This document shows positions 1-64,000 of a DNA stretch of 64,000 nt, in pieces; the first letter of the stretch is position 1, and each line of letters starts with the position of its first letter. The position numbers were made by a program, and so were the translations under genes. The notes beneath the pieces were generated by a model. It saw only the letters and a list, made by a program, of their open reading frames with translations, was not told the DNA's origin and did not search any database. The stretch is from Cucumis sativus. Lineage: Eukaryota > Streptophyta > Magnoliopsida > Cucurbitales > Cucurbitaceae. Location of the stretch: contig NC_026660.2 in assembly GCF_000004075.3 (NCBI RefSeq), forward strand, positions 25,237,498-25,301,497. Direction: 5' to 3'.

Positions 1-1467
1 TTACTGTAACTTATTTTAGTGAATGTAAGTAGTAGGGATCAAGATTAATATTAAGAGGATTTATTTATTTATTTATCTTTTTGAGTACTAATCCGGCTGA
101 GTAGGGAATAAAATCTCTTACTTCCCAAGTCAATACTATATGTATAAAATTGAACTTGTTCCATTTTCAAACAAATATCTATTGAAGTAATTGACATTTA
201 CATAGATTATATTAATAATAGACATTTAGGTAGATGCTAAATTCTAAACCCTGCCGTATTTAAAAGGAATGAGTTTAGTTACTTGAAATTTTGGTGGAGT
301 GAAAAAGAAAGAGAAAAGATGAGCTCAATTATTGGGTTACAAGAAAGAAAATAACAATAGAAAAGAAAAGAAGAGATGTGAGATTGACAACAAAGATGGC
401 CAAGTGTTCAGTAGTACTTGGCATTAACTGCGGGCACACGTTTTACTGTTTTAGAACAAAAACACACGTCTAGTTGAGATAGACGGTACTCAAATCAAAT
501 TAGGATGATGGTGAACCATGTACATCACCGACATTAAAAAATAAATTTTTCTATAACATTACAATTTCTAAAAAGCTTTTGAGAATTCTAATGCTGTCCT
601 TCCTTACGTTCAAATTTAATGGTATTATTATGTGATTTTTTTTGTTTGTTGAGAAAACATAGTTCAGAAGCATTCCTTATTGAGAAACAAAGTAGAGCAT
701 CATGCTCAATCAAGTCACATGGGTGTTGTTAATAGAATCATACATTCTCTAATCTCATCTAAAATAACTCCAAAATGGAGTTCTATACAATTTTCATAAA
801 TGACCTTTACTAAAATCTAAGTATAGATTCTTTCTCAACATGACATCTCACCAACTATTTGGAGTCAAAATAGAAAGGTTAAAACCTCTGCACTCGTTTA
901 ATTATCCAAGTCAATATTCAATTTAATAAGATTGTTACATGATACAATTAAATTTGCTTTCATCAATCAACTAAGTTAATTTTAGATGGTACAGAACATG
1001 TTGGTTTCAAAAGTTTGCGTTCAAATACTTCCATTTGTTAGACACTTTTATTGACACATCTATGCAGTAAAGGAAAATTCATATATATATGTATATACAT
1101 CAGTAAAGAAGAAGGTTATATATATTGACGGTATTGCATTTCTTTGATAGGTTGCTTAAATGTTTGGTTTTTCAAAAGTTTTCTAAAAGTGACTGAAACA
1201 TTTTTTTCTTCTATTTGGGTACATTGCTCCCTTAAGGTCCTAAAATACTGTTTAAGCACATTTTAGCTCCCAACAACTCCAAATTACAAAATCTTAACCA
1301 TACAATAAAAGCTAAGAAATTAAACCCACGGATTGAAATTCATTGTATAAATCATAAACCACAGTTCTAAATGATTCAATTTGGTGTACTAGAAAGAGAG
1401 AGAGAGAGAGAGTCGCCATCTTTGGATAAGATAAAACTAAAATTTATTTAATTAGGGTAGCTTAGCC
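1..1467. other. Intergenic, 3' flank of first methylesterase gene
   Basis: AT-rich DNA with no reading frame I can support as a gene. A GA dinucleotide microsatellite lies at about 1394-1412, just past the stop codon of the minus-strand methylesterase gene. It probably falls in or near that gene's 3' UTR. Nothing else is recognisable. Confidence 0.6.
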
Positions 1468-3431
1468 TTAGGTAAGATGGGCGTAGTTGAGAGCAATGTG
1501 AAGGAGGCAGTGGAGAAGCTGAGAAGGCATGGAAAACATAGGCATGTGATCAGAGCCGTTGATTTGCATGACATGTTCAATCCCAGCGTTACATGCCATC
1601 CACTGTTGAAATTTCATAGGGATGGCTTTGTCTTCCGTACAAATTACATATACCTTTTTGACGGACCCATATTTTTGGTCTGAAAAATTGCTTGTATTTG
1701 ATAAGTCTTCGATGAACAGTGAACTGGGTCGCAGTAGAGTGAGGGCCAGAACTATTTCCTTTTAATTTGAGTAGTAATAATTAATAGTTATGAAATTATA
1801 TTGACACATGTTATATTTAATATTATTATCATTATTAATTGTTACGTGTTGAAAATTAATTATATTATAAAGAGACAAAAGAGAGTAAAATAAATAAAGA
1901 AGAGAAAGACCTGAGGAGAGGAGAGTTGGTATAGTTTTTTGGCTAAGAAATTTGGTCCGAAAAACATTGATGTTGATGGCTGAGCTTCAGTTCCATATGG
2001 AGCAAACTTCGTGTCTAGCCAAGCTTCCTTCGGTGTTTTCTCATTGTACTTGCATTCCACCCAGGCAACAGTTAACCATTTACATCAGTTTGATAATTAT
2101 TTTGTTTTTTTTTTTTAAATTAAAATTTTATTTTCTTACGATAATGGTTGACTTCGAACTTACCAAAATTTAGAAAACAAAATTAAGTTTTAAGAAACTA
2201 TGTTTTTTTTTTAGTTTTTCAATTTTTTTATTTGTTTTTCAAACCATAAAGAAAACTATTTTATACCACATTCATAGAAAATAGATAACAAAATAATGAA
2301 GTTGAAGGTGAAAGGATGGTGTATAACTTTAATTTTCAAGAATAAAAACAACCTTAGTTTTTTAAAATTGTACTTTGTGTTCTTTCATTTGTTTTCATTT
2401 TTAATGCAATAATTGAATTCCTAACTAAATAGAAAACAGATATCAAAATAAATTGTACTTTGTGTTCTTTCATTTGTTTTCATTTTTAATGCAATAATTG
2501 AATTCCTAACTAAATAGAAAATAGATAATGAATTTGAATGTGAAATGGTTGCCTATAACTTTAATTTTCAAGAATAAAAACAACTTTAGTTTTTGAAAAT
2601 TGTACTTTGTGTTCTTTCATTTGTTTTCACCTTAGCTTTAATGCAATAATTGAATTCCTAAATAAATTTTAAAAACAATACAATTTTTTTACTTTTCAAA
2701 ATCTATTTATGAATTTGGAATTGATTAAGAATTCATGCATTTCTAAATTTAATACAATAATCTAGAAGAGCTTCAAAGAATCATAGCTTTTTTTGTCTCT
2801 AAAATATAAAATCTGGTTAGCAAATATGTGAGAACATATACTACAAAAAATGTAATCAGATTATGCTAAATGTGTGGTCTAAATTACTTGAAATGAATTG
2901 ATCTTGTTTGAATATTAACTTAACAGCTGATTAATATGTTTCCTAACAGATTTTGAAATTGAAAACTAAAAGTTGAAAGACGTTATAAAAAATTGAAGAC
3001 TAATTAAAACATGAGTTTAGTCATACAAAACTTAAAATTTGGAAGGAAATAAAATTAAATAAAGGTACCTGAGTTAAGACATAGGAAGGTTTGTGTTGAG
3101 TATCAGGGACAAAGGCAGCCAAAAAAACAGAAACAGCTATCTTGTTTGAGTATTTCTCCATAGCCACGGCTAAGTTAAAACCGCCAAGGCTATGACCCAC
3201 CAATATCACCTTTTCATTTGGAGGAAGACCATCCAAGTACTTCAACAAAGGCTCAGAATACTCTTCCATGGAGTGCACGTTCTGGATCACCCTCTTGTCG
3301 ATGCCCGAGGCCGCCATGTCAAGCAGTGTGACGCGGTGGCCAGCAGCCTCCAGAAGTGGTTTAATCTTGAACCAACACCAAGCCCCATGGCAAGCTCCGT
3401 GAACGAGCACAAAATGCTTCTGCTGCTCCAT
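1468..3431 (-). CDS. Methylesterase A (SABP2/MES-like alpha/beta hydrolase)
   Basis: Three exons read on the minus strand: 3431-3069, 2048-1911 and 1758-1468, joined by phase-0 GT-AG introns, give 263 residues, the usual length for the plant MES family. The nucleophile elbow GHSLGG places Ser81, EDKAIP supplies Asp210, and GSDHMPM supplies His238. These are the same positions I know for tobacco SABP2. The oxyanion-hole motif HGACHGAW lies near the N-terminus. Family members hydrolyse methyl esters of salicylate, jasmonate or indole-3-acetate in the cytosol; which substrate applies here cannot be told. It is the most downstream of three tandem minus-strand MES genes. Intron 1 (about 1 kb) contains local repeats. 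No frameshift or stop is visible. The start is the first Met before HFVLVHG. The family call is firm and the substrate is unknown. Confidence 0.9.
2297..2670. repeat. Nested direct repeats in intron 1 of methylesterase A
   Basis: A unit beginning with 'aattgtactttgtgttct' starts at 2366, 2451 and 2598. The first two copies are tandem with an 85 bp period. The stretch before the first copy (from about 2297, 'tataactttaattttcaag') recurs before the third copy (from about 2529), so a larger unit of about 232 bp is also duplicated. The copies are close to identical, which indicates recent local duplication. No coding content is seen. Confidence 0.8.
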
Positions 3432-6325
3432 GAGAGGGAAATTTTAAACCAACCTTTGTATTGAAGGGAAAAGTGGTTCGTTGGTCGTTATTTAAGTCTT
3501 CGGGTTGCGCCTAATCGTAAGGGCAATAGTTAGTTGCAGTCCAACTTATTTTTATGAAGAGACGTAAATGCATGGGCCCTCTACACGTGCTTTTGGATAG
3601 AGATAGAAATGGCATCAAATCTAAAGATGAATATTTATTGTTTTGAAAGGGATTATTAATATTAATTAAAAGGATTAAATGAAATTAAATATTATTTTAT
3701 GTGTTTGTTTTAAGGTTTAAGGAGGGTGTTATATGATTTATGGGAGTTTGTGAATATGTGTATGTGTATGTAAATGATGAATGGAGAAATGGATTTGAGG
3801 GCTGAAAGGACTCGAATACGGACGATGCATTTTGTAAAGGGATTTGAGCACATTAGAGTGTTTTGAATAAGTCAGACTTTGTAAATGGACATATTCATTT
3901 TGGTAGGACCTTCCATTATTATTCCGTATTTACGTGGAACCTAAGTTAGTGACACCTAATTAATCTCATTTGGATCCAGTGGAAAAACGTTTTTCATAAA
4001 TTTTATTTTTTATTTAATTTTTTTTAATCAAAACTATTTCAAATAATTTCTCGAACACTTCAATTTTGTCAAAAATATCTTTTTTTAAAATAACCACTTG
4101 AAATTGTATTTATTTCAAACACAAGTTAAATTAAATACGGTAATTAGTCATGGTAGAGTATTGATTGTTCAATCAAATCAATTGAAAACCATTCATGCCA
4201 ACAAAAAATTTGTTTGTGTGAAATGTTTGGTGTGTTTGGCTGACCGAACATGGGTTTCTTTAATCATTGCTTCGCCCACCAGCTTTAAATGCTGGTAGAG
4301 TTAGTTGATATATTTTACCAATTCATTCCAATTCGATCTTTCATTTTTCAACGTTTTCAATGCTCCATTCATTACCATCATCGACAAGTATTTCTGTCAC
4401 TTTCTGGAAAGTGAGAACCAACTCCAACAACTACCGCTTTAACACGCCCAACTTTAGTGACCAACTTTGGGCTTTCAGATGACAACTTTGACAACCAATT
4501 CAGGGGCTCTATGTCTATCACTCTGATCACAACTTCCACAACCAATTCCAGGTCTAAAGAATCACTTCAATGACTACATTTGCAAAACAACTCCGACGAT
4601 TAATTAACGACGCCAACATCCATTTTTCGACGACAAATCTTGTGTTTTAACAACCACTTTCATTCAACCAACTATGACGACCAATTTCACTCTTTATTTT
4701 TTGTGCACGTTCAATACTTTATACATTCTATATGACTGTTGACTACTAAAGGGTGTTGTAGGATTGTTTATTATACAAATAATTGCATTTTGTCTATTTT
4801 AAGTAAAATAGCTAGTTGTATGTAAAATGAATTCATGTATCAAGCGAGTATTAAGAATTTGAAATTGGAATATTTCGTTTTTAAAATAAGCAAACTTATT
4901 GGTAAATGATGTGAATCATGTTGATCAAATTATAATTTTTTTTGAACAAGATACAATTATTATATTTGTAATTATTTCTATTTCTAACCTAATATATCCA
5001 ACTTATTAACTCCTCTCTTTAGCCCTAAATTACCTCCTAAATGTATTTTGAAATTTATTTACCAAATCAAATTTAAGCCTGAAATTAAAGGACAAAAAAT
5101 GTGTTTTCCTTTCTTTTTCATTTTCCTCATTTGATGAAACAAACAATAGAATAATTCACAAACCATCCATTTTTAAAAAGGTAATAAAGAACCCAATATC
5201 CTACAAAAGGAAAGAAAGAAAGTTTCATGTTTAATTTAGATTGGCCACTAAGTTCAAATTAGCTAATTTATTTAATTATTAAATGGAAGTGTTTAGAGAA
5301 CTAATTTTTTTTTGCTGAAATTTAGCTGGTATGGTTTTTGAAGATGTTGACTTTACAGTACTTTCCAAACAAAATATGTTTAAATCAAGGATTCCATTTT
5401 TCTAATGTGAAATTTATTCATTTTTCCGAAAAATAGGCCACATTTCAATGGTATTAAATTATTAATGTGGTTTTTTTTTTCTTGATGATTATGATTTGTC
5501 CTAAAACTTTCAAGAAAAAGTGTTTGAATTCAAAAATTAAATAAATAAACAAAATGGTTTCTTGAGAGATTTAAGGACCTGTACCATAATTGTGGATCAC
5601 GTGGATTTGTGACACTTCAAAGTCTTCAACCTTACGGGTTTCTCATTCTTTAATTGATTATTATAATTAAGAGTAACTATTAATCTGTCTTTGGAATTGA
5701 AAGGTTTTTAATTAACATTTAAATTTATATTGAATTGTATTTTCTAAATTTACTTAAGAATTTTAAATATCCACAATAATTTAACTCACCCTAAAACTTG
5801 TTTGAACAAATGCAAGTAATAATCATCCATAAATAAATAAATAAACAAAAACTAATGCTATTTCGAATGGATGTTTACGACAATTATGGTAGAGTTGAAC
5901 CAATTTGATAACGTTATTGTTTTATGTTTTTTATTTCCTACTTCTTGTTTTTTACTTTTTAAGGAAACAAAAAGAAAGAACATATTACAATCATCTCGTT
6001 AAATGTCTCAAACGACAATCAAGTGCTAAAAATGCAATTTAGAATATTTTTAGAAAAATACAGATTCGAAAAATTAGAAACAAAAATAGGAAACAAACTA
6101 ACTCTAATTTGAATAGCATTTTAGCACTTCTATCATTTCTCAAGAAACGAGGCTACCAATTGAGAAGTAGTTGATGATTTCATGGATTTTGAGTCCAATG
6201 CAAGCAAATTATAATATATTAAGGTATTACTAATTGTCACAGTAGTAGGTGGAAAAAAAAGACGAGAAGAAGAAGATGATGAGGGTGTGTCACACACACA
6301 CACACATATATATCTTACAGTATAT
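3432..6325. other. Intergenic between methylesterase genes A and B
   Basis: About 2.9 kb of AT-rich sequence between the start of MES-A and the stop of MES-B. It holds the promoter of MES-A, which is read leftward. I see no gene. The frame at 4098-4298 has no family character and lies in ordinary AT-rich sequence. Confidence 0.6.
3488..3497 (-). promoter_or_regulatory. Possible TATA box of methylesterase A
   Basis: On the minus strand this reads as a TTAAATAA-type box about 57-66 bp upstream of the MES-A ATG. MES-C has a similar TTTAAATAG box at a comparable distance, which mildly supports both. This is assignment by position only. Confidence 0.3.
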
Positions 6326-8181
6326 TTAAGCATATATTTTGGCTATATGGAGAAGGCATTGAGAAAGTTGTTGAGTCTTAGAGAACATAGGCATATGATC
6401 AGCTCCTTCAATCTCCATCACATTATGAATCCCACTGTTTTTTATCATCCATTCTTGGAATTGCTTTTTAAGTATCTTATCTTCACTGCATATTACATAA
6501 ACTTTGGTCACTTCTCCAAATTTCTCTTCTGAAAATTTCTTTGCTTTTGATAGATTCTCTTGAAACACCGAACTTGGTCTCACCAATGTCTTTGCAAGCT
6601 CTAAATCCTTTAAGTAATTTGTGTGTACATAAACAAAATCCCCTTTTAATAAAGTTAATTAAATAAATATAATATAAACAAAAAAAAAGTGTTAATTAAG
6701 GATCTCACCTCAATCGGAGATAAGTGATAGAGATAGGAAGATAAGAATTTGGGGCCGAAGAGTATTGAAGAGAAAGGCTGTGTTTGTGTGGTGATTCCAT
6801 TAGAACCAAACTCCACGTCTAACAACTCTTCTGTTTGGTTTTTATCCGAGTACTGCCATTACAGTTTATAATACAAATGTAATTACCTTCATCTTACTTC
6901 TCTAAATATCAATTTTGTCTCTATTTCATTCTTACAATTTGAAAATTCGTACATACATCTTTCATACCTTTCAATTTTGTATTTAATTATTTTTTAAAAT
7001 TTTTAAAATTGAATTTATATATGACTTTTCATTTTATATCTAATGAACTAATTTCAATATTTTGTTTACAACATTTTGTACATTTTTGGTAAGCTCTTCT
7101 CCAGTTGTCATTGTATTATTGTTTTATGGAATATGAATTTATTCAAAGTTGGAGTATGATTAGAGTAAAAAGCAAAAAGATATTTCAACTAGCTAGTTGA
7201 AATATTTATACGTGCATCCACTAATTTCTAATCATGTATCTTTCTTCAAAAGTAAAAAAAAGAATAAGATGTGTAAATTTTTTTACTAGTGGAACGTTAA
7301 TTTATAATTATTGATACAAAATTAAACATTTAAGAGTTTATAAAATTTAAAAGTGTTAATGCTTTTTAATTGCTAGGTTTATTTTACAAGATGGTTTGTG
7401 TGAAAAAAGAAAAAACACGTCATCTTTTTCTCTTCTTTAAAAAGGATCAAATAAAAGGTAAAAGTATCATGGTTATACACTTGGACTATACTTTTAGAAA
7501 TTAACAACGGTTAAGTATATAGTAAAATCGTTTTTTAAAATAAAATTTATTAATTATTGGTTTAGATTGATGTTGTCTATAAAAATACGTACCATCTAAA
7601 TTTATTTAAAATTGATTTGGCAAGGATATGATAGATTCAAAATTTTAATGTAGATAATAATATTTTAAAAAATTCTAAATGTCACTAAAAAATGATAAAA
7701 GTTTATATTTGCGTTGGTTTAAAAATGTTGATAATAATAAAATTAAAAAAGTAGTAAAATATTGAAAAGAAAAGAAAAGAGTTACCATGTCTAGAACGTA
7801 GGACGGTGGGTGTAGGGTATCGGGGACATAGGCGGTCAAGAACACGGCGGCCGCAATCTTATCGGGGTGGGTCTCCATGGCCAGGGCCACGCTTAGTCCG
7901 CCCAGGCTATGACCCACCAATATCACCTTTTCACCGCCACCGCCACCAACGACAACGCCATTCATCATTTCCAACAGTGGTTTTGAGTATTCCGAAAGCG
8001 TCCTTACTTCTTCAACGTCCCTCCTGTCTATTCCTGACGCTGCCATGTCCAGCGCCGTCACCCGGTGGCCGGCACTCTCAAGAAGTGGCTTGAGCTTGTA
8101 CCAGCACCACGCTCCGTGACACGCCCCATGTACCAATATGAAATGTTTCTTGATCTTCTTTTCCTTCTCCGCCATGGCCAC
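6326..8181 (-). CDS. Methylesterase B (SABP2/MES-like alpha/beta hydrolase)
   Basis: Exons 8181-7786, 6852-6709 and 6607-6326 on the minus strand join with phase-0 GT-AG introns to give 273 residues. The order of parts matches MES-A: oxyanion motif HGACHGAW, nucleophile elbow GHSLGG (Ser92), SED (Asp223) and GADHMPM (His251). It is about ten residues longer than MES-A because of an N-terminal MAMAEKEKK extension and a glycine-rich insert (VVVGGGGG) just before the strand leading to the nucleophile. A second Met two codons in could also be the start. Exon 1 is much richer in GC than the other exons. The expected role is cytosolic hydrolysis of a small methyl ester such as methyl salicylate or methyl jasmonate. 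The frame is intact throughout. Confidence 0.9.
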
Positions 8182-10621
8182 TGGATAATCTATCTTGTTT
8201 TGTGTGTGTGTATATAAATGTATTTAGTTTGTTTTGGGAAGAACAATGAAGAGATCGAGAGAGGGTGTGGTTTTTCTTTAATTTAAATTTTAAAAGTGTT
8301 GTGGTAGGGGAGTGGATTGGAATTCGGTATCTGCCTCCTCATTTGTTTATTTCATTAAATTTCATTCGTACTTGTATCATAAATATTTAAGTTAATTTCC
8401 CCCATAACAATTGAAAAATGGCAATACTTGGAGGGATGTATTATAACTTTCATCGTGAATGTCAACGTGAATTATATATTCATATCGGCAATCTTGATGA
8501 TTTAAAATAATGTTTAGGTATTTTTCTTCCTTAATTAACAATTAAACTATCAATTCTTTTCTTTTCTTTCATTTGGATCACAATTATAATTTGAAATTCT
8601 TTTAAACAACAACCAAATTTAGTTTATTATGTATTATAACTTTTCAATATTTCAACAACAAGATGTATTATAACTTTTAAATATTAAAATTTAGTTTAAT
8701 ACATAAAATTGTTAATGTTTTCGTAATAAAAGATTACTTTTGTTTAAAAACAATCTCATTTTCGAAAAATAATTACAATAAATAATACTTTTCGATAATG
8801 GTTCAGAAATAACAATATTTTAAAGTAATTGTAAACATAAATGTGATGATGACCTATAGGTGATGGATCTCAGGACTAATTCTATTTTTTAAAAAAATAT
8901 TTAATTTACATTGAGTCGATTATTTATGTTTCAAAATTATACAAATCCACTAGTAAACTTTATGAATAATTGAATGGTAAATAAATGAAGGAGATGATGT
9001 AGGCAATTATTGAAGATCCAAGTGCGCCTATATATGCTCAACTATTCCCAAGTCACCGTCATCCCAAATATATATACCCAACTAACCTAAAAGAACTTTT
9101 ACATGATATAATGAGTACGATCAACTATATTGGTGGGTTAAAGGTCTTTTACAAATGTGTCAAAGATATGTATTTCCTTTAATAACTATTTCTTTTCTTT
9201 TTAGCTAATATACTTTTCACATTGCTTCCAATATAATAATTAACCTTACATGACTTAATTAATTGAGTATGAACTTAATCTTCATTGTTGAGAACTTAAA
9301 TATAATCTCATTATCGTTATTTGTTAGAATTAGTAATTTAGACTTTATCATATAGTGCAAGATTATTAGATTTTATATGAATATCCAATGGATTTGCTTG
9401 TCTTGTCAAATGTCAATTATGAAAGTTGTATACACACAAGGCGCATTCTTGGACACTCACAAAGTTTTTGTAAGTGCACAAAGCACACTAACCACCTTTA
9501 CCTTTGACTTATTTCTTTGGTTTATTTAATTTACATTGTTTAAGACTTTTAAAAAATAGAAGAAAATTAAATTGACATTAAACAAATTTAAAAACAAAGA
9601 AATATGGAGAATATCAAGTTTAACCTAAATTAGTTGGATATTATCGCGTGAATCTCTAAACTTTGAATTAGTTGGATCTTAATAGAAAACAGTGATTAAA
9701 ATATCTTCATAAACTCATTAACTTTTCAATAAAATAAAGTTCATGTACACAAATTAACTGGCCAATAAATTGCCAAAAGTCACAAATTTCAAAATAAGAA
9801 TAGAAAAGAAAAGAAAAGAAAAGGCTCCATGTTATTTCCCTATAATTTAATTCATTTTATATCGTCATGCATATATATTTTAGTATGTCTTTTGGGGAAA
9901 CTTATCAATACAATATATGAACTCCCTTTTTCACGTAATTTCTTTTTCTTAGTGGATTGGCTGGCATTGGGCAATCACCTCCATTATTGTGCTTATCTTC
10001 ATATCAGTTTTGTCTTCACTTCAACTACTATTATTGCTTTGCTGTGCTTGAGTAGTGAAACTCTAACTTTACTTTCTTATTGTTATATTTTTTTCAATTT
10101 TTTTTTAATCTTTTTAGTTGTATGGAATAATCAAAGCTTAGTTCACAGATGCATGTACATAAGAATAAGAGTAAGAGGTTTGGTTCGCATCCTCCAGTCT
10201 AATTTATCTTAAAATATATAAATAAAAATAAATACATAAAATAAAATAAAAAGTTTCTTTAATGGTACATCAACTTTTATTATTTAAAGGAAATAATAGT
10301 CATTGATCAAAGAAACATCATCAATAGTGCCAAAGTGTTGGTTGTCATTCGCAAAGATCTTGATAATACAGTATTGTGCAACATTATTACTTATATAGAG
10401 CCACTCAGAAAGTAGCTTTTTAAAAATAATATTCCTTTGAAATGGTACTACTGAGGTTACGAATAGGTACAACACAACAACTTTAATTTATAAATATTTG
10501 CTTAGCAATTGAAATTTTTTTAAATTAATTTTTTGTGATAAATATATTGCTTGACCATCTTTAATTGGTAGGGAAGTTGTAATTAAAGGGACATTAATTC
10601 AGGGGCAGCTAGTTTAAGTCA
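8182..10621. other. Intergenic between methylesterase genes B and C
   Basis: About 2.4 kb of AT-rich DNA. A hydrophobic plus-strand frame at 9829-10212 and a minus-strand frame at 10284-10475 exist but have no recognisable domain, so I do not call them. The rest is featureless. Confidence 0.55.
8208..8220 (-). promoter_or_regulatory. Possible TATA box of methylesterase B
   Basis: The minus strand reads TTTATATAC followed by a CA run, about 30-35 bp before the annotated ATG. If used, transcription would begin at or just before the first ATG, which would favour the second Met (8175) as the start codon. Assignment by position only. Confidence 0.3.
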
Positions 10622-11807
10622 TTATTTACATTGATTTGTTGAATTAAAACTTTCAGTAACTTCAACCAAATGTTGATAAAGTTGTGTGGGTTTTGAGAGC
10701 ATAACCATATGGCCTCCTCCATAAATATATTTCACAGCTTTTGGTGGAAATTCTTCTATCATCAACCTTTGGAATTTCCCCTCCATAACGTCATCTCCTT
10801 CACAGAACACAAAAACCCGATTAACCGATCCAAATTTCGCTTCTGTTACAATGGATTCCTTAGATAAATCCTTAAAAAACATCTTGAATGGCCTCACCAG
10901 CAATTTTCCCAACTCCAGATCCTAAATAATCATAAAAGAAGAATCAAACATTAATTAAACTTAAAAGTTGTAAACCTTCAAAAGAAAAGATGTAGGGTAA
11001 CTTATCTAATCATGGTTTAATCATTCTTGTTTTTTTTTAAATCTAAAGACCAAAAAGATTAAATTTTTTGATATCCAACTAGCTAGAAGTCAAAGATTTA
11101 ATTCTCTTACCTAACAACAAGACAACACGTATGATTAAGAAAAAAAAACATCGAGTGAAGAAAGTTTAAGTTTAGTGAGAACTCACCTCCTGGGAACAAT
11201 TCGTATATAACTTTTGTCTCAAAAAGTTATGACCATAAACAACAGAAGTTGGCATTTCTGGATCATCGCCAAATTTAAATTCACAATCCATCAAAGTCTC
11301 CGCCGAAAGGCTCTTAAATAACTGTGAATTTAATCAAAATAACCATAAATTTAAAAAAAAAAAAAAAAAAAACTAAAAAACCAAAGCTCTTTTTTCAAAG
11401 AATTTTTTTAAAAAATAATTCATGTGTTGTATTTTTACCTTTTGCAATAAAGTAGCTGGAGAGTAAAGGAAGTGAGGCATATAAGCAGTAACAAAAACAG
11501 AAACAAGAATCCGATGTGAGAATTTTTCCATAGCCAAAGAGATTGCAAAGCCACCATAGCTATGTCCAACAAGAACCACTTTTTGTTGTAGAGGAAGACC
11601 TTCAATCAACTCCATCAACGGCTCAACATACTCCTCTATAGATGCGACGTTGTCCAACTTTTTCGGGTTGGTACCGGCGCTGGCAAGGTCAATGGCAGTA
11701 GCATGGTGGCCGGCCGAGCGGAGAAGGCTGAGAAGTTTGAACCAACACCAGGCACCATGGCCAGCCCCATGAACCAAAACAAAGTGAAGATTATTATTAT
11801 TCTTCAT
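10622..11807 (-). CDS. Methylesterase C (divergent MES/PNAE-like hydrolase)
   Basis: Exons 11807-11439, 11312-11187 and 10921-10622 on the minus strand give 264 residues with phase-0 introns, as in the two neighbouring MES genes. The nucleophile elbow is GHSYGG (Ser83), the acid lies in EGDD (Asp208), and the histidine is in GGGHMVML (His236). It differs from MES-A and MES-B: HGAGHGAW replaces [17 protein letters not shown] replaces DMAASGIDK, and the middle exon is shorter and lacks the WLDT-type lid motif, reading SLSAETLMDCEF instead. It therefore probably belongs to another MES subclade (MES10-like is a guess) and may use another substrate. The compact introns (126 and 265 bp) contrast with the 1 kb introns of the other two. 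The gene appears intact. Confidence 0.88.
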
Positions 11808-11866
11808 TGCTTGCTTTCTCTATCTCTGAAGTACTGTATGCTATTGCGATATGGTTGTTGAGTTAC

Positions 11867-11876
11867 CTATTTAAAG
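11867..11876 (-). promoter_or_regulatory. Possible TATA box of methylesterase C
   Basis: The minus strand reads TTTAAATAGG about 60 bp upstream of the ATG, a normal plant spacing. The leader between them is short and has no upstream ATG in frame. Confidence 0.4.
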
Positions 11877-14800
11877 GCAACTATACTGGAAAGTCTATAC
11901 TGGAAAGGGAAATTTTCTTTTTTTATTTATGGACGGCTTTAACATTTAATTGTTGTGTGTTCTAATTAGGAACTATTTTGGTGCGGCAATGTAAATGTTA
12001 CGTTCGGTCGTTGTTGCTATTATATACTTTTGAAAATTAGTATCCAATAAAAACCCACATCATGTCGAAGATTTGGAAGATGCAGAAGTTGGGCATATCT
12101 ATTTATTTGGTACACACTGTGTGAATTAGTTTAATTTCTTTTACTTTTCTCTCTCTCATCCATCAATCCTAATTGCTATCAATTAAAACCATCAATGTAT
12201 TGTGTTGTATTAATCTAAACCCTAAATTTTTGTAATTGTAATAACTATTGTTTCTCTCTAAACCTAGTTTAAGAATATGGTGTGAAATAAAAAAAAATAC
12301 AATTCAAAAACTTTAACTTAATCAACGTACACTCTTTACTAGAATCATATTTGAAAATTGCCCTCAAATGACATGTTAATAGAAATAGATTATTAGAATT
12401 GAAACATAAATATTTGTCATATATATGCAATCTTATTCAAGAGTTCAAATAGGTTCATTTACAAAATTTTAAAGTTGTTCGATCTATAAAATTAGAATTC
12501 TTTATAATAGATGAGGATAAATTTAAAATTTAAAATAATAAAGTTATTAAGTTTAAAGTTCAAATTCATATTGTTTCAATTTTTTTTTTTTAACAAATTT
12601 AAAATTTGGGAAACATGTCAGGTTGATAAAGAAAAAAAAGAGTATAATTCAGAAATACATTCCTTTCATTTTCTACCTTTATTTTATTTAATTATTATTG
12701 GACAAAAGAAAGAGATTCTTCTTAAAATTTATTAAAAATATGGGCTTTAAAGGGCTCATTACGAAAGAGCAAATCTGAGGTGAGATTTGAGAGAATCATC
12801 CAATTAAACTTTTGATAATATAGACAATAAAATAAAACATGATTTTGGACTCGAAATAGCTCCATAATATAGCAACCAAAATATAAAATGGAACATTTTC
12901 AAAAATAGGAAAAGTATTAAAACTATTTACTTTTAATTATAAACATAAAGTATATGAGTTGTATTAAATTTAACTAAAAGAAACCCAATTTAAATTAAGT
13001 TGTTTAATTAAATTTAAGTTTGATAAAAAAAAAATGTGAAGTGGAAGATAATTTATAAAGGAAGGAAAAGGAAAGGAAATTAGGAAGTGGGTATGTGCAT
13101 GAATATGAGAGGCACTTTAATTTAAAGTCAAAGAACATTATAGGAAAAAAAATAAAGAAAGAAAGTTTTTCACAAAAGTTAAAATGGGAGTTTTCTCCAT
13201 ATCCATTTCCTTTTAACTTACATGCTATGTCTAAACACTAATTTTAACGTTGATGAGTTTGGAAACACTAATTTAACTTTATATTATAAACACAATGAAT
13301 TTGACAACTTTGAAACCATTTCCAATCATGTTCCTTACTCCTATAATTCAAGCTTCAATTTTTTAACAAGAAAAGAGACTGAGAATTGATTAAGAGTGTT
13401 TAGAAATGGATGACTTTTACATGGTTAAAATTATTTTTGCTATTGTCAAAATCATTAAAATCAGTTTTATCCAAAATAATAATTAATCATTTTTTAAAAT
13501 AGTCGCAAGACCTTCACCCTACCCTTTCATCAATTTCAACTACTAACAACCTCTAATCACCATTTCAACTACTGTCAATCTCTAATCATCATGTTTAAGT
13601 CACCACAATTGATCACTGTTTTTACGAAATATTTGATTACTTAGAAATCAATTTTACAAAATCAATTGTTTTTTTTTAATCAGGGGACCCCAAGACTGGT
13701 CCAAAATTAGGATCGTTGCTTTTTAGAAGCAAATGATAAGACTGGTCCAAAATTGGGATTCCTTTTTCATTTTCTTAAGGGTAAATCACCACAAAATGTG
13801 GCTAATATCGACCATTTCTTTCTAGACCGCATTTAATAATAATTACGAATAATGGGGACAAAGTCAAATTTAATCATTAATAACTGTTTGTTTATCTATA
13901 ATGATGAACACAAGCTAGTTATTTAAAGTAATTATTGTCTATTCTACTATCATCGCCCTACTTAATTATGTTACAGACCCTTTCTTCGAAAAAATAAAAA
14001 TTTGTATCAATACCTCTAAAGTTATTAAAGGGTTTCATCTATTACACTCAACAAAACAAAAACCCTAATACCCCTTGAAATTGAGTGTTTGCATGCCCTT
14101 AATCATGTCCATTAGAGATCACTTTAATGTTTATGCCTCTAAAAACACCCATGCCTTACTCAAAATCAATGTATTTGAATTAAATGACCCCAATGATAAA
14201 TAAATATAGAGATTATTTCAAATATACCATTTAGATTCAAAATATTAACATATATACTAATATTTTAAAAATATTACAAATATAGAAAAATCTGCCAAAT
14301 TAGTTTACTAACAGATTCGTTAAAGTCTCACCAATAGATTTTGCTATATTTACAAATTTTTTAAAATGTTGATATATATCTTTAATAATTATTTCTAAAA
14401 TTGTTACTTACCTAAAAGATGTATTTGACACGAGATTATATGTTTATTATAATACATAAACTAGATATAGGCACAAACTTATAAAAGTCGTGAGGATCTA
14501 TACGCCCATCAATGATGATTGCTAGTGACTATTAACAAAATAATAATAATTTTAGTAGATGAAATTTAAACCCAAAACCTTGAGATTTTGAAAGGGGCAC
14601 AACCACTTTACCAAAAGTATAATATAGTAATAATAATGTATTGTTTAACATATATTGTAATTTAACACTTCAAATTAATATTAAAATACAAAAACCAGGA
14701 ATGTGAGAGGGACACTGACCTTTTAATAAATCCGTCCACTACAAACCCTACTTGCTCCATAATCTTAAGGTTAGTAACTAACAATATGGACATTGAATGT

Positions 14801-15051
14801 GTATATACATTGATTAGTGTCAATATTCACAATGGATAGTGTAAAAAGAACGAGAAAAAGAAGACAGGGTACTAATATGGATAGAGGATTTTGTTGGGAA
14901 AATCAGAGGATATTTTCCTCGACTCCGCTAATATTCAATCACTTTTAAAATATGACACCAAATATGCCATAGAGATCATAAAAAAGAAATGGAACCTTTT
15001 ATAGAGACAAGATGTGGTAGATTCTTGGTATAGGCTCCATAATTCTGATAA
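11877..15051. other. Intergenic between methylesterase C and ATG101
   Basis: About 3.2 kb of AT-rich DNA. A short direct repeat ('aagactggtccaaaatt', at about 13690 and 13738) and a degenerate MITE-like stretch (about 14215-14400) are the only structures seen. The last few hundred bases before 15052 should hold the 3' UTR of ATG101. No gene is supported; the frame at 12511-12735 is low-complexity AT-rich sequence. Confidence 0.55.
14215..14400. repeat. Degenerate MITE-like inverted repeat
   Basis: The left arm ('aaaaatattacaaatatag') and right arm ('ttttgctatatttacaaat') are imperfect inverted copies flanking a short centre. The arms resemble those of the better-preserved MITE at 58312-58590 ('acaaatatagcaaaa' and 'ttttgctatatttacaa'), so this is probably an old relative of the same family. 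Ends and target duplication are not clear. Confidence 0.5.
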
Positions 15052-18000
15052 TCAGCTGAGCATAGTGGGGTGTCCAGTTTGCAACATCCTCTTGATCATG
15101 TCCATTCCAAATGCAGAATCTGATGAACTGATCATTGCCAACATACCATTAAATATGCACTTTATAATAGTCCATGAGCGCTTTAGAGTTCTCTTAATCA
15201 GAATATATAATTAATCACAAAGAAATGAGATGCAAAGACAAAAGGCAATACATGAAGGTTAGTCCACAACTCTTTGGCAGCCAAAACCAAGAAGTTAGTG
15301 AAGTCCAATAATCCTCATCAATGAAGTCGTATTACCAAAGAGGAAGAAACCATTAACCCCACTCAGGCAAACAGTTTTGTGGATTTTTCAATCAGTACAA
15401 ACTATTGGACTTGGGTTCATAAAAAATAAAGCCTCGTGTTAGTAGGAACAAATTTCAGGGCATACATACTCTTTTCCAATTTTATCTCTCATAACTATCG
15501 TGTAATTCCCATTGAATAAACATGAAAGCACCCAGTGAGTTACAAGATCAAGTTTGTCTTTTAAGATATACAAGGATTTAACAAGGTTCACCAAACTCAA
15601 GTAATAGAATAGGGAAATACATGGAGAGTGGAAAAGCATATGATACAAATTATAAAAGCAGAGGGCAAATCATGAAAAAAGTCATGTCAATAATTTCATT
15701 CATTCAACTCACCTAGGAATTGTTATTTCATAGGGGAAAATAACGACACCACAATCTGGACTTGGTATAGCAGGAACATGATCCTTCTTTTCATTCACAA
15801 ACTTTATTACTTGAAACAACACCTCGCGAAGAGAAGCTTCCAGCGTCGTCCTGCGGATGCTTCTCTCATCCAATCCACTCTCTGCACAGAAAGGGAAGGT
15901 CGGTATAAATTATTTGTCCCTGAGAGAACGGAACACTACTACAAGTACTAATGATAAATGCAACAATTAAAAGTACCTCCAGGATCAACTAGAATTTTCT
16001 GTTGGTGAGTCTTGCCAGAATGTATTTTTATGTGTTGGGCCACATGCAAATTGATATACCATTGTTCCCAATAAAAGCGTTCAATTTTGTTAGTGAACCA
16101 AGAGGCTTGTTTATTTTTCTCTTGATAAAAGGATAAACATATCTGCAACAAAAACGGGAAATTAATTATTAAAGATAGAAATAACCAGCACAATGTCCAA
16201 TAAGATACAACATTTTAAAACCTGGCTTTTCTTGTTTGGGTGTTTCTCTACCCAATTAATGAACTGCTCAATCTTCTCATCGATCTTCTTCTCAACTTCA
16301 ATGTCTCCACATTGCACCTATACGGCAATAAATAGAATTGTAGAAGTCCCCAAAAGAATAAAAATAAAAATAAAAATAAAAGAAGCCGACAATCCATGCG
16401 AGATATGACCAGAAGAATCTGAGATTCAATTTTATTTCACATAGAAGATTTCAGTAGTTTCAGCCTCGTGTAATGCCTCAAGCTTTATTGTTGAAAATTT
16501 TCATTATATTAACTTATCGATAAAAAATACAATATGCATCCATCCAGTAGAAAAAGGAATTCTGTTTTAACCCACTAAATTAATAAGCCAAAATCTTATT
16601 AAGGTAAAGCAGTGATGGGAGTTGAGGGAAGAAACAGGGATTTTGTTTTGACCTGTTAAATAAATAATCTAAAATCTTAATATGATTTAAGCACCAAGCT
16701 TTAGTGTTGTATGAGCCTATATAAAACATGATGTGGGCACAAATTTCATATTTTACAACCCAACAGAAAATAAAAAATTGAGATGAACTAATCGATTAAT
16801 GAGTTAAGACTTACATAAGTAATATCAAAAAGCTCCAAATCAATGTCTCTGGGCCGAACAAGACCTAAAGCTCGATGAAATACAATTGTGTGTAGTATAC
16901 CTGATGTAGTGTCAAACAAATGTCATCATATTATAAACAAACTGAATAGTCGTTCTCCATATGAAATTAAATAAATAAAAGATTTCTCCAAACTCAAAAG
17001 TCAACAAACAGTAAATATAGCTGACTGCAGAGGAGAATGTTGTGCTAAGAGGCAATATAACCATGTCATATGACCCAAAGAACATAGGCATACCAAACAT
17101 CCAGAGTATTTCAGGCATAATAACCTGTCGATCCTGAACTATTTATTTATTATTAGAAACCAATTTCCCAAGCCATGTAGGTATGATTGCATAAGGTTAT
17201 AAATATATGATCGTATGGCTAACAGAGTTCATACTTCGTAGTTGGTTGACTTTTTAGTTCTTGCTAGTCATTACCTAGTCTGGCAGAAGGCAATCACATT
17301 GCATTGCAATCTGTCTAAAAATTTTCATCAGTAATAGAATTAGACTTTTTTCTCCCTCTCTGCTACTGAATTTCTATACAATTCTTCTGGACACCGACAT
17401 GACATTACAGCTACCACAAAACTGCTCTGGGAGAAATTCTGAGTGGACATGTCTAGCCTAATAACAGAAATTGATAAAACTTGACAATCATGAAGCCCGA
17501 TTGGAAAAATAAAGAGAATTCTCCATTCTTCAGTTGTGAATAATCAAACTCTCCGACTTCAAAATTCACTACTGACAAATTTTCAAAATAAATCTCCCAT
17601 GAAGTTTGATAAAATGAAGTTTTCATATGAAGCCAATAAACAATATGTCAACACAACAATGAATGGCCATGTGTGAGAAGCAAATTCTTGGAGAAAAACA
17701 TCCAGTTTCACCCACCATTCATTTTAGCAGAAGCTTAAGCATAAAGAAATATTCATCAAGACTATGAGGATAGGGAGCAGTAAGATCAGTTATCATCATC
17801 TTAACTGCTATCATGTCTGCTTCCACAGACAGTATTCACTCAAATAGTAGGTTATGAAAAATGTGGATCCAGTTTGCAGCGTTCTACAACTTTTTTTTTC
17901 CTTTCCAAGGAGCAAAGGAAAAATTACGCTTACTAGAACCAAGTATACGTTGAAAATAAAGACATGATACTGGTAACGGTTCATCAGTTGGATTCAAATT

Positions 18001-20163
18001 TCAATTCAATATTTCACATCCAAATTGGAGCGTATGGATGTGAGTGTGACCTAAACTGACCATATGGTCATGACTTGTAAAGGTCTTGCAAGAAACCACA
18101 ACAGAATAATTGTTTGTTCTTACAAGGATGATCAGACTGTTGAAGAAATAGTCCTTTATTTTACCTCGAGGCTTAGTTGCGAGATCATATGATTGGAGGT
18201 CTAACTTAGCTATACAAATTACTTCCGAAGTTCAGAAAAAACCCAGGCCCTAAGAGTTCTCCACCAAAAAACAAATGATGGGTCAATCAGTCTGAGAAGA
18301 TTCTGATGGCAGAGGGAATAAAAAGCCCGTTAGAAAGTTTTGGCCAATGGTAACAAGCCACAAAGTCAATTATGCAGAGAACTTCGGTATTTAGTCTCAC
18401 ACTGTTATCGTAGGAACAAGGATTGTCAACCATCAAAATATATACTTACCCCATTTACTAAAATGGTGTGACATGTTGTTTTCCTAAACATACTTACCAA
18501 TTCTTTCAACAGCTCCTCTGTAGCTCCTTAAAAAGATAAAGGTTCTCACTAATATGTTAGAAACCAAGGTAGTTATGGAATGTCTTTACCCCACATTGGT
18601 TAGAATGGGATAACCAATGTGGTACTTAAGTGGCTTGGCTCTCCCACCCCAATAGCTGATTTTTGGGGTGTAGTTCTCCAATGTGCCTAAGTACCTAACC
18701 ATGAAGACCACCCCGTTGGAAATATTAGTTGAAAAGGAAACATGTATTTTTCAAGATTTAGAGACTAGGAAACTCACGGAGAGAAATTTTACTTAACATT
18801 TGTTGATGCAGATGCTATAACCTCTTATGTAAATATAACTATCCTCTCATTAATGTCAACTGAAGTGATCTGTTTACAGCTTCTTTCTTTTAAAACTGTT
18901 TTTTTTTTTTTTCATTTCCCATTTAAAAAAGAAAACCACTAAAATATATTGAACCAACAAACAAGAAGAAAGACATTCTTTCTTTGGAATTCTTCCTCCA
19001 TTTGAACAATTTTCTAGTTTTTGAAACTACACTTTTCATCAATCAAGTGAGAGAGGTACAAACCCCAGTTCAAAGATACAGAAAACAGCCAAAAAATCCA
19101 AAAAAGAAAAAACATCGAACTACCCCACTTCCAAAATGAGCCGAACTCAAAACTAAACAACGAAATTGCAAAATAGGAAATCAACTACCAAATCAAAACC
19201 CAAACTTTATTAATCTAACACAGATTTCAAAATAAAACGAGGCCCAGACTGAACCAAGATACTATAAACACTAAACAGTTCCAACCCAACTCTTGAAAGA
19301 ATCAAGATCCTACTAAATCACAACTATTTCCTTTCTTTTTCTTCACCCCTTTCCACTTGGTGCCCGAGCTCTTTCTTTTTCCCCCTTTTGAGCAGTCTTT
19401 TTAACTGTTTTTTGCAAACTCTGGACCATTTTACTAATTAAACTCTATCATCAACCTTCTTCATATGCTTACTTCTCTGCCCTGAAGTTGTTGTGTTGGG
19501 GATGGGGGTGTAGGGTAGATTTTAAGAATTTAAACGTTTGTTGGTTTAGTTAGTCCACAGAGTGACCTCAAATACTTGTCAGATTTTCCTGAATATCCTG
19601 AGTAGTTTAAGCAGAAAAATGATCAACTAAAGCCTAAACATTTTCTCCTCACTCTCATCTAAGCGTGTTTTAAACTGGCCCTCAGTTGACTGAAAAATTG
19701 AAGCATATTTTCTCACATCATAGAACAATTGTATAAAAATACCTCTACATCTCCCAAAACTATGGCAGTCATTGGAAAGACTACCCTGAACTAGATCAGA
19801 TGACACAGAAAGAAGACCATAGCCAGACTGAACGATTAATTTTCAGCCAGCAACTACTTCATAATAAAATATCATACAGATTTTCAACCGACGATATTCG
19901 AAGTATAATTTGTTCAACTAATACTTTTTTATATATTAAAAAAAAACAAGGAACAAGAGGCCCAAAGGCATAAGCTTACAGCGTAGAACTTCGCGTATCT
20001 CGAACTGCTCAACTTGCTACATAGAATAAGGCAGGATAAATCGATTAACACGGCGGCGGCGATGGAGAAAAGGACACAGTTGGAATTCATATGTAAAATT
20101 ACGTGAAGAGAAAAAGAAAAAAGAGAATACCAGTTCTTTGAGTTGGCATACTTCGCAGTTCAT
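15052..20163 (-). CDS. ATG101: Autophagy-related protein 101 (ATG101)
   Basis: Seven exons on the minus strand: 20163-20131, 20016-19980, 16900-16815, 16317-16222, 16142-15977, 15881-15713 and 15127-15052. All have GT-AG borders and matching phases and give 220 residues. The protein starts MNCEVCQLKELQVEQFEIRE, continues through ILHTIVFHRALGLVRPRDID, KIEQFINWVEKHPNKK, NKQASWFTNKIERFYWEQW and FPYEITIPSSSDSAFGMDM, and ends GHPTMLS. This is the end-to-end consensus of ATG101, a HORMA-fold protein that binds ATG13 in the ATG1 kinase complex starting autophagosome formation in the cytosol. Length fits the family. The HORMA core spans nearly all the protein. Exon 1 codes only 11 residues. Intron 2 (16901-19979) is 3.1 kb and holds an inverted-repeat relic. 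No lesion was found. Confidence 0.95.
18560..18725. repeat. Hairpin-rich repeat relic in ATG101 intron 2
   Basis: Perfect 12-base arms CCACATTGGTTA (18591-18602) and TAACCAATGTGG (18611-18622) flank an 8-base loop. A second small stem, CACCCCAA with TTGGGGTG, follows at about 18646-18671. The 'cccacattgg' core with following pyrimidine-rich text resembles LTR/TRIM fragments common in plants, but no LTR ends or target duplication can be placed. It is best called a transposon-derived relic of uncertain class. Confidence 0.45.
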
Positions 20164-22479
20164 GGCAATTGGATATGGTGAGGTTCCGGTGGGTGTTAGA
20201 TCGCGAAATGAAACCCTAACTTTCTGAATTAGAGGAAGTCATCGTTTCTGGGCAGAATTCAAAGCGAAGGTTTTGTAACAAACACTGTTCTTCTAAGGAA
20301 TTTATTTTGTTTTTTTAATAATAATTTTCTCAACTATTTCTCAATTAAATTCGTTGGTTTTGTTTAATACGAAAATAAAATAGTCCAAATTTTGGATGTA
20401 AATAAATAATGAGTTCAATGCACAATTTCTATTTTCTATTGGGGGTTACATTTTAAAAATCCCCTAAGGCCTAAAGTTTGGTTTATTATAATTTCTACCC
20501 GTTTAATAACGGTGTTAGCTTGTCATAAAATATTATAAAAAAGAATTCGTAAGAAAATACATGGAACAACGGTGTTAGCTTGTTATTAAGGTTCTGTCTT
20601 ATAAAACTACCACAAACATCTTTTCTTTATTCACCACCAATATTTTATTACAATTTTCTAATTCATCCATTATAGACCAGATTGTTCGAATATTTTAAAA
20701 GTAATAGTTGACAAATTATGCAAATAACCCATGTTTAAAAGATATATACAGAGAGATCATCATACATTGTAGACAAGATTGTTCGAAAAACTCAAAAAGT
20801 TATAGTTTTGGACTTTGCAACTTAGATTAACTAAAATCAACATACATATATTAAAATATTTAAGAATTTGTGTAAAAATTTGATTTAAGATATGGAAAAA
20901 TTAGTTAAACTTGGTATAAAATCGAAAAGGATTAAATATTCAAGATTAAAAAGTAATTGATTAGAATATCATTCAATATGTATAGAAATGTATGAGAAAA
21001 ACCAAAACATATAATATATGTATGTATACAATATAATATTACAAGTAAACACCTATATTTTATAATTAAATATTAGTTCATATTAATTTGAACTATTTAA
21101 GATGAACTTAAAAAACAATCCATTAATTAACGAAACGTTTATTTATTTGATGAGGTTTTTGCCCATATAGCCTAAGCTTTAATATATCATTTTTTAGAAC
21201 TTAAACTAATCTAAACTAAAGTGTTCCAATTGGGTTTATGGGTTTACAAAATGAATGGGAAGCCCACTGGACCTTTGAGAAAGAATCTTCTAAATTCAAC
21301 TCTTTAAACTTTCGATTATATTACTTCATAGTTCCAATTTTGATAACTAAAACAAATTCAACTACAAATCCTTTTATTTTTCTCCTTTTTATTAGACTTT
21401 TATCTCAAAAGTCATGAAAATATGTTTCTAAGTGCATCACATGAATTAGAAAAACATTATATTTGGTATGAACTTGATGGAAGTTTTGACATCAATGAAA
21501 AATTAAATTTAAGTTTTTTTTTTCAATGTTGAAATTTATCATGAGTTTTTCAAATATTTTTGGTTATATATTTATACTATTCTTAAAAAAGATTATATAT
21601 TTTTACTAAAATTAGTCAATTAATTAGTATTTAGATACACTCTTATACGTATGACTTATAATTTAACTAAAAGATCTTATAGGAGATAACATGCAGTGCA
21701 GCCCTAAGCTCTCCCAAGAAAAATATATAAACCAATACATAAATGGTGTTATTGTGTATTTAAGACACCTTTGTTTTTAGAAATAATTGACGGGTTAAAA
21801 GTGCTATTTATATGTCCATTTTAATAGTTGATTATTATACATTTTAAATGTGGTTTTTCAACAATTAAAAAATGTTTCATAGTAATATTTTTTAACATTT
21901 CAAAATCACTTACTTGTCATTATCCAACGTCACAATTTTATAATTGATTTTAGACATGTCAACAAATTTTTATCCTTCCAAAATCACTCAATGTGATTAT
22001 AAAACTTTGATATTTAATTCAATGAAAAAAGTCGGTTACTTTTAATCTTCCTTGAAGAGGAGTTTAGAGGGCTTTTGGTTGAGCTTTTTAGAACTTTTTT
22101 TCTCTTTGAAAATGAAAAAAAGTACACACAGAATGTAAACTTGTGTACTTTCTCTTTGAAAATTCAGTAAAACTTGCATCAATAAATAATTATCATCATT
22201 TTATAGGTTGCTTAATGATTTTAGGATGTTTGTTCACATATTCTTTAATTTAAATTACATGAGCTTTGAGTACTTCATTGTGTTATTTTCTGAAGAACCA
22301 AATCAAACAACACCCCTAATAATATAGTACATACCATCATACACATAGCATCATTCTCATCTCTAAGTATATTTTGCTTAGTACCACGATGTTACTCATT
22401 TAGGCACCATGACGATGCCCTAATCTCTTCGTTCAAGTTTGGTGTAACAATAGCAAATGACATGTTCACAAGATACCCT

Positions 22480-22925
22480 TGAATCTTAATGATCAAGCCT
22501 TTTGACAAACTTTGATTAACCTCCAAACAAAGCTGGAAATCTTTTTAGTAATTATTCAATAATAAAGTCATACCCTTCAACCTTAGCCAAACTCATCACA
22601 ACACATTAGTTAGAATGAAAAACATGAGAAGACCCAAAGTCAATGTCAATCATTCTAATGGGTCTCTATTGGGTAGTTGCGAGACCTAGACCATGCATTT
22701 GTTCATATAGGGACACAATCAAAACCATTCAATAAACTGCAAACTGTGAGGTCCACCATTATTTGACAGATTTAGATCATGAAAAGAAAAAAAACATCCA
22801 ACAAATTTACCACTTAATGCAGTGAAATTGTGTCTATAACACCATTCACTCTTATCAAATACTTCGTCACACAATCTCTTAAACGATGGACAGTAGTTCC
22901 CATATTGTAAATCTCCCCACACTCA
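22480..22925 (-). pseudogene. Degenerate coding-like patch, possibly transposon-derived
   Basis: The minus strand has a 67-residue open stretch (KRLCDEVFDKSEWCY...) followed, after several stops and a frame change, by another coding-like run (EVNQSLSKGLIIKIQGYLVN). Codon use and base composition are more gene-like than the surroundings. I do not recognise the protein. The broken frame suggests a decayed gene or retroelement fragment; a Copia-type gag remnant is only a guess. Confidence 0.25.
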
Positions 22926-25900
22926 AACACAGAGAGGCTTATGTTCGTCTACGGTGGAGTATATTAATACACACACATTACATATAGTTTTATAGGGATA
23001 GGTTAGGCATAGGGAATATTTAATTAACTGTATTGTGTCCTATCCCATCTCTATGCTTTTAATTTTCAAAGTATGGTCATTCTGAAAGTTGGCGTGTGAG
23101 ACGCCTTCTGTAGGGTTCTCTTGAGTTGATGGAGTTTTGAGGGTGTCTTCATTACGGGGGCCACACCACACCCATTGTACCGTACACTCATTTTTTAGTC
23201 ATGCCCTATGAATATTATTCTCACATTTTTTTTTTCAAAGTAATTTCTAAAAGTAAATAAATAATGGGAAATGGGAAATTATTTTTAAATAAAAATATGT
23301 TCTTTAAATTTTTTGTTCCCAACCCAGTAATTAAATTGCCTGTATTTGTAAGATCTATTGCTTACTATAATGTAGATAATATAGGATATTAATCTCTTTT
23401 ATTCTTCGAAAAAAATTATTATAAGAATTTCGTTTTAGGTGGACAAGGTATAAAAGAAAAAGGTTGTCACAAACACTAAAATTTAGGTGGAAAGGAAAGA
23501 GGAAATTTATATAGGGTTGAAATCGACTTTTTTTTCATGTATAATTATTTCATTTTCTTATTTATACTTTTCAATATTTTATTTTGAACATAATACTTTT
23601 CTTTTTTAAAAAAGGGAATATTTATTTTTCAAACTTTAGTTTTCTTTTTATAACATTCAAAACTTTAGACTTAAAAATGTGGGAGGGATCCATTTTGATT
23701 TTATCATTAAACATATGTATAACATTGTTGAATGGTATAGTTAAATTGTCTTTCCCTATTAATTTAATATTTTTTGGGTAAAATGATCATTTAAGATTGA
23801 GAAAAAAACATTTGCTTATACACAAGATCAATTTAACTTACCTATAGAATATATACGAATATATACATGTTTATTTAACAATCGGAACTAAAACTATTTT
23901 TATTTTGAAATCTTCTAAAAATAGAGAGCCGAGAGAAGGGAAGTTAGAATGTGATTATGGAAGAAGAAAGAAATAAAAAAGAAAAATGGTAGCTATTTAG
24001 CTTGAATGTGAAACAACATTGTAATGATTAAACTGAAAAGAAGAATTAAAAAAAAAAAGTAATTAATTAACATAGGAATTTATCGTTCTTTTGAAGGGAA
24101 TTATTAATATATATAATTTTGAAATAGGGGTGGGATGGGGTCAGGTGAATGGGCAGTGGATTTTCTTTGTAGAGTAGAGTGAGTGTTAATAAGACAATGT
24201 GAAGGGTGGGGACTGTGATTGGATTCCTTTTGTTGTTGATATGATTGGGTGCCTGCCTCTCTATATAATATATATTATTCTACTTCTAAAACAAAATTAA
24301 ATTATTAATTCTACTTTACGTTTTCAATGCTAATATTTGACTCCTCACTTTGGGATAATGTTTTCTTCTCATTATTATGTCATAAATTTGTATTTATCTC
24401 TCTCTCTCTCTTCAATCGCCAATTCACTACCTACCTACACAATCATTTTTCAAAACCTTTTTTCTTTCATTTTTTAATTTTCAATTCTAAATTTTAAAAT
24501 ATTTCAATTTTATTTTCCACCTTTCAGTTTTTGTCTTCATTTTCAAAACTTACCCTTTCTTTTTATTAGCATTCATTTTTATTAATTAATTCAAAAGAAT
24601 TATGAACCTAAATTTTAACTTTAATCTTATTATAGTGATAAAAATGATTAAATTTATTCTAATTTCTAAATCAATGTCTTGAGTAATTTGTAAAATATAA
24701 ACAGTAAGTCTCAATATAATACCTACAAATCAAATGTAAATAAAACTCATATAAATTTGTGATATTTTGAAATAAAGATAATAAATTTAATCTCAAATTA
24801 AAGGATTAATCATATAACATTTTAAAATCTATAAATTATAGGAAGATTAGTATAGACTCAAAAGGTAGTACCTAAAGATAATGTATTCTTCTCATGGGGA
24901 ATTTTATTCCAATTCTCAGCAACTCTACAACTAGAAAACAAAGTACTATTACTCACCTATTAATTTAAGGTGCACTTTTTTCCTGTGATAATTTTTGGTC
25001 AATGTTGCTTTTGAAAATACAATATAGTGGTATTGTCTTTTGATATTTATTATAAACACTTTGTTGAGTGAATCGAGACGTAAAGGGAAAAAAAAAGAAA
25101 AAAAAAGAAAGAGGAATCAATTATGAATCAAATGATGGTTATTTTGAATCATATAAAAGGTACAGTGACGACATGGTGTCATTCACTTGTAGAAATAATT
25201 AAATCTCACCACATACATGATACACCAACAATTAATAATAATAGTAAAAGTATATATAAAATACCAGTAACGATAACATAATATTTATGATATGATTTTA
25301 AATCCTTTCTTAGGCAAGCTGGGAGGGTGGTTGCATTCCCAATACATGGCTTAGCTTAGAGAAAAAAAGTTGATCATTAGATATTTAATATGATAACAAT
25401 GATGAGAAAAATGATTTTGAATAATAGTAGTATATAAATTAAAGAAAGGGAATATGTGTGTGTATATATATATATATAGAATAGATGAAGAGAGAAGAAA
25501 TCCAAAGGGGATTAAATTAGATTTATTTGGGGGACACGTTGGGGAATGGTAGGGCTGCTTAGGTTGTCAGTAAGAATTCTCTTGTGTCAGAGAAAAACTC
25601 ATTCTCTCTGACTCAGTTTTTCTTAATTGTATTGTTTTTTGTATTTTTTGAATAATACATGTATGAATTTTAATATTATAAATTTAAAAAGAAAAAGAGA
25701 GAGATTGGAGAAGGGGGCAGGGCACATGCAAAAGGGTTTAGTGTAGAGAGGGCAAAGACATGATAGATCGATATCTATCTATGGCTATGGGTGTGGTGGG
25801 TGCAAGGACGATTCTGTCCATTTCTCAGCTTTTGTCACGTTTGGATATATCCTCTAAATCTTTCCCTATCCTATTTTCACCCATTTTCTATAATACTCAC

Positions 25901-28900
25901 TCTTTTTTTTCTTCTTTAAATTAGATTTAGCAGTTTGTGTTACGAGTTTAGAGAAAGTCCTATGTGTGATATTGGTAGTTTATGTTTGCTCATTTGGTGT
26001 TTAGTTCAAATTTTGTAGATAGGTGTTCTTTTGCAGTAGTATGGATAAAAGTGTTAACATATGTAAAAAAAAATGTCCTTAATATATACTTTTATGAAAT
26101 GAATCCCAAACAAACTAATCTATAAGTATTTTTAACCTATAATAACATTATAACATGTGTGGTAAAATATTGTGAGATAGGGTAAATCATTATTAGACTT
26201 AAAAGTTGTAAACATGTTTAATTAGAAATAGGTATTTATAGTTCAATAAAAACTAGTAAATATTTCTCATGATTGCGATTACCGCTTAAGTCATAGGTAA
26301 CTAAAATCCAGTGAACAGAATGTAATATATATTTTAGTGATTTATTTTTTAAGAATATGTTTGAAACTAACCAAATACTCGCTCCCTCCAAATAAAAAAA
26401 TTATTAATATGTTAACATAATTTCAACAAATCGTCCCCTATTTTATTTTCAACTCAATTAATATTCTCACTCATTGAATCCAGTACAAATTTGTGGAGAA
26501 AATATTAATTAAGTAAAGTTGAATTAAATTTAGCTTAAACCAATGAATGTTACAAATATACCATAGAACAAATTATTGAAATGTTACGAGTATAGGATAG
26601 AACAAATTATTGAAATGAGTAGGGCCTTTTAATCCAATAATATATATGGATACATGGTTAAAAATGACAGAAGGGTGGGTTTTGTTATAAGAGGATATAG
26701 TTTAAATTGGAGGGAAATGAAGAAGGAAAAAAACAAAAGACAGTAAAAGTAGTGTGTGTTTGAAAAATGAAAACTTTGTACCATTGCAATACAAATATAA
26801 GAAAGAAAACAATAATGAAATGAAGAAGAAGAAGGGGAAAAAAAAATTAGAAAAAGGAAAAGGAAGAATTTGGGGATTTGGGTTTGGTTTTTGTGTTGTT
26901 GACATTATGGAAAACGCAGGGTCAAAAGGACAAAGGAGGCAAATTGAAAGGGAATGTTGGGAAAATAACAAAATAATTATTATAACAAAAATAATAATTA
27001 ATCAATTAGTTTTTTCTTCTTTTATAATTGAAATGGGGGGAAAAGGAAGAGGTAGAAAAAAGGTCAAATCAAAGAGGGTACGTTGGAAAAGAGAGGGGGG
27101 GTTGGTTTGGGAATTAGAATCCCAAGAGATTAGAATGGTTACAAATCGTAAAAGACTAAAATAAGAAAGGAAAAAGAAAACAATATTGGTGTATTGAAAG
27201 AAAGAGTTATGTGTGTTGCTTTGTTTGTATGTGTGATTTTTTTTTTCAAACCACTCCCAAACACACCGAATATTTGCTTTGCTATTTCAATTGAAAGATT
27301 GATTTCGACTATCTATGGGGTCTCTCTCTCTCTCACACACCACTTCACAAGATTCCTCCATTTCTTTTACCTTCTTCTATCTTCAAACTACTAATTACTG
27401 TGTGTTGTTAACCAGTAGTTTTTCTAACAGAGATTGGTGGATGTGAATCAATTTGATATTTCAACTGGTTATGTTCACATATTCATAGCATTTTCATGTA
27501 CCCTGAAACAAAGAAAATGTTATATAATACAAAAAATATGTATGATGAAGGAAGTTAGTAGAAAGTTAAAAAGGCTAAAGAGGGTTGGAGAAAAACGGTT
27601 TCTAATTAATTAAGTGCAATATTAATATTGTTTTTCTAGGCCTAAATTCTCATTTATGATTGTAACAATGTGAAGAAGAAACATAAGCGTATAAATTCTC
27701 ATCCATCATACACACAAAAATTAAAATATTATAAGAAAAACTTGTCAACAAAAATATATGATTAGGCAATCTTTCAAATAAAATGTTGAAGTATAAGGGC
27801 ACAGAAATCTATTTTTATTATTATTAATATTATTGAAGAAATCTTCTCTGGAGAAATAATGATCCAATAGAACAAATAAAACTGTGTATAGAAAACTCTG
27901 GAAGAAACAATGTTGATTTCTTTTTTAAAGTATATTTTTGTTAAGAAAGGAAGAGGAAATTCAAACTTTAGATGAAACTCTCAAATCAAAGTGGGACTAT
28001 ATCTACCAGACGACTTATGACGTTATCAATTCTTTGTAAAGTGCTCTATGACACAAAAAAAAGAAAAAGAATCAAATCCATTTCCACCATGATCAATATT
28101 ACAAAATCATATACATATACATGTTATGTGTATATATATATATATATTTCCCTCACAAACAATAACTTAAGATTTTATTTACTTCATTAGTTTATCTCAT
28201 GTAAGGACGTGTTAAAATGTCAAATCCTATTTTATATATCCTCTTGTGACAAAGTAGATGTAGTTACGTATATTTTTTCTTTTAATAGATATGATAGATC
28301 ACAGTCTAATAATAGTAAAAGTAAGTTTAAACCAATAATCACATTATTTGTTCTATTAAAACTATTTAAATTGAGTGGTTAAAAAATAAGTGATATATCA
28401 TTTTGTGATCAATATCTAACGTGAAGATATATATTTTAAATAATTAAACAATCACATCCTTTATTTTGTTACAATTATTTGAATCAAGAAGGTTATATAA
28501 TAAAATAATTCTTTCATATATGAGTATAACCTGGACCATGAAAATGAAATGTCGTAATTACGATAAAACATATATTTGAAGGTGAAGCAACACATACCCT
28601 ATTTAACAATAGTTTGTTTGTGTGGATGAGATGGGTGTAATAATTAAAAGAGTAGTTTAAGTAAGTAAAGAAATCCAAAATGATGGAAGAAGATGGAGAG
28701 GTGGAGAGAGGGGATAATGATTGAGGGACAAATGAAGAGGCAAAGGAAATATAAGGCAATGACCAATTGGTGGAATATAATTAAAATAATAATATGAAGA
28801 GAGAGAGAGAGAGTATGATAATAAAAATAAAAAGCTGTATGGTTGCTGTATGAGTGGGAGACACAAGAAGGGGTCCATTATAGAATGTGGGATTCTATCA

Positions 28901-28951
28901 CATCCCATGCATTGTTGTCATGTCATTTCATAAAACCACACCACCACCAAC

Positions 28952-28990
<39 letters not shown>

Positions 28991-28992
28991 TA
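28952..28992. repeat. CT microsatellite
   Basis: About 20 CT units, interrupted by a single 'ta'. It is one of the longest simple repeats in the window. It sits in a gene-poor region, with a GA run of opposite polarity about 140 bp upstream. Confidence 0.9.
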
Positions 28993-31364
28993 TCCCCATC
29001 TTTATTAAACCTTAGTTTATTCACTTAACTATTACAGTTAAAACAATAATTAATAACCTAGTATATAGTAAGGGGTGTGTTTTAGCTCAACTTGGTCTTA
29101 AGATATAGATGAAGGTGAATCATGTAATGTGAGTTGTCATGCTTGTTTGAAAAACTTTATACAATATAATCTTAATACAATCTTTCAATAGACTTGAATC
29201 ATTTTTGTGTCTAAAAGACTTATACTTCAAACCTTTTAAAGAGTGTTATGAATTCAATTCATTTGAGTGATACTAAAGAAGAACTTATTTATTTGGTTAT
29301 TTATTAGGTTTGATGAACACTTCTTGAGTCATGAATGAAAGAAGAGGATATAGAATTTACTAAAACTCCATTAGTTTTAAAAAAGTACTATTTGTATCAA
29401 ATAAATTATTTCATAGATTTAACAGTTTGGTGTGCATGATCAAAGAAAAAAAAAGTTATTTATATTATATATTTAATCATCTTTCCAATAATATTTTTTA
29501 AAAAAGAAAGAGAAGTATTTGATTGTCTATTATTAATAAAATTTAAAATTATACCATTAATTTGCAGAAAAAAATGCAGTGGGAGAGCTCAAAGAGAAAG
29601 AATATTATTTAACAATGTAAATGGGAAATCATTGTTTTTGTTGCCAATGTCAACAACTACCTCTAAAAAATCAATTCCCAAGACCAAATATATTTAAATG
29701 GCAAGTAGACATATGTGGACAAACCAGGTCAATTTCAAATAGTTCTTCAATTTTTTACTTTGCCTATTTTAAAATTCTATCACACCGTTTACTTTTTGGT
29801 CCCTCTTGTCTTCTTCCTCTCTACCACATTATCTTAAATTGCTTTTAGGACAATAATATTGTTGATGATATAAGAGGCAAAAGAAGAAAAACAAAAGTGT
29901 GATACTTACTTGACATGACAAACAATATGGTAAATATTTATTATCAGAGAAGAACGTGAACAACTTAAAATGAAAAAATCTATATACATAAATACACAGT
30001 TTTTGTCACATACTTCTGATGCATAAATAAAAGGGTAAAAGGGTGGAAACTTCACACAATTTCACAGTCAAAATTCCACTTGGGTGGAAACTTTAGAATT
30101 TTAAAGTGAAAATTTGACTTGTTCTACGTTTGAGTGTTTAAGTGTTTGGTTATGTTGTATGTTAATAGTTTGAGAGTGTGAATGTAAAAGAACACAATAT
30201 TTTTCTTTTCAATTGGAAGTGTATACATGTGTGAATTATATATCCATTTTAGCTTAATTTTTTTAAAGGGTTCTTGCAGAAATGTTCTATGTGTGTTAAA
30301 ACATTATTGGATTACATTAAGATCACATTGGTGCCATGCCACTTATTTATATATTTCTATTTTGTTACATGTAACACCATGTCTCACCTATTGAAACATT
30401 TAAAAGTATTTGGACAAAACACAAAAGTTAAAATATAGACACAAACGATAAAACATTATTTAACCTAAAACATAGGGGATAATATTAATGAAAATGTAGG
30501 TAAATAGCTCCCATGATAATTCGGAAATTCGTTTCTAGTAGCTCTGTAAAATAAATAATTTAGAAATTCAATTATTCAAAAGAAAAGAAAGGTTTCATGG
30601 TGAGGGAGAAATTTCAAATTCTCCATCTTATTTTTGTCAAAATGATCCTAACCTAATTTATATAATGAGACATACATAATTTGGAAATTCAATTTATTAT
30701 GTCTTAATTTATTATTGTTGTTATTTAAGTTGAGTAATTTTGGGAGGAAGAGAGGGAACCAACAACCTTTGAACTTAATATTTGTGTATTTATTGTTGAG
30801 ATATATATTCAAATTGAACTATTAGTTACTTGTTTGTAATGAAGTAAAATTATGCATGTGTGAACTCATCTTTCGTGCTTTGATGAAAAGTTTCGATTAT
30901 GGTTAAAGGAATTTGAACACAACAATTGGAATGAAAACCAATTTGGTAAGGTAAACCATGGTTATGCATGATGTTGTTAGTTCAAACTACTTAACTAAAG
31001 TTGATAACCATCCCATTTATTAATTGGAATAATTAGAGAGATTTAGTTAGGGGTAATGCAGATTAATTAATAAGCATCACATCAAAATGAGAAGTTAATA
31101 ATTCAACGTCAATGGGAAGGATTAAGAATATATATAAAAAGAAGAAAATGGGTCCATAGTCGTTAGTAATTAGGTTGGAATTGAAATTAAAGTTTGAATG
31201 ATGGTAAGAGATAAAAGTTGAAAGAGAATAATAAATAATAATAATAGAAGGGGAAACAGTAGAGATAGGAAGAATTTTCAGAAAGATTCGGTTAATGGAA
31301 TGGACAAAGAATCTAATAGAAGAAAAAAAGAAAAGAAAAGGAAAATGAAGGGAGGTGATTGAAG

Positions 31365-31572
31365 GAAGGGCGCCCGAGGATCGAGGGGAGGGTACCCCAC
31401 GCACTGCCCAAACTGACCGAAGGGACTGCCCGACATCCATCGCAGACTCAGTAATTTTCAGAGGATCGAAATCTCTCGTCGTTTTCTGCTGCCCGTAGAG
31501 AGAACGGGCAGGGGGGGTACCCTTTGATTTAAAGTCTCCCGCTCCGGACGGCACGCGCGCTCAGCTCAGGTA
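31365..31572 (-). other. GC-rich conserved-looking island: small ORF or structured RNA
   Basis: About 200 bp stands out sharply in composition from the AT-rich DNA on both sides. The minus strand opens with ATG at 31554 and reads a basic, non-repetitive peptide of about 60-65 residues (start MPSGAGDFKSKGTPPARS, later DFDPLKITESAMDVGQSLRS and VWAVRGVPSPRSSGAL). The frame then runs into low-complexity AT-rich sequence down to 31063, which is unlikely to be functional. A perfect 8-bp stem CTGCCCGT/ACGGGCAG with a 7-base loop lies at 31489-31511. GGTACC boxes flank it at about 31390 and 31517. Either a small conserved peptide or a structured noncoding RNA would explain this. I do not recognise the family with confidence. 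Confidence 0.45.
31489..31511. repeat. Perfect 8-bp inverted repeat inside the GC-rich island
   Basis: CTGCCCGT (31489-31496), loop AGAGAGA, then ACGGGCAG (31504-31511). This is a strong GC-rich stem in a region where random GC stems are not expected. Inverted repeats fold on either strand, so it does not fix the direction of transcription. Confidence 0.75.
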
Positions 31573-34500
31573 CTTCAACGCCTTCGTTTTCTTTATTACT
31601 ATTTACCATTTACATTTTTTACCCTCTGTTTTCTTTTTCTTTTTCTTACGAAACCACGTATAGGTATATATATAATTAAAATCACCTGATGATTAAGTTT
31701 AAAGATCAGTACATGATTATAATGTATTTTTCATTTAATATTGTCCAAGGTTGTCTCTTAGAAAATGACTCAAACAAATGTGCATTCCAAAATAAAAAAA
31801 GTCAAAGTTTTATACTCTGACCGATCAATTAAATTAAATCGAAGAATATTAAATACAATTAAAAAAATTAATTGAGACCAGTTCAATCACAATACCTTGC
31901 AACCATCCTAATACTATTGGCTGTAAATAGCTTCATTTGACGATAGCCCTTGTTATTTATAAGGAAAAACTTTAACCTAATTTTCTTTGGGCTTTTTTGA
32001 ATTATGCACTCCGTCCCTTCTAAGGTAGTTAGGATTTGATAAAAATGTGTAAATTTTCATGCCAACATATACAACCAAATAAAATATGGCTAGAAAACAT
32101 TCCCCATCATACCAAACAAGGAATGAAACCAACAACTTATGTAATATCTAGTTAGAAAAACTTGTGTAATATCGAGTTAGAATATTTGTACTTAATTTAG
32201 TTTAATTTTTTTAAAGCTTAAAAGAGTAGATATTTAAACATTTAAAATCTTTCATTAAAAGTATACATCCTGATAAGTATATTTAGTTAGGTTTAAGTTG
32301 TTGTAGGTTAATTTTTTTATTGAAAAAGATTTTGGGGGAGGAAGTGAGATTATTTAAAAGAAAAAACATTATATCATTTTATATACTACATAAAGGAAAT
32401 GTATTAAAATTAAATGTATAACAAGTACTACTAATGTCTAATCACTTGAATCATATTTAAGTTGAAAATGAAAGAAAAATGAATGAAAAGAGAGAAAGAG
32501 ATCATCATAAGTAAAAATAACAATTGTAAAATAAAATAAAATATAATAAGGGTAAGGATTATTTATTTACTATTTTGAGGTGAAAAAATGAAAGTGAATA
32601 TGCATGAGATTAAAAGTAAAAAGAGCAGAAATGAAGTTTAGAAGGATAAAATTAAGATAAGGGTGAAGAAAAGCAATGATTAATAAATATAATTGTGGTG
32701 TAAGTTAAGGGATAAGATTTGAACTTTGGTATGATTATGTATCAACACAATCTGGAAACCAAGAAATTGAGCACAAGACGACACCCACAACTCTGAGACG
32801 ACATGTAGGTCCCTTGATCTTTTTTATTATTTATATATATGTAAAAGCTTGTTGTCTTCTTAAACCACAATTTAGCAAATTAAATAATGGTAAGATAAAG
32901 ACTAAAAATACTGATGATGTGTCGCATTCTTTGTGTGTCTTAAGTATGAGTAGTCAATGTCACAACACAACAACCACCATCATCATCAATTTTTAAATTT
33001 CTCTTCTTCTAATTTCAATATTATTATATCATCACTCAATTCAAATTGGACCATTTCTACTCAACTCTAATTCCTTTTATTTTTCTAAATGAAAACTGTA
33101 AATTTATATATCTGCCTCACCTATCTAATTAACTACTATCATCATTCTTTTTTTAAGAAAATAAAAGTTTGAATCATAGTACTGACAAATAGTTGAAATT
33201 GATTATGTTCCATGTGACACACTATATATCAATGGTAGGTCTAATTAATTCATCCATTAAGCAAAATTGACCTAATTTAAATTAATAGACAAATAATTTT
33301 TTTTAAATTAAGAGATATTTAATTTTATGCAAAAATAAGAAAATTCAGATGCTAAATTTATAATCGACGGGTATGATGAAAATATGGGAAATATTAGTTG
33401 ATTTGGTTGGTTTGATTAACATAAAGTGATAATTTTTATTTGGATGAATGGTTCCAAAGAAAAAAAAAACGTGAAATTGATAATTTGTAGTTCAATTATC
33501 TCTTTCATATATATAGATATACTGTAGATGCTTTTATAAGTTTGCTTTATTACAAAAATAGAAAGATATTATAAATTAGGATTAAAAGTATAAAAGTTAC
33601 GTAAGTGAGAAAAAGGGGTGCGTATTTAATATTAAAAAAGAATTTGTCTTATGTTGAATATAATTAGGTAAAACAGGGTCTGAAATGGGGAGGGAAAAAG
33701 AAGGGTTAATGGATCAATCAATGTGTTCTCATGTGTCAATGTCTAGGAGTAGAGTCATGTGTTTGAATTGTTGTTTTCATCTAATTTCCTAATGTTTCTC
33801 TGTCACACTATGTGAACTTAAGAATCAGCCACTTGAACAGTACTTTTCTTTCTTTATATAAAAATAACATATATACAAAAATATATTTTAAAAAGTAGTC
33901 AACTTTGCTCTATCTTTTCATCAGAATATCCTATCTTTTGCACATATTGCATTTACAAAGCCTCTCTCTCGTTGGAAGAAATTCTTACAAATTACAAAAC
34001 TTTCTAAAATATTTACAAAATATTATAAAATTAATTTCATATTATATCAATCAAACATACCCATAAAACACTATATCAAGATTTATCAATAACATATTAT
34101 CAATGTCGCTATAAATTTTTATAATGAAAAAATTATTAAAAATATAGTTACAAATAAATATAACACAATATCTCTGTATTTATGGGTGATAGTTTTAAAA
34201 ATTTTGACACATTTATTATATTTAAAAACATTAAAAAAACAGTGATCATTCAAAGTTAACCAAGGAATGAATTTTTAAAAAACTTTAATGACTAAAAGTT
34301 AATTTTTAAAAATGTAGTTTACCCCTGTTAAATTTTAATTAATTTTACTATATTTAAAAATAATACTTACTCGTTAATCCTTCACTCAAATGAAAATAAT
34401 ATTAATTAAAGAAAAAACAATATTGTAAAACTCGGAACCATAAGCTCTTATTACTTATTTTTCTACCATCCTCTAAATCACACTTATTGATTTAAAAGTA

Positions 34501-37020
34501 TAAAGAGATGATAAGTGATTGAATCAATTTAATAATGGGTGATAATTAAATCAACCCAACAAAAGAAAACATTGATGAGGGAAAAAACAATATTAATTTT
34601 CTTTTTCCAAGCAGGAAAAGAGATGGAGAATGTGAAAGAGGAAAGTTGTGGAATGAAATTTGGAAATGGAAGCAGATTCATTTAATTTTAGTTGAACACA
34701 CGTGTGAATGAATTTGATGACAAAACAATTATTAAAAGTGATATAAATCATAATCTCTCTCTATATATAGATATATCCCAATGTGCAGCATCAGATCAGA
34801 TGATGAGTGCCTACAAAGCATGCAACTTCTTTAGGCCCTGTTGCTTTTAATTATAATTTTAGGCGTTTGTGAAGGCCAAACTTGAATCCCCTAAGGGTAT
34901 GATACATACCTTTAATTTGTGGGGTATGTCCTAGCTGGCTGGGACACTCAACAACCCTTTACCCATATTTCTAAATATCCCCTTCTCTCTATATATTACT
35001 TTTACATATGATCATTGTATAACTTTCACATTATTCAATTCTTTGTATGGGTGGAGGAGTGGGTGTTTAAAGTCGTCACTCCTGATCACATTCATCTATT
35101 CACTGCTAAAAATGCTCAAAAAAAGAGATTGCAAAAGCATATGTCTATTTCAATTTTCAAATATTTGACATCCCCAACGTAACCCAACTAGGATGCCCAA
35201 AAGATATTCTCTTATTTATAGTCTCACTTCCCCTCCTCCTGCCTTTATTTCCTATCATTTTAACCAGTTATTAAATAATTAATCAATATTTCTTTTAAGA
35301 CTCATTAATTTTGATTAATTAATCAGGGGTTTACTCAGTATTAATTTGGATTAATTCAGTTATTTGTTGGATTTCTGTTGTTAGTAGTCCATATGGAAGC
35401 TTTTGAAATAATATTTATACTGAATTGTTCTAACTTCAACTCTTAAGACAGGTATTAATTTATAAATTGATCTCAAAATTTCTTAAATCACATGGTGTGA
35501 TAACATGTTAATGAATCACCAACTAGTTCAAAAACTAAAATAATTCATCATAAATGAATGTGTAATGGCTTTACTATGATCATATCATCTAACTAAATGA
35601 ATTTCTTGTATTTGGATATAGTTTCTCATGTTACAAAATCAACCACTAAAGAACATAAAAAAACGTTAGAGATCGATACACATATATATGTAATTTATTA
35701 ATTATAGCGTATTAGACACTTTTATGAAATAGAGGAAGAAGAACATTATTAGAAAGAATATTTTTTTTAATACAAACTACTAGCGTTATTATTAGGTTAA
35801 AAATTTATATATTGCACTCTTTGGAATGTTAAAATAAATAAAATAATCATAAATAAACACATACTTGGAATACGAAACCTATTGCATTCAGACAGATTCG
35901 CCACAATACCTTCTAACTCCTCTGCATCACATTAGTTAATTAGTTGATAAAATAGCTTCACCAAGAAAATTGTTGAGAGCATCATCAACACGTTTTCCAT
36001 TCCCTTTATGAAGTACTACCAACTCTTCATCTTATCAATGAGTTTGGATAAGGATTAAATGAATGAGTTGATCAGGACATATTGACCTATAATATAGCAG
36101 ATATATGTAGAATTTTCCTTGGATAAAATATATATATATTTTTTGTTTTAAAAAAAGAATTCCCTCATAATAAGTTTTGAGTCAAATTAAGAGATAGTTG
36201 GGTTGAAAGGGTTAGGAGTGTGTTATTGTCATATTTGAACAAATTATAAAGATACTTGAGGAACTATCTTAGTTTTGAATAAATTTGAATGATTTCAATC
36301 ATATCATCTCTTGTACTAGAAGTAACTCCATGTATACTTCCACATAATAGTACTATTGACATTTTTAAACCATTAGTATATTGAGAAAGGCAATTTAGAG
36401 GAAAAAGAACTTCTAAATCATGTGTGTTTAGCCAATCATTACAAGTGATATATATGGGTAATATTGTATAATATTATAGAAAAATCTTTAGTATATTACC
36501 AAAATGAGTATAACTCAAATAGTATTTCTACCACCATCAATTAAACAGTTAAACTTTCAATTTACTAGTCATTCCAAATCCCACATAACTAGTTCATTGA
36601 TAAGTGTGTATGTTTATAAATAAATTTTAAATTAATGACATGCATCAACAAGAATTAGTGGAATTAAGAGACAACTTTTCTCTAACCTCTTCTATTTATT
36701 CTTTTGAGTTCCTCTCCAACTTTTCTTTTATCAATATTGATTGCCAATAGGTATCAACCTATTTGAAATATTAGAAATCGTTAATACATATATTTCATTT
36801 CACTCAAGAAAAATGATTCAAGAATGGACACATGAAAGTAAAAAAAGTGAACAAAAGAGAAGTGGAAAAAAGAAAAAGAAGGAAAAAAATGTTTTTTTTT
36901 CCTCAAAGAATCAGTTGGCACCAAATTACAAAACCAAGACAAGAGTTGATATTAAAAAGAAAAAGAAAACCTAAAAACAGTTGCTTTGCATTACCATTTG
37001 AACAGTACAAAAATAAATCC
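31573..37020. other. Gene-poor region upstream of the Dof gene
   Basis: About 5.4 kb of AT-rich DNA with no gene I can support. The frame at 32814-32996 and those at 36741-37180 are low-complexity sequence. The right end is the promoter region of the Dof gene. A less AT-rich patch at about 34.79-34.97 kb could hold regulatory sequence but shows nothing recognisable. Confidence 0.5.
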
Positions 37021-37043
37021 TATATATCCTATATATATTAAAC
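37021..37043 (+). promoter_or_regulatory. Likely TATA box of the Dof gene
   Basis: Two TATATAT runs, the second reading TATATATTAAACCC, lie about 265-285 bp upstream of the chosen ATG. They are followed by a CT-rich leader (37045-37260) typical of plant 5' UTRs. A leader of about 240 nt would result. It contains a repeated 'ctttg' block at 37210-37231. Confidence 0.5.
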
Positions 37044-37308
37044 CCTTCTCCTCTTTCCACACTCTCAAAAGCTCATCCCTTCTTCCCTCATCAAAATCAA
37101 AATCAAAATCCCTCCATCTCAAATCAAAAACATTCATCCAACCAAAAAACCTACTTTCTTTATCTCTTTTTCCCCACTAACTAAAAAAGAACTCACAACT
37201 TCCATATCCCTTTGCTTTGCTTTGCTTTGCTTTTCTTTTCTTTTCTTTTTCTCTTTTGTTTTTGGATTGTTCTTAAATCTAATCCCCCGAAAAGAAAAGG
37301 AAAAAAAA

Positions 37309-38313
37309 ATGATCCAAGAACTATTTGGTGTATCAGGACTTTTAGCTGCGGCTGGAGACACCAAAATCTCCATCAATAATACTTGTTCAATTCTAGATTC
37401 TTCCCCTTCCACTTCCCTTTCTGCCTCCGCCACTGCCGCCAGTAACGCCACCGTAACGACCACTGCCACCCCAACAACGTCCTCAAATTCGGAAGGCCAA
37501 AACTTGCGGTGCCCAAGATGTGACTCTTCAAACACTAAATTCTGTTACTACAACAACTACAACCTAACTCAACCTCGACACTTCTGTAAGACATGTCGCC
37601 GCTATTGGACCAAAGGTGGAGCCCTCAGGAACGTTCCCATCGGTGGTGGCTGTCGGAAGAACAAGAGCGCCGCCGCCACGGTGGCTGCTGCTGTAGGGAA
37701 GTCTACATCTGGAAAAATGAAAACGTTATCGTCTGAGATACTGGGTCGGGTCGGATTCGGAAATGGGTCGGCGTTGGATCACGAAATAATATCATCGCCC
37801 ACGCAAATTCTGTGGGGGTCGCCACAAAATTCTCACCTTCTGGCTATTTTGAGATCCGCCACCCAAAACCCTAACCCTAGTAATCTCACCGCTTCCCACG
37901 TCATCAATAATGACCCACCGCCGTCCACCACGCCCTTTCATGCTCGGACCATGGGTTTTGATGATCCTCCGGCTGGACCTCATGTTTCTTCTCTGGGACT
38001 CTGCAGCTCTTACTGGAGGAACAATCAGAATCAAGTTCATCATCAACAAAATGGGTATCCTCACGGCGGTGGAGATCAGGTCCACAGCGGTGCCAGTGGG
38101 ATTCAGGAGCTCTATCAGAAGCTAAAATCGTCGTCGAATAATTATTTCAGCGACAGTCACCAGGGATCTGTGGGAGTAACGAATGTGGCTACGACGGCTA
38201 CGGCGGCGATTTTGGAAGCAGCGCCGGTGGGCGGCGGCGAAATGACAGGTTTCTGGAATCCAGCTTTTTCTTGGTCTGATGTTCATGCTAGTGCTAATGG
38301 AGCATATCCTTAA
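37309..38313 (+). CDS. Dof zinc-finger transcription factor
   Basis: A single exon codes for 334 residues. The Dof DNA-binding domain spans about residues 66-118, with zinc ligands Cys68, Cys71, Cys93 and Cys96 in the CX2C-X21-CX2C spacing. The core includes [20 protein letters not shown] and [20 protein letters not shown]. Dof proteins bind AAAG sites in the nucleus. A Ser/Thr/Ala-rich stretch precedes the domain, an Ala-rich patch and basic residues follow it, and the C-terminus carries GFWNP and FSWSDVH near the end. I chose the ATG at 37309 because MIQELFG begins normal coding sequence. An in-frame ATG at 37222 would add 29 mostly hydrophobic or Lys-rich residues from the pyrimidine-rich leader and is unlikely. 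Subgroup is unresolved. Vascular PEAR-type Dofs share the same core, but I cannot assign an orthologue. Confidence 0.93.
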
Positions 38314-41300
38314 AAAAAAAAATGAAAAAGAAAAAAAGAAACTTTGTTTTATTTTCCCTTAATTTAGGTTTTCTTTTTTCCATATTAGGATTTATTTTTG
38401 TTTGTGTTTTTCTGGGTTTTTGGTGTATGAAATGAATGGATTATTTACCATCACTGTTTCTCTTTTTTGGGAAATATTAATTACAGTGTGTGTGTCTTCA
38501 AATTAAATTAACCTAATTATATCTGAAAATTTATTCAATTGGAATCTTACATTTTTTGTTACAGTTAGTACTTACAATTCATGTTTTTCTTTTCTTTTCT
38601 TTTCTTTTTTAAAAAATAATAATTCAAACCCACTAAAGTATCCTTTCAACATTTCAAATTCCCTTATTGCTTTTACTTTGTACTTTTATGGAGAAAAAAC
38701 AAGAAAAAGTCTCACAAAATTAAATTTCCCTATCAACACATGAAACAATAAAATAATTCCTTTATTGTGTGTACTACTATTTCAAGATAATTAATTAGGG
38801 AATATTAGATTTTATTTGATGTATGTATGAGGTGACACTCTCATTTCTATTTTCATCTGTCTCCTTTGTTTGTAACTTGTAAGATATAATGTTTATGTTT
38901 GTGAAAGTTTTTAGTTGGGATAGGGGAAATTGTATGCTTAATTAATACTTTTTTCTCCCTTACAACCCGGCATCAATTGCTTTCAACTTAATCATATAAT
39001 TTTTATTTCTTTTTTACTCCGACTTCCCTCTACCACTCTTGTCCTCTTTCATGTACTTCATGGACTTATTGCTTATCTAATGAAGTCGAAAAGATGAGGA
39101 TACTACAAAGGAGAAACAAACATTTAAATATGAAAAATACCATATTTTAGTTAACAAACATTTATAGAAAATGAGAATAGAGGGAGATCAAAAGGAGAAA
39201 CAAAGATATATTTAGAGATCTCTCTTTTTCTTGGTTTCCTAAAAAAACAGATCTCTTTTGTAAATACATACTTAATTCAATGGTGAAACAAGAGAATAAA
39301 ATATAAAAATAAATTAGGGGTAGTGGAGAAGGTGGTAAAAAGAATAGAAGGTAAATAAAATAATAGAGTGAGAAAGAAAAAAAAATGGTTTAGAAGGATA
39401 ATATATATACATACACACACACATACATATAGTTAATATTATTAGGAAGGAAGTGAAGGAAAAGAGAGAAAGAAGCAGGCTTTTGGGGAAATAAAGAAAA
39501 GTGTTATTGGTGTGTGTGTGTGTGTGATGTTTTCTTTCAACATCTTCTCTGATTCTTACTATGTGCTCTCAGATTTGCTTTATTTTTAGGTGTCTATCTC
39601 ACTCTCTCATTGCCTTTCAAATCTAACTTTATACTTTAAATATTATGCCCTCATTTCTATATTCTACTATTTCTCTATAAATCTTCATCTACGCCTATTC
39701 CTACCTACACATTCTAATGTCTTCCTTATTACTCTAATCAAACTCTTTATTAATTAAATACCCCTTCTCTTCTTCTCTTTGGATTTCTTTTTATAATTAT
39801 TTTTTTACATGTTTAAACTTTTCTTTCAACACATATAAAATTAGTAGAAGATATTCAAGCATCTCAAGTAGGTTGACACATCTTTAATGCTTTTGCCATA
39901 CCTAAATCTTGAGAAAAGAGTTGAAGGCGATCAAAATAGGGTAAAAGAAATGTAATTTAGAACACCCAAGAGCAGTGAAATAGTTGGAAAACATGAGTAA
40001 ACTTATTGCTTTTTTAACACCATTTAGAAACCAAGTTTGTTGATGAGTTATAAACAGTTAAATGATATAACCTCAATTGAACTATACCTTCTTTTGTTTC
40101 AAAATATATGAGTATTTAAACAACCGTAATAACCTAATACCTATAAATATGAAGTTTTTTTTATTAGTTTAAAAACATACAAAAACACAAACAATTGTTC
40201 TCTTAATTACAGGTTAGTAATTGATCAAATCCGTGGAAGACGATTGTTCAAACACTTTGAGCACAGTAAAAATTAAAGGATTCAAGATATTTCACAAATA
40301 CGTGTAAGAAGTGTAGTCTTCCAATTGAGTAGAAGAAGTATTATAAGCCATATGATTTCGCAGGATCATTTTAGTCTTATGTTGTTGAAATTTATACTTT
40401 TGTTTCTCTCCAATTTTCTTAACCTGATTTGCACAAAATAAAAACAAATCTAAATTGCTTATGAATTGATGCCATAAATATTATTGTTAGATACATCTAA
40501 CAGACCCCATCTCACTTATCAAAATAAATTGAATGTTATAGAACTGGTTGGCCTTAAGTTTATTTAATTTAATGATTATTATCACTCTATAATTCTTCCA
40601 ATACACATGTGGATCTCAACTAAAAATATACAATAATATAGCTCAAGTGCTTCATTTTTGTTTAATAATATATATGTAACATCTTTAACCTCCAAGCTCA
40701 AATAATTATATCAAGTTTACATTCATTTTGCAAAGCTACTTCTGAAAACCTACCTTCACTAAATAGCATCCCAAATTATTACATCTTCAATGGTTAATAT
40801 ATGTCTTGTCAACTTTCATATATTGAGCAGACAATATTAATTAGTTTTTTACAATCATAATTATGTTAACCAGCCATTAAGTGTCTCTAAATTAATAGTC
40901 TCTATCATTAAATTAAATCCAGGGATAAACTAACACATACTTGTTTATAGTTTGAACCAATTTTTGAATTTTTGAATTTACTATTCTAATAACAAATTAT
41001 TGCCCATGAAAACGAAATTAATAACTAAACTACTTGCATCACACCACTAATCATTAATCATGAGAGACATACAAGGGGCAGATTATTCTAAATAAAGCCT
41101 TTTCACATAGTTTTATCATGTGAACATGGATAGAACTAAGTGAAAAGGCTTGTTTATAAAATCGTCCATAATAATAACAATTAAGTATAATAATAATACA
41201 GATAATTTTCATCATATTCTTCAGAAACCCCACTTATGTAGATGTAATGCAAATAAAATATAGAAAAGTTTGGGTTGGGAAAAGGGAATTATTGGTTACG

Positions 41301-42128
41301 AAATTACAACTTGAGCACATGCAAACTATGAGGGCTTGGGCCCATAGCGATACCCAACAAATTTGGCAGCTAACCTCCCACTTGGAACCTAACCCAATAA
41401 TGAATTTCCTATTCAAAACATAACTTCCTCTTTCTAAATTCCAACCATGTGATCCACCAAGTTTAATTTCATCCATTCTTACCTTATATTATCTTTATCG
41501 TATTGCACTTCAAAATTTGTTGTATAAGCATTCCAAACATTCCATGTGTTTAATTTATTGAAAAAAATTTAAGTGTTTGACATCTTGAGCTTTTTGAAGT
41601 GTATTTTAAACCTTTTTTATATCAAAATAATTTAAATAAAAGTGAGTGAGAAAAAAACAGTCAATTCAAACATTGACTAAGTAAATATTTTTTTAAAATA
41701 AAATTGTAAGATTTTTGTTTATAATTGTAAGTTTAATTACAGATTTTCGACGTTCTTTATTAGTTGAACTAAGCTAAATAGCATATTAGTTGAACTACAC
41801 TTAATTTCCCCATTTCATTTGCATACACAACAATTCTTATATGAGTATAAGATTCTTTGGAGCCAACTTAACAGCATTAATTGTATCAATTTCTACTTCC
41901 AACTTCATTCACTTTGTCAATTTAGATGTAAATGAACACTTTAGAAGCATGCCTTGTTCAAAGAACAATACATATAGTATTTTCCAAGCTACTGAAAGAA
42001 TAAGTTTAAACGATTCTAAAATTTTGCATTGCTTGGTTCACTCTGTTTTTCCCGTCTTATATCTCTCCTCTCCATTGATATGTAGTCAAACTCTCATGAC
42101 TAAGAAGTAAATTCTGATGTGTGATTCA
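38314..42128. other. Intergenic between the Dof gene and the SKS gene
   Basis: About 3.8 kb of convergent intergenic DNA, since the Dof gene reads right and the SKS gene reads left. It holds the two 3' UTRs, a GT microsatellite at about 39510-39525, and AT-rich sequence. A minus-strand frame at 41234-41476 is less AT-rich than its surroundings but has no domain I recognise and is not called. Confidence 0.5.
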
Positions 42129-44777
42129 TCAATGTCGTCCCACGGCCTTGCCACATAACAAGGCGTTTGAAGGGATGTTATATTCATTGGCAAGACTCTG
42201 AGTTTGAGTCCAGACTCTGAGATAGAATTGTTGGCCAAGATACTGTCTTTCCCAGATTGAAGACCTCAAATTCCACATCCCTTGGTTGTCCAATGACACT
42301 AATATGGTTGTCCATGAATTAGGATACACCTGCAACATCAACAAGAACATACAAGAAGCTCAGGATTGATTCCATTTGGGGGAGTAATTAGCAGATTCTA
42401 AGGATATCTATATTGGAAAAGAATGAGATAGCTCGAAATGTGTCAAAGCAAATGTATAATGAAATCATTGGATGGATCTTTTTTCTTAGAAGATTTGTCA
42501 CTGCATAACGGTATTGATAATAACACTTGATACTGGAGTTGAGTCATATGGAAACAACCATGGGAGAGTTGGTTTACCTGTGCGGTGTGTCTGGTTAGAG
42601 CATCTACTAAATTGTAGGAGTTTCTACTGTCTTGACTCCATTGTCCAGAGCCATACCTATCATATTGCCAAGAAAGAAAAAATGTCAAGATTTGGACAAG
42701 AAACATTGTAGAAGCAGAGAGAACAGAACATTAGCCTTACCCAACCACCCAGAAATCGTAACCATCAAGGTGGAAGGATTGCACGGTATTCTCATTGTTC
42801 TGGAAAACAATTTCAACAAAATCGTGGAGAGCTGTCGGTAATACAGAAGTAGCAATGAAGGCAGGGCCATCAGAGGGAAGGCTCTGGAGGGAATCTACAG
42901 AGAAAACGCCAGGGATGTTGAAGTAATCAGCAAGCTTTAGAGGGGTATCAGAATTAACATATGAGACACGGTTGATGGCGTATCGCTGTTTTCCATTAAT
43001 TAAAGCAGCAGAAGTTGCCAAAACAATTGTCTTTGTTGGGATAATCTTCCCATAATGGAAAGAGCCCTGTGGATTAGGCCTAGCTGCATTTGCTGTTAAG
43101 TTCCACCTTCAAGAAATCAATAGAAAAAGATTAGTCACCTTGTAGATAGAAATGAAAAGAAAACGACCTGTTACATTTTTTTGACGTACCTGAAAGTTCT
43201 GGCTTGCTTAACAGACCAATCTACTTCGATGGTAGGACCAGCAGGTAGAGGTCCAGAAACAGGTGAATTGGAATTTGAGTAATGTAACACTGCAGTTGCT
43301 GTGAGTACAGTTTTAGTGAAGCGTGTTGACGCAACGATGTAATAGTCCTTTGGGGCCTGATCTAAGGTGACTAGAACTGATAAAGATTGACCGACGTGAA
43401 CATCAAGAGAGTCATATAAGTTCTGGAGAGTATGAGATCCTTCAACCTCAACTAACTTCATTTTATGTCCTTGAATCCTAAAGTTAAGAGATGTTGACAA
43501 ACCCACATTTGAGATCCTGAACATGTAAGTTTTACCTGAAATATGGATGTGGAGGAGTAAGTGTTAGGCTGCTTTGGGAACTTTAATGAAAAAGGGAATG
43601 TGCAAAACTTCAGAAACAAAATAGATATGGTTTGAAAATAACCTTGATCGCCAGTGAAAGTACTATGAGTTTGTCCATTAATAAGGACGCCATCAGGCAA
43701 AGGAAGAGATCCTCCTGAATCTAGAGATTCTTGCAGGGACTGAAAAGTAAAGAAACCGATATGAACATCCTTATCAGAATAGACAATACAAAAGAACTCT
43801 ATCAGGTCTTGTATTCGAATTTATATAATCTAATCCAAAGCACATTTAATAGTCGATCTACAAACAGGTAATATATCAGTAACAATATATTTCCTATTGG
43901 TTTTATTAGCATGAACTTGCAGAGAATGGAAAATTTTGAATTACCTTATGATTGGTCTTGTACCAATCACCAATGAGTAGAGTAAAATCTCCATCTTGAA
44001 TAGGATAGGGGATTGGAATTCTCGGTCTCTGGTAGACATTCAGGGCACCAAATCCACCAGCAGCTTTGTGAAATTGAGTTGAAGGGAAGTATGCAAAAGA
44101 TCCAATTTGATCTTTGGTTTGGAAGGAATAGGTATAATTGGAGTTTAGAGGAATTGGACAATTGGTCCCAACCACTCCATCTTGCCATGAGTTCTTCCTT
44201 TGCTTAATTCCATTCCTTAAGAAAGAACAACAATTACAGTAAATAAGACCAAACTTAAAAGCACTAGTGAACACTCACAACTACACTTGGAAAAACTAAA
44301 GCCACTAAGTAAGTACTCAGAAAACAACACATAACTGGCAATGTACTCAGCAAACAACATGATCTGAATGTAACTGTGAACTTAAAACTACATTGCTAGA
44401 AAAGGAATGAAATTCAGCAACTCACCATGTAAGCAACAAAGGCTCATCCAGCTTGTTGAAAAGATTAAGGATGATATTGTCATTGGTAACTACTTCTAGT
44501 TTAGGGCCAGGAAATTGACCATTGATGAGGATTACCTTTAAAAAATCAAACAGAGGAACAATTTAAACAAACAGTAAACACCAACAATAATCTGTAAAAG
44601 CCAGATCTGAAAAAGGAAAAGCAGACAACCAACCTGTTGAGGAACACCCAGAGGAGAGATAGTCCCATATGTCACAGTCCAAGTGTAAAACCTATATGGG
44701 TTTTCAGCATTCACTAATGAAACACTCAGCAAAGCGAAAGCTCCAAAAATCAGTCTAAGCAAACCCTGTTTCTCCAT
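42129..44777 (-). CDS. SKU5-similar protein (multicopper oxidase-like)
   Basis: Eight minus-strand exons: 44777-44634, 44535-44426, 44215-43945, 43739-43643, 43535-43190, 43106-42741, 42656-42578 and 42329-42129, giving 537 residues, the normal SKS length. A signal peptide (about residues 1-24, ending SVSLVNA) is followed by three cupredoxin-type domains in family order. Seen motifs include ILINGQFPGPKLEV, WQDGVVGTNCPI, FGALNVYQRPRIPIPYP, YGSGQWSQDSRNSYN and RQYLGQQFYLRVW. Copper ligands of ascorbate oxidase are mostly replaced: WNGI stands for WHGI (residue 86), FHLDGYDFWVVG for the HxHGHDF site, and no HCHIE motif occurs near the C-terminus. SKS proteins are secreted to the cell wall, and several pollen members lack oxidase activity. 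No GPI-type hydrophobic tail is seen. The last residues are LCGKAVGRH. All introns are short. Confidence 0.94.
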
Positions 44778-44795
44778 GAATACTGCAAAATGGCA

Positions 44796-44869
44796 CTACA
44801 TCAAAAAAACCCCAGACAGAATGTGGGAAAAATTAAAAAGACAGTTGAAAAAGAAAAAAAAAAAAATAC
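44796..44869 (-). other. Likely 5' UTR intron of the SKS gene
   Basis: On the minus strand AAG|GTATTT at 44869 is followed by a long T-tract and then GATGTAG at 44796, only 18 bases before the ATG. The 74-base length, U-rich body and clean borders match a plant leader intron. Inference from sequence only. Confidence 0.5.
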
Positions 44870-46960
44870 CTTGATTGAGAGAATGGAGAGGAGATTAAGG
44901 ATGAAGAGAGTCTTATTTGTTGAGAATTTGAAACCCCTTTTATTAAGGTCAGTGGGTAACAGCTAGAAGTTGATTGAATACAACTGGAGTGGATAAAGGG
45001 GTAAAATAGAGAGAGGGCGGGAAGAGAACCAAGATTCTTGGTCTGCACTAATAATATTTTCTTAAATGTAATAATCCAAATTGAGTTTTGAATTAAGAAA
45101 ATGTTAATTGTATGTTAGAAAAGGCAGGGGAGTATAAATTTAGTAAGGTTGTAACTCCAACTTTATGGAGCATTCGGTGCTATTGACGCGTTTTCTCATA
45201 ATTGAGAACCCAAATCGCTTCAACTGGAAGCAACCTTGATAACAATGAATGAGCGGCATAAGTTAGAATAAATATTTCTCTTTCTTTTCATTTTCTTTTT
45301 GGATGAAAAACTCCCCCAGATTACGCTGTTATTCATGGCTTTAATCTTCCTTTCCTTTTTCTTTTTGACCCTCTTTACTTTTCCTCTAAAGATTAAAAAT
45401 TAGTAATAACAAAATAGCCTGATTTTGGTTGTCCTTGTTCCTGACGATTTCGATTCTCTTTTACACAATAATGGATCACAATATATGTGTGCAAAATGAC
45501 TTTCCTTTGCAACTTTTTTCCATATCTCTTAAGTGTAATATTCTACTAAAAAAGGGATTAGTCTATAAAATAGAAAACTTTTGTATGTTTGGTTTATGAA
45601 ACCCAGATGTTACCAAGCTCATAATTGCAATTGGGCTATTAAAGCTTTAGAATTGAAAACGCTTAATCTTTGGTCTCATTCCCCCTTTGATTCTTAGGTG
45701 AGCTCTCCTTACAATATTGTGGGAGAGATTTTAGATATAAGTAATTTGGTTAACATTTGATCCTTTTGCAATTGTGTTGTAGATGAGAAGCATGTGTGAT
45801 GTCGGAGAGGGCAGAGGTTTGGTGAGTAAATTAATAACAAATAGTTCCCCACACGGTTTGCTTTGCTTTGGTTTGTCGCTGTGGCTGTTTGTCTCCTCAT
45901 ATCAAACGACGCACCGCCACTGAATATCACCAATCTCTAAACTACTTTTAAATCATTGATTCCAAAATCAAACCCTTTTTCATCTCTCCTATATCCTCTC
46001 TTTTACATTAATTAATCATATCCTACTTTGCTTCATATTTTTAATTTATTGCCTTTTCTAGTACTAGTATATTACAAAAATCCCAATAACAGTGTTATTA
46101 TTCCTCACATTCATAATTTTTTTTACATGTACCATAGTCTTTATAAATATTTCCCAAATTAACTGATTTCAAGCTTGAAAGAAGGGCCAAATGAAAGGAT
46201 AATTAAGATTTGAAGAAAGATTCAAAGGGTAGTATTGGGATACATTTAGAATAAAATTCAAAGGGTAAAAATGGACACAAATGTTTCTCCCACATTCTGA
46301 CTTTACTACATATTATAGGTATTTAAATAAATGATATGTTTTTTGTTCAAAGGTTTAGGGTTTGGGTCAATTCATCCCCTGTATTTTAAAATTCAACAAT
46401 TAAGTTTAGTGTTTCTAATGCCCTACAAACTGCTTTATTATATACCCTCTAAATTTATGGAATTAGTTAACAATTTGAGGTAAGTTAATCAGATAATATC
46501 ATAATTTTTTAGATACAAATTTAAAATATTAATGTACGCTTTCATAACAATTTCCTTACACTTTTTTTTCTTTATAATGAAAAACATACTATATTTGATA
46601 ATATCCTTATTTGTTTTCTTTTAAGAAAAACATAAACAAAAATTTATATTTAAATTTGTTAGGCAATATTATATTTCTAACTCGAGTCATTTATCTTAAA
46701 TTATGTTTGAGTCAAATCCAATGTAATTATATAATTATGTAAATGTTGTGGTTGTAAAATACTAAAGTTAAGTTAAATGAATGTCTCGTTTAGAAATATT
46801 TATAAATTATAAATTACTCGATTTTATATCATATATAAAAAGTTAATATGCGTCTAAATACGGGAGAATTTTAAAATTAAAAATAGAAATAAAATACAAA
46901 TATATAACACATTTTAAAAGTTATCTCATATTTTTTCAATTTTGATCCCATTGTTAGAAG
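44870..46960. other. Intergenic between the SKS gene and the RPW8-GRAM cluster
   Basis: The left part holds the SKS promoter and leader. The rest is AT-rich DNA with no supported gene. A minus-strand frame at 45709-45933 has no recognisable family. SKS (minus) and the RPW8-GRAM gene (plus) are divergent, but 2.7 kb apart. Confidence 0.55.
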
Positions 46961-47546
46961 TATTATTGTGTTCTCTAACTAACTTTTTATCACACCAAAA
47001 TTTCTGTTTCAGTTTCTTTTTTCTTTTTAATTTTCAAAAGAAACAGTTTTATGTTTTAAAAGAGTAACGACAAGCAAAAACGAATCTACTTGAATGGATA
47101 AAGGGATCGTATTGATGAGTGAATGCAATTTTGTTTTCTTTTAAAGTGATACATTTTTATTGCTTAAAATTCAATTTTTTTTATATATATAATATTAACA
47201 CATGTTAGAAAAACTTGGTTTTATTTTTATTATTTTCACATATGTGCCCATCTTTAAATAGAAATATTATGATTTGAATATATTAGTTTTAAAAAAGGTT
47301 AAATTATATAAATCAAAATACTTTTATAAATTTCGGTGGAAAAGGAAAAAGAAAAAGAAAGAGAGAAAGGAAAGTAAGCTTGTAGTTCAAGTTAAGCACA
47401 CACCCTCGTCAACAGTATTGAGTCAAGATGAGATGGGTATTTTGCATAGTTTTATATTCCCACTTCCAATCATCTCCCAAGTTTCTGCTATATCAGTTAA
47501 TAATTGTATACTTTTGAGAGACAGATCATCGATCTTCAAAATAGGA

Positions 47547-49344
47547 ATGGTGGTGGAGGAATTGTTAGTCGGAGCGGCTTTGGGTGCTTTATTAGGAGAG
47601 TTGCTGAAAGGGGTTATGAATTTGATGGAAAAATCCGTTCATTTCAAACCTGAGCTTGAACTACTCAAATCACAGATTGAGTTTTTACAGCCATTAGTGG
47701 ATCAGGTGGATGAGCTTGGTGAGGATTTCAAGCTTCGCTATTCTGATCAAACCTTGAAGATACTCATACGTAAAGGTAAGCAACTTATTAGAGAATGCAA
47801 TGATGCTGCCATACAAAATACTCTCTCCAGGTACTTCAAGATTCAACTATGTTACACAAAAGACCTTCGAAGATTGGATGCTGAACTTAAAAGGGCGGGA
47901 AGCAATTTGAGGTTGGAATTATACGTACAACAAATGAAGAAATTACAAGCTCTGGAAATTAATTACAATAATGATGGCCGCTATGGTCGAATTCTAGATC
48001 GAGCCAAATTAATTGTAACCAGCATCCTTACGCATGTTGGTTACAATTTTACATTTGTAACCAACATCCTCGATAAACTATTTTCGGGCGAGAGTGGGAG
48101 TAATAATAATAAATATAATATCAAGCTGCCCTTGCTGTTTTATCACGATCAGAGACTCAAAGGTAAACTATATATATCGTTATTAATCATCATCATCGCA
48201 TCATCCTCGTATGTTTTTTTAATTATATATATTAACCATTTTTTGTATGATATTATTAAATTGTATAAATGGGTGTAGGGAAAGCCGGTGTAAATTCTTT
48301 ACATGCTTTGTTGGGAAGAGCTGTAGAACACATCAAGGACGACCCAAAGAAAGGTGGGTTCATATCAATATATAATTAGTACTGCACTGATCCTCTTTTT
48401 ATAATTATTTTTTTTTAAAAAAGTGTGTTTAATTAATTTAAAGGCCGGATTGCGGGAATAATTGAAGAGATAATAAAGAAGTGGGGGGAAGGTAGATTTG
48501 AGAAGATATTTCATCGCACGTTTGAAACAACTATTGTAGCAGCTGACGAAAAGCTTCAAATATGGTTTGCTTGTAATTTGTCAACTACAAGAGAGAGAGG
48601 TGAAAATGAAACAGTAGCAGCATTTGGTGTTTTATTTGTATCTTCAGCAAAGCTTGCATTCTGGAGTTTCAAACCTACTCCACTACCACATTCCTCCAAT
48701 GTTAATACACAATCCCTGTATCTCAAGGTACCTACTTTTACTCATTTTCATAAATCAATAAATATAGAAACAAAAGTACTGACACATTTGAGATTCTTGG
48801 TAATCCAGTTTCAGTTAAGCAATCTCCACAATAAAATCAACAGTTAACCAAAAAGGGAAACTCTCTTAAAAATATATAATCTGCAAAATAATATAAACTC
48901 TCTAAATAGTTAACTCTATTAGGTGAAACACGTATTATTTGTGTGTGGATATCTCTTCTTATATTTATATTTTTTACTAGTTGTTTATTTTGTAATAGTT
49001 AAATATATATTCTCTGACAATTCATAGGAGATTAGAAAATCGAACCTCTCCTAACTTGAAGGTTAACATATATACAGAGCTAGCTATTGTTGATGTTGCA
49101 CAGAAAAAAGAAGGTATATTTTATAAGAAAGTTTTTATTAGTTGAGTATCTCATATAAAAGATACAACAACAGGTAGTTATACCATTTGAGCTACTAAAA
49201 GACGTTGAGTATGATGGAGATCAAAAATGCATACGAGTCATCGCCATTGATGACCAGAAATTTGAGTTTATGAATTTCCGGAACTACAATTTCGCTAAAG
49301 AAGGCATCCAACAAATTCCACTCGCACCCATTTGGACTCGCTAG
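47547..49344 (+). CDS. RPW8-GRAM fusion protein, copy A
   Basis: Exons 47547-48162, 48279-48353, 48444-48727 and 49174-49344 join with consistent phases to give 381 residues. Residues 1 to about 135 are an RPW8 domain (ELLVGAALGALLGELLKGVM, later KGKQLIRECNDA and LCYTKDLRRLDAELKRA) closely like that of the RPW8-NLR at 60676. Residues about 136-205 are a linker ending in a decayed P-loop exon (LPLLFYHDQRLKG). Residues 206-381 match a GEM-like GRAM protein: RAVEHIKDD, GRFEKIFHRTFET, CNLSTTRERG, AFGVLFVSSAKLAF, KVVIPFELLKDV and KCIRVIAIDDQKFEFMNFRN. RPW8 domains act at membranes in immunity; GRAM domains bind lipids. NB-ARC and LRR parts are absent. An in-frame ATG lies upstream (47274), but MVVEELL matches the RPW8 start. 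Function is unknown; membrane-linked immunity is an inference. Confidence 0.8.
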
Positions 49345-49669
49345 CTCTACAAACTCTCTCTGCCTTAATTCTTGGGTTAGTAATAGACTATATTGGATTC
49401 AAGTTTTTATATATATATATAGATATATATATATATTTATTTATTAGGTAAGTACAGTTTTCTAGGGCTTGACCTTTAATTATAGCTGTGGTTGATTATT
49501 ATAACTACAAGTTAATTTTGTGATCGTGAATTATAAACTTATTAGTTAAATAGTTTTGTTTTTGTTTTTTGCTGGATTTTAATTTCTACCTTTACTTTGG
49601 AAATTCCCATGGAATTTTAACAAAGGAAAAAGAAAAGGAAAGAGTCAGGTGGGAGAGAGAAATTGAATA

Positions 49670-50586
49670 TGCTGGGTATTATACTTATGTCAACAATCGA
49701 GCTTTCCAACCAACCAACCACTTGTAAGACCAGAGAACGCGCTAAGCCAACACGAACCAATAGGAAACTAGAGATCACAACGCCAAACCAACAATCGCAA
49801 TATTGCTAGTCAAACTCGAACCAAGAAACTGAGACACCTACAGATCCTATGACCGGAGACCCACAACCACAAACCTGTCCGACTGCAGAATGCCCTGTTG
49901 TAAAAATAAGGTACATCACTGTCAAAATGACTTATTGTGTAGTGACGAATCTTTAAGATTAACACAGCTTCTACTTGTACACTTGGTCCGATATTAAAAT
50001 AGAAACGATCAAGAAACTTACTCACAATTGACAACTATTTGTATTGGTAGAGAAAAGGAGAGGTTATAAAGAATGAATGAATAAGAATACAAATCTTTAT
50101 TAAGGCAAGCACAGTTGTTCGAGCCCGAGCTCGGACTGACGTCAAGTAGTGACACGATCATAGGGTTTACTTCTTCCAATTTAAGAGAGATAACTTTACA
50201 TTGGGTAAAGGTCCACAGTCTTTTCCAACGCACCTAAGGCTGGAAAAAAACCACCACCAACTGACGTCACTACACCGTCAGGACGCCTACGTCAGATGGC
50301 GTCAACCACGGCTAAACCAGCCGTGAAACCTCCCAAACCGGAAAACCCACGTAACCCGAGGCGAGTGACGCTGAAATCGCTCACCGAATAACGCACCACC
50401 GTCGTGTGGCCGTGGGATAGACTTTTTCTCTCTCTCCTTTCTTTCTCTGTGAATTGCGGCTGCCCTCTCTTCACCTCTTCCTCTTTTCTTTTTCCCAAAA
50501 TAAAACGAAGAATATTCGCTTAATTGCAAAAGTGCCATTGGCACATAATTACAATTCTGTCCACGACCATAAAAAAACTCATTTTA
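49670..50586. mobile_element. LTR-like insertion downstream of RPW8-GRAM copy A
   Basis: About 917 bp is absent from the matching place in unit B, where the uninterrupted text reads 'gaaattcaatacctaa' near 58732. In unit A the text stops at 'gaaattgaata' and resumes as 'caatacctaa', leaving a near-duplicate of five bases on each side (gaata and caata). The insert starts TGCTGGG, is much richer in GC in its second half (50.1-50.45 kb), and has no transposase or polymerase frame. This fits a solo LTR, though the 3' end lacks a clear CA. Class is uncertain; that it is an insertion is well supported. Confidence 0.6.
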
Positions 50587-52185
50587 CAATACCTAAGGCT
50601 TATTAATTATGGTAGCCCTTTTATTTTATTTTTTGTTTTTGTTTTTCTAAATTTAACTTATTTCATCCTTGTTCTTTTTACATATGGCATCTCTTAAATG
50701 TTTTTAAAACACTAAACCTTAAATAAATTTTTAAAAGCTAACCTTTCTAAGTTTTTAATTTTTGACATGGTTTTCTAAACCATGGATGACGGAAGAAATT
50801 TTTTTGGGTGGAAACAATTTTTATAAGCTTAATTTTCAAAAAACAAAGAATCAAAGGTAGGAAAAGAGATATTTTTAAATAAATAGAGGATGAGGAGGAG
50901 AAGCACAAGTACAAGGGAGTAAAATTTTTTTAGTTCAATATAATTAGGGTCTTTAATTGATTATTAATTGCTAGTTTTTAGCTTAAAAGTAGCCCAAGAA
51001 AATTTATAGATGAAGTGCATGAGCCAAGGGAAGAAGAAGATGAAGGTAAGTTCTATGTAACGACTTAGTGATGCTTTGGTGTTTTAAACTACTAGTTATT
51101 AATTTTGGCTAAATAGATTCTTTGATTGAAGTTTATTGTTTTTATTAAGTAAGTCTGCTGGCCTTTGATTAAATATTAACGACAGCTTTTATTCTCATTA
51201 ATTAAAAACAAAATATATTTAAAAAACTTAGCTGCTTCAATGAAAATCCCTGAATTCTATAGAATAAGGAATGAGAAGGCTTTTATTATCGATGTTTGGT
51301 GTTTTTGTTTTGTAATAATGGAGGAGAAGCAGTCCAAACTGTACAAAGGAAGTTTCATTGTTGATGTTTTTTTTCTTTTGAAAAAATACAACGGTCTCTA
51401 ATTGCTTGGCTACTTTTAACCTTATTAATGTCCATGCAAATTATTGATATATAATCCATCAACAAACAGAAAATAATCAAGCTACTTTGTGTACTTCACT
51501 GATATATATATATACACATATGTGTATATGTATATATGTATATATGTCTGTGTTAGGCACTTTAACCAAGGGAAGGGACTAATGAGTTAATGATTTTTTT
51601 TTTTAAATTATCATTACAGGTTGGAACTTGAAGATAATTTATTTCCATCTTTAATTGGAACTTTGGAATTTCAAGAGATTAATTGTGACTATGTTTGTAT
51701 CCTGAAATTTCAAATTAAAAGACTTATAACTGTTATATGTTTGTTTATTGTCCATATAATTAACTTCAAGAGGTTTGTGATAATTATACGTTTATATCCT
51801 GAAATTTTACAAAGGTCCATTCACAAATGTTTGCATTTTGGAATTTTAAGAGATTTATATGTGAATACGTATGTCGTTTGATTAACGTTTCAACTCGGGT
51901 GTTAAATTTTAAAAACGTCTTAATTTGATCCTTCCTAATTTGTCTTATTTTAGCTAGAGGACTTATATGAGCATTTTAGAAATATAATAAATAATTGAAT
52001 ATATGTTTGTATGTATAGGGTTTGTTTAATACCAATTCAAAATGATTATGAATTTTGTGAGAATTTGAGAATGCATATGGACATCTCTTAAAAATGGTTT
52101 TCAAACCACTTGATTTTATGCATATTTATTTGAATTTTCGTTTCTGCCCCTTGGTTGTGAAAGCGTTTTGGTAATATACACATTT

Positions 52186-53190
52186 TGATCCAATTTTTAA
52201 AAACTTTCTTTAAAATTTGGAAACAAGAAACACAGCTTTTTCTTTAAAACCAGAAAACAAAAACATCTATCATTAAAGGAACCTGGTTTTTGAATATTTA
52301 AAAAGGAGAGCAGTGTAGAAATTTATGATTCAATGATTTTAAAACGTAAAATACACATTAAATTTCAATTGTGAGAGGGGAAATGAAATTAGAGGAAGAC
52401 GAATGGCACAGAGGTGTATTTTAGTCAACAACTTTTGTCCACATATATATACTAACATTTATTACTGCAAATTTTGAATATTCAACCACTATTTTAAAAG
52501 AAATCTACTATTATTATTATTATTATTATTATTTAATTTCTGAAGTTGACATATAATAATACTTTTGAAAGTTTAATGTAGACAAAATAAGTTGAAACGG
52601 TTCTTGCTAAATTTTTAAAAAAGTAAACTCAGGGTTAAACTTATTGCTTTTACAAAATTAGCAAATGAAAAGCTCCACTCATAAATAAATGTAAGGAAAA
52701 TACAAATAGATTTTATACACTTGATACGAAACTTGAATATACACTTCAAAATGAAAATATAAATATGTAGGACACATTTTAAATTATCACTCACTGTAAT
52801 TTCTTTTTCTATCATTTTAAAGTAAAATGTTACCTTAGTACATGTGGTTGTCTCTTTCTCTGTACTGATGAACATAATAAATAAATAAATAAATGGTGTA
52901 AAAACAAAAGAGAATTAGTATCACCACACAAAACAAGATTGAAAATTCAGCAGCGTCGTCGTCCAGGCCTTGAGAAGAAACAGCACCAACAAAACATTAA
53001 TGGCTCACAGCTTAGCCCTCTCTCTTTATCCTCTCCTCCCATGGATTATTCGAAATGGAAACAGTAGCTTCTCTTCTACCCTCTCTTCTCTTCTGCCTTT
53101 TCCCATATATTAATAATGCTAATTACTATTTTATTTTCATCTTCTCTTTCTTTCCTTTTTCTATGTATCTTTTTCAAAAGAAAAAAGAAT
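52186..53190. other. Spacer between the two duplicated units
   Basis: About 1 kb that is not obviously shared by the two units. It includes an ATT repeat at about 52508-52532 and a slightly GC-richer patch at 52935-53075. A plus-strand frame opens there but is short and low-complexity. No gene is supported. Confidence 0.5.
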
Positions 53191-55015
53191 TATTATGTTC
53201 TCTGACTAAGTTTTTATCACACCAAAATTTCTGTTTCAGTTTTTTTTTTTTTTTAATTTTATGTTTGATTTTCATCTAGTTTTAGAAGTATGTATTGATG
53301 AGTTTCAAACTTAGTTTTCATTTTAATTCTAATACACTTAGAGACAAAGATAAAGACCTCGTCTTGAAACCATTCATTTATTTTTTAAAATTTAAGATTA
53401 TAAACGTTATTTTTTTTTAATTCTCTGGTATTTCACTGATTTTTAAAACTAAAACCACATTTTGAAAAGAAAAAAAGAACAGTGAAAGGATAAGGGGCAC
53501 GTATTGAGTGGATGCAATTTTGTTTTCTTTTAAAGTGATACATTTTTATTGCTTAAAATTCAAAATTTTCTATAATATTAACACAATGTTAGAAAAACTT
53601 GGTTTTATTTTTATTCTTTTCACATATGTGCCCGTGTTTATACATTGATGGAAGGAGGAGTAAACTTGTAGTTCAAGTTAAGCACTCACCGGCTCAACAG
53701 CTGAGTCAAGATGATGAGTATTTTGCATAGTTGCTTCCAAACATTTTCCATATGTTTCTGCTACATCAGTTAATAATTATATATTTTTGAGAGAGACATA
53801 ATCGATCTTAAAAATAAAAATAGTGGGGGAGGAATTGTTAGTCGGAGCGGCTTTGGGTGCTTTATTGGGAGAGTTCCTGAAACGGGTTATGAATCTGATG
53901 GAAAAAACCGTTCATTTCACACCTGAGCTTCAAGTACTCAAATCACAGATTGAGTTTTTACAAATATTAATGGATCAGGTGAATGAGCTTGGTGAGGATT
54001 TCAAGCTTCTATATTCTGATCAAGCCTTGAAGATACTCATACATAAAGGTAAGCAACTTATTAAAGAATGCAATGATGCTGTCGTACGAAGTACTCTCTC
54101 CCGGTACCGCAAGATCCCATGTTACACAAAAAAATTCCGAAGATTGGATGCTGAACTTAAAAGGGCGGAAAGCAATTTGAGGTTTGAGTTATGCGTACAA
54201 CAAATTAAGAAATTACCAGCTCTCAATGATGGTCGCAATGGTCGAATTCGAGACCCAGCTAAATTAATTGTAACCAAAATCCTCGATAAAATACTTTCGG
54301 GCGAGAGTGGGAGAAATAATAATAAATATAATATCAAGCTGCCCTTGCTGTTTTATCACGATCAGAGACTCAAAGGTAAACTATATATATCGTTATTAAT
54401 CATCATCATCGCATCATCCTCGAATGTTTTTTTAATTATATATTAAACATTTTTTGTATGATATTATTAAATTGTATAAATGGGTGCAGGGAAAGCAGGT
54501 GCAAAATTTGTTGCTGCTTTTGTGGAAAGAGCTGTAGAACACATGAAGGACGACCAAAAGGAAGGTTGGGTTCATATCAATATATAATTAGTACTGTACT
54601 GATCCTCTTTTTATAATTGTTTTAAATTGAAAAAAAAAAGTGTGCTTAATTAATTTAAAGGGATTGCGGGAAGATTTGAAGAGATAATAAAGAAGTTGGG
54701 GGAAGGTAGATTTGAGAAGATATTTCATCCCACATTTGAAACAAGTATTGTAGCAGGTGACGAAAAGCTTCAAATATCGTTTATTTGTAATTTGTCAACT
54801 ACAAGAGAGAGAGGTGAAAATGAAACAGTAGCAGCATATGGTGTTTTATTTGTATCTTCAGCAAAGGTTGCATTCTGCAGTTTCAAACCTACTCTACGAC
54901 TACTTTCCTCCGATGTTAATATACAATCCCTGATCAAGGTACCCTACTTTTACTCATTTTCATGAATCAATAGATATAGAAACAAAAGTACTATAAAATA
55001 ATTTCTCTTTGAATA

Positions 55016-57754
55016 CACTACCAGAATTTTGGTATTGAAAAACGTCGTCACGTGGATAGAGCTTCTATCGACGTTTTTTTTTTGTGTGCGGGCCATCGTG
55101 GCCGTATCCATATTGTATTTTCCTTTGCAAATGTTGGAACTGCACATGCCAATTGAAATATTGGACCAAAAAATTTTTGTCCACGAAAAGGGGCACTTGC
55201 AAATATAGCATAATTTGTTTTATAAATTAAGCCCACAGCACACTATTTTTGGATTTGTACATTTAGAAAATACAAAATTACAAATCTATCCTCTAGAATT
55301 ATAAACATTTGTACGCATTATTTGATATGTTATCGATATACTTGATGTGTTTTTTATACACTTGATATTCTTGTTGATACACTCGATGAAGTAAATAACA
55401 CTTGATACACATAATTGGTTTGATACACTTGATATGTTGGTGGTACATTTGTTAAGCTTTGCAAATACACTCAATCAATTAAATGCATTGATGCACTAAA
55501 CATAATACTTTTGTTGCGTTGTCGATACATTTGTTACAATTTGTTCATACACTTGATGAGTTTAATACACTATCTATAAAGTTTAATATACCAAATACAC
55601 TACTGATAAACATTTTACACTTCATCGATGCACTTGATACAGTTTATATGTTTGATACCCTTGATGTATTGGTACACTTTCTATGTTTACTGATACACTC
55701 GATTGATTAAAATACAATACTTGATACATTTGAGGTTCTCTGTTGATACACTCAATATACTTCGCTAGTAAACGTGGATACATATTATATGTTTGATACA
55801 CTAAGTTATATCATTCATATACTTAATAATACTAAAATGAATTGCATTAAAATTTGAGAAAATGAAAATCATGTAGTAAGTATATCAACCAACTAATACA
55901 TATAATATAAGTACATTACAACATTAATATATAAAACTAATACATACAACGTGATGCTCTAACAAACCAAAGACAACTATCTTCGTTACATCCCAACTAA
56001 AATAGATCTTGAATTAGATCTCAATGTCTTAAACTCAAAATTTGTCTTGACAACGGAATGACTTCAACAAAATTTATTTACTGATATAAAAACTGATACA
56101 AATTTATAAAAAAGGAAAAGAACCAAACATAAATAAATAAAACAAAGCTATGCAGAGCTCCTTTCAGTAAAAGAGATGAGTAACAAATAAAAGAGATGAG
56201 GAAGAACAAATCATAGCCTTAATTTTGGATAGATGATGATCAATTCACAGAAGAAGAAAGAAAAAAATATGATAATCAAAGTCTCTTACCAATTTCGGAC
56301 ACCAAAATATAGGAAAGAACATTAGGGGTTTTAAAAAAGAACATAGAAAGAAATACATACCTGAAGAAGAACAATAGGGAAGAAAGGAGAAGAAGACAAG
56401 AAGAAGATACGTAGCGAAAAGGAGAAACCAAAAACGATGGAGATTGAAGGAGTGATAGAAAATACCACGAAGGGGAAGAGAAAAAATGACAATAACATGG
56501 ACGATAAAAAGTGAATAAAGAAGTGACAGGGAACTATTAAAATAAAAAGAGAAAGAAGGAGAAAAGAAAACAATGGAGATTTATAGAATGATATTTTTGG
56601 AATAAAGAAAAAATTAAAATATAAAATATCAATAAAATTTAGAAAGTTGTTATATTTGCAAAATTGAAAATGTTAGTGTTAATATTGGTGAATGATATTT
56701 GAATCGTGCCACCCAATACAATTCTCCTATAATTTTCGTACCCAAGTGTTTGGATAGGTAACACTAAAAGTAGAAAGAAACAAACAGTGAAAAAAGAAAA
56801 TAAATCCCAAAAACTGTGGCTACACCAAGAGATGATATAATGGTTGAACGTAATTTAATCCGTAAATTGTGAAATGTATCAAATGGGTGTAGGTATCAGT
56901 GCTGCAAGTAACATTCTGATCAAGTAGTTAGAGACACTGTAGGAAATGAGGCACCCAGAAAAAATCCAAAGACCACTCCCACTAACGTTGTCCATATATA
57001 TAATCCTTGCACTGTCGTTTGCTTTTCTAGTTTCTCCACTGTGAAAAGAATATGAAAGCCAAGACCACATAAACCAAACCACCAGGGTACGTATGAAAAA
57101 CCAATCAAAACTAAAAATGACAAGGACACAAATAAAAGCAAACAACTAGCATGTGTATACCGATGGGCGCTTCCCGTAGTTGTAATGATATCTCAAGTTG
57201 TATAACCAACTTAATCAATAATTCTTTGAGCGACTTGTGAAAGTCCAATCCACATAAAGTCGAATCCCAAAAGACAGTCATTAAGATTCATCCACACAGT
57301 AATAGAATAAACTTCGCAGTCGTTCTTATTCTTACGAAGTTCACCCAGCAATTCAGAAGAAGAGAGATTCATATGAAAATCAAGCAGTTCGGCAGTAAAA
57401 ATGTGAACAAACACATAATAATAACCGAAATGAACAGGGGGAAGAAAATTAAAAATCACAATGCATCAATGTTCAATAAAGTCGGAAATTCGCATTAACT
57501 CAAGAAACCTCAAACACATTCGAATCCAAAAATGTACAAAACAACAAATGATATAATTAAAAAGAATCTGTAGCCATTAACAACTGCAACGTAAATGCCA
57601 TAAGAAACCAAATCCGAGAAAGGAATTTAACAAAAAGAAAAAAAAAACAGTAGAGAGAAACGGAAGGGTAGCATCGGTGTTCGGATGGTGGATTGCGGGA
57701 AATTGGGAGGTTAGTAGAGAGAAACTGTCTGTAGAAACCAAAATTCTCGTAGTG
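55016..57754. mobile_element. Non-autonomous CACTA (En/Spm-like) transposon
   Basis: The left end reads CACTACCAGAATTTTGGT. The right end, reverse-complemented, reads CACTACGAGAATTTTGGT, so the terminal inverted repeats match at 17 of 18 positions. Three-base target duplications ATA flank it (55013-55015 and 57755-57757), the size CACTA elements make. The corresponding intron of copy A lacks it. A hairpin AAAAACGTCG/CGACGTTTTT lies just inside the left end, and a field of 'gatacacttgat'-type repeats follows. The right half has minus-strand hydrophobic frames (56879-57145, 57211-57459) that may be captured host sequence, but I recognise no protein. No transposase of usual size is present, so the element depends on another copy for movement. 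Confidence 0.88.
55330..55810. repeat. Degenerate 'gatacacttgat' repeat field inside the CACTA element
   Basis: Variants of 'tgatacacttgatatg' recur about every 20-40 bases (for example near 55375, 55398, 55418, 55640 and 55735). They could be subterminal transposase-binding repeats of the CACTA element or an older repeat carried inside it. Spacing is irregular. Confidence 0.6.
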
Positions 57755-58311
57755 ATAGCCTAACACACTATTAGATAAACCATGTATATCTATCTCTTCT
57801 TATATTTATTTATATTTCTTACTAGTTGATTAGTTTTTAATAGTCAAATATATATTCTAAGATATTAGAAAATGGAACCTCTTCTAACTTAAAGGTTAAC
57901 ATATATACAGAGCTAGCCATTGTTGATGTTGCAGAGAAAAAAGAAGGTATATTTTATAAGAAAGTTTTTATTAGTTGAGTATCTCATATAAAAGATACAA
58001 CAACAGGTAGTTATACCATTGGAGGTACTAAAAGACGTTGAGTATGATGGAGATCAAAAATGCATACGAGTCATCGCCGTTGATGACCAGAAATTTGAGT
58101 TTATGAATTTCCGAAACTACAAAGTCGCTAAAGAAGGCATCCAACGCTTCCACTCGCACCCATTTGCACTCGCTAGCTCTACAAACTCTCTTTGCCTTAA
58201 TTCTTGGGTTAGTTATACATTATATTGGATTCAAGTTTTTATATATATATTTGGTAAGTACAGTCTTCTAGGCTACACCTTTAACTGTGGTCGTGGTTTA
58301 TTATTATTATA

Positions 58312-58590
58312 AGAGATAGTTGTAAATTTAGCAATTAAATTCAAAATAATTAAGTATATAGCAACATTTTTAAAAAATTACAAATATAGCAAAATTTGTT
58401 AAATTCTATCAATGATAGAGTCTATCACTGATAGACCATGTTGTAAAAATTGGTCTATCACCGATAGATCATACGAGTCTATAAGTGATACAAATCTATC
58501 AGCGATAGTTTTGCTATATTTACAATTGTTTTTAAATGTTGTTATATTCTTAATTATTATTCTTCAAATAGTCATCCATTATAATTACCT
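58312..58590. mobile_element. MITE (possibly hAT-like) at the end of RPW8-GRAM copy B
   Basis: The two arms are long imperfect inverted repeats: the left arm contains 'acaaatatagcaaaat' and the right arm 'ttttgctatatttacaat'. The centre carries several copies of 'ctatcan(t/c)gatag'-type short palindromes. Unit A lacks the insert, and 'ttattata' on both sides (58304-58311 and 58591-58598) could be an 8-base target duplication, which points to a hAT-type MITE. Because the flank is itself TTA-repetitive, the exact ends are uncertain. Confidence 0.7.
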
Positions 58591-59985
58591 TTATTATAAC
58601 TACAATTTAGTTTTGTGATCATGAATAAGAAACTTATTAGTTAAGTTAGTTTTGTTTTTGCTTTAGAAATTCCTATGGAATTTTAACAAAGGAAAAAGAA
58701 TGGGGAATCGAGGGAGTCATACGGGGAAGAGAAATTCAATACCTAAACTTCCTTCCGTAACCATTTTATTTTTGCCTTAGTTTTTTAAAATTAAACTTAT
58801 TTCTTTCTCCGATTTTTTAAGATGATTGAGAGATGAAATAGTTGAACTTTTAACTAAATTAATTTTAAAAACAAAAACAAATTTTTAAATGCTATTCTTT
58901 TTAAATGATTTTTTTAAAAAAAATTATTGATAAAATGAAGATGATGGATGAAGAAATTTTGGGTGGAAATAATTTCTACCAACTTAATTAAAAAAAAAAA
59001 AAAAAAAGAATCAAAGGTTGAGATGTCTAGAAGAAGGAATGAAAAGATATATTTTTAATAATGAAGGAGGAGAAGCACAAGGGAGTGCTTTTTTTTTTTA
59101 ATTCAATATAATTAGGGTCCTAATTGCTAGTTTTTAATTAGCTTAAATAAACCATGAAAAATTATGGATGAAGTCAATGAGCCAAGGGAAAAAGAAGATG
59201 AAGGTAAATTTTATGTAACTTTACAAAGGAGTTTCATTATTGTTGATGTTCTTTTCTTTTGAGATTATATAATGGTCACTAATTGCTTGGCTACTTTTAA
59301 CCTTATTAATACCCATGCAGTTTTATTGGTATAATCCATCAACCAACACAAAATATTCAAGCTACTTTGTGTACTTTACTGATACATGTATGTGTGTTTA
59401 TCTCACTACTTTAACTAAGGGACTGATGAGTTATTGGGTTTTTTTTGGTTAAATTATCATGACAGGTTGACACTTCAAGAAAAATTATGACCATCTTTAG
59501 CACTTCTGAATTTCAAGAGATTGACTTCAAATCCTGAAATTTCAAAACACTTATTACTAGATATGTTTGTTTTTCTGTATGTATGTATGAATAATTTTAA
59601 CACATAGGTGACTATGTTTGAATCTTGAAATAACATTACACTGTTTATTGACAATAATGTTGGCATCTTGGAATTCCAAGAGATTTATATATGTGAATAA
59701 GTGTACATGTCGTTTGATTTGAACGGTATTTCAACTCATTATGTGTTTAGTTTTGAAAATGTCTTAATTTTATGCTTTCTCTATCTTATTTTAGATGATT
59801 TATATGAACATTTTAGAAATTATTTATGATTTTGTAGAGTGTTTGTTTAATACCAATTCAAAATGATGATGAAGTTTGTGAGAATTTGAGAATGCATGGA
59901 CACCTCTTAAAATTGGTTTTCAAACCACTTGATTGTATATATTTGAATTTTCGTTTCTACCCCTTGGATGGAAGCATTTTGGTGA

Positions 59986-60675
59986 TACATGTGTGTGTGT
60001 ATACATGTATGTATACTCATAAAGATTGAGCTGTTTAAACCTTCACAGAAGCATAGTTTTGGAGTGCTTTGTACTTTGAATATGCTCTACAAATGTATGT
60101 GGCTAGGATAATTTATTATATATTTCTGATGAATCTTTTAGAACGACAATAATTTAATAAGTTTACTTCAACATCTCAATCAGATTGAGAAACTAATGAA
60201 ATGTAATATAATTTAAATTAGGAAGAAGAAAAAGCGACCCATTTTAATATTACATTGAAATTATGGATACTCAGTGGACTTTCTTTGCCACGCCAATTAT
60301 TCACCCAATTTTTCTATAGCATGACGAAAATATTGCTTGATATTTATGATTCTAGAAGTCAAATTTCATCGACCAATTGATTTTCACTGTTCTTAACTCC
60401 TTCACGAAGACACTTTGAAAGCATTTACACCCAGAAACAGAATCGGAAAAAAGAAAAATGATTCGGACATGGAGTCACGATACCATTCTCATCCCACCAA
60501 CCTCGAAATTTTCTACTTTAGACGCTCCATTCCCACTTCCAAACACCTCAATAAGTTTCGAATTTTTGCTTCAATGGAACCCCAAACCTTTCAAACTCTA
60601 ATAAACGAGAAGAAGGGGTTATGCTGATCGGTTAAAGGTATTGTCTTTTGTTGTCTCTGTTTCTTAACGAAAGAA
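59986..60675. other. Promoter and leader region of the RPW8-NLR gene
   Basis: AT-rich at first, then more balanced from about 60380, where the 5' UTR probably begins. A plus-strand upstream frame (60415-60627, 70 codons, with an internal ATG at 60469) ends 48 bases before the main ATG. It could be an upstream ORF but has no sign of selection that I can see. Confidence 0.45.
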
Positions 60676-63580
60676 ATGGCGCTGGAATTGGTGGGTGGGG
60701 CTGTTTTGGGGGCTGTCGTTGGGGAGCTATTCAAAGCGATCTTGAATCTGGGTGAAAGGGCCATCAGTTTCAATCCTGTTCTTAAGGATATCCGTTCCAA
60801 GCTTAATGCTATAATGCCTTTGGTGAAGCAAATCGATGAGCTTAATGATTATCTCGATTACCCAAAAGAAGAAACAGAGAAATTGAGGGGTCTGATGGAT
60901 GAAGGGAAGCAGTTGCTTCTCCAGTGCGGCGATGTGAAATTGGGGGATCTTAATTATTTGAAGAGACCATCTTACACCCAAAAGCTTCGGGAATTGGATA
61001 CTGCACTTCGAAGCTTCATGGATGTTTTGATGTTGCAGATGGCTAGAGATCAGAAGAAGAACATGAAGATGATGAACCAAATGATGGAGATCATTTGTAG
61101 ACTTGATAATAGAGGTGGGTCGAGTAAACCTATGGATTTGTTTGTTCCACCATGTCTGGTTCCTCAACTGCGAGAAGAAACCGTTGGGTTGGAGAAGCCA
61201 GTTAAGGAGTTGAAGGTGAAACTTCTCAAAAATGGGGTTCAAATGTTGGTGGTGACAGCTCCTGGTGGCTGCGGAAAAACCACACTGGCCTTAAAATTTT
61301 GCCACGACAAAGAAGTCAAAGGTACGTCAAAATCATTCCTTTTGAGGGAAAAAATGAAAAAAGTTTGTCTACATATTGAGCTTAGGAAATGAAATTATAT
61401 TAAACTATTGGGTGAAAAAAACTTAATGGCGTCTCTTACAGGAGCTTTCTAATTTCACGTCTTGATAGATATATTCCAGGAGAAGATCTTTGTCCCAGTT
61501 TCAAGAAAACCAGATTTGAAGCTTATATTGAAAGATATAATTGAAAGCCTTAGAGGAATTCAATTGCCTGATTTGCAAAGTGATGAACGTGCATTCTGCT
61601 ATTTAGAATTGTGGTTGAAGCAGACAAGTGTAAATCGTCCTGTTTTGATTGTGTTAGATGATGTGTGGAGTGGGCAAGAATCTGAAGTTCTTCTTGATAA
61701 GCTGTTTCAATTGCCTTGCTGCAAGATCTTGGTCACTTCTAGGTTTTATTTCCCAAGATTTAGTGAGTCTTATTATTTGGAACCTTTGAACCATGAGAAT
61801 GCAGTACAACTTTTTCGTCGTGCAGCATCACTGGACAAAGGAATTTCTAAGCTCCCCGATGATGAAACTGTAGAAAAGGCAAACTTTCTATTATCTGATT
61901 AGCTCTACTTTTTCTAATATTTTTATATCTGTCAGTTTCTTTTAAATGGCTATGTTTAAAAAGCTCTTTGAAATTGAATTTCAGATAATTGGGGGATGCA
62001 AGAGACTACCTCTTGCACTGAAGGTAATCGGGAGGTCTCTTTCCCACAAACCGACATCTGTTTGGAAAGTAACGGGGAGGAATTTGGCTAGAAGTGGCTC
62101 CATATTTGATTCTGACAATGAACTTCTTGAATGCCTTCAGAGCAGTTTGGATGTCTTGGATGATAACATGGTAACTAAGAAGAGTTTCATGGATTTAGGC
62201 TCTTTTCATGAAGATCAAAGAATTTCTGCTTCTACCTTCATTGACATGTGCACAGTTTTGTACACACTAGACGAAAGTGAAGCAATGGTTACCCTTGACG
62301 AACTATCCTCTCGAAGTCTAGTTAATTTTGTCACAGCGAGGTAAATACTATGCTCGAATGTTTGTAATTTCAGTTGCTGATAGTGTTGCCTGTATTATTG
62401 ATGTAAAGAGAATAGAAATTGATTTGTTTTGTGGGGTTGTTGATCAGAAAATATGGATATGATGATGACTTTTATGAAGAGTACTCTTTTACTCAGCATG
62501 ATATTCTCAGAGATTTGGCTATTCACTTGATGAATATGGAGCCCATAGAACAAAGGAAAAGATTGATCTTAGACATTAATGGAAATGATCTTCCCAAATG
62601 GTGGGTTGATCAAGAAAAGCATACTTCCTATGCTCGCCTTATATCCATAACCACAGGTTTGTCTCTTTCTCTGTGATATTCCATTTTCTTTCCTTTTTCT
62701 TTATCACTTTCACAACTTACTCAAAGGGGTTTTGGATGTTGCAGATAAGAGATTCTCAGCAAGTTGGCCTGACATGGAAGCACCTGAAGTGGAGGTTCTG
62801 ATTCTTAATCTTCAGTCAAGAACTTACAACTTGCCTGGGTTCATCAAAAGAATGAATAAGCTGAAAGTTTTGATAATCACATATTTTGGTTCTTTTCTAA
62901 CTGAGGTGACAAGTGAAGATAATCAACTACTCGACAGCCTAACAAGTCTTGAACGAATCAGGTTTGAGCGGATTTCAGTTCCTATCTTTAGTAATCCAAA
63001 CCCGAAACCACTGATAAATCTGCAGAAAATATCCTTCTTTATGTGCAAATTTGGTCAAACATTCATGGATCCTTCAACCCCAATCTCAGATTTGTTGCCA
63101 AACCTGCTGGAGATTTCCATAGACTTCTGCAACAATTTGAGTGAAGTCCCCAATAGGTTGTGTGAAATTGTCAGCTTGCAGAAGCTGAGCATTACAAATT
63201 GCCATGGACTATCTTCCTTGCCAGAAGATGTAGGGAAGTTGATTAATCTAAAAAATCTAAGGCTAAGATCTTGCATTCATTTAGAAGAGTTTCCAGAGTC
63301 GACAACGAAGCTTCGGGAATTAGTCCTGCTTGATATATCTAACTGTATTGGTCTTGCCAAGCTTCCCGAGAAGATTGGTGAATTTCATAATTTAGAAAAG
63401 CTTGACATGAGACACTGCTGGAGTTTGAGCAAGCTGCCACTGTCGATTGGAAAGCTGAAAAATGTGAAGTTTTTATGTGATAGAGAGGTTGGAGAGTGGT
63501 TGAGAAAGGTTGCACCTCGCCTTGCCAAACAGGTGAAAGTGCAAGAGGAAGAAGCCAACCTGGAGTGGCTTGGTTTTTGA
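60676..63580 (+). CDS. RPW8-NB-ARC-LRR immune receptor (RNL, NRG1-like)
   Basis: Exons 60676-61321, 61469-61878, 61985-62340, 62448-62656 and 62745-63580 give 818 residues. Order: RPW8 domain (about 1-130, MALELVGGAVLGAVVGEL), NB-ARC with P-loop GGCGKTT (197-203), kinase-2 LIVLDDVW (275-282), RNBS-B CKILVTSR, GLPL-type KRLPLALKV (about 359-367) and QHD (487-489) in place of MHD, as usual for RNLs. LRRs fill about 540-800, and the tail is EEANLEWLGF. RNLs are helper receptors working downstream of sensor NLRs, and NRG1 forms calcium-permeable channels with EDS1-SAG101. NRG1 rather than ADR1 is inferred from the LVVTAPGGCGKTT and LEWL-type motifs. The second intron appears to be GC-AG (donor AAG|GC at 61879). 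Intron 1 has two possible acceptors, and only the 61469 one keeps the frame. I found no disabling lesion. Confidence 0.88.
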
Positions 63581-64000
63581 ACCATTCTTTAACTTTAAAC
63601 ATTGGTTCGTTTTCTTCGTTTGTGTTTAGAATAAGTTGTTTTTTTTTAGTATAGTTCAACTGAAGTCTTCAATTAAATTTGGGAGAAATTGGTTGACTTC
63701 ATTTTTGGACTCAGATGTTTAATAATTTGAAATAATTAGCATTATAACACTTACTCAAATCAATTATTTATAATGTTTTATTAGTAATCATTTTTAAAGA
63801 CGTTTTCAATTATCTAATTTTTTTTTATTGTTCCCCTTGTTTTGATTGCTTTCTTGTCTAATCTATCCGGGGCTTTGAATTGGAAAAAAAAGGATTTTGA
63901 ATCCGAAAAGAGTCTAATGCAACTCTACAAGAGATGAAGTAGCCACCATAGAATTTCAAGGAATGCGAATGAGATGTACAACCGTTTTAAGGTGTTCAAA
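63581..64000. other. 3' flank of the RPW8-NLR gene
   Basis: Probable 3' UTR followed by AT-rich intergenic DNA. No further gene begins before the window ends. The minus-strand frames at 63339-63659 are shadows of the LRR exon. Confidence 0.6.

Follow-up and report, generated by a model that had tools for sequence, protein, structure and literature searches.

The window, by which we mean the whole 64,000-nucleotide stretch of Cucumis sativus DNA analysed here (NC_026660.2, positions 25,237,498 to 25,301,497 of the forward strand), carries two copies of a predicted gene that joins an RPW8 (CC-R) domain to a GEM-type GRAM domain, and an RPW8-NB-ARC-LRR gene (RNL) of the NRG1/At5g66900 type from which fusion copy 1 lies 11-13 kb away on the same strand. 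Elsewhere in the window, open frames on the minus strand at 3021-11819 resemble, going by a familiar motif, what we take to be tandem methylesterase-type hydrolases, and an open frame at 37042-38313 with a CxxC zinc-finger stretch resembles what is presumably a DOF transcription factor. The features on which the analysis is built are as follows.

47547..48162, plus strand: fusion copy 1, exon 1; encodes the RPW8 (CC-R) domain, a linker and the remains of a degenerate P-loop; Pfam RPW8 59.0 bits; tail matching the RNL exon-1 tail
48163..48278, plus strand: fusion copy 1, intron 1; 116 nt, 78% AT; putative junction of the RNL-derived and GEM-derived parts
48279..48353, plus strand: fusion copy 1, exon 2; length 75 nt, with a phase-1 intron on either side; corresponds to GEM exon 2, which is likewise phase-1-flanked
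48444..48727, plus strand: fusion copy 1, exon 3; first half of a GEM-type GRAM domain
49174..49344, plus strand: fusion copy 1, exon 4; carries the other half of the GRAM domain (VVIPFELLK...FEFMNF); last base of the stop codon at 49344; phase-0 intron position as in GEM
53820..54375, plus strand: fusion copy 2, exon 1; carries the RPW8 part and has ATA where the start codon aligns
54490..54564, plus strand: fusion copy 2, exon 2
54661..54938, plus strand: fusion copy 2, exon 3; carries the first GRAM half
55187..56737, plus strand: repeat-family element inserted into copy 2 within intron 3; limits given by the span that most dispersed copies cover, with one further match reaching to about 57666
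58007..58174, plus strand: fusion copy 2, exon 4; carries the second GRAM half; bounded by the part comparable with copy 1
60676..63580, plus strand: neighbouring RPW8-NB-ARC-LRR gene (NRG1/At5g66900-type RNL); exon 1 at 60676-61321 with a phase-1 donor behind CHDKEVK; leucine-rich exons

Conceptual splicing of copy 1 from the ATG at 47547 gave a frame of 381 residues with no internal stop, in which all three introns are GT-AG and have phases 1, 1 and 0; exon 1 closes with LPLLFYHDQRLK-G, followed by the phase-1 donor. A further in-frame ATG lies upstream at 47433, and the intron-2 acceptor (TTAAAG) looks weak at -3. Pfam models placed RPW8 at residues 5-117 and GRAM at residues 252-372 of copy 1 (59.0 and 29.8 bits, respectively), and the corresponding scores for copy 2 were 48.8 and 34.8 bits, against cut-offs of 30.4 bits for RPW8 and 23.6 bits for GRAM. 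The preliminary description of this locus was therefore exact in its span of 47547 to 49344 (from the ATG to the end of the stop codon) and correct in proposing phase-compatible exons, the five peptide motifs that it quoted all recur in the translation of copy 1, and the two domains that it named are recognised above the cut-offs in both copies. At the level of the predicted gene model, we regard the joining of RPW8 and GRAM in one frame as confirmed. Its further statement that NB-ARC and LRR are lacking held in so far as neither the NB-ARC model (60.4 bits for the neighbouring RNL as a control) nor the LRR models matched the fusion at values up to E 1, but not in full, for exon 1 retains an eroded piece of NB-ARC comprising the P-loop region and the residues behind it. 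The gene model thus has RPW8 and another domain in one reading frame and no NBS, as do proteins of the RPW8-X (non-NBS) class, and it falls outside the NLRs with integrated domains, in which NB-ARC is present.

The second copy (53820-58174) is probably a pseudogene or an N-terminally shortened gene. No in-frame ATG was found upstream of its ATA start before a stop is reached, a 1-nt frameshift near the C terminus carries the frame on to 58312, and the repeat family inserted in its intron 3 has 103 matching stretches in the genome, itself included, those above 400 bits being mostly 73-88% identical. Between the copies, exons 1 to 4 are 91%, 81%, 93% and 95% identical and introns 1 and 2 are 97% and 93% identical, so that the exons are no more alike than the introns. 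Intron 1 (48163-48278 and 54376-54489) is, at 97.4%, the best-conserved stretch compared, and it opens as a hydrophobic-tail continuation of exon 1; gene conversion or alternative intron retention could account for this conservation. An assembly artefact or chance join was rejected because the copies agree in exon order and splice sites, with 81-95% exon identity, and because the exon structures of both parents are matched. Two copies had already been cited as an argument against an assembly error, and copy 2 does support that argument, although as a damaged copy and not as a second intact gene.

An RPW8 profile search covered the 226.6-Mb assembly in 88 contigs, with seven candidates scored, and its counts are lower bounds: at least five matches reached E <= 0.001, consisting of three RPW8-NB-LRR genes, on C6 (in the window), C4 and C2, and the two fusions. 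Two cucumber RPW8-NB-LRR genes, CsRSF1 and CsRSF2, have been reported on chromosomes 6 and 4, and CsRSF1, with a coding sequence of 2457 nt, is in the words of the paper's title a positive modulator of cucumber powdery mildew defence (PMC8069588). Enumeration within chosen splice ranges yielded two open-frame GT-AG models of exactly 2457 nt for the RNL in the window, which is probably CsRSF1, the model length being consistent with that identity and no proof of it. RPW8 fragments that are 79-81% identical to part of fusion exon 1 were also seen at C5:7373785-7374075 (L045) and C7:15031451-15031659 (L046). Both contain in-frame stops, and they resemble each other over 384 nt at 91%, which suggests that they were copied as a piece, perhaps by a mobile element. 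They were rejected as further fusions because the RPW8 domain is partial and interrupted by stops and no GRAM match was found within 9-kb stretches.

The boundary of exon 1 points to its origin. In the three RNLs of this genome, exon 1 ends in CHDKEVK, CHDKQVK or CKDPEVR before one base and the donor (phases read by eye), and a phase-1 intron just behind the P-loop helix is present in all three and in both fusion copies. Where exon 1 of the fusion ends in LPLLFYHDQRLK, that of the neighbouring RNL ends in LALKFCHDKEVK; MAFFT aligned the two tails unprompted and set the RNL P-loop GGCGKTT opposite GSNNNKYNIK, an intact P-loop being absent from fusion exon 1. Compared with the C6 RNL, the last 12 residues of the exon scored 30 (p 5e-5 by permutation, the lowest value that 20,000 permutations allow), a score reached by none of 203 other RNL-exon windows and none of 193 other fusion-exon windows. 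They scored 28 against the C2 RNL and only 9 against the ADR1-like gene (p 0.007; equalled in 1 of 219 other windows). Overall, exon 1 is 33-36% identical to RNL, with 36% identity to the neighbour in the RPW8 domain. A profile that included the window RNL matched chain 8yl6, a solved structure of At5g66900, at E 2e-9 from position 8 through to the end, whereas the single fusion protein alone reached only E 0.26 against At5g66900 CC-R structures. The tail match, the donor position and the phase show fusion exon 1 to be homologous to the complete first exon of an NRG1-type RNL, with a P-loop that has decayed.

An eroded NB-ARC piece in the same exon argues for descent from an RNL, and a stand-alone RPW8 gene is the less likely parent given the tail from the P-loop region. 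A recent derivation from the neighbouring RNL was rejected because exon 1 is only 33% identical to it and the synonymous divergence is 1.37. As for the rest of an RNL, a search of positions 45000-60600 for NB-ARC or LRR remnants returned a single tblastn match at E 3.6 and no convincing remnant.

Exons 2-4 lead to a different family. The long-N GEM gene L034 consists of a proline-rich exon 1, a 102-nt exon 2 and exons 3 and 4, with intron phases 1, 1 and 0, and an exon 2 with phase 1 on both sides also occurs in L053 (the upstream extension of the L033 gene) and in the C3:25.890 gene (L036); this comparison took in three of five long-N genes, L035 and a second C3 gene having been left out. The fusion agrees with this layout in its phases and in the position of its KVVIP boundary. 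For intron 2, one alignment gives a position about nine codons downstream of that in GEM, an offset that requires a shift or a small deletion, and another makes it the same intron after a small exon 3 deletion. The assignment of exon 2 is by layout and phase, since the exon is too short and diverged for a homology test on its own. Exons 2-4 thus correspond to exons 2-4 of long-N GEM genes, which encode a helical stretch and a split GRAM domain, with an RNL exon 1 standing in place of GEM exon 1. Matches to the GEM proline-rich exon 1 in 45000-60600 were of a low-complexity kind only (E 0.96 or worse).

A tree built from 12 GEM GRAM rows and the two fusion copies placed the fusions among the long-N GEM genes beside L033, on the same chromosome, with weak support (62/52) and on a branch of 1.73, as compared with 0.078 for that weakly supported sister. 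The rows for L039, L040, L041 (twice) and L042 were without the stretch between two exon matches and the row for C3:25.887 was cut short at the C terminus; L037, L043 and L044 were left out for want of a GEM match, and the locus near C5:24.160 Mb had no row of its own, since the exon pieces matched there are identical to those at C5:24.168 Mb. Thirteen of 21 GEM-invariant columns are kept in both fusion copies, and copy 1 breaks 7 of 20 and copy 2 breaks 6 of 20, whereas in a leave-one-out control each of the 12 GEM rows broke 0-3 of 21-24 invariant columns. By these comparisons, the predicted GRAM domain of the fusion is strongly diverged from GEM.

The synonymous divergence of the fusion is 1.12 to the nearest GEM gene (L033), saturated to L034, and 1.37 to the nearest RNL exon, that on C6, but 0.079 between the two copies. 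Since the divergence from both parents far exceeds that between the copies, the fusion is much older than its duplication and should be found in other cucurbits. Two tests between the copies speak for coding: neither copy has a stop in 350 aligned codons, where 4.25 would be expected if the 93 substitutions between them were placed at random (P=0.011), and all five indels in exons 1-3 are multiples of three, whereas in non-coding stretches only 2 of 15 are (p=0.0014). Adding exon 4 gives 5 of 7 (p=0.014). Alignment end effects may account for one of the two exon-4 gaps and for as many as two pairs of the 15 gaps counted in non-coding stretches. Between the copies, dN/dS is 1.25 overall, which does not differ from 1 (p 0.51), and 0.86 in exon 1; it proves neither purifying nor diversifying selection, and constraint is therefore unproven. 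Exon 3 (48444-48727 and 54661-54938) has 19 non-synonymous differences against 1 synonymous (dN/dS 5.9, Fisher p 0.053), a hint of diversification in the GRAM domain.

With moderate confidence, we interpret the gene as an exon-shuffled RNL/GEM chimera whose product is most likely an RPW8-type four-helix bundle placed by its GRAM domain at a membrane or partner. Because both parent introns have phase 1, recombination between RNL intron 1 and GEM intron 1 could have given an in-frame fusion, with the proline-rich exon 1 of GEM exchanged for exon 1 of an RNL; a later tandem duplication of the chimera produced the two copies, of which copy 2 is now decaying. Having neither a working P-loop nor an LRR, the fusion protein could not be the nucleotide-gated receptor that its ancestor presumably was. 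Instead, the GRAM domain would set the place of action of the RPW8 bundle through a membrane lipid or a protein partner, and there the fusion might itself disturb the membrane or might modulate the adjacent RNL.

The published properties of the parent families bear on this interpretation. The CC-R domains of NRG1 and ADR1 bind phospholipids; that of AtNRG1.1 binds PI4P among others, and the K100E change abolishes its binding in vitro (PMC10410763). Arabidopsis GEM binds PI3P, PI4P, PI5P and PA, and is bound by PIP5K9, a PI4P kinase (PMC4778130). Membrane targeting of the RPW8 part, as suggested in the preliminary description, is thus plausible, given that PI4P binding is published for both parent families (PMC10410763, PMC4778130). 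In our alignments, the position of K100 is occupied by D106 in copy 1 and by lysine in copy 2 and in the window RNL; with aspartate at this position, membrane attachment may have passed from the RPW8 part to the GRAM domain in copy 1. The substitution may, however, mean little, since AtNRG1.1 K100E still triggers cell death, if more weakly, and K100 is not conserved in RPW8 proteins (PMC10410763). Lipid binding of the predicted GRAM domain may likewise be lost, because residues invariant in the family are changed. A more specific proposal, which we offer tentatively and regard as rather doubtful, is that of a switchless NLR-derived executor or modulator of cucurbit-wide age, a pore-forming helper-NLR module separated from its nucleotide switch by intron recombination, in which the GRAM domain, responding to lipid composition or a partner, and not NB-ARC oligomerisation, sets where and when the CC-R domain acts. 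The likelihoods that we attach to the four readings weighed below overlap with that of the chimera interpretation and are not meant to add up to certainty with it.

The first of these is that exon shuffling and duplication produced a chimera that is functionless, both copies now drifting. We consider this somewhat unlikely, although much at the locus agrees with it: dN/dS is near 1, exons are conserved no better than introns, the start of copy 2 is lost and a repeat has entered it, the C5 and C7 RPW8 fragments are broken by stops, and the GRAM branch is very long. Drift would not readily leave all 350 aligned codons free of stops (P=0.011) or confine the indels to frame-keeping lengths (p=0.0014), and copy 1 is intact despite a synonymous divergence above 1 from both parents, a long time for a dead gene, unless it died recently.

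Regulation of the adjacent NRG1-type RNL, by a switchless CC-R that joins or competes with it at the membrane, would be a special case of the chimera interpretation. The position of copy 1 at 11-13 kb on the same strand invites it, and suppression of full-length relatives by truncated or atypical helper NLRs has been described (PMC12315475). The RPW8 domain is nevertheless only 36% identical to that of the neighbour, and NRG1C is without CC-R and most of the NBD, the reverse of the fusion protein (PMC12315475); with the opposite half retained in NRG1C, the competition for EDS1-SAG101 by which that protein works cannot apply here. The fusion would on this reading be comparable with NRG1C and NRCX in effect and not in structure, and we think it unlikely.

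Two overlapping products in place of a fusion are distinctly unlikely in our judgement. On that account, retention of intron 1 would yield a 243-residue RPW8 protein with a hydrophobic tail, and a short GEM-like protein would start from the ATG at 48269 within intron 1. Intron 1 of copy 1 is indeed open in the frame of exon 1 as far as the TAG at 48276-48278, and exon 2 continues the frame of the ATG at 48269, which has an in-frame counterpart in copy 2. Splicing is nevertheless favoured by the two ends of intron 1, the donor agreeing in place and phase with that of RNL exon 1 and the acceptor with that of GEM exon 2, and by the 78% AT content of the intron as compared with 62% and 56% in the adjoining exons; the short product would need a second promoter inside exon 1 or the 116-nt intron, and the retained reading is shorter in copy 2, ending at 54446.

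The least probable reading, that of an integrated decoy whose GRAM domain imitates a GEM-like effector target and whose disturbance triggers the RPW8 part, has behind it the excess in exon 3 and the plant immune receptors with integrated domains already on record (PMC4759884), but that excess falls short of significance, the protein is without an NB-ARC switch to link sensing with action, our search for work on GEM-like proteins with effectors and immunity found no related publication, and the divergence of the GRAM domain (branch of 1.73 against 0.078, 7 of 20 invariant columns broken in copy 1) makes it a poor mimic of a present-day GEM, which weakens the decoy idea as the preliminary description had put it.

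If the chimera interpretation is correct, the locus shows how exons of a helper immune receptor and of an unrelated gene were shuffled, and donor exon, acceptor exons, phases and both parent families can all be followed in one genome. Switchless proteins derived from RNLs would test how far CC-R activity depends on NB-ARC, and the fusion of two domains from PI4P-binding families would make the membrane addressing of CC-R modules directly testable. The gene is, moreover, close to what is probably CsRSF1, an RNL linked to powdery mildew in a crop plant, and surveys that require NB-ARC would be expected to miss it. Beyond the preliminary description, the present analysis identifies the parent exons, recognises the P-loop as eroded and finds the intron phases to match.

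Among known systems, the NRG1/At5g66900-type RNLs share with the fusion a whole first exon, the position and phase of its donor, the residues behind the P-loop and the RPW8/CC-R domain; the fusion differs in having no working P-loop, NB-ARC core or LRR, in its 33-36% identity over exon 1 and, in copy 1, in the aspartate at the K100 equivalent. With GEM and GEM-like long-N proteins (the nearest at C6:26.727 Mb and C2:19.662 Mb) it shares the GRAM domain, exons 2-4 with phases 1, 1 and 0, KVVIP and F-x-F, but it has an RPW8 exon instead of the proline-rich exon 1, its branch measures 1.73 against 0.078, a seven-residue insertion precedes the position of the AGP/TGP motif, whose G and P are changed, and the W and G of FWFMGF are lost. 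The Arabidopsis RPW8.1, RPW8.2 and HR proteins have an RPW8 domain and no NB-ARC, LRR or GRAM. The fusion differs from them in its GRAM domain and in keeping an NB-ARC remnant, which suggests that it arose from an RNL by a route of its own.

An RPW8-GRAM protein was not found in the published literature searched on RPW8, GRAM, GEM-like, fusion, integrated-domain and cucurbit topics, and the word GRAM is absent from the main texts, supplements being outside the scope, of PMC5039405, PMC4759884, PMC7145615 and PMC8463517. The earlier statement that no RPW8-GRAM architecture has been described therefore agrees with the literature searched, with the qualification that fusions of RPW8 to other domains have been published as a class (PMC5039405). 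The RPW8-X (non-NBS) proteins of Zhong and Cheng 2016 (PMC5039405) resemble the fusion in combining RPW8 with an unrelated domain and no NB-ARC, and differ from it in their named partners, Pkinase_Tyr, IQ and Peptidase_C48, with GRAM absent from the main text. For cucumber, Table 1 of that paper gives one RPW8 duplication with Ks above 1, and the close fusion pair is thus not in that table (PMC5039405). Cucurbita genomes have 1-2 partial genes labelled 'RPW8' each (PMC8463517, Table 2), which are candidate orthologues of the fusion. From NLRs with integrated domains the fusion is set apart by the absence of the NB-ARC that defines them, and with them it has in common the union of an immune-receptor part with a foreign plant domain.
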